Both the position numbers and the translations under genes were made by a program. A model generated the notes under the pieces. It was given only the letters and a program-made list of their open reading frames with translations. It did no database searches and was not told where the DNA came from. A stretch of DNA of 64,000 bases from Bacteroidales bacterium (GTDB taxonomy: Bacteria > Bacteroidota > Bacteroidia > Bacteroidales > UBA932), in NCBI GenBank assembly GCA_017428945.1, contig JAFRPW010000025.1, positions 35,324 through 99,323 on the forward strand. Direction: 5' to 3'. Below, piece by piece: positions 1 to 64,000 of the stretch (position 1 is its first letter; every line of letters starts with the position of its first letter).

Positions 1-937
1 TGTCAAACTCTCCCAGCTGGGCGTAGATACCGTGCTTCTGCTCGAAGCGGTCGCGGGCGGTGCCAAGGGAATCGGCCTTTGAAAGGGCTTCTTCCAGGAG
101 GCCTTTGGAGCGGAGGTAGCAGATGTCCATGTCGAAACGGGTGTCGGCATCTGTCTGGAGGCGGTAGAGGTGGTTGTCCAGAAGGGCATCGTAGCAGTGC
201 CAGAAGGCATCGTTATTACCCTTGGCGTAGTTGAGATAGGCTCTTGTCATCTGTGCCTTGAGTTCCACCGAAGGGAAGTAAGCCTGGTACTCTTCCGCCC
301 GGGAGCACCAGTTGTCGGCCGCGACAAAGTCCTTCATCTTCACGCACTCCTGCGCAATGAGGATGTAAAGGTTGGGAAGGTCCTGCTCTGAACGCGCTTC
401 CCTGCAGTAGCGGGCGGCCTTTTCAAAGTTCCTCACAGCCAGATGGGAATTGTCCCTGTAGCTCTGTATAAGGCCGATGATCCGGTAACTGTACATCTTC
501 CCCAGGGGCTTTTTCTCCGCCGATGCAATTCTCTCCATTGCCCTTGCCTCCAGCACCGCGTCCGAAGCCCTGCCTATGTGGACAAGGTACTGGCAGTACT
601 CGTGAAGGGTTGGGAAATAGAAGGTGCGGAGGTCCTTGCGGTCTCCGATGAGTTCCTTTATCTCCACTATGCAGGAGTCCATGCGGGCATACTCCCCTTG
701 CGCAAAGCGGACGGGGAATTCCAGGGAAAGCGCCAGGCACTTGTAGCGGAAATTGCCCTGGCGGAGGCCTTCGGAGTACAGGGAATCGGCCAGGACAAGG
801 TTGCCGGGACTGTACTCCTGCATACGGCCCCAGGCGTAGCGCTCGAAGGTGTCTTTGTCTACGTTGAGCCTATTCACTATCTGCGCCCCGGAGGTGAGGC
901 ACAGGAACAAGGCGGCTAGTGCAATGAGTTTTCTCAC
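1..937 (-). CDS. TPR-repeat sensor protein, 3' end cut by window edge
   Basis: The visible part (about 312 codons) starts with a GTG at 935-937 that shares one base with the TAG stop of the upstream response regulator. It has a short signal peptide (RKLIALAALFLCLTSGAQ), then helical repeats rich in Tyr, Ala and Leu that read like degenerate TPRs, resembling the periplasmic halves of the two paralogues upstream. The C-terminus lies outside the window, so it is not known whether a membrane segment and kinase domain follow, as in the 2574-4490 gene. Inference: a periplasmic TPR sensor of the same signalling operon. The assignment as a coding gene is firm because the frame stays open from the GTG to base 1. 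Confidence 0.7.
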   Translation of the reverse strand, partial: MRKLIALAALFLCLTSGAQIVNRLNVDKDTFERYAWGRMQEYSPGNLVLADSLYSEGLRQGNFRYKCLALSLEFPVRFAQGEYARMDSCIVEIKELIGDRKDLRTFYFPTLHEYCQYLVHIGRASDAVLEARAMERIASAEKKPLGKMYSYRIIGLIQSYRDNSHLAVRNFEKAARYCREARSEQDLPNLYILIAQECVKMKDFVAADNWCSRAEEYQAYFPSVELKAQMTRAYLNYAKGNNDAFWHCYDALLDNHLYRLQTDADTRFDMDICYLRSKGLLEEALSKADSLGTARDRFEQKHGIYAQLGEFD

Positions 938-1353
938 TATTTCTTAGCCTCTGCCAACTTGAGCTGATTGACAACACAGGAGAGGAGTTTCTCCATTATG
1001 ATGGGCTTCATGATGAAGTCGTTGGCGCCGGCGTTGAAGCCTTTAACCACGTCCTCATTGGAATTGAGGGCGCTCAGGATTACAATCTGGATATCTGCCG
1101 TGGCGGGGTCTTCGCGGAGACGGCGGAGAACTTCAAAGCCATCGATTCCGGGCATCATGAGGTCCAGGAGGATGAGGTCCGGCTTCTCCTGGGCAACTGC
1201 ATCCAGGGCCTGCTGGCCACCGGAAGCAGTGCGCATCTTGAAGTTGAACTTGGACAGCATCTTCTGAACCAGCAGGAGGTTCAGGGGAATGTCATCTACC
1301 GCTAATACGTTGAAAGCGGAGAAATCGAAATTCTGGGCGTAAAGGGGGGTCAT
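937..1353 (-). CDS. Stand-alone CheY-like response regulator receiver protein
   Basis: This 138-residue protein is a single receiver domain with no output domain. The acidic pair is D20-D21, the phospho-acceptor is D64 in LILLDLMMPG, the switch hydroxyl is S94 in ILSA and the conserved lysine is K116 in MKP. An N-terminal stretch of about 14 residues precedes the first beta strand. It starts 3 nt after the kinase-less TPR gene and overlaps the next gene by one base, so it is translated as part of the sensor operon. The nearest kinase is the TPR histidine kinase at 2574-4490, which lacks its own receiver, so this protein is the obvious phosphotransfer partner (inference). With no DNA-binding domain it must act through protein contacts or as a phosphate sink. 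Confidence 0.88.
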   Translation of the reverse strand: MTPLYAQNFDFSAFNVLAVDDIPLNLLLVQKMLSKFNFKMRTASGGQQALDAVAQEKPDLILLDLMMPGIDGFEVLRRLREDPATADIQIVILSALNSNEDVVKGFNAGANDFIMKPIIMEKLLSCVVNQLKLAEAKK

Positions 1354-1356
1354 ATC

Positions 1357-2577
1357 TTATTCTTTATGTTTCCTTCTTTCCAATAAAAGAGCCGCCGCAC
1401 CTGCCAGAAGGATAAGCAGCAGGACTCCAGAGTAAATCATTGCTCTCCTGGCCTTCCTGTTGGCTTTCTCCAGCTCTGTCTCAAGGCGGCTGGTCTCATA
1501 ATGCGCCGTGAGCTGCTCCAGCCTCTGGTTGTTGATACGGGAGATGTCCCCATACAGGCGGCTGCTGAGGAGAGACAGTATCCGGGCCGATGTTTCCCAC
1601 TGCCCGCGGGTGGATGCAAATCCGGCTAAAAACCCCATCTGCTGCCTATAGTACAGAGACCGGATGTCTTTCTCTATGGAAGCAGAGTTGCCGGCCAGGA
1701 TATTGTCTATGCAGTTGAAAACAACTTTCCCGGAGCGGATGGTATTATGGAAAACCGGCTTGGAAAGGCAGAAATCCCTTTTGTTGCGGTATTCCTGAAG
1801 ATTGTTGTCCCATGCGTCAAGCTGCGCGCCGTAGTATGCCACGCGGACCGAATCCATAAGGGAGACGCGGCAGCCGGCGGCCTTGCCATAATACATCCTG
1901 GCCGAGTCCGACGCTACCGGATAAGTATCGGCAAGGTCACAGTACTGCATAACCATGCTCTGGCGTCTGATTGTGGCATCCTGGCTGGTCTCGAAAATCT
2001 TCACCACCTGAAGGAGGCACTTCTGGGTATTGACAATATCGCTCATGCGGAGGTATAGCTTGCCAAGGTTCATGAGGCTCTTCCACAGGGCGTACTCGTC
2101 ACCCGTTTCCTTTGCCTCCTCCATCATGGAGGTGAGCATCTCCGCAGCGTGCGTGTCCTGCTGGGTATTGAAGTAGTAGGTCTGGCACAGCTCCGAAGCA
2201 TAGTAGTAATACTGCATGTAGCCGGTGGCCTTGGAAATGCGCTGGGCAGTTTCACGGGCATCTTCCACCTTTGAATTCCACATGCCGGAATCCCAGGAGC
2301 TGATATCTTTGTTCCTCTTATACTGCGCCTCATGGGACATGCGCTTGAGGATTTCCACATAATAGAGCGTCTGGGCCTTGGAGTCTTTCTTGCGAAGGGA
2401 CGATTCCAGAAGGGCCTGGACAGCGGTTTCAAACTCATCGGAATCAAAATTGTCCATATTCTGCTCCGAAATGCGGAAGTATGAGTAGCACTCGTCGTCT
2501 ATCTGATACGGGTTTTTCTGGGCCGGTGCCGGGAGCGCCAATGCCAGAAGGAATAGTATTAGGATTAGCTTTTTCAT
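1357..2577 (-). CDS. TPR sensor-like membrane protein lacking a kinase domain
   Basis: A 406-residue protein with an N-terminal signal peptide ending near ALPAPAQ, a TPR-like helical periplasmic region and one transmembrane helix near residues 378-400. It stops just after the helix in a basic tail (LERRKHKE). It is a paralogue of the sensor half of the next gene upstream: both begin after the signal peptide with an NPY-x-ID motif and share the 'K-A-Q-T-L-Y-Y-V-E-x-L' block. The paralogue continues into a histidine kinase where this one ends. The ATGA overlap with the upstream kinase gene (2574-2577) and the 3-nt gap to the response regulator argue that the truncation is normal and not a recent break. 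It may modulate the full-length kinase, for example by heterodimerising (inference). Confidence 0.75.
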   Translation of the reverse strand: MKKLILILFLLALALPAPAQKNPYQIDDECYSYFRISEQNMDNFDSDEFETAVQALLESSLRKKDSKAQTLYYVEILKRMSHEAQYKRNKDISSWDSGMWNSKVEDARETAQRISKATGYMQYYYYASELCQTYYFNTQQDTHAAEMLTSMMEEAKETGDEYALWKSLMNLGKLYLRMSDIVNTQKCLLQVVKIFETSQDATIRRQSMVMQYCDLADTYPVASDSARMYYGKAAGCRVSLMDSVRVAYYGAQLDAWDNNLQEYRNKRDFCLSKPVFHNTIRSGKVVFNCIDNILAGNSASIEKDIRSLYYRQQMGFLAGFASTRGQWETSARILSLLSSRLYGDISRINNQRLEQLTAHYETSRLETELEKANRKARRAMIYSGVLLLILLAGAAALLLERRKHKE

Positions 2578-4490
2578 TGCTGTGGGGCCGGGTTACAAGG
2601 TATGGCAAAAACAAAACGGGCGCCGCCGGCGGTATAAGTTGTGTCAAGGTAAACCTTGGCGCCCATGCGTCCGGCTATGTCCCGGCAGATGCTGAGGCCA
2701 AGGCCGGTGCCCTGGACAAAGTCGTTAAGCTTGGCAAAGCGCTCGAATATCTTTTCTGCCTGCTCCGGAGGCACGCCGGTTCCAGTGTCCGTTACGGAAT
2801 ATGTCACAAAACCGGGGTTCTCAGTGAGGGAACTGGCCAGCCTGATTTCTCCGGATGCGGTGTGCTTGCAGGCGTTTGTGAGCAGGTTTATCAGTATCTG
2901 CTGAACGCGGCGGGGATCTGTGCTGAAGTTGAAGGGTTCTTCCTGACAGGGCTGGTAGTACATGCGTACGCCCGGCTGCAGGCGGTGCTCTGCGCTGGAT
3001 ATGGCGGCCTGGGCCATGTAGTGCATTTCCCCATCCTCGTAAGTGATGCGATAGTTGCCGCTGTCCATTGCCGATGCGTTGAGGATATCGTCCAGAAGCA
3101 TTGTGAGCATCTTGGTATTGTTGACGATATGGCCTGCGAACTCCTCCTTCTCCTCCTCCGGGAAACTGCCGTCCGGGAGGCTCAAAAGCTGGGAAAAGCC
3201 CACTATGGCGTTGAGCGGGGTGCGGACCTCGTGACTCATGTTCTGGACAAAGCGGGTCTTTGCGGCATCGGCCATGCGGACCTTCTCGTTGGTCTTACGC
3301 AGATTCAGGGCGTAGAATACCATGAACACCGTTATCACAAGGAGGATAGCTATGATGAGGAGCATCACCATGCGCATAGCACGCTGTGCGCGATGGGTTT
3401 CCTCGCTTATCTTGGCGCTTAATACGTCGTTACCCATTTTGGCCTCGATTTCCGCCAGTTTGGACTGATTGGCCGCCGCCAGAACCCTTTCCTCATAGGC
3501 CACCAGGTTCTTCTCAATCTTGAAAGCCAGTTCCTTACGGCCGTACTCCTCTGCTATATTGGCAATGTACTTCACCTCCCTGAGGTGCTTGGACATGGTG
3601 ACAAAGTCAAACTCGTCTATCTGATTTCCGTAAACCAGCCTGTCTATGTATCCGAACATGGTGGGCGCCGTGGTGCTCACCATGTGAAGATGAGAATCCG
3701 ACAGACAGTAATCCCTGGCATACTCATAGGCCTTCACATCCTGCTGGAATGCGGCCAGCTTTGCATGGTGGTACTCATAACGCAGGGTGTCCATGTGCTG
3801 TTTACGGGCGGCTTCGGCCTTGGCCAGGAAGTAAGGGACGGAGTCGTTGCCTATGGGAAAGGTGTCCGACATGTCGCAGTACAGACGCGTCGCGGACTCT
3901 TTCCTGATAGTGGGGTCGTCCGTTGTCTCGTATACACGGATGGCTTCCTTTATGTATTTCTTTGCCGATATGTAGTCGTTCTGGGCGATATACAGGGAGA
4001 TGAGGTAACGGTTTCCCATCCAGATGCCGTATGGCTCCTTGCGTGCCACCGCCTGCTCACGCATGTCCTGCACCAGTTCCATGGTGTGGACAAGCTTTCC
4101 GTGAATATAATAATAACTCTGGACAATGTCGTAAGCCTGGTAGAAGAACTTGGTTTCTCCAAGATCTGAGGCGACCCTCTTGAGGTCTTCCATGTACTTG
4201 AGGATATTCTCATCCTCTGCCTGGGTGGTATTTTTCTTGTCCTTGAGAAGAGCTGTTGCGTTCTTGAGACGCTCTACATAGTACAGGGTCTGGGCCTTTG
4301 TATCCCCTTTTTCAATTGCCTTGCTAAGCAGCGCTGAATTGGCACTGTCAAAGCCAATCTTACCTTCCAGATGCATTGCCTCCTCCAGGAGTTTATGAAA
4401 CTCCTGGTCAATTCCGTACGGATTATCCTGCGCGGCCAGGGAGAAAAGCGCCGCAGCAAGAAGAACAAATGAGGTCAGCCATTTTTTCAT
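2574..4490 (-). CDS. TPR-repeat sensor histidine kinase
   Basis: A 638-residue membrane kinase. The start is set at the ATG at 4488-4490, followed by a good signal peptide (MKKWLTSFVLLAAALFSLAAQ); a longer frame upstream lacks a signal and would cover the promoter. Residues about 25-370 are a periplasmic TPR-type sensor, about 372-395 a membrane helix and about 410-638 a HisKA plus HATPase module. The phospho-acceptor is H420 in SHEVRTPLNAIVGFSQLL. The N box (LINLLTNACKHT), G1 box (TDTGTGVPPE) and G2 box (GTGLGLSICRDIAG) are all intact. There is no receiver domain, so phosphate presumably passes to the stand-alone receiver encoded two genes downstream. The gene is first in a four-gene operon behind a consensus promoter. 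The signal sensed cannot be read from the sequence. Confidence 0.9.
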   Translation of the reverse strand: MKKWLTSFVLLAAALFSLAAQDNPYGIDQEFHKLLEEAMHLEGKIGFDSANSALLSKAIEKGDTKAQTLYYVERLKNATALLKDKKNTTQAEDENILKYMEDLKRVASDLGETKFFYQAYDIVQSYYYIHGKLVHTMELVQDMREQAVARKEPYGIWMGNRYLISLYIAQNDYISAKKYIKEAIRVYETTDDPTIRKESATRLYCDMSDTFPIGNDSVPYFLAKAEAARKQHMDTLRYEYHHAKLAAFQQDVKAYEYARDYCLSDSHLHMVSTTAPTMFGYIDRLVYGNQIDEFDFVTMSKHLREVKYIANIAEEYGRKELAFKIEKNLVAYEERVLAAANQSKLAEIEAKMGNDVLSAKISEETHRAQRAMRMVMLLIIAILLVITVFMVFYALNLRKTNEKVRMADAAKTRFVQNMSHEVRTPLNAIVGFSQLLSLPDGSFPEEEKEEFAGHIVNNTKMLTMLLDDILNASAMDSGNYRITYEDGEMHYMAQAAISSAEHRLQPGVRMYYQPCQEEPFNFSTDPRRVQQILINLLTNACKHTASGEIRLASSLTENPGFVTYSVTDTGTGVPPEQAEKIFERFAKLNDFVQGTGLGLSICRDIAGRMGAKVYLDTTYTAGGARFVFAIPCNPAPQQ

Positions 4491-4496
4491 ATCCCT

Positions 4497-4527
4497 CAAA
4501 GATAATGATTTTTCTTTTAAGTGACAA
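4497..4527 (-). promoter_or_regulatory. Bacteroidetes-type promoter of the TPR kinase operon
   Basis: Read on the minus strand, TTG (complement of 4525-4527) is followed after 20 nt by TATCTTTG (complement of 4497-4504), a match to the Bacteroides sigma-factor consensus TTTG...TAnnTTTG. Only 6 nt separate the -7 element from the ATG at 4490, so the transcript would have an almost absent 5' leader. This supports the downstream start chosen for the kinase. Confidence 0.6.
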
Positions 4528-4617
4528 TAACCACGTAATCCTGGAGTTTTGTTCCTCCGTGTCACTTACCGGGACTTCGTCGGCTTACAGTCCAAAAAGT
4601 TTATGCAAACTACAGCG

Positions 4618-4642
4618 AACGGCTGCCGGGAGGGCAGCCGTT
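4618..4642 (-). terminator. Hairpin downstream of the fimbrial operon
   Basis: A perfect 10-bp inverted repeat (AACGGCTGCC / GGCAGCCGTT) encloses a 5-nt loop. It lies 28 nt past the stop of the last fimbrillin-type lipoprotein gene and upstream of the kinase promoter. It lacks a long U tract on either strand, so it is a likely but not canonical terminator. Confidence 0.55.
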
Positions 4643-4669
4643 GCATTCGTTATGACGCCAAAGGGTGCG

Positions 4670-6721
4670 TTAAGGTGCTACCGATGGCGTTATACTCCTG
4701 TCCGGGAAGTCCTTGATGCGGAGGAAGACGCCCAGATTGATGGCATCACCCAACGCGTAGCGGTTGCGGATGTCCTTGAGGTAGAACTCCACCAGACCGT
4801 CGGCAGGGTAGGAGTCGATAGTGTACTCGTAGAAGAAACCCCAGGAAGACGCGTTGTAGTTCCAGTCCGTCTTTACGGAAGAACTGGGAACCGTGGCGGT
4901 GGAGCCAGTGATAATGCCGAACTTGCTCGAGCGTGTTGAGTAACCGCCTGCTCCGTCATTGTAAGGTTCCAGGGTGTTGGTCGCAAAATGGATGGAGAGA
5001 GGGAACAGGTCTGCCTGCAAAGACTGGGAGAGTTTGAAGGAGAGCTTGTAAACAGGCCGGATGGGATCGTCCCCCCCAGGTCCCAGGTAAGGGCTTCCTC
5101 CCTCCGTCACCTGTATAAGGACAGGTTCTGCACGATACTTGAATTCGTCCACGGCATACACGTGGATGGTACGGTAAAGGCCACTCTTCTTGTGGCGGAT
5201 TATCAGATGGTCATCGAAGGTGTAGGTGTGGCCTACACTACTGATTTTAAGGTTGAACTCCCACTGACCGGTACCAGAATTAAAGGTGGGCAAGTCGTCC
5301 GATACTCCGGGGTTGTTGATATCCCAGGCATCGTTGATATCCCAGCCGCTGTTGATGTTTTCTTCCCAATATAGAGTAAATGCATCGGCGTTTGAGCTAT
5401 TCTCTCCCTGGATGGGATTACCGGAGCCATCCTTACCCATAAAGGTGAACTTGATAGGGATGACGGTATTGGCAACCTTTACCATTACGTTGGTGGCAGT
5501 TGGTTCCACGATGCTCAGGGTATAAGAACCATCAGAGACAGTAGGTACGGAAGGGTCCACGTCTGCCGGGTTATTGGCGAAGTCATCGGATGCCGGGAGA
5601 GAGGCCATTGCAAGAGAAGGATATCCTTCATGCTGGAGACTCTTTATATTAAGGATATAGGTGTTGTTTCGGGTAATCTGAATCTGGTTACCGTCACCGT
5701 CACGAAGCAGAATGAGGACGTACTTGACTCTGGAATTGACAGAGGTAAGTTTCAGGATCAGGCGCACACGGCCCGCCTCATCGTGGGTCTTGGTGTTGTG
5801 GTCGTCGAAGAGGTACAGGAAAGAGTTCTCCGGATGTGCAGGGTCTATGGTCTCGAAACTTCCCTCGGTGGCCTGGAAACGGCCGCTTTGGGTGTATTCA
5901 TTCATGGATACCGTAGAGGCGGTTCCCCCGGCATTACAATAATTTGCCCAGGGATTGGATTCAGTAATTTCGTACGGAGCGATGTATCCCCTGTCGCGGC
6001 CGTTGGTCACGGTCCATTCAATGGAGGCAACATTCTCAGTGTAAACCTCACTTCCAAAACCGAAGCGGACGTTGTTAAAGATATCGGCCGACTGGAAGGA
6101 CAGCCTCACCCTTGCCCTGTCACGGAGCAAATGAATCACATTGGGTGTAGGAGAGACCGAGCCGCCTTCGCTGGCGCCCAGTCCTGCCTGGAGCCAGGTC
6201 TTCATAGCCGATGCATTAGACTCCATATGGTAGCCCCAAAGCTTGACGGATGTCTCCGAATAGAGGGAGGTAAGGGCTTCGGACTGCATGATAATCCTTT
6301 CGGAAGTGCCTACCGGGAAACTCATTGGATCCGGCAGGTTGGCATTGACCACAAAGTGGATGCGGGCCGTGCCGTCCGGGACATAGCCCCAGAACTGATT
6401 CAGGCCTGTCTCGATATGGGCCTGACGGATGCCGATATAGTAGCCCGACCTGTCGAAGCAGAGCAGCTGCATGGCATTCTCGCTGAAGGGAGTAGTTTCC
6501 GGACCAAAGAGCATTCCCTTGGTGTCCGGTGCACCCACACCCTCCATCCGGAGGAAGAAGGGCATTTCCCCTTCCGGGACTTCGAAAGCAGGAATCGTGG
6601 ATTCCGGAGCCGTGCCTTCCCCTTCAACGGGAAGACGCTCCTCCTGACAAGCGACTGAAAGTGCCAGTACGGCCGACAAAGTCAATATTGCGTATAATAT
6701 ATGCTTCATAGCTTCTTTCAT
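4670..6721 (-). CDS. Fimbrillin-type surface lipoprotein (third of three)
   Basis: A 683-residue lipoprotein with a lipobox ending at C25 (LALSVAC). A second ATG four codons downstream (6709) is an equally possible start. The acidic residues after the cysteine (QEERLP) resemble Bacteroidales surface-export lipoproteins. The body is Ser/Thr/Gly-rich beta-type sequence, and the early segment (an aromatic-rich block around FWGYVPDGTARIHFVVNANLP) resembles N-terminal domains of Mfa2/FimB-like and DUF4906-type fimbrial proteins. It follows the 883-residue fimbrillin gene by 3 nt and ends the operon, the usual place of an anchor, accessory or tip subunit. That role is inference. The family assignment rests on general sequence character and operon context, and the exact family is uncertain. 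Confidence 0.65.
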   Translation of the reverse strand: MKEAMKHILYAILTLSAVLALSVACQEERLPVEGEGTAPESTIPAFEVPEGEMPFFLRMEGVGAPDTKGMLFGPETTPFSENAMQLLCFDRSGYYIGIRQAHIETGLNQFWGYVPDGTARIHFVVNANLPDPMSFPVGTSERIIMQSEALTSLYSETSVKLWGYHMESNASAMKTWLQAGLGASEGGSVSPTPNVIHLLRDRARVRLSFQSADIFNNVRFGFGSEVYTENVASIEWTVTNGRDRGYIAPYEITESNPWANYCNAGGTASTVSMNEYTQSGRFQATEGSFETIDPAHPENSFLYLFDDHNTKTHDEAGRVRLILKLTSVNSRVKYVLILLRDGDGNQIQITRNNTYILNIKSLQHEGYPSLAMASLPASDDFANNPADVDPSVPTVSDGSYTLSIVEPTATNVMVKVANTVIPIKFTFMGKDGSGNPIQGENSSNADAFTLYWEENINSGWDINDAWDINNPGVSDDLPTFNSGTGQWEFNLKISSVGHTYTFDDHLIIRHKKSGLYRTIHVYAVDEFKYRAEPVLIQVTEGGSPYLGPGGDDPIRPVYKLSFKLSQSLQADLFPLSIHFATNTLEPYNDGAGGYSTRSSKFGIITGSTATVPSSSVKTDWNYNASSWGFFYEYTIDSYPADGLVEFYLKDIRNRYALGDAINLGVFLRIKDFPDRSITPSVAP

Positions 6722-6724
6722 TAA

Positions 6725-9376
6725 TTAGTTCAACGCATCGATTTCTGCCTGTGTAAGGTCACGGACGCAACGGACAGTGTGTGTAGTCAACCCTGATCCG
6801 GTCGCGACTTCATTACCGTTCAAGGCCCTGTAATAACCGGCGTTAAGGACCTGGTTCAATGAAGTATCGCCATCCGGAGAGGTGGTCTGAAGTCCGATGA
6901 TAACGCTTATTTCTTCTTCGGTGGGAAGTCGCCAGCCTGTATAATAAACACCGTTTTGGCCAACTTCAAGATAGGTCTCACAATGCTTTGCTTCCCAACG
7001 CTTTAATTCATCTTCAGACGAAACTCTCGTAGTCCCATAGTTAGCAGCAGTTGGACTACCAACAATAGTCGGCATGCTTGAGGTAGAGCCGAGTTGAGAA
7101 GCAATCATGAATGCCGGGGAGAAAACTCTGTCATCAGAAAGGCCGTCGCTTTCAATGTTAGGCCTACCCATAACGTATGAAGACGATGTTGAGGAAGATT
7201 GTACAATAAACATACGAGGATTAAAAGACAAGGCGTCACCTGCAACAACTCGACCTCCGGTAGAAGTATTGTTTGCTTTCATGTAGTAAACAGTACCACC
7301 ACTTACATACTTTGGCCTGAAGGGTGCGTTGGAGCTGGTGTTATTACCTTGGGAAGCAACACGGAATGTATGGGTTCCGGTTATATCCACGTCATAGTTT
7401 ACCCAGCGATAGTTTCGGAAAGCCTGGCTGCTGCTCGGGACATGATCCTTATTCAGATTGTAAGAACCACCTGAATAACGGTACTCTTCCGGTCCATAGG
7501 GGCCGGTTGATGTGCTGAACGGCTCATAATTAGGATCAGTGGAAGCCAATGCACTGCGTGCGGAAATACGGGACGACCACGCACCGACTACATGCGAGAT
7601 ACGGGTTGTGGACAGGTGCCGGATGGTAATGTCCCTGTAAAGCCCCTTGGACTCCCAGTCCGTGACATCCAGATATACCCTGACCATTATGTATTTATCT
7701 GAATGATTAGGGAGCGAGCAGGACTCGATGGTGAGGGTTCTGTCCGAACGGGTGAATTTATTCTGCAGATAAGTGGTTGTGCCCGCCACAACAGAGCCTA
7801 CCGTCTTAGTGGACACAAAGTGATTCTGCTTGTTACCTTGAAAGTTGAAGAAATAAGGTGCCGGAGCGTTTTGTGCCACATCGTCAGAAAAGGCGTATTC
7901 TGTGTACGTGGCAGACGTGGTGTTGAAAGGCTCTTCTGCGGTCGCATTGGGCAATGTGACATACTTCAGCTTTATATTACGCTTGTTGGGCTTGATAATG
8001 GTAACATTCTCCGACTGCATACCGTCACCACGGAGCGTAACACTTGTAGGTGAAACGTCAAAATAGTCGTTGTCCGAGTGGTCTACGTCGGCGATATCTT
8101 CGCTGTTGACCGGGATGTTACCCCAGGGGATGATGTCGTAATTGCAACGTACCTTATAAGCGTCCGTGAGGAGTTCGCCGCCCTCTGAAGCGATGGTGGC
8201 TTCTATCTTGTAGAGTTTGTTGCGGCCGATTGCGGTCACACCGCCCTCCGGATTCACCACGGGAATCTTGTATGTCTGATAAGTGGTGACATCGGTGGAG
8301 GTGTCCTTATAACCCAGCGAAAGGATGATGGCAGGGGCCTCGGAACTGGCGCTGCCTGCAGTCCAGCTGAGCGGATAGGTATAAGTTGCAAAAGTGAAAT
8401 GCTTGTCTGCGCCGGTATATAACAGGTCTGTGTCAACGGCATCGTTGCCCATCATGATACCGCCGGCCACGAAGATGGACTTGTTGTAGTTGACATCGGC
8501 CCCGGTAATCTTGCTGGGGTCTATGACCGGAGTGCTGAAGGAGAAATTGTAGAATCTCCAGGCGGGGGCACCGGTGACTTCCACATTCTTTGCAGCCAGG
8601 GAAGTGATGAAAGTGTCGCTGAAATTGACATCCACCACTATCTTGGCAGCCGCCCTCACCAGTGCCAGGGCGATGGATTCGGTGGAACCCGCGGTGAAGG
8701 TGGTCTTGCCGTCCATCAGGAATGACTTTTCATTTGCGTAATAGCGTTTCTGCTGGGAATTGCCGGTTGAAACGTCAAATGTGGACTGCTGGATATACTT
8801 CTTGTGGAGGTCCAGCCATTCGGGATTCAGGTTGTCCTCATTGTATGCACCCCAATAGGGCTTGTGTCCGCCTTCGCCGTTAGCTTCCGAAGGGTCGTAA
8901 TCGAACTCAATCATGGACTTCAGACCCGCCAGGTCCGTAATGCCGGCACTGCCCAGCTCACTTGTTGCTGAACTGTTGCCGGAATTGGCCGCAGTCTTCA
9001 CCTGCCTGCTGTTTGCCGACACATAGACGTCGTAGCTGTTTCCGACGACGAAACCGTCTGCACGCCAGTCACTGGTAACTCTCCAGGAGGTTTCACCGGT
9101 CTTGTCGGAGGCGGAGTTGAGCGTAAAATGCTTGATGGAAGGACTTGCGTCGCCGCTGAAAGTACCATAGAAATAGACGTTAAGCAAATCGACGGCATCT
9201 TCCTTGAGGCTGGTAACGGAAGGCACTTCCGCCTTGGTGGCGGGGGAAGATACGGACGTCTGCAGGATAAGGGCATAACTGTCATCCACAGGCATTTCCT
9301 CTTCATAAGAACAGGAAACGGCTGCAAAGGAAAGAAGCCCGGCAACAATGGTGTAATATAGAATGTTCTGTTTCAT
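6725..9376 (-). CDS. Large fimbrillin-like lipoprotein with C-terminal major-paralogous-type domain
   Basis: An 883-residue lipoprotein with a lipobox at residues 19-22 (AVSC) followed by SYEEE. Early residues include the 'PATKAE' block seen in many Bacteroidales fimbrillins, which also start 'S-x-x-x-x-T-K'. The middle is long beta-sandwich-like sequence with several Ig-like stretches. The last 100 residues (YYTGWRLPTEEEISVI ... HTVRCVRD) match the Fibrobacter-major-paralogous type of ending found on fimbrial and surface lipoproteins. It lies between two other fimbrillin-type genes with 8-9 nt and 3 nt gaps, so all three are co-transcribed. Probable role: structural or tip component of a surface fimbria (inference from family and position). 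It is considerably larger than typical FimA/Mfa1 subunits of 350-560 residues. Confidence 0.7.
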   Translation of the reverse strand: MKQNILYYTIVAGLLSFAAVSCSYEEEMPVDDSYALILQTSVSSPATKAEVPSVTSLKEDAVDLLNVYFYGTFSGDASPSIKHFTLNSASDKTGETSWRVTSDWRADGFVVGNSYDVYVSANSRQVKTAANSGNSSATSELGSAGITDLAGLKSMIEFDYDPSEANGEGGHKPYWGAYNEDNLNPEWLDLHKKYIQQSTFDVSTGNSQQKRYYANEKSFLMDGKTTFTAGSTESIALALVRAAAKIVVDVNFSDTFITSLAAKNVEVTGAPAWRFYNFSFSTPVIDPSKITGADVNYNKSIFVAGGIMMGNDAVDTDLLYTGADKHFTFATYTYPLSWTAGSASSEAPAIILSLGYKDTSTDVTTYQTYKIPVVNPEGGVTAIGRNKLYKIEATIASEGGELLTDAYKVRCNYDIIPWGNIPVNSEDIADVDHSDNDYFDVSPTSVTLRGDGMQSENVTIIKPNKRNIKLKYVTLPNATAEEPFNTTSATYTEYAFSDDVAQNAPAPYFFNFQGNKQNHFVSTKTVGSVVAGTTTYLQNKFTRSDRTLTIESCSLPNHSDKYIMVRVYLDVTDWESKGLYRDITIRHLSTTRISHVVGAWSSRISARSALASTDPNYEPFSTSTGPYGPEEYRYSGGSYNLNKDHVPSSSQAFRNYRWVNYDVDITGTHTFRVASQGNNTSSNAPFRPKYVSGGTVYYMKANNTSTGGRVVAGDALSFNPRMFIVQSSSTSSSYVMGRPNIESDGLSDDRVFSPAFMIASQLGSTSSMPTIVGSPTAANYGTTRVSSEDELKRWEAKHCETYLEVGQNGVYYTGWRLPTEEEISVIIGLQTTSPDGDTSLNQVLNAGYYRALNGNEVATGSGLTTHTVRCVRDLTQAEIDALN

Positions 9377-9385
9377 ACTTCTTAA

Positions 9386-11065
9386 TTAAGGGGTGACGAC
9401 GGTTCCATTCGGGTTATACAGGGTTCCGGTATAGGTATATACTGCCGGGCCGACATAATAGAAGGTAAGTTCCTTGTTGGATTCTCCGGGCAGGCGGTAG
9501 TAATCCGGAGTGCCGGCATTGTTGAAGGACATCTCATGGAATGTACCGGATTCAACGGAGAGGAGGGATACGATGCACTTCTTCTCCGACTCCGGAGCGT
9601 CAATTCTGAACTGCTTCACAGGCACCACGGAGAAGTAGGTCTGAACTGAGGCGCCTGAGGGGATTTCAATGGCATCGGTAAGAGAATGGTCCGAGACAGC
9701 TGCGGCGTTTCCGTTATACTGGACGAACTTGAAGTTGGGGTTGTCAAGCACCAGGCGGAGAACGGTGTTGGATTCCGACTCGGTGGCCACTTCGATAACG
9801 GGTGAGAAGGCGGAGCGCAGCGAGGCGTCCGGGGTGTTGGTGATAATCACCTCCCCGTCGTGGTTCATATAGCCGTAGGATACTACAATGAAGCTTTCAT
9901 CCCAATTGGAGTAATCGCTGTCTGTGTCATATCTACGATATTCTTCACAAGCTTTAATCTTTGCAGCTGCCGGAGAGACGTAGTTGTAAGAGTAATCCAC
10001 TGCTGTGGCGGCTTCGGAATCCCAGGCGCTGACAGTGAGTGCGGAAAGGAGCAGCTCTCCGTTAGGAAGCGCAAGACCAGTAATCCTATGCTTATTGCAC
10101 GCGGCGAAAGAGATGAACTCGTCGGGGTTCGTAGGATGGGTGCTGGAATACTTGAGTGGAAGCGTGCGGTAACTTGCAGCTCCTCCCTTTTCTATATTAA
10201 AGGTTATGCTGAGGTTGTTCAGGACCTGAGGAAGGGCCAGAACGGTAAAGGTAAGAGACTTGGTCTGGGTAACATCCACACCCTCGCCGAAGCTCACGCT
10301 TATGCTGGTTGAAGCAGAAGAAATGCTGCCAAAGGTGGAAGCTCCGCCGTCTGCAAAGGCCGTGACGGCGAATGTGCCGGCGAGTTCACTTGTCGTTGAG
10401 GAAAGAGTGAAGGATTTGATTTTGAGGGTGATGTCATCCTGGCTCTTGAGGTTGAACTCAAATGCGGTGAATGCAGGGTAGAAGTCCATTGTAAAGTCCG
10501 AAGAGCCTTCGGTCACACCGGACTTGTCTGCCAGCATCCAAGCGCTGCTAAGGTCCGGCGTAAAGGTGGTGAGCGTGGATGTTGATGTCTTATGCTCTGC
10601 ATCATCAATCACGTTCTGCGTGGCAGGGATGCTAAGTCCCGTTGCGCTTGCAGAACCGGAACCGGACACGGTGATGGCGTGGGAGGGATAAATACCCCAG
10701 AAGTGGTGAGTACCACTACCCCACAAGAGGCCATCGGTTCCGGAAACAGCCAACTCTGCCGTAGACGTAGCGCCGGAAGCAGCGGGTGTACCGGATATGA
10801 CGTAATCCGCGTAATTGTCGCCGCCCTCCGTTTCTGCGAGGTCACTGGCGATGCGGATTATATCGTCCACTTTCCAGTCTATGCGTTCGCGTCCTGCATT
10901 GACAACGCCGCTGTACGAGGTTTTGGTAGCGGACTCTGCGCCGGTTACTGAGGTAATGGCTTTGAACCGGATGACTTTCCCGGTGTAATCTTTTTCACAA
11001 GATACCACTCCCAGCAGGCATATAGCCGCGAGGATGGGTATCAGAAGATGGAATGTTTTCTTCAT
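9386..11065 (-). CDS. Fimbrillin family lipoprotein
   Basis: A 559-residue lipoprotein with its lipobox at residues 20-23 (VVSC), followed by EKDYTGK. The N-terminal domain carries the characteristic fimbrillin pattern: ATKTSYSG, then RIDWKVDDIIRI, then a HHFWGIYP block. The rest is beta-rich sequence with many Ser, Thr and Gly. Fimbrillins of this kind are exported as lipoproteins, cleaved by a gingipain-like protease and polymerised by strand exchange on the cell surface (family knowledge). It is the first and most canonical of three such genes, 21 nt downstream of the 57-residue peptide gene, and is probably the main shaft subunit (inference). Confidence 0.82.
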   Translation of the reverse strand: MKKTFHLLIPILAAICLLGVVSCEKDYTGKVIRFKAITSVTGAESATKTSYSGVVNAGRERIDWKVDDIIRIASDLAETEGGDNYADYVISGTPAASGATSTAELAVSGTDGLLWGSGTHHFWGIYPSHAITVSGSGSASATGLSIPATQNVIDDAEHKTSTSTLTTFTPDLSSAWMLADKSGVTEGSSDFTMDFYPAFTAFEFNLKSQDDITLKIKSFTLSSTTSELAGTFAVTAFADGGASTFGSISSASTSISVSFGEGVDVTQTKSLTFTVLALPQVLNNLSITFNIEKGGAASYRTLPLKYSSTHPTNPDEFISFAACNKHRITGLALPNGELLLSALTVSAWDSEAATAVDYSYNYVSPAAAKIKACEEYRRYDTDSDYSNWDESFIVVSYGYMNHDGEVIITNTPDASLRSAFSPVIEVATESESNTVLRLVLDNPNFKFVQYNGNAAAVSDHSLTDAIEIPSGASVQTYFSVVPVKQFRIDAPESEKKCIVSLLSVESGTFHEMSFNNAGTPDYYRLPGESNKELTFYYVGPAVYTYTGTLYNPNGTVVTP

Positions 11066-11086
11066 ACGTCTTCTTTTTTTTAATTC

Positions 11087-11260
11087 CTACTCCCAGACCT
11101 GGTTGAACTGGGTGTCGGAAAAGTCATACGATTGCACCTCCTGGCCCTTGGTCTGGACCTTGGTGTCCTTGGTTACCACCGACCCTGCAAGGAAGTCTTC
11201 CTCCAGGAGCACGTCAACTGTGTTGAGCACACGAGGTGCCAGGTACTTTTTCATGTTCAT
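11087..11260 (-). CDS. Conserved-looking 57-residue peptide between upxY and fimbrillin genes
   Basis: An open frame of 57 codons from ATG at 11258-11260 to TAG at 11087-11089, with an alternative ATG two codons later. The peptide starts MNMKKYLAPRVL, has LLEEDFLAGSVV in the middle and ends in a polar, Gln-rich segment finishing NQVWE. It has no signal peptide, membrane helix or cysteine. Short proteins starting M-K-K-Y-x-x-P with a central L-A-G-S are, to my recollection, common in Bacteroidales genomes without a known function. It is 6 nt from the upxY gene and 21 nt from the fimbrillin gene, so it is part of the operon. No function is assigned. Confidence 0.6.
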   Translation of the reverse strand: MNMKKYLAPRVLNTVDVLLEEDFLAGSVVTKDTKVQTKGQEVQSYDFSDTQFNQVWE

Positions 11261-11266
11261 ATATAG

Positions 11267-11779
11267 TTACTTTTCAATTTTTTCCAACCAGGCGCGAGGG
11301 ACTCTTGCCCTGGCGTACAGGCAGTTCATGAGGCTTACCACCACGTAGAAGCGGCCCTGGAACTCCATTACGGTTCCTTCCACCCCGCGGAGGGAACCCT
11401 TGACCACGCGGACCCACTCTCCCAGCTGCAGGGGTGCGTCCACCAGGCCGCCTTCCTCCAGCGAGGCGTTGAACACGCGCCTGAAGTCGTCCATCTGCTT
11501 GTCCGGGACGGTCATGAGCTGGCGTGTTGCGCAGTCGAAGAGGTAGTCTGCCTTTACTCCCTGGAAGTGGATGAGGTCAAGGGCGTTGGCCCTTGTTGTG
11601 TGGATGAAGACGAAGTTCATCATGGCAGGCACCTCCACGGAACCTTTGCCGCGGGAGGACTTGCGCGTACGGGTGGGGACGAAGTTCTCCACGCCAAGAG
11701 CAGACAGACGGTCACGGACACCCAGTTCGGCTCCGTGACGAGTCTTTGCGACGTACCAGTATGCGTTTTGCCTTTCCAT
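11267..11779 (-). CDS. upxY: UpxY-type NusG-family transcription antiterminator
   Basis: A 170-residue protein with an N-terminal NGN domain (WYVAKTRHGAELGVRDRL ... NFVPTR) and a C-terminal KOW-like domain (VRVVKGSLRGVEGTVMEFQGRFYVVV). This matches the UpxY proteins of Bacteroides, specialised NusG paralogues that load on the untranslated leader of a surface polysaccharide operon and prevent early termination (established for B. fragilis capsule loci). Its start codon overlaps the stop of the priming transferase gene by one base. UpxY genes usually open capsule operons. Here the downstream genes are fimbrillins, so the operon it controls may include fimbriae, the divergent polysaccharide locus, or both. 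Confidence 0.85.
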   Translation of the reverse strand: MERQNAYWYVAKTRHGAELGVRDRLSALGVENFVPTRTRKSSRGKGSVEVPAMMNFVFIHTTRANALDLIHFQGVKADYLFDCATRQLMTVPDKQMDDFRRVFNASLEEGGLVDAPLQLGEWVRVVKGSLRGVEGTVMEFQGRFYVVVSLMNCLYARARVPRAWLEKIEK

Positions 11780-13080
11780 TAAAACTTCTTCCCGCTTACA
11801 ATGCTCAGGAACGTGAGGCCAAGGACCTTTGCGTCGAACCAGATGGAGTGGTTGCGTAGGTAATAGAGGTCCAGATCCAGGCGGGTGAGCATCTTTTCCA
11901 GGGTATCTGTGTATCCGTTGTATAATGTGGCGTAGCTTGTAACGCCCGGCCTTATCTGGTAAAGGTAGCGGTAGCGGGCGTTGTGCTCCATTATTTTATC
12001 TATATAGTATTGTCTTTCCGGACGATATCCAATGAAGGACATGTCTCCTTTGAAGACATTCCAGAGCTGGGGAAGCTCGTCAAGGTGATGGGCCCTGAGG
12101 AAGCGTCCGGTGCGGGTAAGGCGGGGATCCTCCTCTCCGGAGTAGAGGGCGGGGGAGCCGTCAGCTTCCGCATCCAGGCGCATGGAGCGGAACTTGTAAA
12201 TCCGGAATGGCTTTCCGCCGCGGCCTATGCGCTCCTGCGCAAAGATTGCGGGACCGCCGTCTTCGCGGCGCACCATGATGGCGCAGATGGCAATTATGGG
12301 GCTGAATATGAGAAGGAGCACACCGGAAAGGGCGATGTCAAAGCTGCGCTTTAGAGCGTGGCCCATGAGGGACATGCCGTCCCGCTGAGGCTTTTCTTCC
12401 ACCGCGGAGCCGTCAGAGGACTTTATCTCGGCGATGGTCTTTGGGAAGAAGAGGCCGTCTATGCCGCCCAGCTGCCACTGGAGGCGGACCATGTCTTCGT
12501 CTGTGCGGCAGAAATAGATTACGAGGTCGTGAATAACGCGGCCGGACATGGAAGGATCTGTAGTTACAAGGCCCACTACATCATAGCCTTCGCGTGTGAG
12601 TTCCTCGGACATGAGGATGGAAGGCTCATCCGTGCCGTAAACCAGGGCACTGCTGCGTGAGGCTTTTGCCTTGATGTCCGTATGCTTGAGGAGCAGACGG
12701 GCAGAGAGGCGGAGATACAGGAGCACGCCTGCGGTGAGGATGGCGTCCGCCATTATTGCTATGATGGCGTGTGTGAGCGGAATGCTGATGAGGCCCACCA
12801 GCATGGCTACGGTAAGAAGCGCCTCTTTTACCAGGATGGTGAGGCAGGTCTTGGCCATGGAGCGAACCGTGGCAAAGCTGCGTACTTCCTTGTGGGACGA
12901 TGTTAGGAGCATACCGGTGGACATTCCCACAGCGGCGGCGCCTAACCATTTGAAAACCAACAGGGTGAAACCAGGAATCGGATCCGACAGCCAGCGCACC
13001 AGGAGGATGGTGAGAAGGGACGCCAGCATGGACAACAGGAGGTCCTGCAGGAATACCATTCTTGCCCTTTGGTGGTGCAT
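11779..13080 (-). CDS. Priming undecaprenyl-phosphate sugar-phosphate transferase
   Basis: A 433-residue polyprenyl-phosphate sugar transferase of the WcaJ/WbaP type. Five N-terminal membrane helices (residues about 15-130) precede a cytoplasmic CoA-binding-like domain and a C-terminal bacterial sugar transferase domain (about 245-433). The latter starts KRSFDIALSGVLLLIFSPI and has the signatures FAQERIGRGGKPFRIYKFRSM, LDELPQLWNVFKGDMSFIGYRPE and IRPGVTSYA. It attaches the first sugar phosphate to undecaprenyl phosphate and so starts the repeat unit exported by the Wzx/Wzy system. The ATG at 13078-13080 was chosen over an upstream TTG at 13099-13101. No other priming enzyme is visible in the divergent polysaccharide locus, so this is very likely its initiator. 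Confidence 0.88.
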   Translation of the reverse strand: MHHQRARMVFLQDLLLSMLASLLTILLVRWLSDPIPGFTLLVFKWLGAAAVGMSTGMLLTSSHKEVRSFATVRSMAKTCLTILVKEALLTVAMLVGLISIPLTHAIIAIMADAILTAGVLLYLRLSARLLLKHTDIKAKASRSSALVYGTDEPSILMSEELTREGYDVVGLVTTDPSMSGRVIHDLVIYFCRTDEDMVRLQWQLGGIDGLFFPKTIAEIKSSDGSAVEEKPQRDGMSLMGHALKRSFDIALSGVLLLIFSPIIAICAIMVRREDGGPAIFAQERIGRGGKPFRIYKFRSMRLDAEADGSPALYSGEEDPRLTRTGRFLRAHHLDELPQLWNVFKGDMSFIGYRPERQYYIDKIMEHNARYRYLYQIRPGVTSYATLYNGYTDTLEKMLTRLDLDLYYLRNHSIWFDAKVLGLTFLSIVSGKKF

Positions 13081-13155
13081 TATGTTGCTGTCTTCTTTCA
13101 AGTGGCTGATAATTAATAATTTACCCCCCCTAGTGGTTTCCTTTTAATTAAAGTA

Positions 13156-13173
13156 TGTGCGTACGTACGCACA
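13156..13173. promoter_or_regulatory. Perfect 18-bp palindrome in the priming-transferase leader
   Basis: TGTGCGTACGTACGCACA is identical to its reverse complement. It begins 13 nt downstream of the -7 element of the minus-strand promoter at 13187-13218, so it lies just past the expected transcription start. It could be an operator for a dimeric regulator or fold in the nascent leader RNA where UpxY-type proteins load. A G7 tract (complement of 13124-13130) lies further down the same leader. Confidence 0.5.
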
Positions 13174-13186
13174 AGTTTACAAATCG

Positions 13187-13218
13187 CAAAGTTACCCCAT
13201 TTTGGAAAACTATGCAAA
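13187..13218 (-). promoter_or_regulatory. Bacteroidetes promoter of the priming transferase-upxY-fimbrillin operon
   Basis: Read on the minus strand, TTTG (complement of 13215-13218) is followed by exactly 20 nt and then TAACTTTG (complement of 13187-13194), a full match to the Bacteroides consensus. The leader to the ATG at 13080 would be about 100 nt, long enough for a UpxY-responsive leader. Confidence 0.7.
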
Positions 13219-13288
13219 TCGTGATAATAATTATTTTTAGAATTCGTTTCGCGGGGTTTCGTTTCTATTTCATTTGAAAAATTTTTAC

Positions 13289-13296
13289 TATATTTG
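13289..13296 (+). promoter_or_regulatory. Probable -7 element of the outer-membrane protein operon
   Basis: TATATTTG matches the TAnnTTTG -7 consensus about 100 nt upstream of the 13398 start. A TTTG at 13273-13276 is only 12 nt away, too close for a normal -33 element, so the upstream part of the promoter is not resolved. Confidence 0.4.
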
Positions 13297-13397
13297 CATC
13301 GGAAATGAAATCGCATTTCTATACTTTTTCTGTCCCGGGCTACAAACTGTAACCCCGGCGGCGGAGCCGTTTTCCAGATTTCTGATATTATAACATA

Positions 13398-14096
13398 ATG
13401 AAAAAGACTGTTTTAACTGGTCTTATCCTCTTATTCGGGGGGTTGACTCTTGTAGCCCAATCCGGCCAATACAGCCATGAGGGACACTTCTACGCAGGTA
13501 TTCAGCAGGGCCCCATGCTAAACATCTACGAGAATTATTTCTCTTACGTAGAGAACAAAAAGCCACTGGACCTAATTACTTTCCAGGCTGCCCTTGTAGG
13601 CGGTTACGATGTGAACGAGATGTTCGGAGTAAGGCTGACGGCCGGCTATGCGAAGAATGCCGCCGCGTGCAATACCCATAATACATCCGCGCACGGTTTC
13701 TACCCTTACACTTTCAGCAGCATCAATGTCTTTGCAGACGCCATCCTTGACCTTCAGGGCATGTCTGACAGGCTCACTGCTTTCCGCATCAAACTGTACG
13801 GTGGTCTTGGCCTTGGTCATTCTTTCAACATGACGGATTCCCAGCACCCCTGGCAGGCGGTGCAGGATCCAAGCACGGCTTTCGGTTTCCGTTTAGGAGG
13901 AATTGCAGAGTATAATATCTTTGAGAATTTCGCCATGTATCTGGATGTCTGTGGCGAGGCTTATTCAGATGAATACAACGGTCTTCTGCCCTCTCTCAAA
14001 GACCAGACAGACGTTTACGAGGGATATGGCGGATTCCCCTTCGACCTTCGCGGTCTTATTTCTATTGGCTTTATTTACAGGTTCGGACAATTCTGA
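13398..14096 (+). CDS. Small outer-membrane beta-barrel protein
   Basis: A 232-residue protein with an N-terminal signal peptide (MKKTVLTGLILLFGGLTLVAQ). The rest has alternating aromatic/polar strands, frequent glycine turns and a C-terminal strand ending in an aromatic residue (ISIGFIYRFGQF), all typical of an eight-stranded OmpA/OmpW-like barrel. It ends 2 nt before the OmpA-family gene, so the two are one transcription unit. No catalytic motif is visible. Probable role: structural or adhesive outer-membrane protein (inference). Confidence 0.7.
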   Translation: MKKTVLTGLILLFGGLTLVAQSGQYSHEGHFYAGIQQGPMLNIYENYFSYVENKKPLDLITFQAALVGGYDVNEMFGVRLTAGYAKNAAACNTHNTSAHGFYPYTFSSINVFADAILDLQGMSDRLTAFRIKLYGGLGLGHSFNMTDSQHPWQAVQDPSTAFGFRLGGIAEYNIFENFAMYLDVCGEAYSDEYNGLLPSLKDQTDVYEGYGGFPFDLRGLISIGFIYRFGQF

Positions 14097-14098
14097 AT

Positions 14099-15241
14099 AT
14101 GAAAACGAAATTTATATTTTTGGCAGCGGCACTGATGTCGCTTGGTTTCATTGCATCGGCCCAGGAAGAAAGAGACGACCGGTGGGTGTTTGTCGGTACT
14201 GGTATCGGCATGAATGTAGGTTTTGACGGCCAGCAGTTCTACGACCGCGAGAATTCCCATGTGGGCGCAGGTCTGGCCAATGACTCTTACTTTGGATACA
14301 TGTTCAGCGACTGGGGCGGCTTCAGGGTTGGTTTCCAGGGCCTGAGCATCTCCAACAAGTTCACTGACTTCGGCAGCAAGAGGTACGAGTACCTGCACGC
14401 CGACATGCTCATCAGAGCGGGTAAAAGCGTCCTCCCGTATGTTCACATCGGCCTTGGACGTATAGACAACTTCGCCTTTGGCGGCGGCGCCGGCGTTATG
14501 TTCCCTATATATATCACCAAGCGTATTGCAATTGTGCCCGATATCAAGGCCACCGCATTTAACAACCGCATTTTCGCGGGGGCAAAGAACCTGCCGTCGG
14601 CAACCGTCAGCGCTACTCTGGGTATCAGCGTTAACCTGTGGAAGAACCCTGGCAAGAAGGTTAAAGAACTGCAGGCGGAGGTGAACTCCCAGAAGGAAGT
14701 ACTGCAGGAGCAGCAGAAGAGCCTGAGGGCGAAGGATGAAGCCCTGAAGGCAAAGGACGAGGCCCTGAGAGCCCAGGAGGAGGCAACGCGCCAGGCCCTC
14801 CAGAACATCCAGAGGCCTGATATCGTCCGCGACACCGTCCTGGTCACCAGGATCCAGCACGACACCATCGTGGTCAACAACGTTACCATGGTGCCCAACG
14901 AGATTATCACCACCATGCATGCCGACGCCCTGTTCGACACAGCGTCCGACGTCATCAAGACCGACTACTACTCCCAGCTTGAGGCAGTCGTCACCTGGAT
15001 GAAGGAGCACCCTGACGTGGGCATCATCGTCGAGGGTCACACTGACAACGTGGGCAGCAAGGACTTCAACATGAACCTGTCTCTGCGCCGTGCCCAGAGC
15101 GTGAAGACCTTCCTTGTACGCCGCGGCATACGTCCTTCGCTCATCACCATTGAAGGTTACGGCTTCTCAAGGCCTGTTGCAGACAACAAGACCGAGGAAG
15201 GCCGCCAGCAGAACAGACGAGTGGAGGTGAGAGTACGGTAA
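14099..15241 (+). CDS. OmpA-family outer-membrane protein with coiled-coil linker
   Basis: A 380-residue protein. Residues 1-21 are a signal peptide ending ASA, and about 25-180 form a beta-barrel. Residues about 190-235 form a charged coiled coil with short repeats (SLRAKDEALKAKDEALRAQEE), and about 270-380 are an OmpA/MotB peptidoglycan-binding domain (LFDTASDVIKTDY, VEGHTDNVGSKDFNMNLSLRRA, GYGFSRPVADNKTEEGRQQNRRVEV). The OmpA domain anchors the outer membrane to the cell wall. The coiled coil is unusually long and may span part of the periplasm. The gene follows the small barrel gene by 2 nt and lies directly upstream of the polysaccharide locus. Confidence 0.88.
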   Translation: MKTKFIFLAAALMSLGFIASAQEERDDRWVFVGTGIGMNVGFDGQQFYDRENSHVGAGLANDSYFGYMFSDWGGFRVGFQGLSISNKFTDFGSKRYEYLHADMLIRAGKSVLPYVHIGLGRIDNFAFGGGAGVMFPIYITKRIAIVPDIKATAFNNRIFAGAKNLPSATVSATLGISVNLWKNPGKKVKELQAEVNSQKEVLQEQQKSLRAKDEALKAKDEALRAQEEATRQALQNIQRPDIVRDTVLVTRIQHDTIVVNNVTMVPNEIITTMHADALFDTASDVIKTDYYSQLEAVVTWMKEHPDVGIIVEGHTDNVGSKDFNMNLSLRRAQSVKTFLVRRGIRPSLITIEGYGFSRPVADNKTEEGRQQNRRVEVRVR

Positions 15242-15295
15242 ATCACAGAGTTGTTTCGCTTCTCTATAGAACGGACATACTGACTATATCAAGTA

Positions 15296-15333
15296 CCCGG
15301 AGGCGAATGCCGCACAAGGCTTTGCCCTCCGGG
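15296..15333 (+). terminator. GC-rich hairpin between ompA-like gene and polysaccharide locus
   Basis: CCCGGAGG (15296-15303) pairs perfectly with CCTCCGGG (15326-15333), with an inner GCC/GGC stem. It lacks an immediate U tract, although seven T occur about 22 nt further on. It may terminate the OmpA transcript, or be a structured leader of the polysaccharide operon whose read-through depends on the nearby UpxY. No TAnnTTTG promoter was found in 15242-15367. Confidence 0.45.
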
Positions 15334-15367
15334 CTACTGATTGTTAACGGAGAGGTTTTTTTACGAG

Positions 15368-16903
15368 ATGAGCGAGAACAGGCAACTGGCCAGAAACGTT
15401 TTTTTTAACTGCGGCACTTTTTTTATAAACTTGTGCCTGTCCTTCTTCCTGTCTCCATATCTGATACGGACGGTGGGAAAGGAAGCTTATGGGTTTTACC
15501 CGCTCATCAGCAATATAATCGGTTATTCCAGCATAATCTCTTCTGCTATCGGGTCTATGGCAGGCCGTTTCATTACAATGTCCTATTACAAGAGGGATTA
15601 CAAAGAGGCCCAATCTTATTTTAACTCTGTCTTCTTTTCCAATATCGTCCTTTCTGCTTTCTTCGCAGTCCTGACGCTGGTTGGCATTTTTATCCTTCCC
15701 AGGATTCTTCAAATCCCGGATTATCTGCTTTCCGACGTAAAATGGATGTTTGGGTTGTCAGGTTTTGCGATGATCATAGGGCTGTGTTTTGGGATTATGG
15801 GCATAGGGACATATTTAAAGAACCGTATAGATTTGTCATCGATGACTGACCTGGGTTCACATATTGTGAGCGCCCTTGTCATTATCTTGCTGTTTGCCTT
15901 TTTCAATCCAACAGTAGCTTATGTATCAGTAGCCGCCTTGAGTGCAGCCGTCTTTACCATGGTTGTTAATTTCCATTGGAAGCGGCGGTTCTTACCAGAG
16001 TTTTCAGTACGGCCTTTTTCAGATCACAGCCTCCCCAAGATAAAACAACTGATTACTTCTGGAATCTGGAATTCTGTCAATCAGCTCAGCAACGTACTAC
16101 TTACACAATTGGACTTGCTCATAAGCAATATCTTCATCAGCGCAAGCGTAACCGGTGATTATGCACTCGTTAAAATAATCCCCAACTTCATGTATTCGTT
16201 TCTTGCAGTCCTCTCTGGGTCTTTTACTGCATCTTTCAATATACTCTATGCAAAGGGAGAACTTGAGAAGTTGACTCAGGAACTTCAGAAAGCAATTAAG
16301 ATAGTAGGTTACATTGCGTGTCTTCCTCTTGGGTTCATACTGGTATTTGCTAAAGATTTTTTCAGTCTGTGGGTTCCTTCGGCGGACGCCGGATTCCTTG
16401 CAGGGTTGTCATTTCTGACCATTCTTCCTATGATTTTTGGCGCCAGTATCAATCCGGTTTTCGGAGTGTTCACTATCACAAATAAACTAAGGGTCCCTTC
16501 ATTAGTTCTTCTTGGAGCTGGAATCCTGAATACTACTGCCATTTTTATTCTGCTTAAGACCACGTCTTTGGGTATTTGGGCAATAGTAATAGTCGGTGCC
16601 ATTCAACACGCTTTGAGGAATTTCTTCTTTAGCCCTACGTACGCAGCACACTGTCTCAAATTGAAATGGTACACGTTCTACGCCAATATATTAAGATGCT
16701 GTATAGGGCTTGGTATTACCGCCGGCGTCGGTCTTCTTGTAAAACAGATTCTATCCGGTGATTCCTGGGCACTTTTGATTGCTGAAGGGATTCTTGTTGT
16801 GATGATTTCCGGGGCAGCCAATTTATTTATCGTTCTGAAACGTTCTGACAGGGAATACCTGGTCAGTTGGATAAAGAGCCATCTCGCATACGATGAAAAT
16901 TAA
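15368..16903 (+). CDS. Wzx-type polysaccharide flippase
   Basis: A 511-residue integral membrane protein with about 12-14 hydrophobic helices, starting RNVFFNCGTFFINLCLSFFLSPYLIRTVG, which is typical of the MATE/polysaccharide-transporter superfamily. It would flip the undecaprenyl-linked repeat unit from the cytoplasmic to the periplasmic face. The ATG at 15368 is preferred to an upstream TTG at 15341. It is the first gene of the plus-strand locus and overlaps the radical SAM gene by 11 nt. A Wzy-like polymerase, Wza and Wzc in the same operon make this a Wzx/Wzy-dependent pathway. Confidence 0.85.
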   Translation: MSENRQLARNVFFNCGTFFINLCLSFFLSPYLIRTVGKEAYGFYPLISNIIGYSSIISSAIGSMAGRFITMSYYKRDYKEAQSYFNSVFFSNIVLSAFFAVLTLVGIFILPRILQIPDYLLSDVKWMFGLSGFAMIIGLCFGIMGIGTYLKNRIDLSSMTDLGSHIVSALVIILLFAFFNPTVAYVSVAALSAAVFTMVVNFHWKRRFLPEFSVRPFSDHSLPKIKQLITSGIWNSVNQLSNVLLTQLDLLISNIFISASVTGDYALVKIIPNFMYSFLAVLSGSFTASFNILYAKGELEKLTQELQKAIKIVGYIACLPLGFILVFAKDFFSLWVPSADAGFLAGLSFLTILPMIFGASINPVFGVFTITNKLRVPSLVLLGAGILNTTAIFILLKTTSLGIWAIVIVGAIQHALRNFFFSPTYAAHCLKLKWYTFYANILRCCIGLGITAGVGLLVKQILSGDSWALLIAEGILVVMISGAANLFIVLKRSDREYLVSWIKSHLAYDEN

Positions 16904-17987
16904 AAGGTACATAGAGTGTTTTGTTCCTGTGACAACTTGTACGTTACGTTGCCACTACTGCTACATAACCGTTCACCGGAAGTTTGAAGGGCCGCTGCCC
17001 ACATTCAATTATTCCCCTGAACAGGTCAGGCATGCGCTTTCCGTAAAGCGCATGGGAGGCGTTTGTCTAATCAATCTATGTGCTGGAGGAGAAACCCTGC
17101 TCACACCTGATATTGTAGAGTATATACGCGTACTGCTGGAGGAAGGGCACTTTGTAATGGTTGTAACCAACGGAACTGTGACAAAGCGTCTTAATGAGCT
17201 GGCAGCATTGCCTTCAGGACTGCTCAGGCATCTGATATTCAAGTTTTCATATCATTATTTGGAGTTGAAGAAACGCGGCCTGACAGATCAGTTCTTTTCA
17301 AATATCCGAATGATGCGTGACGCAGGTTGTTCTTTTGTCCTGGAAGTAACGCCATCTGATGAATTGATTCCATATATCGATGAAGTGAAGGACCTGGCGA
17401 TACAGAATGTTGGGGCGGTCCCTCATGTTACTATTGCGCGTGATGAACATGACCCTGACAAACTACCTGTACTTACAAAACTGACCGACGAAGAGTACAA
17501 AAAGGTCTGGGGCGCATTCGATTCAGAAATGTTCCGTTATAAAACAACAATATTCGGAGTCAAACGTCGTGAATTCTGTTATGCCGGAGACTGGTCTTTT
17601 TATGTGGATCTGACCACCGGTGAAATGTCCCAGTGTTATCAGTCCTGGTTTAAACAGAATATCTTTGAGAATCCGGAAAAACCTATCAGATTTGTTCCCA
17701 TGGGGAAGCATTGCAAAGAGTATCATTGTTACAACGGGCATGCATTCATAACTCTTGGAGACATTCCTGAATTGGATGCACCAAGTTATCTAAACATCAG
17801 AGACCGTTTATGTCCGGATGGCTCACACTGGGTTAAACCGGAAGTCGCAGAATTGTTCTCTTCCAAATTGAGAGAGTCAAACCGGGAATACACCCGAATA
17901 GAAAAAGGGTGGTTTGAACTGTGCTTTGCCGGCAGACGTTGTGCCGCCCGCTCAAAACACCTGATCAAACACATCATCGGCAAATGA
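16893..17987 (+). CDS. Radical SAM protein of the polysaccharide locus
   Basis: A 364-residue protein with the radical SAM cluster motif CTLRCHYC (Cys at residues 17, 21 and 24) followed by a GGE motif (CAGGETLL) for S-adenosylmethionine binding. Further cysteines in the C-terminal half (EFCYAG, SQCYQ, HCKEYHCYNG) look like ligands of an auxiliary iron-sulfur cluster of SPASM/twitch type. Radical SAM enzymes with such clusters modify peptides or sugars. Its substrate is unknown, and a role in modifying a glycan residue or nucleotide sugar is inferred only from its place between the flippase and the pyruvyltransferase. It overlaps both neighbours (11 nt and ATGA). Confidence 0.78.
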   Translation: MKIKRYIECFVPVTTCTLRCHYCYITVHRKFEGPLPTFNYSPEQVRHALSVKRMGGVCLINLCAGGETLLTPDIVEYIRVLLEEGHFVMVVTNGTVTKRLNELAALPSGLLRHLIFKFSYHYLELKKRGLTDQFFSNIRMMRDAGCSFVLEVTPSDELIPYIDEVKDLAIQNVGAVPHVTIARDEHDPDKLPVLTKLTDEEYKKVWGAFDSEMFRYKTTIFGVKRREFCYAGDWSFYVDLTTGEMSQCYQSWFKQNIFENPEKPIRFVPMGKHCKEYHCYNGHAFITLGDIPELDAPSYLNIRDRLCPDGSHWVKPEVAELFSSKLRESNREYTRIEKGWFELCFAGRRCAARSKHLIKHIIGK

Positions 17988-18946
17988 ATCGCTTCAAAGT
18001 TATCATAGATTCAACACTCGCGCCACTCATCGACCGGGATTATGTCTTCCTGGACCTTCCGTACCATGGCAACGCGGGTGATTCATTCATCTATGCCGGG
18101 GTTATGGATTTTTTGTCTGCTACGGGTCACAAATGCCTTTACAAGTGTTCTGAAAACACATTTGATGGACGGGCTATCGGCCAAGACACGATGATTGTGT
18201 TTAATGGCGGAGGAAATTTTGGCGATATGTGGCCGGACTGTACCGAGTTTCGAAACAGGATTATTTCCAGGTATCCAGACAACAAGTATATCGTTTTCCC
18301 TCAAAGCGTTTACTATAGTGATAGGGCAAACCTTGAAAGAGACATGTCTCTATATTCCAAATGCAAGGATATGACAATATGCGCTCGTGATGATGAGTCT
18401 TTTTCGTTCCTTTCTCAGCATTTTACATGCAATAGGATTCTGAGGGTGCCGGATATGGTGTTTCATATTCCTGATAATATGTTGTTTAATGGTAACAAAT
18501 CTGCTGGAAAGAGTTTGTTTATCAAGCGTAATGATCGTGAGACTGTGAGCAGGCTGTTCTTGGACAATGTTCCTCACGACGCCGAAATTAAGGATTGGCC
18601 AACAATAGATTGCAAGAAGGGATGGCCATATGTCATATGGAGATATTTCCGGAAGTTGGTTGGCCTTTTTGACCGTATGGGACTGAACAAGATGGCGTTG
18701 CACATGTCCGATTTCTATTGGCAGAAAGTGATTATTCCCTATAATATCCGTACAGGATTCAAGCTTATTGGAGCATATGACACGGTATACACAACCAGGC
18801 TCCATGCTGCACTTGCCGGTGTTCTTCTTGGAAAAAACGTAGTTGCTTTTGACAATGTATACGGCAAGCTTTCTTCTTATGTGAATACTTGGATGAAAGA
18901 CAGCCCGTCAATTAGGGTTTTTCAAAATAATCAGGCCGGACTGTGA
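17984..18946 (+). CDS. Polysaccharide pyruvyl transferase family protein
   Basis: A 320-residue protein of the PS_pyruv_trans family. Typical motifs are PYHGNAGDSFIYAG near the N-terminus, FNGGGNFGDMWP, FPQSVYY and the C-terminal TTRLHAALAGVLLGK. Members transfer pyruvate from phosphoenolpyruvate to form a ketal on a sugar, giving a negative charge; some act on other substrates. The ATG at 17984 overlaps the previous stop as ATGA; a longer frame upstream has no supporting homology. In a locus that also adds phosphorylcholine, a pyruvyl group would make the glycan zwitterionic (inference). Confidence 0.82.
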   Translation: MNRFKVIIDSTLAPLIDRDYVFLDLPYHGNAGDSFIYAGVMDFLSATGHKCLYKCSENTFDGRAIGQDTMIVFNGGGNFGDMWPDCTEFRNRIISRYPDNKYIVFPQSVYYSDRANLERDMSLYSKCKDMTICARDDESFSFLSQHFTCNRILRVPDMVFHIPDNMLFNGNKSAGKSLFIKRNDRETVSRLFLDNVPHDAEIKDWPTIDCKKGWPYVIWRYFRKLVGLFDRMGLNKMALHMSDFYWQKVIIPYNIRTGFKLIGAYDTVYTTRLHAALAGVLLGKNVVAFDNVYGKLSSYVNTWMKDSPSIRVFQNNQAGL

Positions 18947-19893
18947 TGAAAAAACTTTCAATCGTCATACCTGTCTATAAAGTCGAGGACTACGTAGGGC
19001 AATGTCTCCAATCGGTCTTTGACGGAGGATGTGACGAGAGCAAGTATGAGGTGATTGTCGTGAATGACGGCACACCGGACAAATCCATGGATGTGGTACG
19101 GAGGGTTTGTGAAGGGCACGGCAACGTCCAGATCATACAACAGGAAAACCATGGGCTCTCTGCTGCGAGAATGACTGGACTCGCACATGCTGAAGGAGAA
19201 TATGTCTGGTTTGTTGACAGCGATGACTGGCTTGAGGCCGGAGCTGTGGATTCTATTATCAGGATATTGCTTCTCCATTCAGGCATTTCAGTTCTTGCAA
19301 TGCCTTTGATATGGATTAGCAAAAGCACTACCAGATACGAAAATGATTTCAAGGATGTAATTGCGCACAAAGGTAAAGACCTCCTTCAGGAAGGGTACCC
19401 ATTGTCGGCAATCCAGCGTTACATTATTCATCGTGATGTTTTCAAAAACAAGAGTGTTTACTTTCCACGCGGACTGATACACGAAGACGAGTATTTCTAC
19501 CGTACCATGCTTTACAATGCCCCGGAAGTCCTGGTGCTTGAATCGTCCTTTTACTACTACCGTCAACGTGAGAAATCCATCATGAGCAGCAGGTCTATCC
19601 GCTCTTGTCATGACGTTGTATCTGTTTACAGACTTTTGGAAGGCTTCCTAAATAGCTCTGTCGACCACCAGGATAAAAAATGGTTCAAGCGCAGTATCGT
19701 ATCATTATTGCTTCACAGCTATAAATACAGCTATAGTATTACCAGCAAAAAAGAAGCAGAAGCTTACCGTAGGAAATATCGTTGGTACGTCCTTCGCCAA
19801 GGATTGTTTTGCTATGGTTTTTCAATTAAGGAAAGATTGTGGATTGTAAGTCTCACCCTCTTTCCCATACTCTTAGATACACATCAAAGATGA
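18943..19893 (+). CDS. Family 2 glycosyltransferase
   Basis: A 316-residue GT-A enzyme. It opens LSIVIPVYKVEDYVGQCLQSV, has the nucleotide-binding VVNDGTPD motif, and carries the metal-binding FVDSDDW (DxDD type) motif near residues 86-93. A later ED pair (LIHEDEYFY) is a candidate catalytic base region. It probably adds one sugar of the repeat unit at the inner membrane; donor and linkage cannot be told. It has two possible adjacent ATG starts (18943 and 18946) and an ATGA overlap with the next gene. Confidence 0.88.
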   Translation: MMKKLSIVIPVYKVEDYVGQCLQSVFDGGCDESKYEVIVVNDGTPDKSMDVVRRVCEGHGNVQIIQQENHGLSAARMTGLAHAEGEYVWFVDSDDWLEAGAVDSIIRILLLHSGISVLAMPLIWISKSTTRYENDFKDVIAHKGKDLLQEGYPLSAIQRYIIHRDVFKNKSVYFPRGLIHEDEYFYRTMLYNAPEVLVLESSFYYYRQREKSIMSSRSIRSCHDVVSVYRLLEGFLNSSVDHQDKKWFKRSIVSLLLHSYKYSYSITSKKEAEAYRRKYRWYVLRQGLFCYGFSIKERLWIVSLTLFPILLDTHQR

Positions 19894-20657
19894 AAATGGT
19901 CCAATTTCTTAAGACTGTCGCCAAGTGGCTGCGGCTTAAGTTTTTACAACTAGAAGTGCTGATTAAGGTTGTTTGGTGGAAATTAAGAGGAGGGACCATG
20001 CCGGAGTATCATTCTATTCCCATTATTATCAATAACTATAACAGGCTGGATTCTTTAAAGCAGTTGATACATTCTCTTGAGAGCCGTGGTTATGCCAATA
20101 TAATTATACTTGATAATGCCTCAACATACCCTCCCTTGCTGGAGTATTATAAAACGATTCCTTACGATGTGGTCCACCTGGGCGGCAACTACGGCTTTAT
20201 GGCCCTATGGAGGACTGCCGTTTACAAAAGATTCAAGAGTTCGTTTTACGTTTATACTGACCCGGACATCGTTCTGGACAAGCAGTGCCCGGACGATTTT
20301 ATGGAATTCCTTCTTTCTTCACTTAAACGGCATCCATCTTGTCTAAAGATAGGATTGGGAATCAGGATCGATGACTTGCCGGACTGTTATAAGGATAAAA
20401 GCCATGTTGTTTCCTGGGAAACCCAGTACTGGCAGAATAGGGTGGACGATTACCTTTTCATAGCCAGAGTAGACACTACTTTTGCTTTATACCGTCCTTA
20501 TTGCAAGGGCGGTTCAAGCCCTCATCTCACATATCGGACAGACTTCCCCTATGTCATACGACACCTTCCCTGGTACAATGATTCGAATAATCTTTCAGAT
20601 GAAGAGCGCTATTATATTGCGCACTCAAAGACTGCAACTCATTGGACCAGTCGGTAG
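19890..20657 (+). CDS. Family 2-like glycosyltransferase
   Basis: A 255-residue protein, starting at the ATG at 19890 that overlaps the previous stop (ATGA). The first 40 residues are basic and amphipathic, followed by a GT-A fold (SIPIIINNYNRLDSLKQLIHSL, NIIILDNASTYPP) with a metal-binding YTDPDIV motif. The C-terminal half is aromatic-rich. It is shorter and more divergent than the other GT2 enzymes here. Role: addition of one sugar to the repeat unit (inference). Confidence 0.75.
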   Translation: MKMVQFLKTVAKWLRLKFLQLEVLIKVVWWKLRGGTMPEYHSIPIIINNYNRLDSLKQLIHSLESRGYANIIILDNASTYPPLLEYYKTIPYDVVHLGGNYGFMALWRTAVYKRFKSSFYVYTDPDIVLDKQCPDDFMEFLLSSLKRHPSCLKIGLGIRIDDLPDCYKDKSHVVSWETQYWQNRVDDYLFIARVDTTFALYRPYCKGGSSPHLTYRTDFPYVIRHLPWYNDSNNLSDEERYYIAHSKTATHWTSR

Positions 20658-20665
20658 AATATAGA

Positions 20666-21610
20666 ATGCCTTTTATCTCTTTCGTCCTTCCTGCCTGGAA
20701 AAGCCTCCACCTCAGGGAGGCCGTTGCAAGTATCATTGCACAAACGTGTTCTGATTGGGAACTGGTGGTGGTGGATGACTGTTCTCCCGAGCCCCTGGAT
20801 GTAATAATAAACTCCTTTGAAGACTCCAGAATCAGGTATTATAGGAATTCTGAGAATCTGGGCGGCAAGAATCTTGTCAAGCAATGGAACCACTCAATTT
20901 CATATGCAAAAGGTGAGTTTATAGTTCTTGCAGCTGATGATGATGTATATCGGCCTTCTTTTTGTGAACAAGTGACGCGACTGTCCGGAAAGTATCCCCA
21001 AGTGGACGTCATACATTCTTCCGTAGAACAGATTGACGAAGACGGCAACCATTTATGGGACGACAGTATTCTGCCCGAGTTTACCAACAAGTATGAGTAT
21101 CTTAACTGGTGGCTCACTGGGCGTTCTTTTACTTGTATAGGTAATTTTGCATTCAGGCGCACGGCGCTTAAAGAACTTGGTGGTTTTATTGACTTCCCCT
21201 GTGCATTTGGGTCTGATATTGCCACACCAATCTCTCTCTCCAGGAATGGCGTTGCCAACACCCCTGAAATGCTTTTCTGTTTCAGACAGTCCCGAAACCA
21301 CCTTTCCGCTGACTCGTCCCGCTTTAAAGAAAAACTGGAGGCCGTTTCTCTTCTTTATGAGTTTCTGCTTTCCCTCCACTACGAAGTTCCTGATAGTCCA
21401 CAGGACAGATTATTTTATTCAATAGTGAATAAGGATTATCTTCACAAGAAATGCATATATGATTATTACAACCTTGTAATCAAACACCTTCCCCAAGAGC
21501 GGCTGTTCTCCTATATTAGGCTTTGCCGCCTGGCTTCATATAAGGATAAGTTCATTATGGTTCTGCGCTGGATAAAGAACAGGTTTGAGCAAACATTGTT
21601 ATACGCATGA
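20666..21610 (+). CDS. Family 2 glycosyltransferase
   Basis: A 314-residue GT-A enzyme beginning PFISFVLPAWKSLHLREAVASI, with VVVDDCSPEP and a metal-binding LAADDDVYRP motif. The start is placed at the ATG at 20666; an upstream TTG at 20642 overlapping the previous gene is possible but gives no extra domain. It ends in a basic region likely to contact the membrane. It overlaps the licD-like gene by 4 nt (ATGA). Acceptor and donor are unknown. Confidence 0.85.
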   Translation: MPFISFVLPAWKSLHLREAVASIIAQTCSDWELVVVDDCSPEPLDVIINSFEDSRIRYYRNSENLGGKNLVKQWNHSISYAKGEFIVLAADDDVYRPSFCEQVTRLSGKYPQVDVIHSSVEQIDEDGNHLWDDSILPEFTNKYEYLNWWLTGRSFTCIGNFAFRRTALKELGGFIDFPCAFGSDIATPISLSRNGVANTPEMLFCFRQSRNHLSADSSRFKEKLEAVSLLYEFLLSLHYEVPDSPQDRLFYSIVNKDYLHKKCIYDYYNLVIKHLPQERLFSYIRLCRLASYKDKFIMVLRWIKNRFEQTLLYA

Positions 21611-22392
21611 AACAACTCACGCCGCCGGAAATAAAGGAATCTTTACTGTCAATACTGAATTCTGTCACACTTTTTTGTCAGAAGAACAATATTCAGTATT
21701 ATCTGGCATGGGGTACACTAATAGGCGCAGTTAGACACAAGGGTTTTATTCCGTGGGACGACGACATAGATATCTGGATGCCTCGTTCAGATTATAATCG
21801 TTTCATCGAGCTGTATGACAATCAAATCTTCCACTTCCGGTCTATGCAGACCGAAGAAGACTTTCCGTTGTGTTTTGGAAAAGTTTGTGATGAACGGTTC
21901 AGCGCCATAGACGAGTACGACAAAGACTTTGGTTTGTATGTTGACATATTCCCGTTGGACGGGTTACCAACAGATTTGACCGATGCCAAAAAGCATATCA
22001 ATAGAATCCGCCGGCAAGAAGTGCTTTGGAGCAGCCAGGTATTAACACGAAGGATGCCCATATCTATCAAGCTGCCCGCAAAAAAGATTCTGAAAATTAT
22101 TGGAGCCAGGCTGATTCATCCTTTTGTATCTGTTAAGAAAATACGTGAAAAACTTACTCTCTTATGCGAGAAATACAAATGGGAAGATTCAGTTAACATC
22201 ATAGATTATTCCGTAAATTGTGTTTTCAATAAGGGCATGTTCGTTCCGTCAGATGAAAGAGTATTTGAAGGATATACTTATTTTGTACCTGGAGATTACG
22301 ATTCAATCCTTCGGATGTACTACGGAAACTATATGGAAATCCCTCCCGAGAGCGAGCGCATTAATCACGGGATAAAAGCTTATCTTAAATGA
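21607..22392 (+). CDS. licD: LicD-family phosphorylcholine transferase
   Basis: A 261-residue protein of the LicD family, nucleotidyltransferase-fold enzymes that move phosphorylcholine (or another phospho group) from CDP-choline to a glycan. The signature WGTLIGAVRHKGFIPWDDDIDIWM is present, with the metal-binding acidic cluster at D51-D53 and D55. A second block, DIFPLDGLP, is also typical. It is followed with ATGA overlaps by a LicC-like cytidylyltransferase gene, then a LicA-like kinase gene and a choline-type transporter gene. That context makes phosphorylcholine the likely group transferred. The acceptor sugar is unknown. Confidence 0.88.
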   Translation: MKQLTPPEIKESLLSILNSVTLFCQKNNIQYYLAWGTLIGAVRHKGFIPWDDDIDIWMPRSDYNRFIELYDNQIFHFRSMQTEEDFPLCFGKVCDERFSAIDEYDKDFGLYVDIFPLDGLPTDLTDAKKHINRIRRQEVLWSSQVLTRRMPISIKLPAKKILKIIGARLIHPFVSVKKIREKLTLLCEKYKWEDSVNIIDYSVNCVFNKGMFVPSDERVFEGYTYFVPGDYDSILRMYYGNYMEIPPESERINHGIKAYLK

Positions 22393-23252
22393 ACGCAATT
22401 ATCTTGGCGGCGGGGATTGCCTCTCGTTTCGTTCCTCTTTCTTATGAGAAGCCAAAGGGGCTTTTTGAAGTAAGGGGAGAAAGGCTGATAGAACGGCAAA
22501 TCAGACAACTTTTACAAGCCGGTGTTTCAGATATTACACTGGTTCTTGGCTATAAAGCGGAATTGTTTCAATATCTGAGAGAGAAATATGGTGTCAAAAC
22601 CGTTTTAAACGAGGACTATCGTCGTTATAATAATATTTCTTCCCTAGTAAAGGTTATTGATTGTTTAGACAATACTTTCATTTGTTGTTCTGATCATTAT
22701 TTTAACAGAAATGTGTTTCTGGAACAGCCCGGACACAGTTATTATGCTGCATTATTCGCAAATGGTGAGACTAATGAGTACTGTTTGACCACAAACGAGA
22801 ATGATCAGATTGTTGAGGTCGGGGTTGGAGGTGCGAATTGCTGGTATATGGCGGGGCACGCCTTTTTTTCACACGATTTTTCTGTAGTATTCAAGCGCTT
22901 CCTTGAACATGACTATAAGAATGAGTCTATGAGGCACTTCTATTGGGAGGATGTATTTGTTCGTCATCTGAAATATTTGCCCATGAGTATCATGCGATGC
23001 TGTGATGATGACATCAGAGAATTTGACACATTCGATGAACTGCGTTGTTTTGACTCGTCATATTTAATGGATAGCCAGTCTTCAATTATAAAAGACATTT
23101 GCATGCAAATGGGATGCAATGAATGGGAGCTGACGGGATTTCAAGTCATTCCAGAAATAAAAGAGTCCTTTATGTTCTGCAAATCCGGAATGAAGTATGG
23201 CTTCAACATAAAAACAAGGGTTATTCACGATATGTCAACCGAAGCCCGATGA
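22389..23252 (+). CDS. licC: LicC-like phosphocholine cytidylyltransferase
   Basis: A 287-residue protein with an N-terminal nucleotidyltransferase domain: AIILAAGIASRF (nucleotide-binding loop), EKPKGLFEVRGERLIERQI and a metal-binding aspartate in CCSDHYF near residue 98. This arrangement is that of LicC and other sugar-1-phosphate nucleotidyltransferases. LicC makes CDP-choline from CTP and phosphocholine. The C-terminal 60 residues extend past the core and have no recognised motif. The gene overlaps licD by 4 nt and precedes the kinase gene by 3 nt. The choline specificity is inferred from neighbours; another alcohol phosphate such as phosphoethanolamine is possible. Confidence 0.82.
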   Translation: MNAIILAAGIASRFVPLSYEKPKGLFEVRGERLIERQIRQLLQAGVSDITLVLGYKAELFQYLREKYGVKTVLNEDYRRYNNISSLVKVIDCLDNTFICCSDHYFNRNVFLEQPGHSYYAALFANGETNEYCLTTNENDQIVEVGVGGANCWYMAGHAFFSHDFSVVFKRFLEHDYKNESMRHFYWEDVFVRHLKYLPMSIMRCCDDDIREFDTFDELRCFDSSYLMDSQSSIIKDICMQMGCNEWELTGFQVIPEIKESFMFCKSGMKYGFNIKTRVIHDMSTEAR

Positions 23253-23255
23253 GGT

Positions 23256-24146
23256 ATGGAGACTAGTGATAATATAATTGTATTGAGAGGTCTGCTGTCC
23301 GAGTTGTTACCTGAGAAAGATGCGCTGTCTGCAGAGATTGCCCCGATAGGAGGAATGAGCAATTGTAATTACCTCATAAGCTTTCCTGATTCCAGTTTTG
23401 TTCTTCGCGTTCCGGGAAAAGGCAGTGAAGGAATGATTTTTCGGGATAACGAGAGGTATAACTCCATTATCGCATACCAACTGGGCTTGTGCCCGGAGGT
23501 TCGTTTATTGGATCCCGATACAGGTATAAAGATTACAGATTATATCAAAGATTCTGAGTCTTTGTCCGCGGATACAATTCAGGACTCTGAGAATCGTGGC
23601 AAAGTGGCCAGTGTTCTTCGTCATCTTCATTACTCATCAAAGCAACTTAAGAACGAATTCAATATATTTGGAGAGATTGACCATTATCAAAGCCTGTTGG
23701 ATAAAACACATGCCGTTATGTATCCCGGGTGGGAAGGTTTCAAGTCAAAAGTAATGGATATAAAGACTCGCCTGGACAGAATAGGAGTATCTATAGTACC
23801 CTGCCACAATGACCCCGTCCCTGAGAATTTCTTAAAAAACCATAACGGAAGTGTATTCCTTATCGATTGGGAGTACAGTGGAATGAACGATCCAGTTGCC
23901 GATATAGCCGCATTGTTTTTAGAAAGCAATTTTTCCTCTGATAACCGCTACTTGTTTCTTACGGAATACTATTCAGAAGATAGTATTCCTTTATGGATAA
24001 ATGAAAAGATTCTTTCTTATCAGATTCTTTGGGACTGTTTATGGGCACAATGGACTGTAATTAAAGAATCAAATGGATATGATTTCGGCCGTTACGGCAG
24101 AGACAGGTTTGAACGCGCTGTTTATAATTTAACGCAGTTGTCTTAA
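23256..24146 (+). CDS. licA: LicA-like choline kinase
   Basis: A 296-residue kinase of the aminoglycoside/choline kinase fold. A glycine-rich N-lobe motif (IGGMSNCNYLI) precedes the catalytic loop CHNDPVPENFL (H184, D186, N191) and the metal-binding IDWEYSGMNDPVADIA. The catalytic loop and the W-E-Y-S/A-G pattern are shared with LicA and choline/ethanolamine kinases. It would phosphorylate imported choline, giving phosphocholine for the LicC-like enzyme. The gene lies 3 nt after licC and 16 nt before the BCCT transporter gene. Ethanolamine as substrate cannot be excluded. Confidence 0.84.
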   Translation: METSDNIIVLRGLLSELLPEKDALSAEIAPIGGMSNCNYLISFPDSSFVLRVPGKGSEGMIFRDNERYNSIIAYQLGLCPEVRLLDPDTGIKITDYIKDSESLSADTIQDSENRGKVASVLRHLHYSSKQLKNEFNIFGEIDHYQSLLDKTHAVMYPGWEGFKSKVMDIKTRLDRIGVSIVPCHNDPVPENFLKNHNGSVFLIDWEYSGMNDPVADIAALFLESNFSSDNRYLFLTEYYSEDSIPLWINEKILSYQILWDCLWAQWTVIKESNGYDFGRYGRDRFERAVYNLTQLS

Positions 24147-24162
24147 CACGTTATATCCAGCC

Positions 24163-25680
24163 ATGACAAATCGGTTAACACATCGTATTGATTGGGTAAA
24201 AACAATTATCCCATTTGTAGGAGTATTAGCTCTCTTTTTTGTATTCCTTTTATTTCCCTACAGCTCACAAACTGCTCTTGAACGAATCAGGCATTATATC
24301 GGTGACGACTGCGGATTGTATTTTGCCGTTTTAGGACTATGCGTATTTCTATTGTCAGTTTGGACGGCGTTTTCAAAATATGGGAAGATCCGTTTGGGAA
24401 ATACGGACAAACCACAGTACAACAGCTTTATTTGGGGTGCCATGATTTTTACATCAGCACTTGCTGCTGATATTGTTTTTTATTCGCTATGCGAGTGGTC
24501 TTTGTATGCTTCCAACGAATACGTGGAGACATTAGGAGAGGCGGAATTATGGATACCAACTATGCCACTGTTCCACTGGGGACCCATCGCGTGGTGCTTC
24601 CATATCGTGCTGGCTATATGCTTTGGTTTTATGATGCATGTCCGGCAGAGGAATAGACAGTGCTTTTCAGAAGCTTGTCGGCCTTTACTCGGGACATATC
24701 TTGACAGAGGGTGGGGACGCTTAATAGATATCGTTTCATTTATAGCAATGCTGGCCGGAATAGCAACTACCTTTTCTCTGGCCACCCCACTATTATCCTC
24801 CTCTATCTGCAGATTGTTCGGGATTGACAGTAATATATATTTGACAGTTTCAATCCTAATAGTAGTCGCAGTTATATATACAAGTGCAGTGTTGTTTGGG
24901 ATGAAAGGTATTTCCAGATTAGCAAAGTGGTGTACATATTCTTTTGCTGCACTGTTGTTGTATGTTCTGTTACTGGGAGGAGAGACCCGTTTTATTCTTG
25001 AGACCGGCTTTCAGAGTATTGGGAATCTGATTCAGCATTTCTTTGGGCTTGCCACCTATATGGACCCCCTTCGCGAGAATTCGTTTCCTCAAAACTGGAC
25101 TCTGTTTTATTGGGCATATTGGATAGCCTGGACAATTGGGACGCCTTTTTTCATCGCGTTAATCAGTAAAGGGAGAACAATCAAAGAAACCATACTGGGC
25201 GGTTACGGATGGGCTCTCGCCGGCACTTTCTCATCTTTTATCATTCTTGGTAATTATGGTGTTGCCCAGCAATTAAAACATGGGGTCGATATAATAGGCT
25301 TTATTGATCAAGGAGGGTCGTATTCCGATGCAATACTTCAAATAATCCAGACTCTTCCAGCCCCACAGCTTGTCCTCATTGTTCTGGTTATAACGATGGT
25401 CTTGTTTTATTCTACGTCGTTTGACACTTTGTCTTTAATCGCTTCATCATATTCCTACAAATCCCTGTCGGCCAGCGAGGTTCCGGATAAAAGGATAAGA
25501 GTGCTCTGGGCTTTAGTCTTTATTCTTCTTCCCATTGGTCTTTTGTTTTCTGACAGTTCAATGTATGGGTTACAATCTGTCAGCATAATTGCAGCTTTCC
25601 CGGTAGGTATTATTATTATACTAATCATCATTTCTTTTTTCAAGGATGCCCGTCTCTACCTTAATGAAAAGAAGATTTAA
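24163..25680 (+). CDS. BCCT-family choline/betaine-type transporter
   Basis: A 505-residue membrane protein with about 12 helices. The family signature is clear: NWTLFYWAYWIAWTIGTPFF followed by IALISKGRTIKE. BCCT carriers take up choline, betaine or carnitine with Na+ or H+. It is the fourth member of the licD-licC-licA set, placed where Haemophilus uses the unrelated carrier LicB, so choline supply for phosphorylcholine synthesis is the best reading (inference). At 505 residues it lacks the long regulatory C-terminal tail of osmoregulatory BCCT proteins such as BetP, consistent with a nutritional role. Its 3' end overlaps the next gene. Confidence 0.88.
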   Translation: MTNRLTHRIDWVKTIIPFVGVLALFFVFLLFPYSSQTALERIRHYIGDDCGLYFAVLGLCVFLLSVWTAFSKYGKIRLGNTDKPQYNSFIWGAMIFTSALAADIVFYSLCEWSLYASNEYVETLGEAELWIPTMPLFHWGPIAWCFHIVLAICFGFMMHVRQRNRQCFSEACRPLLGTYLDRGWGRLIDIVSFIAMLAGIATTFSLATPLLSSSICRLFGIDSNIYLTVSILIVVAVIYTSAVLFGMKGISRLAKWCTYSFAALLLYVLLLGGETRFILETGFQSIGNLIQHFFGLATYMDPLRENSFPQNWTLFYWAYWIAWTIGTPFFIALISKGRTIKETILGGYGWALAGTFSSFIILGNYGVAQQLKHGVDIIGFIDQGGSYSDAILQIIQTLPAPQLVLIVLVITMVLFYSTSFDTLSLIASSYSYKSLSASEVPDKRIRVLWALVFILLPIGLLFSDSSMYGLQSVSIIAAFPVGIIIILIIISFFKDARLYLNEKKI

Positions 25681-26500
25681 GCAGAGCGCTGTCTGGCGGT
25701 TATTACGCGAGTGCAAAGTGTTGGCGGAACACCGAAGAGTGGCTGGGATATGCCGTGACTTGATTGACGAGTATAGTGCCCAGCCGTGTAATTATGCGAT
25801 CAGGCCCAAAGTTGATTTGGGAACAGATATGATTATCTGGCAGTATTGGTCACAAGGCTTTAATCAAGTTCCATCTATAGTCCGGAAATGCTTGGAGTCT
25901 GTTGAAAAGAATATTGGGGATTACAAGATTATACGTCTTTCAGATGATAACATAACGGACTATCTGGATATCCCTTCTTTTGTCTTGCAGAAACGTACAG
26001 CTTTCAATGTCGCAATGTTCTCTGATATACTCCGTCTCATGCTTTTGAAAGCATATGGTGGAGTATGGCTGGATGCTACAGTGTTTCTTTCAAAACCTAT
26101 CCCGTCAGAGTATTATCATAATGATGTGTTTTTTTATCGCCGAGATCCCAAAGAGCCGGATTACAAGTATTGGAGGAACACATATGCCTATTATTTTGGG
26201 TGGACAAAAGGTTTCAGGGTAAATATGCTGAACAGTATCCTATTTGCCAAAAAGGACAATCCCTACATATCCTATTTGTGCAATGTCATGCTATTCTGGT
26301 GGCAACATCACAATACAATACCATATTATTTCTTTTTTCAGATACTTTGTGACGTATATGGGTACCCTCTGGAAATGCCACTTGTAAGTGATACTCTTCC
26401 ACATTACCTTCAGCAGGCCATGAATGATTCGCACTTCAAAATAATGTCCCGCGATGATATTCTGGATAATATTCCTATTCATAAACTGACATACAAATAA
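25664..26500 (+). CDS. Capsular polysaccharide synthesis glycosyltransferase (Caps_synth type)
   Basis: A protein of 278 residues from the ATG at 25664, or 284 from the ATG at 25646; both overlap the transporter gene. It matches the Caps_synth/GT32-like group: IIWQYWSQGFNQVPSIVRKCLESV, YKIIRLSDDNITDYLDIP and the DxD-like block FSDILRLMLLKAYGGVWLDATVF. Such enzymes transfer a hexose to a lipid-linked glycan on the cytoplasmic side. It lies directly after the choline module and before an acetyltransferase gene. The sugar added is unknown. Confidence 0.82.
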   Translation: MKRRFKQSAVWRLLRECKVLAEHRRVAGICRDLIDEYSAQPCNYAIRPKVDLGTDMIIWQYWSQGFNQVPSIVRKCLESVEKNIGDYKIIRLSDDNITDYLDIPSFVLQKRTAFNVAMFSDILRLMLLKAYGGVWLDATVFLSKPIPSEYYHNDVFFYRRDPKEPDYKYWRNTYAYYFGWTKGFRVNMLNSILFAKKDNPYISYLCNVMLFWWQHHNTIPYYFFFQILCDVYGYPLEMPLVSDTLPHYLQQAMNDSHFKIMSRDDILDNIPIHKLTYK

Positions 26501-26501
26501 T

Positions 26502-26990
26502 ATGTCTCTCAAAGAGCTTCTTCTGGATTGGCTGATTCGCCCAGAAAAGTATTATATCAATAAATACCTTCTCTATTTGCGGAAAGAAGAGAAGTATACG
26601 TTCATTTCACCTAACAAGGTCCTTGCTTTTTGGTACCGCGGCAAAAAAAACCGCTTGGGCGCCCGTATTGGCTTTATTATTCATGCTGGTTGTTTTGACG
26701 AAGGGCTGACATTGGAGCATTATGGATCTGTTATTGTCAATCCTAAGGCAAGAATAGGCAAGAATTGCACTATACATGGCAATTGCTGTATAGGAAGCAC
26801 TGGCGGATATCCTGATGATTCTCCTATCATTGGGGATAATGTGGATATTGGACAGTTTGCCCAGATTCTTGGAGGTATCCATATTGCAGATGGCGTAAGG
26901 ATTGGTGCCGGTGCAGTTGTGGTCAAGGATATCATGGAAGAAGGTGCCACTGTTATTGGAATCCCAGGCAGAATCAAGAATCATGACTGA
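26502..26990 (+). CDS. Serine acetyltransferase-like hexapeptide acyltransferase
   Basis: A 162-residue left-handed beta-helix protein with hexapeptide repeats from about residue 70 to 155 (VIVNPKARIGKNCTIHGNCCIG, IIGDNVDIG, VRIGAGAVVVKDI, ATVIGIPGRI). The arrangement, including the catalytic-type histidine in CTIHGNCCIG, follows serine O-acetyltransferase relatives found in capsule loci, where they usually O-acetylate sugars. It is too short for a biosynthetic CysE, which has an extra N-terminal helical domain. It follows the Caps_synth gene by 1 nt and overlaps the acyltransferase-3 gene by 8 nt. Confidence 0.85.
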   Translation: MSLKELLLDWLIRPEKYYINKYLLYLRKEEKYTFISPNKVLAFWYRGKKNRLGARIGFIIHAGCFDEGLTLEHYGSVIVNPKARIGKNCTIHGNCCIGSTGGYPDDSPIIGDNVDIGQFAQILGGIHIADGVRIGAGAVVVKDIMEEGATVIGIPGRIKNHD

Positions 26991-28047
26991 AATCCTGACA
27001 CGTCAGTCAACTCTTATCAAGGCGATGCGGTTCCCCTTGATTGTGATGGTACTTATCATCCATTCTCCAGGAGCCTATTCTTCTTCTGAAATGGAGTGGT
27101 CTTTAGAAGGATGGAATATTTATCATTTTTTTGCCGAACTTCTTTCAGGACATATTTCTGCTATTGCAACAAGGTGTTTCTTTCTCTTTAGCGGATTCTT
27201 GTTCTTCCGCTATCTGAAAGATGGAGAGTTCTGCATGTCGTGGGTACTGTCCAAATGGAAGAAAAGAGTCTTTACACTGCTGATTCCTTACATTTTCTGG
27301 AATTTGCTACTGGTGGCTGCAGTAGTGTTAAAGAATAGTGTCTTCGGTGCGTTTTCACTCGGTGAAAGCCCGGAAGAGATGTCACTCGTTCATCAAGGCC
27401 CCCTATTCTGGTTTGTCACCGGACCTGCTGATTATCCGTTATGGTACTTGAGGGATCTGATGGTAATGACTCTTCTAACCCCTCTTATTTACTGCTTAAT
27501 CAAGTATTTACGCCGGGCATCACTGGTTTTGTTGGTTCTATTGTACTATGCCCCTTTACAGTTTCCCTTTAATCAGGCATTGTTCTATTTTGGGATTGGA
27601 GCATGGCTTGGCATCAATCATAAGGACTTGATTCCCCTTTGTCATAAAGTAAGGATTCCAGCGGCTGTAGCAGCCTTCATGCTATTACCTGTAGCCACTT
27701 CGCAAGTGGGACGGCCTATGCATCTGCTGCTCTTTAAGTGTTACATCCCACTGGGAATAATCACTTTCATTAACATTTGCGACTTCATGACCAGAAATGA
27801 CGTGATTCGCAATAAGTTATGTGCGTTGTCAGGAAGCGTGTTCTTCATCTATGCTGTTCACGAAATATATATTCTCGGCTGGACCAAGGGTCTTTGCCTT
27901 CGTTTGCTTGGGGATTCTCTTGTTGCAACATGGCTGCGTTATTTTCTTGTTCCCGTAATTGTCCTTGGAATATGCTTGTTACTCTATAAGTTATTGAACA
28001 GATGGTCGCCCCGGGCTTTGGCTTTTGCCTGCGGAGGGCGTACTTAA
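26983..28047 (+). CDS. Acyltransferase 3 family membrane O-acetyltransferase
   Basis: A 354-residue protein with about ten membrane helices, of the Acyl_transf_3 family. The family landmarks are an N-terminal K-A-M-R-F-P-L-I-V-M-V helix ending in a histidine (IIHSPGAY), a cytoplasmic arginine in the next helices and FWNLLLV. The start is the ATG at 26983, overlapping the preceding gene; a longer frame upstream lies wholly inside that gene. Such proteins move acetyl groups across the inner membrane to modify surface glycans. With the hexapeptide acetyltransferase it implies two acetylation sites, or one two-step system (inference). Confidence 0.83.
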   Translation: MTEILTRQSTLIKAMRFPLIVMVLIIHSPGAYSSSEMEWSLEGWNIYHFFAELLSGHISAIATRCFFLFSGFLFFRYLKDGEFCMSWVLSKWKKRVFTLLIPYIFWNLLLVAAVVLKNSVFGAFSLGESPEEMSLVHQGPLFWFVTGPADYPLWYLRDLMVMTLLTPLIYCLIKYLRRASLVLLVLLYYAPLQFPFNQALFYFGIGAWLGINHKDLIPLCHKVRIPAAVAAFMLLPVATSQVGRPMHLLLFKCYIPLGIITFINICDFMTRNDVIRNKLCALSGSVFFIYAVHEIYILGWTKGLCLRLLGDSLVATWLRYFLVPVIVLGICLLLYKLLNRWSPRALAFACGGRT

Positions 28048-28059
28048 CCATAGCTTCCC

Positions 28060-28965
28060 ATGATTCCCCTTGCCATAGCATTCACTCCCAATTACATTGT
28101 CCCGGCGGCCACGATGCTTAAATCGTTGCTGGATTCATCGGCCGATACGTTTCATATTATTTGCTTGGTTACGGAAGAGATACCCCGTGAGATGCAGGAG
28201 ATGCTGTACAAAATGGGGAATGGGAGGTTAGAGATGGAGTATTTTCCCCTAAAAGGACGCCTGGACGGTTATTATACGGACGCAAGGTATTCTGAAGCTG
28301 CGTCTTTCCGCTTGCTCCTGCCGGAGCTGCTCCCTGACTATGAAAAGATCCTGTATCTGGACTGTGATATTGTTGTGCGGCAGGATATGGGCGCTTTGTA
28401 CCGTAATACGGATTTGGAGGATAACTATCTGGCGGCCGTTTACGAGGCGCCCATTGAAGGGCAGGCCGACCGGATAAGAGCTTTGGGATGCATACCCGGA
28501 CAGTATTTCAATTCCGGTATGTTGCTTATGAACCTTAAGCAAATGAGGGAGGAAAAAGTGTCAACCAGGCTATTGAAAGCCTGCGAGAAAGACTATATGG
28601 AATTCCCGGACCAGGATGCCCTGAATCAGGTTTGTCAGGGGAGAGTCCTGCCGATAAGTCCTGTCTATAACGGAATTCGTTCTTTTTTCCTTCCGCAATA
28701 TAAAAGAGATTTTTATGCGGTTTACTCGACCGATTTGTGGGAACAGGTTCAAAGGGAGGGGAATATCCATTATACCGGCGGCAAGCCCTGGAACATCTTT
28801 TCCGTAGAGTTTGGCCAGTGGTGGAAAGTGTATTTCAGCCTGCCCAAAGAAATACAAACTCTGATGGAGTTCAGTGGCAAGATTGGTTTTGTTTCCCAGC
28901 TATATAAGCTTGGCATAGGCCGTCTGCTGGACTGGGGGATCATGGTATACCGTAAATTGAAGTAA
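28060..28965 (+). CDS. Family 8 glycosyltransferase
   Basis: A 301-residue LgtC/glycogenin-like GT8 enzyme. Motifs: PLAIAFTPNYIVPAATMLKSL at the N-terminus, the metal-binding DxD in LYLDCDIVV (near residues 104-109), FNSGMLLMNL, PDQDALNQV and HYTGGKPW. These are retaining galactosyl- or glucosyltransferases. A C-terminal basic tail is typical for membrane association. Spacing to the upstream gene is 12 nt and to the next gene 1 nt. The probable role is transfer of galactose or glucose within the repeat unit. Confidence 0.87.
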   Translation: MIPLAIAFTPNYIVPAATMLKSLLDSSADTFHIICLVTEEIPREMQEMLYKMGNGRLEMEYFPLKGRLDGYYTDARYSEAASFRLLLPELLPDYEKILYLDCDIVVRQDMGALYRNTDLEDNYLAAVYEAPIEGQADRIRALGCIPGQYFNSGMLLMNLKQMREEKVSTRLLKACEKDYMEFPDQDALNQVCQGRVLPISPVYNGIRSFFLPQYKRDFYAVYSTDLWEQVQREGNIHYTGGKPWNIFSVEFGQWWKVYFSLPKEIQTLMEFSGKIGFVSQLYKLGIGRLLDWGIMVYRKLK

Positions 28966-28966
28966 G

Positions 28967-29827
28967 GTGAGGCACGCTTTTCTGATAATGGCCCATAACC
29001 AGTTTGATCTGCTTCAAATTCTGGTGTCTTGCCTGGACGACCCCAGGAACGACATTTTTGTGCATGTGGACGCCAAGGTTTCACGGATGCCGGAACTCCA
29101 TGCCGACAGGGCGGGGCTGTATATGCCTGATAACAGAGTCGATGTCCGCTGGGGTGATGTAAGTGTGGTGGAAGCAGAGTATGCCCTGTTTGAGGCTGCC
29201 TTGAATAACGGGCCTTATCAGTATTACCACCTTCTTTCAGGGGCGGATTTGCCGCTCAAAAGCCAGGACTACATCCATGATTTCTTTGATGAGCACAACG
29301 GTAAAGAATTCATCGGCTATACTTTGACCGGAATCACCCCTGAGGTGGTCAGGAAAGTCCAGCGCTGGCATTTGTTCCCCAGGCAATTCAGAAGCAAATC
29401 GATGGCGGTAAGAATTCCTCGCGCCGTACTCCTCCGCCTTCAGGAGAGACTGGGAATAAAGAGAAATAAAGGAATTGCCTTCAAGAAGGGAACCCAGTGG
29501 GTAAGCATAACCGACGGCCTGGTACGGTACCTCGTCGAGCATAAAGATTGGACATTGAGGAAATTCAGGAACACGTTCTGCAGTGACGAAGTTTTTGTCC
29601 AGACACTGTGCTGGCAGTCTCCGTTCCAAACAAGTATTTATAACACGGAGAGTGATGCGGAAGGATGTATGAGGGCCATTAAATGGGAAAACGGTTGCCT
29701 GATTGACTGGTGTGAAAAAGATATTGAAACCCTGAAAGATTCCCCGGCGTTGTTTGCGAGGAAGTTCAACAGTTCCGACATGGGTTTTATCCGTGAGGTT
29801 TTACAGATAGGTGGGTATGCGTCTTAG
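28967..29827 (+). CDS. Core-2/I-branching family (GT14) glycosyltransferase
   Basis: A 286-residue protein with a GTG start one base after the previous stop. It matches the Core-2/I-branching beta-1,6-N-acetylglucosaminyltransferase family: HAFLIMAHNQFDLLQILVSCLDDPRNDIFVHVD, YHLLSGADLPLKS, then KGTQWVSIT and a catalytic-type glutamate in FCSDEVFVQTL. Bacterial members occur in polysaccharide loci and add GlcNAc or xylose-like residues. A branching role is suggested by the family but not proven. It overlaps the next gene. Confidence 0.85.
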   Translation: MRHAFLIMAHNQFDLLQILVSCLDDPRNDIFVHVDAKVSRMPELHADRAGLYMPDNRVDVRWGDVSVVEAEYALFEAALNNGPYQYYHLLSGADLPLKSQDYIHDFFDEHNGKEFIGYTLTGITPEVVRKVQRWHLFPRQFRSKSMAVRIPRAVLLRLQERLGIKRNKGIAFKKGTQWVSITDGLVRYLVEHKDWTLRKFRNTFCSDEVFVQTLCWQSPFQTSIYNTESDAEGCMRAIKWENGCLIDWCEKDIETLKDSPALFARKFNSSDMGFIREVLQIGGYAS

Positions 29828-30779
29828 CGTCATCATGCCGGTTTACAATGCCCAGAATACCCTGGAGAGAACACTCCGGAGTATTTCCAGCCAGTTGTCC
29901 CGGGATGTAGAGCTTGTCATCGTCGATGATGGCAGTACGGATAGTACCCCGGATATTTTATCTCGTTTTGCCGACGAGAATCCCGCGGCATGTCAAGTAA
30001 TCCGTCAGGAGAATGCGGGAGCTGCCGCTGCCAGAAATGCGGCTATCAACAATGCCAGTGGTGATTACCTGGCGTTCATAGATGCCGACGACAGGGTCCC
30101 AGACAACGCTCTTGAGCGCATTCTTAAAGCAACGGAGAACAATTCTGACATAATAGGATGGGACTGGCAGAATGAGTGTAACGGACAGGTAAGGAGATTC
30201 AGGCAGGCGGAGTATTCCACGCCGGAAGACGCGATTAAGAACCTTATGGGTGGTACCATGAAGTGGAATCTCTGGCTGTTTACTGTAAAGCACAGTCTTG
30301 TGAATCAGAACAGCATCCGTTTTCTTGAGGGTGCAGACATGGGCGAAGATATGGCTTTCATGCTTAAGTGCTTTGCATGTTCCAAAACGGTCAAGCAAGT
30401 TCATGATGTTCTGTATGAATACAATGCATCCAATCCCACTTCCATAAGCAGGCAACTCTCAGAGAGACGTCGGACAGAAGTTTCAGCAAACCTTCAGTCG
30501 GCCCATGAATTTTTGAAGAATTCTGCACATTCTGAATTATGCGACTCCTATCTTCCTCATCTCAAGTTATATATTAAGCTTCCGCTTTTGATAAGCGCCT
30601 GCAAGGAAGATTACAGAACTTGGTTTAATTGGTTTCCAGAGGCAAATTCATTTGCATTCAATAACAAAGAATTACCGCTCCGTACCCGTGCCCTCCAATG
30701 GATGGCATCCAAAAGAATGTGGGGTGCGGTCCGTCTTTATGCTGCCTTGTATAGTTTTATCACAAAACACATGGTTTGA
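29817..30779 (+). CDS. Family 2 glycosyltransferase
   Basis: A 320-residue GT-A enzyme beginning RLSVIMPVYNAQNTLERTLRSI, with VIVDDGSTDSTPDIL and a metal-binding AFIDADDRVPDNALE motif. An ED pair in GADMGEDMAFMLKC fits the usual catalytic region. The ATG at 29817 is preferred to a GTG two codons upstream. It shares a base with the start of the polymerase gene (TGATG). It adds one sugar of the repeat unit; specificity is unknown. Confidence 0.87.
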   Translation: MRLSVIMPVYNAQNTLERTLRSISSQLSRDVELVIVDDGSTDSTPDILSRFADENPAACQVIRQENAGAAAARNAAINNASGDYLAFIDADDRVPDNALERILKATENNSDIIGWDWQNECNGQVRRFRQAEYSTPEDAIKNLMGGTMKWNLWLFTVKHSLVNQNSIRFLEGADMGEDMAFMLKCFACSKTVKQVHDVLYEYNASNPTSISRQLSERRRTEVSANLQSAHEFLKNSAHSELCDSYLPHLKLYIKLPLLISACKEDYRTWFNWFPEANSFAFNNKELPLRTRALQWMASKRMWGAVRLYAALYSFITKHMV

Positions 30780-32050
30780 TGCTAAAAAGAATCTTCATAT
30801 CGGCATTACTCGTAGTAATAACCAGTTTCTATTTGTTCCCGGTAGCCTTCTACTTCCTGCCAGACGCAATCAATACAAAGATTATCATTGCAGGTTTCGG
30901 AGTTCTGGCCTTCTTTTATGATGGGGTTTCTTCCAGATCGTTTATTATTCCAAGGCAATTGCTTTATGCTGGATTATTAGCCGTATTTTTCTCTTTGTGG
31001 TGTTTTTATTGTATCACCAAGAACAATACCGACGATTTGTCCTATGCCAATTATTGGATATCATTCTTTACCTGGATATTTGGCGGTTACGGAGTCTGTT
31101 TTCTTCTCAGGAATATGGCGGGAAAGGCAGATCTGGCAACTATTACTTTTTATTTTGCATTAGTTTGTGTCTCCCAATGCATTATTGCTGAATGGATTGA
31201 CTATTCCCCGTCCTTCAGGGTGCTGGTCGACAGCGTATTTAACCAGGGTCAAGAGTTCTTTCAGGAGGTAAAGCGACTCTACGGCATTGGTGCGGCTTTG
31301 GATCCGGCCGGTGTACGTTTCTCTGTTACGCTCACCCTTATGGCGCATCAGATGTCTTCAAACGGAGAAGTTATTAACAAGACCGGTTTGTCCTTATTCT
31401 ACTTCAGCGCTTTTTTTATCATAGTTATAATCGGGTCCATGATTGCCAGAACTACCTGGTTGGGCGCTGGTATCGGCTTGGCCTATATGATTGTTTCTTA
31501 CCTTAGTCTGAATAATGGTTATCTTTCGGGGAAGCAGGTGCAATTCTGGTCACTATTCATAGGCCTGGCACTGCTCACTCTTATCGTTTCGGTCATCTTG
31601 TATAATACCAATCCCAATTTCAGAAGCAGTCTCCGATTTGCCTTTGAGGGTTTTTTCAACTGGGCAGAAACGGGTGTTTTCAGAACCGACTCCACTGACA
31701 AACTCAATAACGTTATGTGGATATGGCCGCAGGACACCAGATCCTGGATTATTGGAACAGGATTGTTTGAGAACTTTGTCTATAGTACTGATATCGGGTA
31801 CTGCCGCTTTACTCTTTATTGCGGTATCCCGGGGCTGGCAATCTTTTCCGTATTCTTCATATATAATGGCTGGGCCCTGTTCAGAAGGTTTAAGAGTCTC
31901 TCCATTTTGCCTCTGGCTCTTGTAGTAGTGAATTTTATTGTATGGCTTAAAGTTGCAACTGATATTTTTTTTATATTTGCTTTATTGTTTTTTGCAGAAG
32001 AAAGCGTACAGGACACTTCTGAACCCACATGCACATCCTCTACAACATAG
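30779..32050 (+). CDS. Wzy-like polysaccharide polymerase
   Basis: A 423-residue membrane protein with about 11-12 helices and a larger extracytoplasmic loop in the second half (residues about 300-350, FNWAETGVFRTDSTDKLNNV ... DTRSWIIGTG). This topology and the 'G-T-G-x-F' segment are usual in Wzy polymerases and O-antigen ligase relatives. These are highly variable, so the call rests on topology and on being the only such protein in a locus that has Wzx, Wza and Wzc. It would join repeat units in the periplasm. Its 3' end overlaps the next gene by 22 nt. Confidence 0.78.
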   Translation: MLKRIFISALLVVITSFYLFPVAFYFLPDAINTKIIIAGFGVLAFFYDGVSSRSFIIPRQLLYAGLLAVFFSLWCFYCITKNNTDDLSYANYWISFFTWIFGGYGVCFLLRNMAGKADLATITFYFALVCVSQCIIAEWIDYSPSFRVLVDSVFNQGQEFFQEVKRLYGIGAALDPAGVRFSVTLTLMAHQMSSNGEVINKTGLSLFYFSAFFIIVIIGSMIARTTWLGAGIGLAYMIVSYLSLNNGYLSGKQVQFWSLFIGLALLTLIVSVILYNTNPNFRSSLRFAFEGFFNWAETGVFRTDSTDKLNNVMWIWPQDTRSWIIGTGLFENFVYSTDIGYCRFTLYCGIPGLAIFSVFFIYNGWALFRRFKSLSILPLALVVVNFIVWLKVATDIFFIFALLFFAEESVQDTSEPTCTSSTT

Positions 32051-33150
32051 CCGGATTCTACCGCCCTGCGGGGATGGAGAGGGTGCTGTGCGACAAAGCC
32101 AACTGGCTGGTTGAGCACGGGCACAGGGTGACCATCGTCACAACGGAGCAAAAGGGAAGGCCCCATGCTTTCCCGCTGGACCCTCGAGTGGAGATGACGG
32201 ACCTTGCAATAGGCTATGAGGACAACAACGGCGGCAGCCTGTGGGACAAACTGATTCACTATCCCGGCAAGCAGAGAAGGCACAGGAAGGCCCTGAGGGC
32301 CATATTGATGGAGAAAAAGCCGGACATCACAGTGTCCATGTTCTGCAACGAAGTTAACCTTGTCCCGCAAATGAAGGACGGCAGCAGGAAGGTGCTGGAA
32401 GTGCATTTCTCCCGCTTCAAACGCGTGCAGTACGGAAGGAAGGGATTGTGGGCGCTTGTCGACGGCATCCGCAGCCGTCAGGACGAGAGACTGATCAGGA
32501 AGTACCGGCGTTTTGTGGTACTCACCAATGAGGACAAGGCCTACTGGGGAGACCTTCCCGGAATACGCGTAATATACAACCCCGTCCGATTCCGCCCGGA
32601 AAAGCCCGCCTCCCTGGACACAAAGACAGTTATTGCGGTGGGCCGATATACCCACCAGAAGGGCCTGGAACGGCTCATTCAGGCATGGAGCCTGATTCCG
32701 GAAAAGGACGGATGGAAACTATGGCTTGTGGGAGACGGAGAGCAGCGTCCGGAACTTGAGAACCTTATCCGGAGCCTGGGCCTTACCGGGTCTGTGAAGC
32801 TTGGCCGAGCGGAAAGTGACATGGCCGCAGTATACTCACAGGCATCCATACTTGCCCTCACATCGCGTTACGAGGGCCTTCCCATGGCGCTCCTGGAGGC
32901 GCAGACCTTCGGCGTGCCGGCGGTTTCTTTTGAATGCAAGTGCGGCCCAAAAGACATCATTACCCCGGGTGTTGACGGAATTCTGGTAGAGGAGGGTAAC
33001 GTGGGCGCCTTCGCCCAGGGCCTCTCTGCCCTCATGAAGGACGATGCCTTAAGGAAAGAGATGGGCCTCAATGCTTTCCGCAGCTCGGAGAGATGGAGGC
33101 CGGATAATATAATGCCACAATGGATACAGCTGTTCGGCGAAATATTGTAG
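32029..33150 (+). CDS. Family 4 glycosyltransferase
   Basis: A 373-residue GT-B enzyme. The N-terminal domain begins MHILYNIAGFYRPAGMERVLCDKANWL. The C-terminal GT4 domain has VIAVGRYTHQKGLERLIQAW, WLVGDGEQRPELENLI and the sugar-nucleotide-binding SRYEGLPMALLEAQTFGVPAV with the E-x7-E glutamates. From here to the end of the locus the sequence looks clearly richer in G and C than in the preceding 15 kb. It overlaps the polymerase gene and the next GT4 gene (31 nt). Confidence 0.9.
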   Translation: MHILYNIAGFYRPAGMERVLCDKANWLVEHGHRVTIVTTEQKGRPHAFPLDPRVEMTDLAIGYEDNNGGSLWDKLIHYPGKQRRHRKALRAILMEKKPDITVSMFCNEVNLVPQMKDGSRKVLEVHFSRFKRVQYGRKGLWALVDGIRSRQDERLIRKYRRFVVLTNEDKAYWGDLPGIRVIYNPVRFRPEKPASLDTKTVIAVGRYTHQKGLERLIQAWSLIPEKDGWKLWLVGDGEQRPELENLIRSLGLTGSVKLGRAESDMAAVYSQASILALTSRYEGLPMALLEAQTFGVPAVSFECKCGPKDIITPGVDGILVEEGNVGAFAQGLSALMKDDALRKEMGLNAFRSSERWRPDNIMPQWIQLFGEIL

Positions 33151-34217
33151 TGTCGGCGGTGAACATCCGAAAGGGTGGGACGCTTACCGTTCTGAGGGAC
33201 TGCCTGAGGTACCTCGGCGGCAGGCCGGACCTCCACGTGACGGCGCTGGTACACAATAAGGAACTGTGCAATTTCCCGGGCATAGACTATATTGAAATTC
33301 CCTGGAGCGCAGAAGGATGGTTCAAGCGCCTGTGGTGCGAGTACGTGAGCATGAACCGCATCTCAAAAACGCTCCCCGACACATACCTCTGGCTGTCCCT
33401 CCACGACACCACGCCGCGGGTAAAGGCGCAGAGGCAGGCAGTTTACTGCCACACTTCCTTCCCGTTCATGAAGCCCACGCTCCGGGATCTCTGGATGGAT
33501 TACAAGATACCCCTGTTCTCACTGTTCACCAAATATGCCTACAGGTGGAACGTAAGGAAGAACAAGTATCTGATTGTGCAGCAGGAGTGGATGAGGCAGG
33601 CCCTGGCGGCCCTTGTCTCCTTCCCGGCAAGCAGAATAATAGTAGCGCCGCCGTCCTTTGAACGCCCTGTGATTACAGCTGCGCCGTCTAATCCTCCTAT
33701 GTTCCTCTACGTAGGTACACCGGACTGCCACAAGAACTTTGAGACAGTGTGCAAAGCTGCAGAGCTGCTGGAAAAGCGCCTTGGCAAAGGTGCGTTCTGC
33801 GTAGTGTTCACCATAAGCGGAGAAGAAAACCGCTATGCGCAGTGGCTCCGGAGGCGCTGGTGCCATGTAGATTCCATCCGTTTCCGCGGATACCTTTCCC
33901 GGGAAGAACTGGCGCAGGCCTATGGTAAGGCCTCCTGCCTTGTGTTCCCTTCCAGGATAGAGACCTGGGGACTTCCAATATCGGAATTCCTGCAAACAGG
34001 AAAACCCATGATACTTGCGGACATGCCTTATGCGCATGGTGCGGCTGCGGGTGCGTCAAAAGTAGCCTTTTTCCCTGTAAGAGATGCAGAGAAGCTGGCG
34101 CTCCTTATGCAGAAGGTGATAGAAAAGGAAGAAGAGTCCTTCAAGGCTGTTCCGGTACCGGAATTCAGTGCTCCTTATGCAGAGAACTGGGACAGATTAT
34201 TTGATATCCTATTATAA
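33120..34217 (+). CDS. Family 4 glycosyltransferase
   Basis: A 365-residue GT-B protein. Residues about 185-365 are the GT4 nucleotide-sugar domain (FLYVGTPDCHKNFETVCKAAELL, then FRGYLSREELAQAYGKASCLVFPSRIETWGLPISEFLQTGKPMI). The N-terminal half resembles mannosyl/fucosyl-type transferases that begin VVSAVNIRKGGTLTVLRDCL. The usual second catalytic glutamate region reads ETWGLPISEF. It overlaps the preceding gene by 31 nt and shares one base with the next gene. Acceptor and donor are unknown. Confidence 0.87.
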   Translation: MDTAVRRNIVVSAVNIRKGGTLTVLRDCLRYLGGRPDLHVTALVHNKELCNFPGIDYIEIPWSAEGWFKRLWCEYVSMNRISKTLPDTYLWLSLHDTTPRVKAQRQAVYCHTSFPFMKPTLRDLWMDYKIPLFSLFTKYAYRWNVRKNKYLIVQQEWMRQALAALVSFPASRIIVAPPSFERPVITAAPSNPPMFLYVGTPDCHKNFETVCKAAELLEKRLGKGAFCVVFTISGEENRYAQWLRRRWCHVDSIRFRGYLSREELAQAYGKASCLVFPSRIETWGLPISEFLQTGKPMILADMPYAHGAAAGASKVAFFPVRDAEKLALLMQKVIEKEEESFKAVPVPEFSAPYAENWDRLFDILL

Positions 34218-35350
34218 TGAGAATACTTCAGTTAGGTAAATTCTACCCCATACGCGGGGGCGTAGAGAAGGTGATGTGGATTCTCATGAGGGGTCTATCG
34301 GGCCAGGGCGTAGACTGTGACATGCTGTGCGCACGGCTTCGCGGTGACAAGGCAGATCCTGCGGACCAGCCGTTCCAGGATGGCAGGGACTTCCGCTTCA
34401 ACTCCCATGGGACGGTGTACTGCGTTAATGCTCTCACCCAAAAGGCCGCCACCATGATTTCTCCGGCAATGGTACGATGGCTTAGGAAACACCACCAGGA
34501 TTACGACATAATACACGTGCACCATCCGGACCCCATGGCAGCCCTGGCGCTCAGGCTCAGCGGCTACAAAGGGAAAGTGGTGCTTCACTGGCACAGTGAC
34601 ATAGTGTCCCAGAAATCACTCCTGAGGCTTTACAGACCTCTCCAGGACTGGCTTTTGAAACGGGCCGATGTCATTGTGGGTACCACCCCGTCGTATATCA
34701 AGGCTTCCCCTTATTTGGGAGACTTCCAGGACAAATGCACGTATGTTCCCATAGGCATAGAGCCCATTCATTTCAGCGAGGAGGGGGCGGAGGCAATAAG
34801 GCAGCGCTTCCCCGGGAAGACCATCCTGCTGTCCATAGGCCGGCTGGTCCCTTACAAAGGTTTCTCCGTGCTTATCAGGGCAATGAAGTTCCTTCCGGAA
34901 AAGTACCACCTCATTATTGGCGGCAAGGGCCCTCTGCAGAAGGAACTGGAGGACATGATTGACGCGGAAGGCCTTGGCGGCAGGGTTACTCTGGAGGGGT
35001 ATCTGCCGGACGACAAACTGCCGGACTACTACGGCGCCTGCCACATCTTTGTCCTTTCCAGCATTATGAAGACAGAAGCCTTTGGGATAGTACAGATAGA
35101 GGCCATGTCCTGCGGAAAACCCGTTGTGGCCACCATAATTCCCGGCTCAGGCGTGTCCTGGGTGAACGAGGACGGCATTTCCGGAAGGAATGTCACGGTA
35201 GGTGACTCCAAGGCCATGGCCGCAGCAATAGAAAACGTGGATGAACGTTACAACGTATTCTCCCATGGTGCCAAGATGCGTTTTGACTCCATGTTCACGG
35301 AAGACGGAATGATTAAATCAATACTTAAAATATATGAAACGCTTGTTTGA
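34217..35350 (+). CDS. Family 4 glycosyltransferase
   Basis: A 377-residue GT-B enzyme of a familiar GT4 type: MRILQLGKFYPIRGGVEKVMWIL, IIHVHHPDPMAALAL, HWHSDIVSQKSLLRLYRPLQ, LLSIGRLVPYKGFSVLIRAM, IIGGKGPLQKELE and EAFGIVQIEAMSCGKPVVAT. This set is shared with mannosyl- and rhamnosyl-type transferases in capsule clusters. Its 3' end overlaps the export lipoprotein gene by 17 nt, tying glycan assembly to export genes in one transcript. Confidence 0.9.
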   Translation: MRILQLGKFYPIRGGVEKVMWILMRGLSGQGVDCDMLCARLRGDKADPADQPFQDGRDFRFNSHGTVYCVNALTQKAATMISPAMVRWLRKHHQDYDIIHVHHPDPMAALALRLSGYKGKVVLHWHSDIVSQKSLLRLYRPLQDWLLKRADVIVGTTPSYIKASPYLGDFQDKCTYVPIGIEPIHFSEEGAEAIRQRFPGKTILLSIGRLVPYKGFSVLIRAMKFLPEKYHLIIGGKGPLQKELEDMIDAEGLGGRVTLEGYLPDDKLPDYYGACHIFVLSSIMKTEAFGIVQIEAMSCGKPVVATIIPGSGVSWVNEDGISGRNVTVGDSKAMAAAIENVDERYNVFSHGAKMRFDSMFTEDGMIKSILKIYETLV

Positions 35351-36083
35351 TATTATCCTTCTGGGGGTAGTGTCTTTCATGCTCTTTTCCTGCTCTACGG
35401 CAAAAGACATGACCTATCTCCTGGACATGCAGTACAACACAGAGTATCCTGCAAGTCCTGCTCCGGAACTCATTGTGCAGCCGGACGATGTGCTCAGCAT
35501 CACCGTCACCTGCTCCACTCCGGAGCTTGCCGCACCTTTCAACCTGTTCTCCGAGGGAACAACCGGGCTCAAGTATCCTGTGGACCGTGAGGGAAACATA
35601 GAGTTCCCCGTGCTTGGCACCATAAAGGTATGGGGCGCCACCCTGTCCCAGATAAAGAACGGCATTGCTGCCGGCATCAGGGAAAACGGTTTTATCAAGG
35701 ACCCCATAGTTCAGGTTTCCCTGGACAACTTTGCCATTACGGTGATTGGCAGCGGCGGCAATAAGGTTATCCCTATTGCCAACAACAGCATCAATCTCCT
35801 GCAGGTAATAGCAATGTCCGGACAATTGACCAATAGTTCTAATATCAAGGATATCATGATTATCCGCACAGAGAACGGAGTACGCCAGTCCTACACGGTG
35901 GACCTTCAGTCCAAGGACCTGTTCTACAGCCCGGTTTTCTACCTCAAGCAGAATGATGTGGTTTACGTTAAACCTAAGGGAACAAACCTCAGCACAAGCG
36001 GAGAGACCGTTATGTCTTTTGTAACAGCCGGACTATCCCTTGTATCTATTATTGTCAATGCAATTCTTTGGACCAGCAGATAA
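35334..36083 (+). CDS. Wza-type polysaccharide export lipoprotein
   Basis: A 249-residue lipoprotein with its lipobox at residues 17-20 (LFSC) followed by STAKDMTYL. A Poly_export domain (LIVQPDDVLSITV, YPVDREGNIEFPVLGTIKVWG) and a SLBB-like segment follow. It ends in a hydrophobic helix (residues about 225-245, VMSFVTAGLSLVSIIVNAILW), as in Wza-type outer-membrane translocons. It forms the exit channel for the polymer together with the next-encoded kinase. It lies directly upstream of the Wzc-like gene, the standard pairing. Confidence 0.9.
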   Translation: MKRLFDIILLGVVSFMLFSCSTAKDMTYLLDMQYNTEYPASPAPELIVQPDDVLSITVTCSTPELAAPFNLFSEGTTGLKYPVDREGNIEFPVLGTIKVWGATLSQIKNGIAAGIRENGFIKDPIVQVSLDNFAITVIGSGGNKVIPIANNSINLLQVIAMSGQLTNSSNIKDIMIIRTENGVRQSYTVDLQSKDLFYSPVFYLKQNDVVYVKPKGTNLSTSGETVMSFVTAGLSLVSIIVNAILWTSR

Positions 36084-36087
36084 GAAT

Positions 36088-38472
36088 ATGAACGAAAAAA
36101 AGAGCAATAATGGTGTCAACTTGGTTGACCTATTCTTCTACCTCCTGAGCAATTGGTATTGGTTTGTTCTTTGTGCTGTCTTATGCGTAGGTTTTGCATA
36201 CTACCGCTACTCCAAAACTTCGCATATGTACCAGAGCCAGGCGACCATTATCATTAAGGACCCCTCAAACACAAAGTCAACTGTCCAATTAGGCTCCTAC
36301 AGCAGCCTCATCAATCATGTGAGTATGTCTAACGAAATACTCCAGCTCCAGTCCCGGGAATTGATGATGAGCGTGGTGAGGTCATTAGATGCCGATATTG
36401 ACTATGTGGTAATGGATCACCTTCGTGAAATGGAACTGTATAAGGCAACGCCGGTGAGAATGATTGTTCCCAGAAACGTCTCCGAAGACTATGCATTTGA
36501 CATCCGTATAACTCCAGTCAGCGACAGCACGTTGAGGGTTACTGGCAAAGATATGCCCGGTACAATGTACCATTTTGGAGACACCTTATCTGTTTACGGG
36601 CACAGTGTTTCCTTTAGTCCTACTGCCAATTACAATACATATATCGGCAAAGACATAAGAGTCAGAAAAACTCCCACTGCTTCCCGGGCAGTTCAGTTCA
36701 TTTCCCGCATCCGCGTAAACCAAGCCGAATCCGATGGCTCTATTCTTCGTCTAAGCATTACAGACTTTGCCCATGACCGCGCAGATGATATATTGAACAC
36801 TCTGGTGCGAAAGTATAATGAGGATGCAATCCGCGAAAAGAATCGTATTGCAGTAAATACTGCTGCATTCATAAATGAGCGCCTTGCCATTATCCAGGAC
36901 GAACTAGGATCTGTTGAGGCAGACCTTTCGCGCCTGAAAACAAGCGAGCGAATCCTGAATGTGGAGAGCACCGCGGCAGACTACCTGAACCAGAACACTG
37001 CCCTGAACAAAGAAATAGTAGAACTGGAGACAAAACTCAGCACGGCCCGCTATCTCAGGGATTATGTCCAGTCTTCTTTCCAAGCCTATGAAACTATTCC
37101 AGCCAACATTGTTACTCAGGACAGCTACATCGAAGGAGCAATTCAGAAATACAATGCTGCAATCCGCGAACGCGAACGTCTGGTAAAGAGCGGCGGTGAA
37201 TACAGCCTTGCTGTAAGTCAGGTAGAAGATAATATAAAGGTCCTTAGGACCGATGTCAATGACTTCATAGATACCCACATTTCTCTCCTCATTACACAGC
37301 GCCAAAGCCTGGCGGAAAGGGAGCAGGAATCTCTTCAGAGGTTCACTGCCATGCCGGCCAAGGCCAGGGAATTCCTTTCCATCGAGCGTCAGCAAAAGAT
37401 TAAGGAATCCCTGTACATGTTCCTCCTGAACAAGCGCGAGGAGAACTCCCTCACCCAGGCCATGGCTGACAACAACGCCCGCATGATAGACTCGGCAACT
37501 TCCAGCTGGACACCGGTAGCTCCGTCAAGGAACAAAATGCTCCTGCTGGCATTTCTGGTAGGTCTGCTCATCCCCGGAGTCATCCTTATCATGAGGATAA
37601 TGCTTGACACCAACATTCATTCCCGCAAAGACATCGAGGAAGGCACGGGAATGCCGTTCCTTGCAGACATTCCCTTTGCCCGTGAGAAGAAGCGCGAGAA
37701 GGATGACACCACCCTTAAATCGGCCTACAAGAATGCCAAATCAAGGGTGTTCACGGAGGCAATGCGCCTTATGTGCACCAACCTTGACTATATGAGGCCG
37801 GAAGGCTGTACGGTCCCGGTAATTGCCACAACGTCCTTCTCCGCCTCTGCAGGTAAGACCTTCCTCACCACCAACATGGCTGCCTGCCTGGCCGATGCCA
37901 AAAAGCGCGTTGTGCTGATTGATATGGACCTCCGCAAGAGGACGGCCTCCAAGTACTTCTCCCTCAAGCACGGCACGCTGGGCCTTTCCAACTTCATCTT
38001 TGACGATTCCCTCAAACTGGAGGACATCCTGCACAAGGACGTCTTGGAGGGCTTCGACTTCATCCCCGCCGGACACATTCCGCCAAACCCCGCAGAGCTC
38101 CTTGGCCGCGCCCGCTTTGACACCCTCATCAAGGCCCTCAAGGAAAAGTACGACTTCATCCTCCTTGACGGCGTCCCGGTGAACGCAGTGGCGGATATGA
38201 TTGTAATTCAGAGGCTTGTGGACATGAACCTGTTCATCCTGCGAAGCGGCAAGGTTGACCGCCGTGCGCTTCCGGAGCTTGAGACCGTGTACCAGAGCGG
38301 CCGCCTCAAGAACCCCAGCATTATCCTTAATGGCGGCGACATCCGCACCTCTTATGGTTATGGATACGGCTACGGTTACGGTTACGGCTATGGATACGGC
38401 TACGGTTATGGCTATGGTTACGGCTATGGATATGGCTACGGATACGGTGAAAAAGAAGAGGACGACAAATGA
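36088..38472 (+). CDS. Wzc-type polysaccharide co-polymerase and BY-kinase
   Basis: A 794-residue inner-membrane tyrosine autokinase. The first membrane helix is near residues 22-42. A Wzz domain with a long periplasmic coiled coil follows, then the second helix at about 484-503 (LLLAFLVGLLIPGVILIM). The cytoplasmic BY-kinase domain has Walker A (SFSASAGKTFLT, about 583-594), Walker A' (VVLIDMDLRKR, about 607) and Walker B (FILLDGVP, about 689). The tail is sixteen Tyr-Gly pairs (residues 756-787) followed by EKEEDDK. The tail tyrosines are the expected autophosphorylation sites that control oligomer state and chain length. The start is the ATG at 36088; a longer frame upstream lies inside the wza-like gene. 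Confidence 0.92.
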   Translation: MNEKKSNNGVNLVDLFFYLLSNWYWFVLCAVLCVGFAYYRYSKTSHMYQSQATIIIKDPSNTKSTVQLGSYSSLINHVSMSNEILQLQSRELMMSVVRSLDADIDYVVMDHLREMELYKATPVRMIVPRNVSEDYAFDIRITPVSDSTLRVTGKDMPGTMYHFGDTLSVYGHSVSFSPTANYNTYIGKDIRVRKTPTASRAVQFISRIRVNQAESDGSILRLSITDFAHDRADDILNTLVRKYNEDAIREKNRIAVNTAAFINERLAIIQDELGSVEADLSRLKTSERILNVESTAADYLNQNTALNKEIVELETKLSTARYLRDYVQSSFQAYETIPANIVTQDSYIEGAIQKYNAAIRERERLVKSGGEYSLAVSQVEDNIKVLRTDVNDFIDTHISLLITQRQSLAEREQESLQRFTAMPAKAREFLSIERQQKIKESLYMFLLNKREENSLTQAMADNNARMIDSATSSWTPVAPSRNKMLLLAFLVGLLIPGVILIMRIMLDTNIHSRKDIEEGTGMPFLADIPFAREKKREKDDTTLKSAYKNAKSRVFTEAMRLMCTNLDYMRPEGCTVPVIATTSFSASAGKTFLTTNMAACLADAKKRVVLIDMDLRKRTASKYFSLKHGTLGLSNFIFDDSLKLEDILHKDVLEGFDFIPAGHIPPNPAELLGRARFDTLIKALKEKYDFILLDGVPVNAVADMIVIQRLVDMNLFILRSGKVDRRALPELETVYQSGRLKNPSIILNGGDIRTSYGYGYGYGYGYGYGYGYGYGYGYGYGYGYGYGEKEEDDK
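38353..38448 (+). repeat. Sixteen tandem TAYGGN hexamers encoding (Tyr-Gly)16
   Basis: Ninety-six bases encode sixteen Tyr-Gly dipeptides at the C-terminus of the Wzc-like kinase. Tyr codons alternate irregularly between TAT and TAC and Gly codons among GGT, GGC and GGA. The array has therefore diverged at silent sites while the dipeptide stayed intact, which points to selection on the protein. Length change by slippage in 6-bp steps would keep the frame. Confidence 0.9.
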
Positions 38473-38879
38473 TTATCGCAGTAGATTTTGACGGTACCAT
38501 TGTAGAGCACAAGTACCCTAAGATTGGCAAGGAGAAACCTTTTGCCATTGACACGCTCCGCAAACTGGCCTCCCAGGGCCACAAGATAATCCTCTGGACT
38601 GCCCGCGAAGGAGAGCTGCTTGACCAGGCTGTCGCCTTCTGCAAGGAGCGCGGCCTCACTTTCTATGCCGTGAACGGAGACACCCCCACCTCCGGCCTCA
38701 ACTTCCAAAACAAGGTCTCAACCACCAAGCTCGTTGCCGATGTCTACATAGACGACCGCAACCTCGGCGGCCTTCCGGACTGGGGAACCATCTACGAGAT
38801 ACTCATCGGCATGAAAAGCAGGACCCACAGGCACCACCACCACTCTCGCTTCTCCCTGAAGAAACTTTTCGGCTATTAA
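38469..38879 (+). CDS. Small HAD-superfamily hydrolase
   Basis: A 136-residue HAD protein with motif I VDFDGTI (D6, D8), motif II-like threonine in LWTAREG, a lysine region (NKVSTTKLVADVY) and motif IV-like DDRNLGG. Cap-less HADs of this size occur in Bacteroides polysaccharide and hexosamine loci; the B. thetaiotaomicron protein BT0820 is of this type. The substrate is unknown, and a sugar or nucleotide phosphate is likely. The C-terminus is His-rich (HRHHHH) and ends in a basic tail. It overlaps the kinase gene by 4 nt (ATGA). Confidence 0.82.
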   Translation: MIIAVDFDGTIVEHKYPKIGKEKPFAIDTLRKLASQGHKIILWTAREGELLDQAVAFCKERGLTFYAVNGDTPTSGLNFQNKVSTTKLVADVYIDDRNLGGLPDWGTIYEILIGMKSRTHRHHHHSRFSLKKLFGY

Positions 38880-38958
38880 CAACAGCCTGTCAATACTTCT
38901 TTCCCTGGTTCGCAGTGCCCTTTGGGACTGCGAACCGGATAAGGCCGTTCTTGAAGGC

Positions 38959-39834
38959 ATGAGCTCCGGTCAGTGGATGCAGGTCCTTGCCCAGGCTCAC
39001 CGGCAGACGGTGACAGGCCTTGTTTACCTGGCCCTTGAGAAGCATCCCGTTCAAGTTCCGGACAACATTGTCATGGAGCTTATGAGAAGGGTTAACCTGC
39101 TGGCGAACAAAAACATAAAGATGCGCACCGTGGAAGCCTCCGTGCTTGGCATATTCTCTCAGCTTCATCCTGTAATAATGAAGGGAAGCACCTGCGCGGC
39201 AAGGTATCCTTCGCCTGAACTGCGCGAATCAGGAGACATAGACATCTATTTTAATCCTGAAGAATACCCCGCCGCCCTGGACCTGATCCCGGTCGGTTAC
39301 AGCACCAATAAGGACGAAGGCGTCACATTCACCATGAACGGACGCGTGGTGGAGGTGCACAGCAGGTATTATGACCTGCACACATCAAAGGTACCGGAGC
39401 CGGCTACTCCGGAAGGAGAGCTGGTTATGCTTGCGGCACATATATTCAAGCATGCCGCCGGGCCTGGCGTGGGGCTCCGCCAGATATGCGACTTTGCCCT
39501 TGCATGGCGCGCATACGGCGGCGGGAACATGCATCAGGTCTTCCGCGACGCAGGACTTGGGAAATGGTCCCGGCTGCTGCTGTCGTTTGTTCACGATTAC
39601 CTTGACCCCTCCGTGGAGGTAAAGTACCTGAATCCTAAGCCCCTTCTCCGGATAGTTGAGGAAAGAGGCAATTTCGGGCATCATTCAAAGTCAAGGGAAA
39701 AGATTCTCAACGGACCTGTTTTCTTAAGGAAGGCAGATACGGCATTACGCATTCTCTCACGCCTTCCGTTCGCACTCCGCTATGCACCCTCTGAAGCCAT
39801 TCACAGGGTGCATGAACTGGCATCTCCGTCCTAA
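38959..39834 (+). CDS. NTP_transf_5-type nucleotidyltransferase family protein
   Basis: A protein of 291 residues from the first ATG. The family core is visible: VIMKGSTCAARYPSPELRESGDIDIYF (nucleotidyltransferase G-S and D-x-D residues), EVHSRYY, ELVMLAAHIFKHAAGPGVGLRQICDFALAW. Members are uncharacterised nucleotidyltransferases common at the ends of capsule loci. The in-frame sequence upstream of this ATG (back to 38860) also looks like family sequence (LLSLVRSALWDCEPDKAVLEG), but it offers only ATT, CTG or ATA as starts, so the real start is probably upstream and non-canonical. The 3' end overlaps the convergent pbpC gene by 4 nt. Confidence 0.78.
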   Translation: MSSGQWMQVLAQAHRQTVTGLVYLALEKHPVQVPDNIVMELMRRVNLLANKNIKMRTVEASVLGIFSQLHPVIMKGSTCAARYPSPELRESGDIDIYFNPEEYPAALDLIPVGYSTNKDEGVTFTMNGRVVEVHSRYYDLHTSKVPEPATPEGELVMLAAHIFKHAAGPGVGLRQICDFALAWRAYGGGNMHQVFRDAGLGKWSRLLLSFVHDYLDPSVEVKYLNPKPLLRIVEERGNFGHHSKSREKILNGPVFLRKADTALRILSRLPFALRYAPSEAIHRVHELASPS

Positions 39835-42068
39835 CGCACGGAGAATCTCACTGCCAGGGAGTTTCCATCCTCATCTACAACAGTAAGTACGTGACTGCCC
39901 TTTTCAGGGGCAAGGCGGAGGTCGTGTATCAGGGTGGTTTCACCGACGTAGCTGCCGTCAAGGTGCCACCAGATGGTGGTGGAGGGGTTGCGGTGGGCAA
40001 GGCGGAACACTGCCCCCGGAGTCTCGCCGGAGAGTTGTGGCGGGAATGAAAGGGTGGAGCCCGAAGATGGATAGATGAACTCCATCACAGCGTCCTGATG
40101 CTTCCTGGCAGAGCCATATTCCGGGTGATGAGGCCTGTAATACCACTCCATCACCGGCGGAAGGGCAAACACTCCCCCGCCGTGATACGGACAAGGCTCG
40201 CTGTCAAGTGCGGAAGGGGGCAGAAGCATGGCCGTGCGCTCCGGGCAGTCCGGGCCGGCAAGGTATCCGGACTGAGGACAGACATCGGCCACAATGCCCT
40301 CTGAAGGCTCCTGGAACCAGCCGGCGCTTTCCGGCAGGAGGTTAAGGATGTCAAACATGACAGGCCCTGCAGCGCGCGCCCCGGTGAGTCCCGGCACACC
40401 TCCGCCTTCCGCATTCCCTGCCCACACGCCAATGGTGTACTCCGGCGTCATGCCAACAGCCCACGCATCCCTGAAGCCATAACTGGTTCCCGTCTTCCAC
40501 GCCGCCTTCCTCACACTGCCAATCAGCCTCCAGTCCAGCTGGTCCGGCCGGTTCACCTCCTTCAACGCCTCAAAGGTGTACCAAAGAGCAAGGTCCCGTC
40601 CCTGAAAATGGCCGTATTTGCGGACGGAGGCCTCATTTTGCCCCGCCCGTCCCTGAAAATGGCCGTTTTTGCGGACGGAGGCCTGAACCATGGCGGAATA
40701 CGCCGCCGTGATTTCCGTGAGTCGCGCCTCCGCGCCGCCAAGGATGAGCGACAGCCCATAATGGCCTGCAGGATGCGTGAGGGTTGTGATACCACGGGCT
40801 TTGAGGTCCTCGTAAAAGCGTTCCACGCCATACTTCCGCAGAAGGAAAACGGCCGGGACGTTAAGTGATCTTGCTAAGGCGTCCGAGGCATGAACGGCTC
40901 CGTAGAACTGTCTGTCGAAGTTCTGTGGGGCAAAGCCGCCAAGATTCATTGGGATATCGGGCAGAAGGGTGCCGGGAAGGATGACCCCGGCCTCAAGGGC
41001 ATCGGCATAGAGGAAGGGCTTGAGGATGCTGCCGGTAGAGCGCGGGGCATCTGCAATGTCCACCTGCACCCCGGGCCGCACACGGGAAGGCGAGGAGTTT
41101 CCCACGTAGGCAACAATCTCCCCGGCGCCGTTGTCCATGACGATGGCGGCCATATCAGCGACGCCCTCCGAGGCCAGCGCATCGGACCGCCTGCGGACGG
41201 CTTCCTCCACGGCTTTCTGCAGCCCGAAACGGAGCGTGGACCTGGTCCGTACCCCCCTGGGAGCGCTTTCCACATAGTGGGAAGCATATCCAGGAAGAGG
41301 CATGGGTTCGTCGGGAAGGGGTTCCTCTATGGACTCCCTATATGTATCCAAATCTATATCCCCACGTTCATGGAGCCTTGCCAGAAGTCGGTTCCGCTTG
41401 GCTTTCAGCGCTTCCCTGTCCCTTCCAGGATGGATTGACGACGGGGCATTGGGAAGCACCGCAAGGGTAGCGCTCTCCGCCCATGAGAGCTCCTCCGGAG
41501 GACGGCCGAAGTACCGCCACGAAGCGGCTTCCAAGCCCACCACGTTGCCGCCAAAAGGTGCATTTGCAGCATACAGGGCAAGGATTTCACGTTTTTTGTG
41601 CCGGCACTCCAGACGTACAGCTTCCTCCGCTTCTATAAGCTTGTTCCAGATGTTGCGTTTTCCCCCGCGGGAAAGCCTTATGACCTGCATGGTAATGGTA
41701 CTGCCGCCGCTGACCACATGACCGCTTTTTATATTGTCCCGGAGCGCACGCACGATAGCCACGGGGTTTACCCCCGGATGCCAGTAAAAGTGCCTGTCCT
41801 CGAACTGCACCAGGGCCTTGGCAAAGCGCTCGGGGATGGGATTGCCGGTCGCAGCCGGCAATGACGAGGGGAAGCGCCACTGGCCGTCGGCGGCGATGCG
41901 GGCGCCAAGGAGCTCCCCTTCCGCGCTCTCCACCACCGTGGAGTACTGAGTGCCGCGGAAGAGCCTCATGGGCATCACGAACAGCCAAAGCAGCAGTGCC
42001 GCCAGCAGTCCCAGGAAAAGCCACCCTCTGGAGCCAGCCATTACGCGTTTCAGGCCATTATTGCGCAT
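39831..42068 (-). CDS. pbpC: Penicillin-binding protein 1C
   Basis: A protein of 745 residues from the ATG at 42066-42068; an in-frame ATG at 42131 would add 21 residues lacking family features and spanning a perfect hairpin. One N-terminal membrane helix (residues about 12-34) is followed by a GT51 transglycosylase domain (FEDRHFYWHPGVNP, GGSTITMQVIR), then a transpeptidase domain with PRSTGSILKPF (active Ser in SxxK), SLN and KTGTS. The C-terminal biPBP_C-type domain is present. It polymerises and can cross-link peptidoglycan in the periplasm. The gene is 72 nt downstream of the alpha-2-macroglobulin gene, the usual partner. Residues about 68-76 and 462-491 are encoded by repeat elements found inside the gene. 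Confidence 0.92.
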   Translation of the reverse strand: MRNNGLKRVMAGSRGWLFLGLLAALLLWLFVMPMRLFRGTQYSTVVESAEGELLGARIAADGQWRFPSSLPAATGNPIPERFAKALVQFEDRHFYWHPGVNPVAIVRALRDNIKSGHVVSGGSTITMQVIRLSRGGKRNIWNKLIEAEEAVRLECRHKKREILALYAANAPFGGNVVGLEAASWRYFGRPPEELSWAESATLAVLPNAPSSIHPGRDREALKAKRNRLLARLHERGDIDLDTYRESIEEPLPDEPMPLPGYASHYVESAPRGVRTRSTLRFGLQKAVEEAVRRRSDALASEGVADMAAIVMDNGAGEIVAYVGNSSPSRVRPGVQVDIADAPRSTGSILKPFLYADALEAGVILPGTLLPDIPMNLGGFAPQNFDRQFYGAVHASDALARSLNVPAVFLLRKYGVERFYEDLKARGITTLTHPAGHYGLSLILGGAEARLTEITAAYSAMVQASVRKNGHFQGRAGQNEASVRKYGHFQGRDLALWYTFEALKEVNRPDQLDWRLIGSVRKAAWKTGTSYGFRDAWAVGMTPEYTIGVWAGNAEGGGVPGLTGARAAGPVMFDILNLLPESAGWFQEPSEGIVADVCPQSGYLAGPDCPERTAMLLPPSALDSEPCPYHGGGVFALPPVMEWYYRPHHPEYGSARKHQDAVMEFIYPSSGSTLSFPPQLSGETPGAVFRLAHRNPSTTIWWHLDGSYVGETTLIHDLRLAPEKGSHVLTVVDEDGNSLAVRFSVR
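40595..40684. repeat. Two in-frame 39-bp direct repeats inside pbpC
   Basis: Copies at 40595-40633 and 40646-40684 differ at one base and have a 51-bp (17-codon) period. Each starts CCCGTCC and carries GGACGG near its end, a short inverted repeat. In the protein they give two copies of ASVRK-x-GHFQGR between the conserved transpeptidase blocks ending SAMV and starting LALWYTFEALK. The frame is kept. Confidence 0.85.
41841..41866. repeat. REP-like palindrome inside pbpC
   Basis: ATTGCCGG (41841-41848) and CCGGCAAT (41855-41862) flank a short loop and are followed by GACG. The same design (8-bp stem next to GAC/GTC) occurs in folC, in the second alpha-2-macroglobulin gene and in two intergenic regions of this window. 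Here it encodes SLPAATGNP just after the membrane helix of PBP1C. Confidence 0.65.
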
Positions 42069-42092
42069 CGGGTGGCTCGGTTGAGCCACCCG
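42069..42092 (-). repeat. Perfect hairpin abutting the pbpC start codon
   Basis: CGGGTGGCTC and GAGCCACCCG form a 10-bp perfect stem with a 4-nt loop, ending exactly where the ATG at 42066-42068 begins. It lies between the alpha-2-macroglobulin stop and pbpC. It could damp translation of pbpC or stop part of the transcripts; there is no U tract. Confidence 0.55.
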
Positions 42093-42140
42093 TAACGCAT
42101 TTTGGGCCGTTTTTGCACGTCGGCTGGTCATTCTGGACCG

Positions 42141-45100
42141 CTATCGGATAACCACGGCCTTGCCGGAGGCGGTGCAGCCGGAGACGGCGGGCTTGTACAT
42201 GGCCTGGGCAACGGTGGCGGGCAGCACATAGGTGCCCTCGTACGCGGCTCGGAGCTGTACCGTGAAGGTCTTGTACCTGCCTGCAGGAAGGCCGAAGAAC
42301 CAGTCTACGCGAAGATCACGGATGTCCTTGTGGTCGTAGCCCTCGGAGGCGGCGCCGGCCATGCGGTCGTTCACTATCTCCCAGCCGGAAGGGATGCCAT
42401 AGCTGAGGGACAGGTTGTCCAGGGCAATGCCGCCAAGGTTAGTCACCTTCACCACGGCCTGGAAACGGGTTCCCTGCTGAAGCGAGGCAGGATTGACGGC
42501 AGCGCCGGAGGCATCGGTATACTTCACCTCAACCCCGAGGCCGCTGGACAGAGCCTTGGCAACGGCTTCACGGTATGTCTTGGATGCAGTAAGGTACAGA
42601 GGGCCGTCAGAACCGTTCACCACGGCGCAGGTCTTGGACACTGCCTGTGTGAGCACTGATGCCGTGGAAACCACTTCCTTGCCGTCGATGGTGGCCTTTA
42701 TGGCCTGGGTGGGTATCTTATCCAGCAAATGCCCGTAGGCAATTGCCGCAAAGGCGCTTTCCTGAGTTGAGAGGCCGCGCTCCGGCAGGGATTCCTGAGC
42801 CAGGGCAAGGGCGTCCGCCACCCTGCCGCAAAGGGCCAGGGCATCCAGGGCCACCATCCTGTCACGGAAGCTTCCGCCATAGGTGAGCACATCGGGCTCG
42901 TACTCGGGGAAGCCGCGTCCAATGCCGTCAAGGACGGCTGCCGATGTCTGCTGCTTACCGGAAAGTGCGTATGCCGCTGCCAGCATCCAGCGGGTGCGTT
43001 CGTCCAGACCGGAAGCCTCGCGCAGCCTGTTGAGGCCTGCCGATGCATCCACTCCGGCAACCACCTGGCTGTACAGCCTGTAGGCCTGGTCAAGGTTGGT
43101 GAATACGCTGTTTCCGGCAATGCGGAAGGCCTTGGACATCTTGTCCTGATAGCCCTTCCAGGCCTTGAGAACGCCGCTTTCCACCTTGAATCCGGCCTTT
43201 GACGCCTCTGAGAGGAACTGTCCCGCCATGGACGATACCCAGGTGGACGAGCTGCCGCCTCCCCAGTAGGAGAAGCCGCCGTCGGAATTCTGCCTGGCAT
43301 ACAGTGCGGTAATAACCTGAGGTATAAGCTCCCTGGCCTCTGCAGCGTCCTTCTCGCCAAGCATGGGGAGAAGGTGCAGATAGGTAAGTCCCTTTGCGCT
43401 GAGCTGTTCGGAGCAGTTGTACTGGTAGTTCTTCATGTCCGTAAACATCTGGTGCGCATCCAGGGCCGGGAAGCCTGCCAGCTGCAGGAGAGACCCCTCG
43501 CTGACGGTTGCCGATGCCCCGGCGGCCAGCATGAATTTCTGCACCCTGGTCACCTCCGGATTGGGGTTCGCAACCGTAAGGGCAACTGTCTCGGAGGTCT
43601 TGTGGCCGCCTCCCCTGGCGCTTACGGTAATATGTGCAACGCCCTCGCCTTCCGTGGCCTTGAGGGCAAAATGCAGCAGCCTGTCTCCCGGAGCGTCAAA
43701 CGTCACGCTTTGTGCCGATGCCCCCACAACGGCCACCGGGCCGTCCACCTTGACCTCTACGGAAGCATCCTTGAGGCCGTCTTCCAAGGCAAACACGTTG
43801 ACGGGAAGGGTAACTTCCTCTCCGGAACCAAGGGCGCGCGGCAGCGTAGGAATAACCATCAGAGGGCTCTGTACGGGCACCGTGGCCTCCGTGGCGCCAT
43901 AAGCGCCGTCATGGCCTGCAATAACCATCACGCGGACGCTTCCCACATACATGGGAAGCTGAAGCTCAAGCTTATCCGTGCCCTTTGCCAGCGTCCTTGG
44001 CGCAACATACAGCACCACGGGGTTGAAGCGGTTGTCCTTTCGGGCACTCACCAGGGCATCCTGGTCACCGCCAACTGCCGCAACGGATGCAAACTTGCCG
44101 TTACGGGCACCTATCACGCTGTCGTAAAGGTCCCAGGTCTTTACTCCAAGGGCCTCCGGCTTGTACATCCAGGCCCACGGGTCCGGAGTCTTGAAGGCGG
44201 TGAGGTCCAGAAGGCCCTCGTCCACTATTGCAAGAGTGTAGGTCATGGGCTTGCCGGATTTCTCGGACACCTTCACGGTGAACTTCTCTTCCGGACGGAT
44301 CACTGAAGGCAGCTTGACAACCGGCTCAAGCTTTGAGTCAGGATTGTCCACCAGCACCCTCTGGACGCCGTACATACGCATGGGAACGCCGTCTGCGGTT
44401 GCTCCGTAGGGCTGCACCATGGTAATATGGATATAGAAGTTGGGAGCCATATCGGGGGTGACGGTAAAGCTGTAGACGGTCTCCTTGTCCGATGCGGACA
44501 CCCACTTGCGGTGCAGGACCTCGACGGAATTCTCCAGGGACACCAGGGCCTGGGCATCGGCACAAGCGGGGATGAACACCTTCACCTTCTCTCCCACCTT
44601 GTATGACGGTTTGTCAGTAGAGAAGGTGAGCATGGTAAGGGCCTCGGGGTCCTTGCGGTCTGCCCTGCCGCGGTATTCCGGCCAGTCTACGGTGAAGAAG
44701 CTTCCGCTCACGTGGCCCGATGCGCGGTCACGAGCCAGAATGAGGTACCGGCCCCAGTCCGGATAGTCCACACGGAATTTGACGAAGGCGTCCTTGTCCT
44801 CAGGGGTAATCGTCCCGCTTGCAACTTTCTGCACGGACGATCCGCTTATCCAGGCGTCCAGCTCTCCGCCGGGGCTGTCCCACCACCAGTTCCAGCCGGT
44901 CTTGTAAACGGCGTACTCTACGCGGTGGCCTTTGACACGGACGCCATCGGCATTGACCACGGCTATGGCAAGCTGGTGGTCCTTGTCCGTCTCAAGGTAA
45001 TCGCCCTCGGGGATGCCTATGCCCACGTAGGAGCTGTAAGGGGAGAACGGGATGGAGGCGGTGGTGAAGCTCTCGTCGCCGCCGGCCTCCTGCACGCTTG

Positions 45101-47255
45101 TGACGATGAACGCCTGCAGCATTCCGGGAGCGCCGGAGGCATCGGGCATCTTCACAGGCACGTTAAGGTCTCCTGCCCCGCTGAGACGCTTCTCATAAAG
45201 CACGTATTCCGCCGATGTAAACTGGGACGCCGGTGCAGTGAAGCAGTACTTCTCAAAGCCCTTGAAGGTGGTCTTGGAGGCCTTTCTGAGGGTCATCCTG
45301 GCATTGGCGGGGCACTCCCCGGCCACACCGCCGGAAAGCCACCTTGCCGATGTATAGATGTTCACGGCCTTCCCTGCCTGAAGCACCTTCTCGTCTTCAA
45401 GGGAAGTGCTTATCTTGAGGCGGTTGGGCTTTATGGCCTCTACGTGGAGAGTCTTGTGGAAGCTGCCGGCGCCCACTTTCAGGTAGGCGTTCCAGTAGCC
45501 GGTGGGGTCATCGGCCTTTGTGGGGATCTCGAATGAGAAGAAGCCGTCCTTGCTCTTACGGACGGCCTTGCTGTAGAACTGGCCTTCCGGAGTATATATC
45601 TCCAGGGTGGCGGGATGGCCGTCCGGCAGGGAATGTCCCTTGTCCTGGACGATGGCCGCCACGTGCAGGGTGTCGCCGGGCCTCCAGACGCCCCTCTCTC
45701 CGTATACGAAGGCCTTGAGACCCTCTTTCAGGACCTCACCGCCGACGTCGTAGCGGCTCAGGGAACGCTCGGTGCCAAGTTTGAGGTAAGCGGTGCTGCC
45801 GCCGGCCTTGCCCACTATGGCAAAGGGCTTGTGGTCCAACTTCAGCTGTGCCAGGCCGTCGCCGCCGGTCTTTGCCGTGCCGATGCTCTGCAGCTGGTAA
45901 TCGTACACCTCAAGCTGGACGCCGCCCATGGGCTTTGCGGTCACAAGGTCCGTAGCCGCAATCCAGAGGTCGTCGCCGCCGGCGTACTCGGCCACAAGGC
46001 CGATGTCGGAGGAGAGAAGCCTGATGGACGGGAAGCGGTCAGCGTCCATGTAGTAGGAGGGCTTGTCCGGGTCATCGGCCTCCTGCCAGTTGTACTCGCT
46101 CCAGTCGTAGTAATTGTCCCAGATCCAGGGGTTCTGGACGTCCCAGATGGCGTCATCGGCCTTTGTGGGCCTGCCGCCCTGGGCAGATGTGATCCTGACG
46201 GGCTCCTTGCCGCCGTAGAGGCTCTGGTCCTGGCGGAAGGCGATTGTGACGCTGTAGATGGCTCCAGGCTCCTGCTTTATGATGTTGCCAAGGTAGAGGC
46301 AGTGGTCGTTCCAGTCGTGGAGGTCTCCGTCAGTGTCCAGGGGGATATCGGCCTTGTAGATGAGACGGCCGCATCGCCTTAGGCTGCTGGCGCCGCCAAG
46401 GCTGTTTTCCTGGAGGAACATGAGGACGTTCTTCTCATAAATCTTTACTATCCTTACCTCTACGGCGCTCAGGTTGACGGCGCGGAAAGGAAGCATGAGG
46501 TTCCGCTTGTCCGGGAGGATGTTGCCGCTGACGGGAATGGTGACGGCGGGCTTTTCCTCATTCTCCTTGTAAGTCTTTGTGTAATCCTCCCCCAGGGCAT
46601 CTCCGCCTGCGTTTTTAATGCCTTTATCTACCGTAAGGACCATGTCTCCCTTTCGGCCCTCGAAGTACACCTTCACCAGCTGGTCTTCTACCTGGACATA
46701 GCTCCTGGCAACTCCCTGGAGTTCTATCATGCCCTTCTGGGCGGCATTCACGGGAGACTCGCTGAACTGTATCTCTATGCGGGATTCCGTAAGCTTTGCG
46801 CTCCTTACGCGGAAGCCGTCGCGGGTATCTTCCTGCTCCTGGGCGGCCTGTATGGCCTTCCTTACCGTGAATCCAAAGTCAAAGCTGGCCGGCACGCTGG
46901 AGCTCTTTGGCGGCTTAGGACCTTCGATGGCCTTGCGGAGTGCAAAAGAAGCGCTGTAGTTCTGGCCGGGGACAAGTTCTCCGGGTGCCGGGGTGAATGC
47001 CACCTGGTCCGGGGCTTCCCAGACCGTAATGCCTTCAATGGCCGGCTTGAAACTGAACAGTTCCCCCGCCTTTGCCACGTCCTGTGCGGCCTCTTCCATG
47101 AGCTGGATGCGAATCACGGCATCCTCCCCCACTATACCGCCCGTATATGCCTTCACATACTCTGCAAAATACTCCGCCTCAGGCTCCTGCGCTTTCCTTG
47201 GCCCGCAACCCCACACCATAAGGGCCGCAGCCATCCATAACAATACTTTTTTCAT
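42141..47255 (-). CDS. Thioester-containing bacterial alpha-2-macroglobulin lipoprotein
   Basis: A 1704-residue lipoprotein with its lipobox ending at C17 (ALMVWGC). Macroglobulin (MG) domains occupy the first half, then a bait-type region, then the TED domain with the thioester motif NCSEQ (C1281, Q1284), where the C-x-E-Q pattern needed for the internal thioester is intact. Bacterial alpha-2-macroglobulins trap proteases that enter the periplasm, and they are commonly encoded beside pbpC, thought to help repair the wall after attack (family knowledge). The same pairing is seen here. The start is set at the ATG before the signal peptide; the frame runs 39 codons further upstream, but those codons are read through REP-like repeats (47278-47368). 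Confidence 0.9.
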   Translation of the reverse strand: MKKVLLWMAAALMVWGCGPRKAQEPEAEYFAEYVKAYTGGIVGEDAVIRIQLMEEAAQDVAKAGELFSFKPAIEGITVWEAPDQVAFTPAPGELVPGQNYSASFALRKAIEGPKPPKSSSVPASFDFGFTVRKAIQAAQEQEDTRDGFRVRSAKLTESRIEIQFSESPVNAAQKGMIELQGVARSYVQVEDQLVKVYFEGRKGDMVLTVDKGIKNAGGDALGEDYTKTYKENEEKPAVTIPVSGNILPDKRNLMLPFRAVNLSAVEVRIVKIYEKNVLMFLQENSLGGASSLRRCGRLIYKADIPLDTDGDLHDWNDHCLYLGNIIKQEPGAIYSVTIAFRQDQSLYGGKEPVRITSAQGGRPTKADDAIWDVQNPWIWDNYYDWSEYNWQEADDPDKPSYYMDADRFPSIRLLSSDIGLVAEYAGGDDLWIAATDLVTAKPMGGVQLEVYDYQLQSIGTAKTGGDGLAQLKLDHKPFAIVGKAGGSTAYLKLGTERSLSRYDVGGEVLKEGLKAFVYGERGVWRPGDTLHVAAIVQDKGHSLPDGHPATLEIYTPEGQFYSKAVRKSKDGFFSFEIPTKADDPTGYWNAYLKVGAGSFHKTLHVEAIKPNRLKISTSLEDEKVLQAGKAVNIYTSARWLSGGVAGECPANARMTLRKASKTTFKGFEKYCFTAPASQFTSAEYVLYEKRLSGAGDLNVPVKMPDASGAPGMLQAFIVTSVQEAGGDESFTTASIPFSPYSSYVGIGIPEGDYLETDKDHQLAIAVVNADGVRVKGHRVEYAVYKTGWNWWWDSPGGELDAWISGSSVQKVASGTITPEDKDAFVKFRVDYPDWGRYLILARDRASGHVSGSFFTVDWPEYRGRADRKDPEALTMLTFSTDKPSYKVGEKVKVFIPACADAQALVSLENSVEVLHRKWVSASDKETVYSFTVTPDMAPNFYIHITMVQPYGATADGVPMRMYGVQRVLVDNPDSKLEPVVKLPSVIRPEEKFTVKVSEKSGKPMTYTLAIVDEGLLDLTAFKTPDPWAWMYKPEALGVKTWDLYDSVIGARNGKFASVAAVGGDQDALVSARKDNRFNPVVLYVAPRTLAKGTDKLELQLPMYVGSVRVMVIAGHDGAYGATEATVPVQSPLMVIPTLPRALGSGEEVTLPVNVFALEDGLKDASVEVKVDGPVAVVGASAQSVTFDAPGDRLLHFALKATEGEGVAHITVSARGGGHKTSETVALTVANPNPEVTRVQKFMLAAGASATVSEGSLLQLAGFPALDAHQMFTDMKNYQYNCSEQLSAKGLTYLHLLPMLGEKDAAEARELIPQVITALYARQNSDGGFSYWGGGSSSTWVSSMAGQFLSEASKAGFKVESGVLKAWKGYQDKMSKAFRIAGNSVFTNLDQAYRLYSQVVAGVDASAGLNRLREASGLDERTRWMLAAAYALSGKQQTSAAVLDGIGRGFPEYEPDVLTYGGSFRDRMVALDALALCGRVADALALAQESLPERGLSTQESAFAAIAYGHLLDKIPTQAIKATIDGKEVVSTASVLTQAVSKTCAVVNGSDGPLYLTASKTYREAVAKALSSGLGVEVKYTDASGAAVNPASLQQGTRFQAVVKVTNLGGIALDNLSLSYGIPSGWEIVNDRMAGAASEGYDHKDIRDLRVDWFFGLPAGRYKTFTVQLRAAYEGTYVLPATVAQAMYKPAVSGCTASGKAVVIR

Positions 47256-47277
47256 ATAGTAATGGTTAATTGTTTCC

Positions 47278-47368
47278 GTCATTACCGGGGAGTTGCCAGT
47301 CATTCCCGGGGAGTTGCCAGTCATTCCCGGCTCTTTTCTTCCGTCATTCCCGGGTCCGACCGGGAATC
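47278..47368. repeat. Cluster of GTCATT-CCCGG REP-like repeats upstream of the alpha-2-macroglobulin gene
   Basis: Two 21-bp units (47278-47298 and 47299-47319, one mismatch) are followed by a partial third at 47320. A complete palindromic form at 47343-47368 has ATTCCCGG and CCGGGAAT arms around a 6-nt loop. All begin GTCATT. They lie in the leader of the alpha-2-macroglobulin gene and happen to be open in its frame. Confidence 0.75.
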
Positions 47369-47394
47369 TCACACAAATTTACAAAAATTCCGCC

Positions 47395-47495
47395 ACTTGT
47401 CCACCTAAACACCCAGTTTCCGTGGACAAACCCGCCAAAACACCAACTTATCCACCAAAACACCCCTTTTCCGTGGACAAACCCGCCAAAACACT
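47395..47495. repeat. Tandem pair of 51-bp repeats
   Basis: Units at 47395-47445 and 47446-47495 share the block TCCGTGGACAAACCCGCC and the start ACTT-x-TCCACC. In the first unit TTGTCCAC and GTGGACAA form an 8-bp inverted repeat with a 17-nt gap. No coding potential was seen. This is part of a 455-bp gene-free stretch (47256-47710) made up almost wholly of repeats. Confidence 0.75.
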
Positions 47496-47499
47496 GCAA

Positions 47500-47603
47500 A
47501 AATGTGAAAGGTTCGGTAAAAAGTGCCGAACCATTTACGTAAAATGGCTCTACAAGGCGTATAATGTAAAAGGTTCGGTCAAAAAAACCGAACCTTTCAC
47601 GTT
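47500..47603. repeat. Double-hairpin GGTTCGG repeat, copy A
   Basis: About 104 bp with two hairpins: GGTTCGG/CCGAACC around 9 nt, and AAAGGTTCGGT/ACCGAACCTTT around 7 nt, separated by about 36 nt. Apart from short length differences, most positions match the reverse complement of the element at 53901-54006. It lies downstream of the MalY-type gene on the same strand and may also end its transcript. Confidence 0.8.
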
Positions 47604-47610
47604 TGGGAGG

Positions 47611-47703
47611 CCAAAACGTGGCCGCAGATGACAATACCAGGTGGACCAGGTCCAGGGCATGTCACCCCAGGTCACAAAAACACGCCAAAACGTGGCCGCA
47701 GAT
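47611..47703. repeat. CCAAAACGTGGCCGCAGAT repeat pair
   Basis: A 19-bp sequence occurs identically at 47611-47629 and 47685-47703. The second copy sits in a longer element (about 47655-47703) whose reverse complement resembles the GGCCACGTTTT...GGCGT...TTTGTGGCCTGG repeats inside folC. It lies immediately downstream of the MalY-type gene. Confidence 0.7.
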
Positions 47704-47710
47704 TGTGGGG

Positions 47711-48880
47711 TTACTGGAGAGGGAGGGACTGAGACAGGCGGTTGAGGCCTTCGAGGAGGAGTTTGCGGGGACAGGCAATGTTGAGGCGCTCCCAGCCCTC
47801 GGCAACGGGGCCGTAAATGGTGCCGGTGGAAAGCTTTACTCCGCCCTGACGCTCAAGGACGGAGGCAAGGCGCTCGCTGGCGCCTGGTTCACTGCCAATC
47901 ACCTCCCGGAAGTCAAGCCACATCAGGTAGGTGCCCTCCAGGGGGCTGGCAACCACCTGCGGAAGGTGGTCTTCCAGGAAGCAGTAAACGGTACGGGCGT
48001 TGTCCAGGAGGTATTCCCGCAGCTGGTCCAGCCAGGCGCCTCCATGGTTATAGGCGGCCATGAGGGCGGTTACGCCGAAGACATTGACGTCGCAGCACTC
48101 GTTGTCGTTTATGGCGCGGTCCATCTTTGCCAGGATGGCGGGATCGGCCGCAAAGATATTGGCTATCTGGATGCCGGCAATATTGAAGGCCTTGGTGGGC
48201 GATATGCAGGAGACGGAATTCAGTACCATGGCTTCCGGGAGGGTGGCCCAGGGTGTGTAGTCATGGCCGGGGTAAGTGAGCTCGCAGTGGATCTCGTCCG
48301 ATATCACAAAGACGTTGTGGCGGAGGCAGATCTCGCCCACCCGCAGCAGTTCTTCCCTTGTCCAGACGCGCCCCACTGGGTTGTGGGGGTTGCACAGAAG
48401 AAGCACCCTGGCTTCCTTGCACTTTTCCTCAAAGTCCTGGAAATCTATGCTCCAGAGGCCGTTCTCATAGTGAAGGGGATTGCCCAGCTGCACGCACTTG
48501 TTGTTGCGGATTGCCGGGAAGAAGGCATTGTAGCAAGGGGTCATGACGATGACCTTGTCCCCGGGGACGGTCATTGCCTTTATGGCCGCGGAATAAGCCG
48601 CTATAACCCCGGTTGTGGGGACGATGGTTTCCCGCTTGAGCCCGCTCCAGCCGTGCCTTTCCGTGAACCAGCCGTCTATGGCCTCAAAGTACTGGTCCGG
48701 CACCAGCTGGTAGCCAAAGACACCGTGGTCCAGACGCTTCTGGAGGGCCTCCAGTATTTCCGGTGCAGCTTTGAAGTCCATATCGGCCACCCACATGGGG
48801 ATGGCTCCAGGGGCGCAGTGGTCCCATTTTACGCTGCCCGTGCCGCGGCGCGGGACAATCTCATCGAAGTTGTATTTCAC
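47711..48880 (-). CDS. MalY/PatB-type PLP-dependent C-S lyase / aminotransferase
   Basis: A 389-residue fold-type I PLP enzyme. It begins FDEIVPRRGTGSVKWD and has the MalY/PatB landmarks MWVADMDFKAAPEI, VPTTGVIAAYSAAI, LLLCNPHNPVGRVW, VISDEIHCEL and the PLP-binding lysine in SPTKAFNIAG. Enzymes of this family cleave cystathionine or cysteine conjugates to release a thiol, pyruvate and ammonia. It overlaps the upstream DUF3737 gene by 20 nt, so the two are translated together. The exact substrate is not evident. Confidence 0.9.
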   Translation of the reverse strand: MKYNFDEIVPRRGTGSVKWDHCAPGAIPMWVADMDFKAAPEILEALQKRLDHGVFGYQLVPDQYFEAIDGWFTERHGWSGLKRETIVPTTGVIAAYSAAIKAMTVPGDKVIVMTPCYNAFFPAIRNNKCVQLGNPLHYENGLWSIDFQDFEEKCKEARVLLLCNPHNPVGRVWTREELLRVGEICLRHNVFVISDEIHCELTYPGHDYTPWATLPEAMVLNSVSCISPTKAFNIAGIQIANIFAADPAILAKMDRAINDNECCDVNVFGVTALMAAYNHGGAWLDQLREYLLDNARTVYCFLEDHLPQVVASPLEGTYLMWLDFREVIGSEPGASERLASVLERQGGVKLSTGTIYGPVAEGWERLNIACPRKLLLEGLNRLSQSLPLQ

Positions 48881-49703
48881 AGTCTCCGGGCTTTTTGATG
48901 TTCTGGTCTAAGATGATTTCGCCAATTTCATCGGCCTTGATGAAGCCGGTGCGGGGGTTTTTCACGGAATGGATGCGGCCTTTGACGGTGGCCTGGACAG
49001 AGGAGTACTCGAAGGCAAGGTCGGCATCGGGCTCGAAGGTGCAGTCCTCCAGGATAAGGTTCTCGCAGTAGCAGAGGGGCTGGGTGCCGCCTATCCGGCA
49101 TCTGACAAGACGGAGGTTCTTTGAGTACCAGGCCAGGAACTCGCCCTGAATCACGGAGTCGTAAACCGTAATGTTCTCGCTTTCCCAGAAGGCGTCCTTT
49201 GTGTCCATGACGGCGTTGCGTATGACAACGTTTCTGGCATACTGGAAAGAGTAGTTCCCCTGCAGCTTGAAGCCGTCTATGTCTATGTTGTCCGTGTGCA
49301 TGAAGATGTAGTTGGCCTCGGAGGCCTCAACGTTACGCAGGGTAACATCGTCACAGTCCCAGAAGGTCTCCAGGGCATGGGGGATCCTGACGTTTTCCAG
49401 GTATGCGCCCTTTATGCGCCTGAACATCTTGGGGGCCTCCACAAGGGTATCGTACATCTTGCAGCCCCTGGTGTACCACAGCGCGGCGCGGGCGCCTTCG
49501 CGGAAGATGCAGTTCCGGATGGTGAAGCCATCGTACTCCCAGAAGGGGTACTTGCCGTCGAACTCGCAGTTAACCGCCTCTGCATCAGAGCCTTCCTTAA
49601 GGGACGACTCCCCGGGGCCTATCTTTACGCCCTCCAGTCTTAAGCCGTGACAGGCGTAAAGCGGGCGCTCTCCTTCAAAATACTGATTCCGGATTGTTTT
49701 CAT
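48861..49703 (-). CDS. DUF3737 family beta-helix protein
   Basis: A 280-residue protein starting at the ATG at 49701-49703 (KTIRNQYFEGERPLYACHGL). It consists of right-handed beta-helix-like rungs with repeated N-C-x-F, D-x-x-x-x-W and L-x-x-C patterns (YPFWEYDGFTIRNCIF, ALETFWDCDDVTLRNVEA), as in DUF3737 proteins. No signal peptide is visible, so it is probably cytoplasmic. The function of the family is unknown. It shares 20 nt with the MalY-type gene downstream, which suggests related work. Confidence 0.82.
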   Translation of the reverse strand: MKTIRNQYFEGERPLYACHGLRLEGVKIGPGESSLKEGSDAEAVNCEFDGKYPFWEYDGFTIRNCIFREGARAALWYTRGCKMYDTLVEAPKMFRRIKGAYLENVRIPHALETFWDCDDVTLRNVEASEANYIFMHTDNIDIDGFKLQGNYSFQYARNVVIRNAVMDTKDAFWESENITVYDSVIQGEFLAWYSKNLRLVRCRIGGTQPLCYCENLILEDCTFEPDADLAFEYSSVQATVKGRIHSVKNPRTGFIKADEIGEIILDQNIKKPGDCEIQLR

Positions 49704-49710
49704 AAGTATG

Positions 49711-49718
49711 CAAAGATA
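49711..49718 (-). promoter_or_regulatory. Probable -7 element for the DUF3737-lyase operon
   Basis: The minus strand reads TATCTTTG seven bases before the ATG at 49703. No well-spaced TTTG is seen upstream. If used, the mRNA would be almost leaderless, as for the kinase gene at 4490. Confidence 0.4.
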
Positions 49719-49797
49719 CGAAAAAATGCAACGTTTTCCGTAGGAAATGCATCTATTGATATGGCATTTGTCCGAAAGAAACAATTACAATCATATC

Positions 49798-51066
49798 ATG
49801 AAAAAGATCTCTTTTATCATTCTTTCCGCCGCTGCAATCGTGTCCGCCGCCAGCTGCGAAAAAATCAACGACCTCATAACCGGAAAAACCACCACTGATG
49901 AAGGCCTTGTAGACGACAAGGGTAAAGACCTCACCCCTGACCAGCAGAAAGTCAAGATTGAGGAAACCGCCAACACCCTCATGGACCTCATGGACAAGGA
50001 AGGCTGGGAGACAGAGTACAACAAAGTGAATTCCGTCGTAGACGCCATTGGCCAGAAGGAAATTAACGCCACCGATATCAGCACATATCTCAGCGGCATC
50101 ATCAGCGCCTGGACAAGCATGAGGGGAGAAGACCCCCAGACCGTAGCCATCACCGTGGCACATCTCACGGACATCAAGGGTCACTTCACTGAGAACGCAG
50201 AGGGCAAGTTCGACTTCACCGAGGCCGACGACCTTGCAATCACCGTATTCGACGGCACCACCCCCATCACCGTCAGCTTCCTGGCCAAGGACGAGTCCAA
50301 GACTCCCGCCCATTTTGCCGATTCCGACGATGACGTCACCATCTTCATCCCCGGCAGCGCAACCATTTCCGTTTCACTGAACAATGAAGTCATGGGCCTT
50401 CTGGAGCTCCGCTTCAACCCCAAGGACATGAACGGCGACGGCTACATCACCGAGGCCGATGTCATCAACCTCTCCTACACCCTCAAGGTTGGCGCATACA
50501 CCTTTGACCTCTCCCAGGCAGACTACGCAACAGACCACGCCTCAGCAAAGGCCAGCATCTCCAAGGGCAAGCAGCTGATTATCGGCGCAGAGGTTGCCGC
50601 AAAGTACAACTATACCGGCAGCCCCCAGGACCCGGAGAATTTCACCGTAAATTCCTGTTCCGTGAACGCAATGGTAGACCTTGCAGGCAAGATGCAGATG
50701 AGGTTTGTGGTTCCGGATGCCGTAAAGCTTGAGGAAGTGTCCGATAAGCTTACCCAGGCAGAGGCAGAGGAGAATCACGGAGCCTTCAAGGCCGCCCTCG
50801 AGGAACTTGAGAAACTGTACGGCATAGGCGTCTACTACGATGGAAAGAATACCCTCCAGGCAACCATCGGCTTCGAGCAGGTACTTGCCGATGACGCAAA
50901 CTACTGGGATGTGATTCCCGTCATCCGCTTTGCCGACGGCACCTCCTATGCAGCAGAAGAATACTTCACACAGGAACGCTTTGGAGACCTTGCCGCTGAA
51001 ATCCAGAACTGGGTTGCAGACCTCATGAAGTATCTGGGGCTGGAAGAACAACCTGCCGGCAATTAA
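49798..51066 (+). CDS. Lipoprotein with a dockerin/EF-hand-like calcium loop
   Basis: A 422-residue lipoprotein, starting at the ATG at 49798, with its lipobox ending VSAASC (C20). A stretch near residues 210-222 (DMNGDGYITEADV) has the D-x-N-x-D-G-x-I-x-x-x-D pattern of an EF-hand or type I dockerin calcium loop; only one such loop is evident. The remainder is acidic, alternating helix and beta segments without a recognised domain. It is 2 nt upstream of a TonB-dependent receptor gene and so probably is a surface or periplasmic partner of that receptor (inference). The ligand is unknown. Confidence 0.7.
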   Translation: MKKISFIILSAAAIVSAASCEKINDLITGKTTTDEGLVDDKGKDLTPDQQKVKIEETANTLMDLMDKEGWETEYNKVNSVVDAIGQKEINATDISTYLSGIISAWTSMRGEDPQTVAITVAHLTDIKGHFTENAEGKFDFTEADDLAITVFDGTTPITVSFLAKDESKTPAHFADSDDDVTIFIPGSATISVSLNNEVMGLLELRFNPKDMNGDGYITEADVINLSYTLKVGAYTFDLSQADYATDHASAKASISKGKQLIIGAEVAAKYNYTGSPQDPENFTVNSCSVNAMVDLAGKMQMRFVVPDAVKLEEVSDKLTQAEAEENHGAFKAALEELEKLYGIGVYYDGKNTLQATIGFEQVLADDANYWDVIPVIRFADGTSYAAEEYFTQERFGDLAAEIQNWVADLMKYLGLEEQPAGN

Positions 51067-51068
51067 TT

Positions 51069-53057
51069 GTGCGCCATAAGGCCACACAGCTGTTTATCTG
51101 GTCTGTGCTGATGCTCCTTCCCCTTGGAGCCGCGGCACAGACCGATTCATTGTATCTTGACGCCACCGTGTTCACCGCCCCAAGGCCCGACGCGGTGGCC
51201 GTTCCGTCGGCAGGCGGAATAAAAGTGGAGCTGTCCCGCCTCAAGACCCTCCCGTCTATCCTTGGAAACGCCGATCCCCTCTCCTACGCCCATTACCTGC
51301 CGTCCATGAGCGCCCAGACAGAACTGGACGCCGGAATACATATCCAGGGCAACGACAGCCAGCATAACCTTGTGAGCGCCGGAGGCGTGCCCATTTACGG
51401 CGCATCACACCTCCTGGGCCTTTTCTCCGTTTTCAACGCGGCCCACTACAGCCAGATGGACTACCGAACCTGGGCACGTGAGGCAAACCGCCTTGGGGGC
51501 GCCATAGACATGACGCTTCCCAGGGAGCTCACGGGAAAGACTTCCGGGGAGTTCCAGCTTGGCCTTATGGCCGCCCAGGGCAGTATCACGGCACCGGTGG
51601 GGAGCAAAGCCGGGGTGAGGCTGTCGGCAAGGCGGTCTTTCATGAACCTTCTGTACGGGAAATTCCTGACAATGAACGGGGTAGCAATCAAATACGGCTT
51701 CACGGACCTCAACCTTACGGGAGTATGGAATCCCGGCTCCGGGGACAGCATCACTGCCGATTTCTACCTTGGCGGGGATAATGCAAAAGGCGGATACGGA
51801 GCTTTCAGCATGGATGCAGACGCCACATGGAAAAATGCAATGGGTGCGCTGCACTGGAAGCATTCTTTCGGCAGCTCGCAGCTGCAGCAAAGCGTGTATT
51901 ACACATCGTACCATCTGGATGTAAACGCCTTCCTGAACCAGACGGAGGCGCGTGTGCCATCGTACATAAAAACGGCCGGATACAAGGCCAGATTCACCCG
52001 CGGAGCGCTGTCTGCCGGAGCGGAAAGCGCTTTACACAAGGTCCAGCCCCAGAGCCCTAGCATAATCGACGGCAGTATTGACTTAGGAGACATGTCGGAA
52101 CCTGTCCAGAAAGGCTGGGAAAGCACCATGTGGGGCCGATACCGCCTTGCTGCCGGGCCTTTCTCCGCAGAAGCCCAGCTCAAGGGAAGCCTCTTCCGCA
52201 GCTCCGAAGGGCAGTGGATGAATGGCCTGGACCCGGATATCGTCCTTGGCTGGAACTTCTACCGCGCCGGGCAGGTGGCCCTTAGGCTGGGCACTCAGCA
52301 CCAGTACCTCTTCCGCACCGGGATGTCCGACATAGGCCTTCCCACGGAGTTCTGGATGCTGGCGGGCAGGTACGGAGATGCACAGACAGCATCATCGGCA
52401 GGGCTTTCCTATAAACTGGACTTTGGCGCCTATACCTTCGCGGCCGATGCCTACTACCGACTCCTTGGAAATCAGATCGAGTACCGCGGCAGTTTCATGG
52501 ACATTGCCACAGGCACCTACTCGCTGGGAAAGGTGCTGCTTCACGGAAACGGCCGCGCATATGGCGTAAACCTTTCCCTGAGCAAGGTGAGCGGTGCCTT
52601 TACCGGATGGATTGCATATGCCTGGGGCCGAAGCCTCCGCTCCTTCCCGGAGTATTCCGGAGAGTGCCCCGCCTCCCACGAGCGCATACACGAACTTGAC
52701 GCCGTCGCCTCCTGGGATCTGGGCCGATGGACCCTTGGCGCCACACTTGTAGCCGCCTCCGGAACGCCATACACGGCTCCGGAGTACCTTTACCTGATGT
52801 CCCAGCGCGCCGTATGCTGGTGGGGCCCCCACAACGGCAGCCGCCTCCCCGCATACGTAAGGGCCGATGTCTCCGTAAACTACTGGTTCCGCCCGCAGCG
52901 AAGCGGCCTCAACTTCTCCATATATAATGTGACGGGATCTGAAAACCAGCTCTTCAAAAGACTCTCCTACAACCGCGAGGAAAGTACCTTCACATACGAA
53001 GGCGTCTCCGCGGGGATTCGTTTCATGCCTTCTGTCAGTTATTTCTGCAAGTTTTGA
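51069..53057 (+). CDS. TonB-dependent receptor-like outer-membrane protein
   Basis: A 662-residue outer-membrane protein with a GTG start and a signal peptide ending LGAAAQ. Residues about 25-140 resemble a plug domain (LKTLPSILGNADPLSYAHYLPSMSAQ ... IHIQGNDSQHNLVSAGGVPIYGASHLLG). A 22-strand-like barrel follows, ending in an aromatic residue (FMPSVSYFCKF). It lacks the carboxypeptidase-D-like N-terminal domain usual in SusC proteins. It is short for the family, and no clear TonB box was found. It lies between the calcium-loop lipoprotein gene (2 nt) and a DUF4249 gene (overlap TTGA), a common Bacteroidota layout for small-molecule or metal uptake. Confidence 0.82.
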   Translation: MRHKATQLFIWSVLMLLPLGAAAQTDSLYLDATVFTAPRPDAVAVPSAGGIKVELSRLKTLPSILGNADPLSYAHYLPSMSAQTELDAGIHIQGNDSQHNLVSAGGVPIYGASHLLGLFSVFNAAHYSQMDYRTWAREANRLGGAIDMTLPRELTGKTSGEFQLGLMAAQGSITAPVGSKAGVRLSARRSFMNLLYGKFLTMNGVAIKYGFTDLNLTGVWNPGSGDSITADFYLGGDNAKGGYGAFSMDADATWKNAMGALHWKHSFGSSQLQQSVYYTSYHLDVNAFLNQTEARVPSYIKTAGYKARFTRGALSAGAESALHKVQPQSPSIIDGSIDLGDMSEPVQKGWESTMWGRYRLAAGPFSAEAQLKGSLFRSSEGQWMNGLDPDIVLGWNFYRAGQVALRLGTQHQYLFRTGMSDIGLPTEFWMLAGRYGDAQTASSAGLSYKLDFGAYTFAADAYYRLLGNQIEYRGSFMDIATGTYSLGKVLLHGNGRAYGVNLSLSKVSGAFTGWIAYAWGRSLRSFPEYSGECPASHERIHELDAVASWDLGRWTLGATLVAASGTPYTAPEYLYLMSQRAVCWWGPHNGSRLPAYVRADVSVNYWFRPQRSGLNFSIYNVTGSENQLFKRLSYNREESTFTYEGVSAGIRFMPSVSYFCKF

Positions 53058-53890
53058 GAAAACCTCTATTCATATTGTTCCTTGCCCTTCTTGTCGGCTG
53101 CACGCGTGAACCCGCCGCAGCTCCGGAAAAGCTTGTCATTGAAGGCTGGATAGAAGACGGCGCCGCACCCGTAGTGTACGTGAGCACCACGCTACGTGTA
53201 AAGGAAGGCGAGAAGATTGGGAAAGACACCGTCCAGGACCATATTGTGAAATGGGGCAAGGTAACCATATCTGACGGCACGGAGAGCGTAATCCTTACCG
53301 GCACCGCGTCCGACAGGTTCTTCCCTCCGTATGCATACACCACCGGCAGGATGCTTGGCCAGGTGGGCAAAACCTACACCATTACCGTAGAGTACAGCGG
53401 CGCCGTTGCCACTGCTTCCGCCACCATCCCGCCACCGGCCAGCCTGGAGAGCATAACCCCGGTTCCCGCCGGCTCTTCCGGTGAGTACATGCTGCACGCC
53501 ACTTTCACGGACAATCCCCTCACAGAGGACTACTACCGCTTTTTCACCAGAATCAGGGATATTGACAAGACATATCTCCCCGCCTCCCTGGCCACCCTTA
53601 CCGACGGGATGATTACCGGCGGCAAGGCACAGATAGACCTGGTCCCAGGAGGCAGCATCTACCACACTGAATCACGCGCTGGTTTCCGCTCCGGCGAGAC
53701 CGTAGAAGTCAAGTTCTGCACCATGCAGGAGTCCATGTACCGCTACTGGAACGCATTCGAAGAGCAGTTTGCCCTGTCCAGGGTTCCAGTCTTCTCCCTT
53801 GATGCCAATCTTCCCGGCAACGTCACCGGCGACGGTCTGGGCTACTTTGCCGCTTACGGTGCCACCTCATACACTGTTACCATTCCATAG
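53054..53890 (+). CDS. DUF4249-type lipoprotein
   Basis: A 278-residue lipoprotein with a TTG start overlapping the receptor stop (TTGA). The lipobox ends LLVGC (C16). The sequence matches DUF4249: KLVIEGWIEDGAAPVVYVSTTL, a beta-sandwich with KTYTITVEYSGAVATASATIPPP, and a C-terminal domain with a Y-R-Y-W-N-A-F-E-E-Q block. DUF4249 proteins are encoded directly after TonB-dependent receptors in many Bacteroidota and probably cap or assist them at the cell surface; their exact function is not known. It is the last gene of the operon. Confidence 0.82.
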   Translation: MRKPLFILFLALLVGCTREPAAAPEKLVIEGWIEDGAAPVVYVSTTLRVKEGEKIGKDTVQDHIVKWGKVTISDGTESVILTGTASDRFFPPYAYTTGRMLGQVGKTYTITVEYSGAVATASATIPPPASLESITPVPAGSSGEYMLHATFTDNPLTEDYYRFFTRIRDIDKTYLPASLATLTDGMITGGKAQIDLVPGGSIYHTESRAGFRSGETVEVKFCTMQESMYRYWNAFEEQFALSRVPVFSLDANLPGNVTGDGLGYFAAYGATSYTVTIP

Positions 53891-53900
53891 TTTTGGCACA

Positions 53901-54006
53901 AAAATGTAAAAGGTTCGGTTTTTTATGCCGAACCTTTTACGTTATATGGCCTGTAGTGCCGTTTTGTGTGAATGGTTCGGCACTTTTTACCGAACCTTTC
54001 ACATTT
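53901..54006. repeat. Double-hairpin GGTTCGG repeat, copy B
   Basis: About 106 bp lie between the convergent DUF4249 and groEL genes. One hairpin is AAAAGGTTCGG/CCGAACCTTTT, the other GGTTCGG/CCGAACC with T-rich flanks. It is the inverse-orientation relative of the element at 47500-47603. Because T runs lie beside both stems it could end transcription from both sides. Confidence 0.8.
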
Positions 54007-54014
54007 CCGGGGAA

Positions 54015-55640
<1,626 letters not shown>

Positions 55641-55907
55641 TTACAGGATTGCTAAAATGTCAGACTGTTTTACGATGAGGTACTTTTTATTATCCACGGT
55701 GACCTCTGTGCCTGCATATTTGCCGTAAAGGACGGTTTCACCGACCTTGACCTCCATGGGCTCGTCCTTGGAGCCGGGGCCCACGGCCACTATGACACCC
55801 TGCTGGGGTTTTTCCTTTGCGTTGTCCGGGATGTAAAGGCCCCCGGCGGTCATGGTCTCTGCCTCTTTGGGTTCAACCACCACTCTTGTTCCTAAAGGTT
55901 TAAGCAT
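55641..55907 (-). CDS. groES: Co-chaperonin GroES
   Basis: An 88-residue protein from the ATG at 55905-55907 ([18 protein letters not shown]). The mobile loop region ([26 protein letters not shown]) and the conserved [11 protein letters not shown] are present. It forms the heptameric lid of GroEL. A longer frame upstream is read through a repeat element and is not part of the protein. No TAnnTTTG promoter was found in the 144-bp gap to the alpha-2-macroglobulin gene, so the heat-shock promoter is not identified. Confidence 0.97.
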
Positions 55908-55940
55908 AATATAATACGTTTTTATAGTTGTTCGTTCAAG

Positions 55941-55988
55941 ATCCCCGGTCTGGCCGGGGATGACGTTTATGTCAAGTCCGGGGATGAC
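55941..55988. repeat. REP-like ATCCCCGG palindrome and half copy upstream of groES
   Basis: ATCCCCGG (55941-55948) and CCGGGGAT (55954-55961) flank TCTGG and are followed by GACG. A second half element, AGTCCGGGGATGAC, ends at 55988. It is the same family as the palindrome inside the alpha-2-macroglobulin gene (57693-57718). Confidence 0.7.
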
Positions 55989-55990
55989 AA

Positions 55991-56023
55991 ATGGCACGGA
56001 CATATCTTCAATGCCCGTGCCAT
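55991..56023 (-). terminator. Hairpin after the second alpha-2-macroglobulin gene
   Basis: ATGGCACGG (55991-55999) pairs perfectly with CCGTGCCAT (56015-56023). It lies 28 nt beyond the stop at 56052 on the minus strand and is followed there by TTTGTC, a weak U tract. A probable terminator separating this gene from groESL. Confidence 0.5.
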
Positions 56024-56051
56024 GTATGGGAAACTGACAAATTGGCAGAGT

Positions 56052-59000
56052 CTACCTCACGTCAAGGACGCCGCGGAAGGCGGAATTGGCGCGGTAGTGA
56101 GGCGCGTAGAGGGATTCGATGACCATGACAGGAGCGGTGAAAGAGCCGGCCTGGGTTACGTAGAACTCTTCCGCGACGGTGGTCTTCTCTTCAGGGCAGA
56201 CTTCCCAGAAGTACTCCGTACATTCTGCCTTCACGTTGCGGTAGAGAGTCCAGCCGGAGAGGCCGGAGAGCTGCTGAACCGGCCTCAGAGTGGCTTCACG
56301 GCCTGCCGTGAGCTTCACGAAGCTACGGTTCTCTCCATTCCAGATGTGATAGCGTACCTGGATCTTGTCTCCTACGCTCACAGGGTCTCCTGGCAGGATT
56401 TCCACGGGCTCGCTGCCGCCCACCACGGTGCGGTAGAACTTGCGCTCGATGGTGAAGCCGTTGCCGGCCGCTTTAATTGCAGCGAACGGGGCGTCGTATG
56501 TGGCGGAAAGCGCCAGCACGCGGGTATCAAGGACGGCCTGGGAGCCATTCAGTATAGCGTCAATGGCATCTACGAATGCAGGGTCCTCGTCCCACTTCTG
56601 GGTCTCTTTCTGCAGCATGAGCCAGAGACGGATGCCGTCGGCGACCTCCTGCGAATCGTCAGATAAGAGATTGCTGAGGAGGGCGTGGGCATAGGCTTCG
56701 CTTTCCAGGAGGCCGCGCCAGGGCATTACGGCGTTGGGATAGTACCAGCCGCCGTCACGGTGCTCAACGGCATACTCAAGCAGGGAGACAACATCGGCCT
56801 TGATGGACTTCTGGAGCTTGGTTCCTGCGGTGAGGCCAACTCCCCAGGCCTTGGCAAGGGCGACGCCTTCCGGCGATGCGGCCAGGTTCCTCAGGGTGAG
56901 GAGCCTTCTGGCCTTGGCAAGGATCTGTCCCTGCAGACCGCGGCCCTGGGCCTTGGTAGGCGTAAGGTAGCTCTTAGCGTACTTCTTGAACTCTGACATG
57001 CGCTTCTTGTCCAGCTGGGAGACAGGTTTTACCTCGAAGGGAACGGAGGCGTACATCGCCCTCACGTGCATATACTGGGCATCTGACAGCCAGCCGCACC
57101 AGACGGGTTTCTGGGTGCCGAACATAACGCCGTCAAGGAACTTCACGGAAGCGTCGGTTTCAGGGATCTCGAAACCACGGTCGCGGAGCTTTGCCATGCG
57201 CTCCAGCACCACGGCAGTGATTATTGGCGATGAGTGCATGCCCTCGAACCAGGCGTAACCGCCGTCCGAGTTGCGGCAGGCAAGGATCTGCTTAAGTAAT
57301 TCAGAAGCAGATGCTGTTTCCGAAGCATTTGCCCGTACAGGGTCGCGAAGCGACGCGGAGGAAACAGCGTCTGCTTCTGACAGAATACCTGCAATCAGCT
57401 GTGTATACCAGGCCTCGGTGAGGGAAAGGACATCGCGGCCGGAGGGTTCCACGTGGCCGGGGATGGCATCCTTGACCATGTCCAGGACGGTTATTTCCTT
57501 GAGGGAAGCCTTGTCTGAGGAGACGTTCACGAACATGTCACGGAGGCGCGCAAGGAGCTTCTCACGGTCTGCTCCGGCAAGAAGCACTGCGCTGTGGGCC
57601 TCGGTGAGGGTCTGTGCTGCCGGCTTCACAGGAATCTTCACACGTACGGCATCGGAGAACTCGGGGGCCTGGAAGGAGGCGGTGAGGGTGAGATCCCCGA
57701 TCGGAGTCGGGGATGACGGAGAGGCCTGGACTTTCACGGGGAAGGAGACGGTCCTGGTCTCTCCGGGAGCCAGGGTCACGCTTCCGGAGCTCTGGATGAG
57801 GCCGCCGGGAACGGCGAGTTTGATGACGCCGGTCACGGGCTCATCGGCAATGCTGGAAACGGTGACGGCCGCATGGTAGGTATCTCCCTCATACAGGAAA
57901 CGGGGTTCCAGCAGGGATAACTTGACGGGCAGGGACACCACCATCTCCTTCTGGACGATGGCATTCTGCATCTGCTGCGTATGCGCGTACACGCGTACAT
58001 AATAGGTGGAGAGCTTGTCCGATGTCCTGAAGCTGAAGCTCAGGGTACCGTCCTTGGCGCTCAGAAGGTGAGGCTGGAAGGTAAGTGCGTTCTCGAAGGC
58101 CTCGCGGGGGGTCACGGAAGGTTCTTCCCCGGAAGGGGCCGCCGAATCTGCGGCTTCTTCCGTAACAGCCACGGCATCGTCCATCACCGCCATTTCCATC
58201 TGGTTCATGGCAACGGCCCCAAGTTCCCTTGCGCCCCCGGCCGATTTGGCCATGGGAGCCATGAGCACCTCATCCCCATCGTACATGGGGCCGGCTCCTC
58301 CGGAAATGTATCCGCAGGCGGAGTTTACATTCACGTAGGGTACACTGAAATCTACCAGGGAGACGGTGTTCCAGTAATTGCCTGAAATGGCGTCGATGCT
58401 CTTGTCCCACACGGCTGCAAGGGCTTCTACGCCTGCCGCGGTCTTGAGGGTGAAGGTATATTCGGTGCCGGGATAGGCGGCATCGGTAAAGCGGGTAAAG
58501 GCAAGGGGCAGGGAGAGTTTGCTCTTCTCCCGGCGGTACTGCTGCTGGTAGCTTACGGCTTCTCCCTCGCTGAACCAGAATACAAGCATGCGCACGGCGT
58601 CGGGATAGTCCTTCCTGTAATCCAGCTTGAGGTCGATTATCTCCTTGGCGGTGAAGGATTTGCCCAGGAGCAGCTCCTTTTTGTCTCCGTAAAGGGCAAC
58701 CTGGGCGTAGGCCGTGCCTTCACCGCTTCCAAAACGGGCGGTGACGGAACCGTTCACGGTCTCCTGACCCGGCAGGAACACGCGCTTAACATCAGCGGGG
58801 ACTGTCCTGTCTTCCGGTCTCAGGACCAGGATCTTCATCTCGCTTTCGCCGGAGGCTACCCGGCTGGAAACGCTTGTCTTAAGGGTATATACGCCGGCCG
58901 GGACACCTTCCAGGGACACCTTGAAGCTTTCGCCGGAGGCTGCGGTTCCGGAGGCTATATCGGCCAGAGACCACTTAACGTCCAGGGGGACCTCGTTGCC

Positions 59001-61169
59001 GCCGTCGTCAATGGCCTGGAGGCTGAGACGGAGCTCGTTTTCCGTAACGATTTCCCTGCGCACGCGCGGCCATCTGCGCCAGTAGGGACGCACCTGGTCT
59101 TCCTTCATGAGGGTGAACTCTCCCTCCGCGGCGTTTTCCAGCGCTATTTCCACGGAAAGCTCGGTGCCGATGTAGAAGCCGGTGTTTCTCTCCATGGTCT
59201 CTCCGGTGGGGTCGATCACCTTCACGGTGACTCCGTACCAGCCGGGTTCCACTTTGGGGATGATGAAGGAGAAGAGGTTGTCGGCCCCTATTTCCTGCTC
59301 CTGTTCCATGATTGCGGTGCCGTAGCGGTTTACGGTCATGACTGCCCTGGCGCCGCTGAGCTTGTGGCCGGTATAGGACTTGACGGAGCCGCTCACGGGA
59401 ACGTCGTCCCCGGGAAGATACAGCTTCTCAATCTTGTCGAAGGCCATTTCGAAGGTGGGAAGAACAAACTCGTCCACCCTGAAGGAGGAATAGCCTATGT
59501 GGTTCTTGCCGTCCAGGATCTCCATGGAGAAGTAGCCGTTGCGGAGCCCCTTGGGAATGGTGAACTTGCCCGATACTGAGCCGTAGGCGTTTGTCTTGAG
59601 GGAAAGCTTTCCCTGCTCGTTGCCCTCGGAGTCCCGGAGAATGGCGGTGAGCTTCTTGCCTTCCAGGGCCTGGAGCTGCTTCATGGGATCTCCGTTGTAG
59701 ACTACGGCCTTGAACTGGAGCTCGTCGCCGGGGTTGTAGGCGCCGCGGTCGCGGTAAATGTTGCAGCGGACATCGTGGCTGCTGTCGCCGTACCAGTCCT
59801 CGCCGGTGTCAAGCCATATCTTGGACGATTTGCGCTTCCCGGTCTCCGCATAAAGCTGATAGCTCCGGCGGGTGTTTATCTTCTTTGTGAGCGCACTTGG
59901 AAGCGGGGTGAATCCGTCAAGGCTCATGGAAGCGGTAGCCACTACGCTGGAACCGCTGCAGAGGTATACGGTAGCGTTCTTTACCGGCTTTCCGGTCTTG
60001 TAATCGGCCACAAACACGTTGATTCCCTTCGAGTCCCTGCGGGTAGCGACGGAAAGGGTGTACTGCTGGTAACAGGCCGTGTCTTCGAGTTTGCCGCTTT
60101 TAGCCTCGGCCCTGTAGTCGCCGTCCCGGAGGGCTGGAAGGGCCAGCTTCACGGTATCCCTCACGAAGAAACTCTTTGCGGTGTTCTTGGCCGTCCATAT
60201 TTTCATGGCCTTCTTGGAGCCTTCCTGGAACAGGGAGACATTTGCTTCCGTAATGTTGCGGAAAAGCACCACAACGTTTCCTTTGTCAAAGCTGATATCC
60301 AGGCTCTTGGACTCAAGGGTGCCGATGAGGTTTTCTACTGCCGTGACGTTGTCCGCGATGAGCTTTTCGTCGCCACGGAAGGCGGCGCGCTTTTTCTCGA
60401 AGGTCCTGCACTCTGCGTAGAGCATTTTGTAAGGGCCGTCATCGGCCTTTGAATCCTCTTCCAGATGGCTGAAGCGGTATCTGAGCACCTGGGACTGGGG
60501 AATGAGCCCGGCAGCTTTGCCGCTATACTTTCCGGCAAGTTCCTTCATCTTCTCCTCACGGGTGTCACGGTCTGTGATCTGGGAAGCCAGGAAGTAGTCC
60601 AGGGCGGCGTCCTTGGGGTATTCTATGTTTTCGCGTAGCTTTTCAATGATCTCCTTGTCCGTGTAGTCGCGGGCAAGTATGCGCCAGAGGACGTATTCGG
60701 CATCGTCCTTGATGAAATGGTTGAGAACGCCTGCAAGGAAGCCGCCGGTACCGCGCCAGAGGGCGGGATTGCTGCCGGAGAATGCGTTCTTCTTTACGAA
60801 AGACTTGAGGGCGCCCACACTTTCGCGGCTGTACTGGTCCATGTATGTGAAACTGACCATAGGGTCCCCGAAGGCCTCTACTTCCTTCCTGAGCGCAAGC
60901 CTTGCCGGCTCACGTTCTTTCCAATTCCTGCGGGCAACCACTTCTACATACTGAGTGGCGGCATCGTAGAAGTCAACGGCATAGCGCTTCTGGGTAGCTT
61001 CCTCCTTGATCTGCTCAAGGATTTCCGCCTCAGTCTTTGGCTTGTCCGCCCTGCGGGCTTCCTCATATTTTTCCCAGAGATTGTTGAGTTTGTGTCCGTT
61101 GTCTGTCATTGCAAACAGGTTAAGAGCCGCAAACGCAGCTGCAAATAGTGTTATTATACGTTTCATCAT
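56052..61169 (-). CDS. Alpha-2-macroglobulin-like protein without thioester
   Basis: A 1705-residue exported protein (signal peptide MMKRIITLFAAAFAALNLFA, no lipobox). The N-terminal 300 residues are helical and unlike classic macroglobulins. MG-type beta domains follow (GAYNPGDELQFKAVVYNGD, VDEFVLPTFEMAF), with an alpha-2-macroglobulin central block and helical TED-like repeats (SDGGYAWFEGMHSSPIITAVVLERM). The C-x-E-Q thioester is absent at the expected place, where the sequence reads GHVEPSGRDVLSLTEAWYTQL. Proteins of this layout are common in Bacteroidales, and their role (protease trapping, wall or surface work) is not settled. The start overlaps the folC stop (ATGA); a second ATG lies one codon on. 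Residues about 1151-1159 are encoded by a REP-like element. Confidence 0.87.
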   Translation of the reverse strand: MMKRIITLFAAAFAALNLFAMTDNGHKLNNLWEKYEEARRADKPKTEAEILEQIKEEATQKRYAVDFYDAATQYVEVVARRNWKEREPARLALRKEVEAFGDPMVSFTYMDQYSRESVGALKSFVKKNAFSGSNPALWRGTGGFLAGVLNHFIKDDAEYVLWRILARDYTDKEIIEKLRENIEYPKDAALDYFLASQITDRDTREEKMKELAGKYSGKAAGLIPQSQVLRYRFSHLEEDSKADDGPYKMLYAECRTFEKKRAAFRGDEKLIADNVTAVENLIGTLESKSLDISFDKGNVVVLFRNITEANVSLFQEGSKKAMKIWTAKNTAKSFFVRDTVKLALPALRDGDYRAEAKSGKLEDTACYQQYTLSVATRRDSKGINVFVADYKTGKPVKNATVYLCSGSSVVATASMSLDGFTPLPSALTKKINTRRSYQLYAETGKRKSSKIWLDTGEDWYGDSSHDVRCNIYRDRGAYNPGDELQFKAVVYNGDPMKQLQALEGKKLTAILRDSEGNEQGKLSLKTNAYGSVSGKFTIPKGLRNGYFSMEILDGKNHIGYSSFRVDEFVLPTFEMAFDKIEKLYLPGDDVPVSGSVKSYTGHKLSGARAVMTVNRYGTAIMEQEQEIGADNLFSFIIPKVEPGWYGVTVKVIDPTGETMERNTGFYIGTELSVEIALENAAEGEFTLMKEDQVRPYWRRWPRVRREIVTENELRLSLQAIDDGGNEVPLDVKWSLADIASGTAASGESFKVSLEGVPAGVYTLKTSVSSRVASGESEMKILVLRPEDRTVPADVKRVFLPGQETVNGSVTARFGSGEGTAYAQVALYGDKKELLLGKSFTAKEIIDLKLDYRKDYPDAVRMLVFWFSEGEAVSYQQQYRREKSKLSLPLAFTRFTDAAYPGTEYTFTLKTAAGVEALAAVWDKSIDAISGNYWNTVSLVDFSVPYVNVNSACGYISGGAGPMYDGDEVLMAPMAKSAGGARELGAVAMNQMEMAVMDDAVAVTEEAADSAAPSGEEPSVTPREAFENALTFQPHLLSAKDGTLSFSFRTSDKLSTYYVRVYAHTQQMQNAIVQKEMVVSLPVKLSLLEPRFLYEGDTYHAAVTVSSIADEPVTGVIKLAVPGGLIQSSGSVTLAPGETRTVSFPVKVQASPSSPTPIGDLTLTASFQAPEFSDAVRVKIPVKPAAQTLTEAHSAVLLAGADREKLLARLRDMFVNVSSDKASLKEITVLDMVKDAIPGHVEPSGRDVLSLTEAWYTQLIAGILSEADAVSSASLRDPVRANASETASASELLKQILACRNSDGGYAWFEGMHSSPIITAVVLERMAKLRDRGFEIPETDASVKFLDGVMFGTQKPVWCGWLSDAQYMHVRAMYASVPFEVKPVSQLDKKRMSEFKKYAKSYLTPTKAQGRGLQGQILAKARRLLTLRNLAASPEGVALAKAWGVGLTAGTKLQKSIKADVVSLLEYAVEHRDGGWYYPNAVMPWRGLLESEAYAHALLSNLLSDDSQEVADGIRLWLMLQKETQKWDEDPAFVDAIDAILNGSQAVLDTRVLALSATYDAPFAAIKAAGNGFTIERKFYRTVVGGSEPVEILPGDPVSVGDKIQVRYHIWNGENRSFVKLTAGREATLRPVQQLSGLSGWTLYRNVKAECTEYFWEVCPEEKTTVAEEFYVTQAGSFTAPVMVIESLYAPHYRANSAFRGVLDVR
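57693..57718. repeat. REP-like palindrome inside the second alpha-2-macroglobulin gene
   Basis: ATCCCCGA (57693-57700) and TCGGGGAT (57707-57714) flank a 6-nt loop and are followed by GACG. It resembles the intergenic element at 55941-55965 and encodes the SSPTPIGDL stretch in frame, in a linker between beta domains. Confidence 0.7.
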
Positions 61170-62635
61170 AATGCTTCTGCAACTACAAAAGTACTGCCTC
61201 CAATGTAAATGACTGTATTGTCATCGGCCTGTTCCATTGCCATTTTTATGCCAATCTTAACAGAAGGTGCGGTACGGGCTTCATTGCCGGTACTGGCGTC
61301 ATTGCCAGTATGGGCGGCTTTGCCGGTACTGGCGTCATTGCCGGTACGGGCGTCATTGCCGGCACGGGCGTCATTGCCGGCTTGACCGGCAATCTCATTA
61401 TACCGCGCCAGAATCCTCTCCGCCGGCAGTGCCCTTGGCGTGTCCGGGGCCACAAAGATGTACTTTGCCTTCCGCGGCATGAGAGGGATTATGGAGTCAA
61501 GGTCCTTGTCGGCCATAATGCCATACACTATGGTGATGGGCCGGTTCATGGCTTCCAGGGCTTTGAAGTTGCTCTCCAGTGCATGGGCGTTGTGGCCAAT
61601 GTCCGCAATGACAAGCGGTTTCTCCTGCAGCCGTTCCCACCTGCCATGGAAATGCATCAGGGCAGCCGTGTGCTCTATGCCGTAAATAAACTTCTGCTCA
61701 TCTCCCGGAAACATGTCCCGGACAAGGTCCAGGGCACAAAGAACGGTGCGGAGATTCTTGCGCTGCACTGGGGCCTGGAGGTCCATGGCGGCCAGAATCT
61801 CCTCTCTCCGCTCCCACAGCAGCGGCTCCACCTGGTCTGCATACACCAATTGTACTCCCAGGCCACGTTTTTGGGCGTTTTCGTGGCCTGGCATGATGTA
61901 GCTGACGTCCGAGGCCACGTTTTTTGGCGTTTTTGTGGCCTGGCATGACGTGACAGACACCTGAGGCCACGTTTCGGGATGGTTTTGCACACTGGCAGCA
62001 GCGTCAAAGACAGGGGCGGTTTCCGGGTGGGTTTCGCCAATCACACACGGAACGCCGGGCTTCATGATGCCGGCCTTCTCTGCCGCAATCTCTGCCAGAG
62101 TGCTCCCCAGCAGTGCACAGTGGTCAAGGCCGATGGAAGTAATCACACTTAGCACCGGAGTAATGATGTTGGTACTGTCCAGCCTTCCGCCAAGGCCGCA
62201 TTCAATCACGGCAACGTCCACATGTGAGTCTGCAAACCACCTGAACGCCATGCCGGTAGTAATCTCGAAGAAACTGAGGTTCTCTGCCTCGAAGTACGGC
62301 TTCCACTTCTCAAGGAACGCCTTCACATAGTCCCGGGGTATCATCTCCCCGTCAATACGGGCCCTTTCCCGGAAATCCACCAGATGCGGAGACGTATACA
62401 ACCCGGTACGATACCCTGCGGCACTCAGGGCACTTGCCAGCATGTTGGCCACGGAGCCCTTGCCGTTTGTCCCGGCCACGTGAATGGTCCTTATTGCCCG
62501 TGACGGATACCCAAGCACGGCGTCAAAGTCACGCATCCCCTCAAGCCCTGGCTTGTACGCCCCGGGCTTGAACCCCTCCTTCTGCACGGAAGGGAAACGC
62601 TTGAATATATCCTGAACCAGCTGCTCGTACTCCAT
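61166..62635 (-). CDS. folC: Folylpolyglutamate/dihydrofolate synthase with repeat-derived inserts
   Basis: A 489-residue Mur-ligase-family enzyme that adds glutamate to (dihydro)folates. The start is the ATG at 62633-62635. P-loop HVAGTNGKGS at residues 52-61; other landmarks are TSPHLVDFRERARIDGE, FFEITTGMAFRWFA, IECGLGGRLDSTN, SIGLDHCALLGSTLAEIAAEKAGI and the C-terminal domain's IADIGHNAHALESN and VYGIMADKD. The family is usually about 420-430 residues. The excess comes from two stretches with repeat DNA: residues about 215-258 (GGCCACGTTTT elements) and about 414-455 (six GND-A-x-T hexapeptides). All catalytic motifs lie outside them, so the enzyme is probably active. Its stop overlaps the next start by 4 nt. 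Confidence 0.93.
   Translation of the reverse strand: MEYEQLVQDIFKRFPSVQKEGFKPGAYKPGLEGMRDFDAVLGYPSRAIRTIHVAGTNGKGSVANMLASALSAAGYRTGLYTSPHLVDFRERARIDGEMIPRDYVKAFLEKWKPYFEAENLSFFEITTGMAFRWFADSHVDVAVIECGLGGRLDSTNIITPVLSVITSIGLDHCALLGSTLAEIAAEKAGIMKPGVPCVIGETHPETAPVFDAAASVQNHPETWPQVSVTSCQATKTPKNVASDVSYIMPGHENAQKRGLGVQLVYADQVEPLLWERREEILAAMDLQAPVQRKNLRTVLCALDLVRDMFPGDEQKFIYGIEHTAALMHFHGRWERLQEKPLVIADIGHNAHALESNFKALEAMNRPITIVYGIMADKDLDSIIPLMPRKAKYIFVAPDTPRALPAERILARYNEIAGQAGNDARAGNDARTGNDASTGKAAHTGNDASTGNEARTAPSVKIGIKMAMEQADDNTVIYIGGSTFVVAEAL
61271..61393. repeat. Six 18-bp tandem repeats ending in a REP-like palindrome, inside folC
   Basis: Units of 18 bp run from 61271 to 61378, with consensus GGTACGGGCGTCATTGCC. 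The array joins a palindrome, ATTGCCGG (61373-61380) and CCGGCAAT (61386-61393). It looks like one REP-like element whose GTCATTGCC end was amplified. The frame is kept, giving G-N-D-A-x-T repeats in the protein. Confidence 0.88.
61861..61990. repeat. Tandem GGCCACGTTTT...GTGGCC repeats inside folC
   Basis: Copy 1 starts at 61861, copy 2 at 61913 and a degenerate third at 61965 (period 52 bp). Each full copy has GGCCACG and CGTGGCC or TGTGGCC arms about 20-25 nt apart and continues CTGGCATGA. A relative lies downstream of the MalY-type gene at about 47655-47703. The three copies encode the Gln/Lys/Thr-rich insert with two 'A-T-K-T-P-K'/'G-H-E-N-A-Q-K' like segments. Confidence 0.8.
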
Positions 62636-62639
62636 ACTA

Positions 62640-62647
62640 CAAATATA
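62640..62647 (-). promoter_or_regulatory. Probable -7 element for folC
   Basis: The minus strand reads TATATTTG four bases before the folC ATG at 62635, matching TAnnTTTG. A -33 TTTG is not seen at the right distance. If used, the transcript would be leaderless. Confidence 0.35.
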
Positions 62648-62733
62648 ATAAAAAACCAGAACTTCGCCGCCTAAGAAAAACAGCACACAACGCCGTGGCA
62701 CTCAACCCATTAAAACACAATATGTTATGCAAC

Positions 62734-62761
62734 AATATGCATGAGGGGACTCATGCATATT
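62734..62761. promoter_or_regulatory. 12-bp perfect inverted repeat in the folC upstream region
   Basis: AATATGCATGAG and CTCATGCATATT form a perfect 12-bp stem around GGGA. It lies in the 184-bp AT-rich gap (62636-62819) between folC and the terminator of the regulator cassette, with a smaller AAGATA/TATCTT repeat at about 62775-62791. It may be an operator for one of the nearby HTH proteins or a second terminator. Confidence 0.45.
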
Positions 62762-62819
62762 ATTACACAAATAAAAGATAATCAATATCTTATACGCCAC
62801 GGGGAGTCACTGGGCGGAG

Positions 62820-62852
62820 CAAAAAAAAAGAGCTTGTGAAAAACACAAGCTC
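62820..62852 (-). terminator. Rho-independent terminator of the HTH cassette
   Basis: On the minus strand GAGCTTGTG and CACAAGCTC form a 9-bp perfect stem with a TTTTT loop, followed by nine T. It stands 20 nt beyond the stop of the 29-codon frame and closes the four-gene cassette at 62873-64000. Confidence 0.88.
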
Positions 62853-62872
62853 TCAGGATGGGTATCAAGCAT

Positions 62873-62962
62873 TTACTTTCCCTGCTTGATCTGTGCCTGT
62901 GCCGCGGATATTGGTCTATGTATATCAATCAGTTGGGCGGACGCTCTAAACATTTTTCTCAT
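62873..62962 (-). CDS. 29-residue peptide coupled to the XRE regulator
   Basis: A 30-codon frame from ATG at 62960-62962 to TAA at 62873-62875. The ATG overlaps the stop of the XRE regulator gene as ATGA, the same coupling used at the other two junctions of the cassette, and the terminator follows 20 nt later. The peptide (starting MRKMFRASAQLIDIHRPI, ending IKQGK) is basic with no membrane helix. Coupling and position support a real gene, but its length makes this uncertain. Confidence 0.45.
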   Translation of the reverse strand: MRKMFRASAQLIDIHRPISAAQAQIKQGK

Positions 62963-63309
62963 TGTCGTAATTTTTTAATCATTTTATCTGTCAGTCCGGC
63001 GGCTTTCAGCTCCTCCGGAGTTAGTTCCACTTCAACTGTTATCCGTGCCGGCCTTGTATCCTTGGCCAGCTCCCGGCGCAGTTCCTGGATCTCAACCAGA
63101 AGACCGTCCGTCTCGCTGCTGCTCTCGTCGAACAGGTAACCAACACGGATGCCCAGCTCCCGGGCGATGGCCTCGGCGGTACTCATCTTCGCGTCTCCTC
63201 CTGCAAGCACGTTGTCCAGAGTGGCCCGGGATACCCCGCACCGCTCGGCGAGCTGTGACTTATTCAGTCCGCTTGACTGCATCAGCATCTTCAGTCGCTC
63301 CGTATTCAT
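62959..63309 (-). CDS. XRE-family HTH transcriptional regulator
   Basis: A 116-residue protein. Residues about 3-58 form a Cro/C1-type helix-turn-helix (LKMLMQSSGLNKSQLAERCGVSRATLDNVLAGGDAKMSTAEAIARELGI), followed by VGYLFDE and a charged helix (residues about 72-85) that may dimerise. The last 30 residues (TVEVELTPEELKAAGLTDKMIKKLRQ) carry a small acidic-basic tail. It overlaps the membrane protein gene upstream by 4 nt. Together with the other HTH gene it suggests a regulatory module of a mobile element, but no phage structural or integrase gene is in view. Confidence 0.85.
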   Translation of the reverse strand: MNTERLKMLMQSSGLNKSQLAERCGVSRATLDNVLAGGDAKMSTAEAIARELGIRVGYLFDESSSETDGLLVEIQELRRELAKDTRPARITVEVELTPEELKAAGLTDKMIKKLRQ

Positions 63310-63698
63310 GCGTCAAAAGGTTTAAGCATCCGTCCGACAATCTTCTGTAACACCCCAGTCCATTCCAGAATCCGACACACAAGCGTGATGGCGTAGAGCA
63401 CGGCAGCAGCCTTCATCAGAGGGACAACCATGTCCGTCCGGAAGAAAGCCAGCACCCCGGCGAGGATGGAGACCTCAACGGCCCACGTTCCGTAGTAGAA
63501 CGCCGTTCCTGTATCTTTCAATCCCTTCCACTCTGGCTGCTCACTTTTCTTTGCAACCAGATACAAAGCCGCCATCGGGATAATTGTGCCGGGCACCCAG
63601 ATCCAGGCAGGCAGTTCGGTTATGTCTGCGAACTTCCAGCACACCAGAATAGGGAGCACGATACTCGCAACTATCAGAATGTAGTTCAATAGCTTCAT
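63306..63698 (-). CDS. Small four-helix membrane protein of unknown function
   Basis: A 130-residue protein with four predicted membrane helices (residues about 5-24, 32-48, 68-88, 93-112) joined by short loops, one of them charged (KKSEQPEWKGLKD). There is no known domain or catalytic motif. It is flanked on both sides by HTH regulator genes with ATGA overlaps, and both junctions read TTGACGCATGAA. A role as a membrane partner of one of the regulators is only inferred from this coupling. Confidence 0.7.
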   Translation of the reverse strand: MKLLNYILIVASIVLPILVCWKFADITELPAWIWVPGTIIPMAALYLVAKKSEQPEWKGLKDTGTAFYYGTWAVEVSILAGVLAFFRTDMVVPLMKAAAVLYAITLVCRILEWTGVLQKIVGRMLKPFDA

Positions 63699-64000
63699 GC
63701 GTCAAGTGCTTTTATGGTCTGCGCCAACTGCGACATCACAAAGTCTTTCTGCTCATACACCGCCACAAGCATTTTGCATAACTCCAACAACTTGTTTTCC
63801 GGATTTGCGAGAGCGGCCTTCGCATCCCGCGAACTCTTAAGCATTTCCCCCTGACCGGACAGAAGCCAGTCCCCAGAGACGGTTTCGCATTTCGAATAAA
63901 TCAGTTCAGCGTCGAAAGTATTGCGGTTTTCCCAAGTGTTAATTGTCTGTGGCCTTACGCCTAACATATTGGCAAACTGCGACTTATTACCACTCGTAAA
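63695..64000 (-). CDS. CI-repressor-type HTH protein, 5' end cut by window edge
   Basis: At least 101 residues are in view, and the frame stays open to base 64000, so the N-terminus lies outside. The visible start (TSGNKSQFANMLGVRPQTINTWENRNTFDAELIYSKCE) is the recognition part of a bacteriophage CI-type HTH domain, followed by VSGDWLLSGQGEM, a common ending of that domain in Bacteroidales regulators. A C-terminal helical segment (residues about 60-100) could mediate oligomerisation. An internal ATG at 63967 is not the real start because the HTH begins upstream of it. Confidence 0.78.
   Translation of the reverse strand, partial: FTSGNKSQFANMLGVRPQTINTWENRNTFDAELIYSKCETVSGDWLLSGQGEMLKSSRDAKAALANPENKLLELCKMLVAVYEQKDFVMSQLAQTIKALDA

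What the first reader, a model, noticed from the sequence alone, without database searches (positions are those of the whole stretch)
21607..25680. Complete phosphorylcholine module (LicD-LicC-LicA plus BCCT carrier) inside a Bacteroidales polysaccharide locus
Four adjacent plus-strand genes encode a LicD transferase (DDDID cluster at residues 51-55), a LicC-like cytidylyltransferase, a LicA-like choline kinase (CHNDPVPENFL, IDWEYSG) and a BCCT transporter with the GRT signature. The first two are joined by an ATGA overlap, the next gap is 3 nt and the last 16 nt. In Haemophilus lic1 the carrier is the unrelated LicB; here a BCCT protein takes its place. The flanking genes are glycosyltransferases, so the glycan probably carries phosphorylcholine, an immune-active group that mimics host lipids. 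With the pyruvyltransferase the product may be zwitterionic.
Basis: partly seen in the sequence, partly recalled or inferred. Interest (0 to 1): 0.78.

Follow-up and report, generated by a model that had tools for sequence, protein, structure and literature searches.

The report
Phosphorylcholine module with BCCT choline importer
A gut-type bacterium carries, inside genes for its surface sugar coat, four linked genes that most likely take up choline and attach it as phosphorylcholine to that coat, using an importer unlike the one in the well-known versions of this pathway.

Summary
Four co-directional genes (LicD, LicC, LicA, BCCT) lie at 21607-25680, with ATGA, 3-nt and 16-nt junctions, inside a Wzx/Wzy-type polysaccharide locus. 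The kinase keeps all eight choline-contact positions of pneumococcal LicA, Thr29 as the active Ser. The cytidylyltransferase is closest to pneumococcal LicC, though two substrate-site residues differ. The BCCT protein has the aspartate that makes BetP choline-specific and that E. coli BetT has; 22 of 22 unlinked Bacteroidales BCCTs examined have glycine. A lic-1-like phosphorylcholine module with a BCCT importer in LicB's place is thus well supported, but untested at the bench. It is rare in the order (1 of 393 sampled genomes) yet not unique: lic-linked BCCTs occur in 5 of 200 genus genomes and in four Clostridia genomes, one with a 72% identical copy. It looks like a mobile gut-anaerobe cassette. 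Unexpectedly, LicC ends in a shrunken kinase N-lobe, the mark of a former LicC-LicA fusion; two congeners keep the fusion. Verdict: new variant of a known kind, moderate interest.

The parts
21607..22392 (+). LicD-family phosphotransferase, proposed choline-phosphate transferase to the glycan
   Evidence: PF04991 1.2e-44; best NCBIfam NF045866 Mf1 diacylglycerol cholinephosphotransferase 97.6 bits, below its cutoff of 225
22389..23252 (+). LicC-type cytidylyltransferase (about residues 1-225) with vestigial kinase N-lobe tail (about residues 226-287)
   Evidence: 1jyk 1.6e-31; alignment of the tail to fused kinases; AlphaFold model pLDDT 91.5, top PDB fold 1jyk
23064..23249 (+). Region of licC coding for the kinase N-lobe remnant (about residues 226-287)
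   Evidence: modelled as helix 232-241 and strands 248-253, 260-265, 268-273, 278-281
23256..24146 (+). LicA choline kinase
   Evidence: PF01633 2.2e-23; 4r77 LicA 2.5e-64; 8 of 8 choline-contact positions kept, T29 as Ser (residues from PMC4364537 passages)
24163..25680 (+). BCCT transporter, proposed choline importer
   Evidence: PF02028 5.3e-114; Asp at the BetP-G153/DddT-G101 position; sole BCCT match in the genome
20642..21610 (+). Glycosyltransferase family 2 gene, overlaps licD by ATGA
   Evidence: PF00535 1.4e-22; coordinates
25646..26500 (+). Capsular polysaccharide synthesis protein, overlaps the end of the BCCT gene
   Evidence: PF05704 3.6e-57; coordinates
15341..16903 (+). Wzx-type flippase
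   Evidence: PF01943 2.9e-8
17990..18946 (+). Polysaccharide pyruvyl transferase
   Evidence: PF04230 3e-26
30776..32050 (+). Candidate Wzy polymerase (hydrophobic, no Pfam match)
   Evidence: 0 families; inference from position and hydrophobicity
35334..36083 (+). Wza-type polysaccharide export protein
   Evidence: PF02563 4.5e-18
36040..38472 (+). Wzz/Wzc-type chain-length and tyrosine kinase protein
   Evidence: PF02706, PF13807, PF13614

Best explanation
This is a phosphorylcholine-decoration module of the lic-1 kind, built into a Wzx/Wzy-type surface polysaccharide operon. The BCCT protein imports choline; LicA phosphorylates it with ATP; LicC activates phosphocholine with CTP to CDP-choline; LicD transfers the choline-phosphate group to a sugar of the repeat unit, probably before Wzx flips it. 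The module belongs to a family of lic cassettes of gut anaerobes (Clostridia and one Bacteroidales genus) in which a choline-type BCCT stands in for LicB. Gene identities, order and residue signatures are shown here; substrate, transfer step and final glycan structure are inferred.
For: LicA: closest solved relative is pneumococcal LicA, and 8 of 8 choline-contact positions are kept (residues from PMC4364537, passages). LicC: 1jyk 113 bits against 37.5 for the next hit, PntC; structural top hit 1jyk, TM 0.92 on the target. BCCT: Asp at the BetP G153 position in the window, in E. coli BetT and in 13 of 13 sequences of its clade; Gly in 19 of 19 BCCT sequences from other genomes of the order and in 3 of 3 unlinked ones of the genus; BetP G153D is called a choline-specific version (PMC6400524, passage). 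Linkage recurs: in draws of 200 genus genomes a lic-type BCCT occurs in 5 of 11 LicC-positive and 0 of 189 other genomes (taking both draws as the same 200), each time beside licC/licA. The LicC proteins beside the BCCTs of G580, G881 and G903 have both aspartates of pneumococcal LicC. A Lachnospiraceae-MAG contig holds a LicD fragment, a LicA fusion, BCCT (72%) and LicC together. LicD overlaps both the upstream glycosyltransferase and LicC by ATGA.
Against: The window LicC has Cys and Glu where pneumococcal LicC has D105 and D192 (residue offset of 20 inferred by me); PntC, which prefers 2-aminoethylphosphonate, has Glu at both (PMC6697681, section 8). The closest solved BCCT is DddT, a DMSP carrier, although its natural form has Gly, not Asp, at that position; DddT Tyr112, needed for DMSP transport, is Leu here. 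In congeners G477 and G483 the LicCA-BCCT cassette has no adjacent LicD, and the G477 neighbours are housekeeping genes; G580 has no LicD match. So the cassette may also feed other acceptors. A LicD-family protein is not by itself proof of choline.
Confidence: 0.82

Rival explanations
1. The module makes CDP-choline, but mainly for a membrane lipid (phosphatidylcholine or a related lipid) rather than a glycan, as in Treponema denticola, where a LicCA fusion feeds a cholinephosphotransferase.
For: The congener cassette in G477 lies among housekeeping genes, and those of G477 and G483 have no adjacent LicD; G580 has no LicD match; the T. denticola precedent is described in PMC8590670 (passage); the best NCBIfam model of the window LicD is the lipid-acting Mf1, below cut-off.
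Against: LicD overlaps a glycosyltransferase and LicC inside a polysaccharide operon. G000 has 2 CDP-alcohol phosphotransferase matches, as have G540 and G580 (G483 has 1, G477 0), so no extra lipid transferase is evident, though one of the two could still do it.
Confidence: 0.08
2. The head group is not choline but a related amine (ethanolamine, a methylated ethanolamine) or aminoethylphosphonate.
For: LicC has Glu at the D192 position, as PntC has, and Cys at D105. The Clostridia and archaeal LicCA fusions with the same pattern have kinases that miss some choline-site residues (L021, L030, L046), so the pattern may go with another amine in them.
Against: All eight choline-site positions are kept in the window LicA, and also in the kinases of G477, G483 and G540, whose LicC parts have the same Cys/Glu pair. 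The choline-type Asp is in the BCCT, and LicC proteins next to three other members of this BCCT clade have the classical Asp/Asp pair. No phosphonate gene was seen among the locus genes that I ran against Pfam.
Confidence: 0.07
3. The BCCT is an osmolyte (betaine) carrier that lies next to the lic genes by chance.
For: BCCTs commonly carry betaine (recalled); 18 of the 392 other genomes of the order sample carry a BCCT match, and three clade members in Clostridia had no lic gene adjacent (G902, G905, G885).
Against: The 19 BCCTs of those 18 genomes are 26-30% identical, have Gly at the specificity position and form a separate group. The lic-type BCCT is beside licC/licA in 5 of 5 genus genomes that have it and again in Clostridia.
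Confidence: 0.05
4. The contig is a misassembly or contamination, so that the module does not belong to this Bacteroidales genome.
For: GC 40-42% over the four genes against mostly 51-62% in the flanks; the genome is a draft with 2.79% contamination.
Against: The low-GC stretch covers the whole glycan operon (15-32 kb). The flanking gene at 39834-42131 matches congeners at 48-78% identity, and three congeners have related cassettes of 60-68% BCCT identity.
Confidence: 0.03

Closest known systems
lic-1 operon (licABCD) of Haemophilus influenzae, S. pneumoniae, Proteus mirabilis O18 and others
   Same: Choline kinase, CTP:phosphocholine cytidylyltransferase and LicD transferase encoded together, in P. 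mirabilis O18 also inside an O-antigen locus (PMC8027243 passages).
   Different: The carrier is a BCCT protein instead of LicB; order is LicD-LicC-LicA-BCCT; the host is Bacteroidales; LicC bears a kinase remnant; no tandem repeat was reported within the four genes, whereas Haemophilus licA is repeat phase-variable (recalled).
LicCA fusion proteins (Treponema denticola, Clostridia, Methanobacteriaceae)
   Same: Same two enzymes; congeners G477 and G483 of the window organism carry them fused.
   Different: In the window the enzymes are separate, and only a shrunken N-lobe remains on LicC.
BetT choline:H+ symporter (E. coli) and BetP G153D
   Same: Asp at the specificity position.
   Different: E. 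coli BetT falls in another part of the tree; the window protein is nearer to DddT (33%) than to CaiT (28%), has Tyr in place of DddT Trp320 in the cage, and is encoded in a lic operon instead of the bet operon.
PntC phosphonate cytidylyltransferase
   Same: Same superfamily and Glu at the position of LicC D192.
   Different: Much weaker match (37.5 against 113 bits); Cys, not Glu, at position 105; the adjacent gene is a choline kinase.

Membership tests
lic-1 phosphorylcholine pathway | LicA choline kinase with the choline pocket | tested here: met
   8 of 8 contact positions (T29 as Ser)
lic-1 phosphorylcholine pathway | LicC CTP:phosphocholine cytidylyltransferase | tested here: inconclusive
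   Family and fold met; substrate-site residues 105 and 192 differ
lic-1 phosphorylcholine pathway | LicD-family transferase in the same operon | tested here: met
   PF04991 1.2e-44, ATGA overlap
lic-1 phosphorylcholine pathway | LicB-type choline permease | tested here: not met
   The carrier gene of the module is BCCT PF02028; the rest of the genome was not searched for LicB. Hence filed as a variant that works like lic-1
lic-1 phosphorylcholine pathway | Phosphorylcholine present on a surface glycan | not testable with these tools
   needs cells or purified glycan
BCCT family | PF02028 match and aromatic cage | tested here: met
   5.3e-114; positions of DddT W140, W313, W320, W321, Y324 are W, W, Y, W, W in the window protein
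Choline-type BCCT | Asp at the BetP G153 position | tested here: met
PntC phosphonate cytidylyltransferase | Glu at both positions equivalent to 104 and 196 of Tde-PntC | tested here: not met
   Cys and Glu
LicCA fusion | Cytidylyltransferase and complete kinase in one chain | tested here: not met
   Two ORFs; LicC keeps only an N-lobe remnant

The most novel reading that the evidence does not exclude
A distinct, mobile lic type with a BCCT choline importer circulates between gut Clostridia and one Bacteroidales genus, and its LicC and LicA repeatedly fuse and split. In the window organism it makes a phosphorylcholine-bearing capsule or O-antigen, which would be the first in Bacteroidales as far as the papers seen here go.
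Probability: 0.6. Interest if true: 0.65.

Novelty: new variant of a known kind. Interest (0 to 1): 0.5.

Why it matters
Phosphorylcholine on bacterial surfaces is recognised by C-reactive protein and the platelet-activating-factor receptor (PMC4364537 passage; PMC10434233 introduction) and by natural antibodies (recalled). A survey of 26 ChoP-expressing species (PMC10434233; abstract, introduction with its Table 1 and one results section read) lists no Bacteroidales member in that table. If this module works as proposed, a gut-type Bacteroidales bacterium would carry this group and import outside choline for it through a transporter family that none of the paper listings seen here links to lic genes. 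It also gives a simple genome marker (choline-type BCCT next to licC/licA) for finding further cases.

Tried and rejected
Phase variation: no tandem array was reported within the four genes (window 11000-40000 scanned, 8 rows). Inverted repeats at 12900-15600 are four pairs, none clearly an invertible promoter. Promoter-like sites in 21300-26000 are at the chance number (12 found, 12.7 expected), and terminator-like sites likewise (5 against 3.9). No Rfam match at gathering score in the window.

AEP/PntC reading of LicC: not taken as the main reading because the same Cys/Glu pair occurs in the LicC parts of G477, G483 and G540, whose kinases keep all eight choline-site positions. In one search, 11 of 16 LicC-kinase fusions have Glu at 192 with Cys or Ser at 105, but this helps less than it seems, since the kinases of those checked outside the G477/G483/G540 group miss some choline-site residues. 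Without kinetics the question stays open.

Betaine-carrier reading of the BCCT: rejected on the Gly/Asp position and on gene linkage.

Literature searches on this question: phosphorylcholine, licD, BCCT; 51 papers held two terms, 20 listed, none of those listed held BCCT; phosphocholine, Bacteroidetes, licD, capsular polysaccharide; 20 of 21 listed; lic1, BetT, choline transporter, phosphorylcholine, licB; 6 of 6; phosphorylcholine, Bacteroides, gut commensal, TEPC-15; 15 of 23; phosphocholine cytidylyltransferase, choline kinase, Bacteroidetes, BCCT; 1 of 1; lic operon, LicCA, choline, transporter, phase variation; 5 of 5; LicC, choline kinase, BCCT, gut bacteria, LicD; 14 of 14, BCCT count 0 in each. 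No title or abstract start in these listings reports a BCCT in a lic locus or ChoP in Bacteroidales; I did not read most of these papers, and the library holds open-licence papers only. Searches were on DddT, LicCA/T. denticola and BetP G153D.

Limits of my counts: one search was given 33 of the 34 loci (L050, a 26-residue match, left out). G580's LicC was left out of the 'BCCT downstream' label because its open frame overlaps the BCCT frame; G878, G881 and G903 were fetched later and are not in that tree. In one search the six LicC rows beside BCCT (window, G477, G483, G540, L017, L018) form one group with support 92/82, below the tool's mark of 95/80, while the upstream LicCA fusions of L017 and L018, also labelled, lie elsewhere. 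In one search, 13 of the 19 order BCCT sequences were dropped to save time (all 19 are). One search aligned 24 rows, only part of the fetched LicC sequences. G580's BCCT matches only residues 7-294 and then runs into unrelated sequence, so it is truncated or misassembled. The 72% copy of G878 is on a 5.5-kb contig of a metagenome-assembled genome and could be misbinned.
Full report
What is there. The four genes are as described: LicD 21607-22392, LicC 22389-23252, LicA 23256-24146 and BCCT 24163-25680, all on the plus strand. The LicD/LicC junction is an ATGA overlap and the next gaps are 3 and 16 nt. LicD itself overlaps the stop of the upstream family-2 glycosyltransferase by another ATGA, and the Caps_synth ORF downstream begins inside the BCCT gene, so the module appears threaded into one operon. 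Around it lie a Wzx-type flippase, a radical SAM protein, a pyruvyl transferase, glycosyltransferases, a serine-acetyltransferase-like protein, an acyltransferase, a candidate Wzy, and Wza and Wzc/Wzz proteins, and an initiating sugar transferase on the other strand at 11782-13101. This is a Wzx/Wzy-type surface polysaccharide locus.

Host. The window is a 64-kb stretch of contig 16 of a 2.6-Mb draft genome (96.8% complete, 2.8% contamination). A flanking gene at 39834-42131 has matches at E <= 1e-60 in 15 of 26 genomes (own included), among them congeners at 48-78% identity, and a FimD-type fimbrial tip adhesin lies at 6728-9376. The four genes are 40-42% GC in a low-GC glycan island (15-32 kb, 40-49%) between flanks of mostly 51-62%.

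The kinase. Its closest solved relative is pneumococcal LicA (4r77, E 2.5e-64). The LicA structure paper (PMC4364537, passages) names Thr29, Asp176, Val178, Tyr197, Glu213, Trp251, Trp254 and Tyr268 as contacts of choline. All eight positions are kept in the window protein, Thr29 as Ser, and that paper reports that T29S keeps full activity. The same eight are kept in congeners G477, G483 and G540. The kinase of the second lic-like locus in the same genome differs at three of them (178, 213, 268), and three Clostridia or archaeal fusions checked (L021, L030, L046) also differ at 178, 213 and 268.

The cytidylyltransferase. Its best PDB match by sequence is pneumococcal LicC (113 bits); the second is PntC (37.5 bits). 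The AlphaFold model (pLDDT 91.5) has 1jyk as its top fold match. Against this, the residues equivalent to LicC D105 and D192 are Cys and Glu (I inferred a numbering offset of 20 from the printed chain). PntC has Glu at both and prefers aminoethylphosphonate (PMC6697681, passages and section 8). The same Cys/Glu pair is in the LicC parts of G477, G483 and G540, whose kinases keep the full choline site, and the LicC proteins beside the related BCCTs of G580, G881 and G903 have the classical Asp/Asp pair; that of G878 has Glu/Asp. I call the LicC substrate likely but not settled.

The tail of LicC. Residues from about 226 to 287 align with the start of the kinase domain in LicC-LicA fusions, including the helix and the first strands, but without the glycine-loop motif (GGM or GLTN) and without the rest of the kinase. 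The model folds it as a helix and a small sheet. The same kind of remnant is on the LicC proteins of G540, L017 and L018. G477 and G483 instead have LicC and LicA fused in one chain of about 526 residues. The simplest reading is that LicC came from a fusion, lost most of that kinase, and works with a separate LicA.

The transporter. The BCCT protein is the only BCCT match in the genome. Its nearest solved relative is DddT, a DMSP carrier (33%). At the position of DddT Gly101 and BetP Gly153 it has Asp. DddT G101D shows a significant loss of DMSP transport (PMC13270143, passages); the DddT chain in my alignments is that mutant, and the natural form has Gly. BetP G153D is described as a choline-specific version (PMC6400524, passage) and was solved with choline bound (PMC3578728, passage). 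E. coli BetT, a choline:H+ symporter, has Asp there. All 19 BCCT sequences from 18 other genomes of the order sample have Gly, as have the three BCCTs of the genus that are not next to lic genes; CaiT has Ala. All 13 sequences of the window protein's clade, three of them without adjacent lic genes, have Asp. Of five cage positions four are Trp and one (DddT Trp320) is Tyr; DddT Tyr112, on the entry path, is Leu here. Because the clade shares one ancestor, the 13 are not 13 independent events; the independent point is that E. coli BetT, far off in the tree, has the same Asp.

How widespread. A strong LicC match (E <= 1e-15) is found in 1 of 393 sampled genomes of the order and 1 of 295 of the class, in both only the window's own, but in 11 of 200 of the genus. 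A BCCT match is found in 8 of 200 of the genus: five (G000, G477, G483, G540, G580) have it beside licC/licA, and three are 27-28% identical and not among the LicC-positive genomes. The six other LicC-positive genomes have no BCCT. Of 32 genomes behind 33 of the 34 LicC relatives, nine have a BCCT match. It lies beside lic genes in the genomes of L017, L018, L021 (G881) and L043 (G903). The genome of L018 (a Lachnospiraceae MAG) has a second copy at 72% identity on a 5.5-kb contig with a LicD fragment, a LicA fusion and a LicC. Three further clade members (G902, G905, G885) had no adjacent lic gene in the stretch read. In the tree the lic-linked BCCTs fall into two groups: window, G477, G483, G540 and the 72% Lachnospiraceae copy (99/99); and those beside HTH-LicCA-LicC type genes (100/100). 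Each group mixes the window's genus with Clostridia, which points to horizontal transfer; direction is not shown, and misbinning of short MAG contigs cannot be excluded.

Mechanism and rivals. Choline import by BCCT, phosphorylation by LicA, activation by LicC and transfer by LicD onto the repeat unit is the best account (0.82). A lipid destination (0.08) is kept open by congener cassettes without adjacent LicD and by G580, which has no LicD match; against it stand the LicD overlaps here and no excess of CDP-alcohol phosphotransferases. Another head group (0.07), a chance neighbour (0.05) and a misassembly (0.03) are less likely; these odds are not mutually exclusive.

Novelty. lic-1 modules in O-antigen loci are known (P. 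mirabilis O18, PMC8027243 passages), and LicCA fusions are known (PMC8590670, passage). Seven paper searches (listed in Tried and rejected) showed no title or abstract start that reports a BCCT in a lic locus or phosphorylcholine in Bacteroidales; the library is incomplete and most listed papers were not read. I therefore file it as a new variant of a known kind. Because the LicB feature is not met, I say it works like lic-1 and do not call it a strict member.

Noticed in passing
L053 (G000 contig 35, 2000-21999), locus coordinates 7753-14623, minus strand: A second lic-like locus in the same genome: LicD, a divergent LicD, a LicC-LicA fusion, an amidohydrolase (PF07969), a 243-aa LicC with Glu at both PntC-type positions, and a 536-aa ORF ending in an octopine/nopaline dehydrogenase domain (PF02317). 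LicD, LicCA and the second LicC recur in G006 and G588. It may build an opine-like head group (idea, untested).
   Followed up: partly
L119 (G878 contig 18), 1378-2970: A choline kinase fused to an NTP-transferase-like domain that lacks the usual LAAG motif, followed by BCCT and a separate 222-aa LicC: perhaps another stage of fusion and decay.
   Followed up: partly
L088 (G580 contig 21), 1769-3334: A lic-linked BCCT whose match stops at residue 294 and continues into unrelated sequence; truncated gene or misassembly.
   Followed up: no
window 6728-9376 (-): FimD-type fimbrial tip adhesin (NF052322, above cut-off) close to the polysaccharide locus.
   Followed up: no
window 16893-17987 (+): Radical SAM protein between the flippase and the pyruvyl transferase; unusual company for a glycan operon.
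   Followed up: no
window 38352-38448: Tandem repeat (6/12/18/24-nt units, TTACGG type) near the end of the Wzc-like gene, probably a tyrosine- and glycine-rich tail.
   Followed up: no
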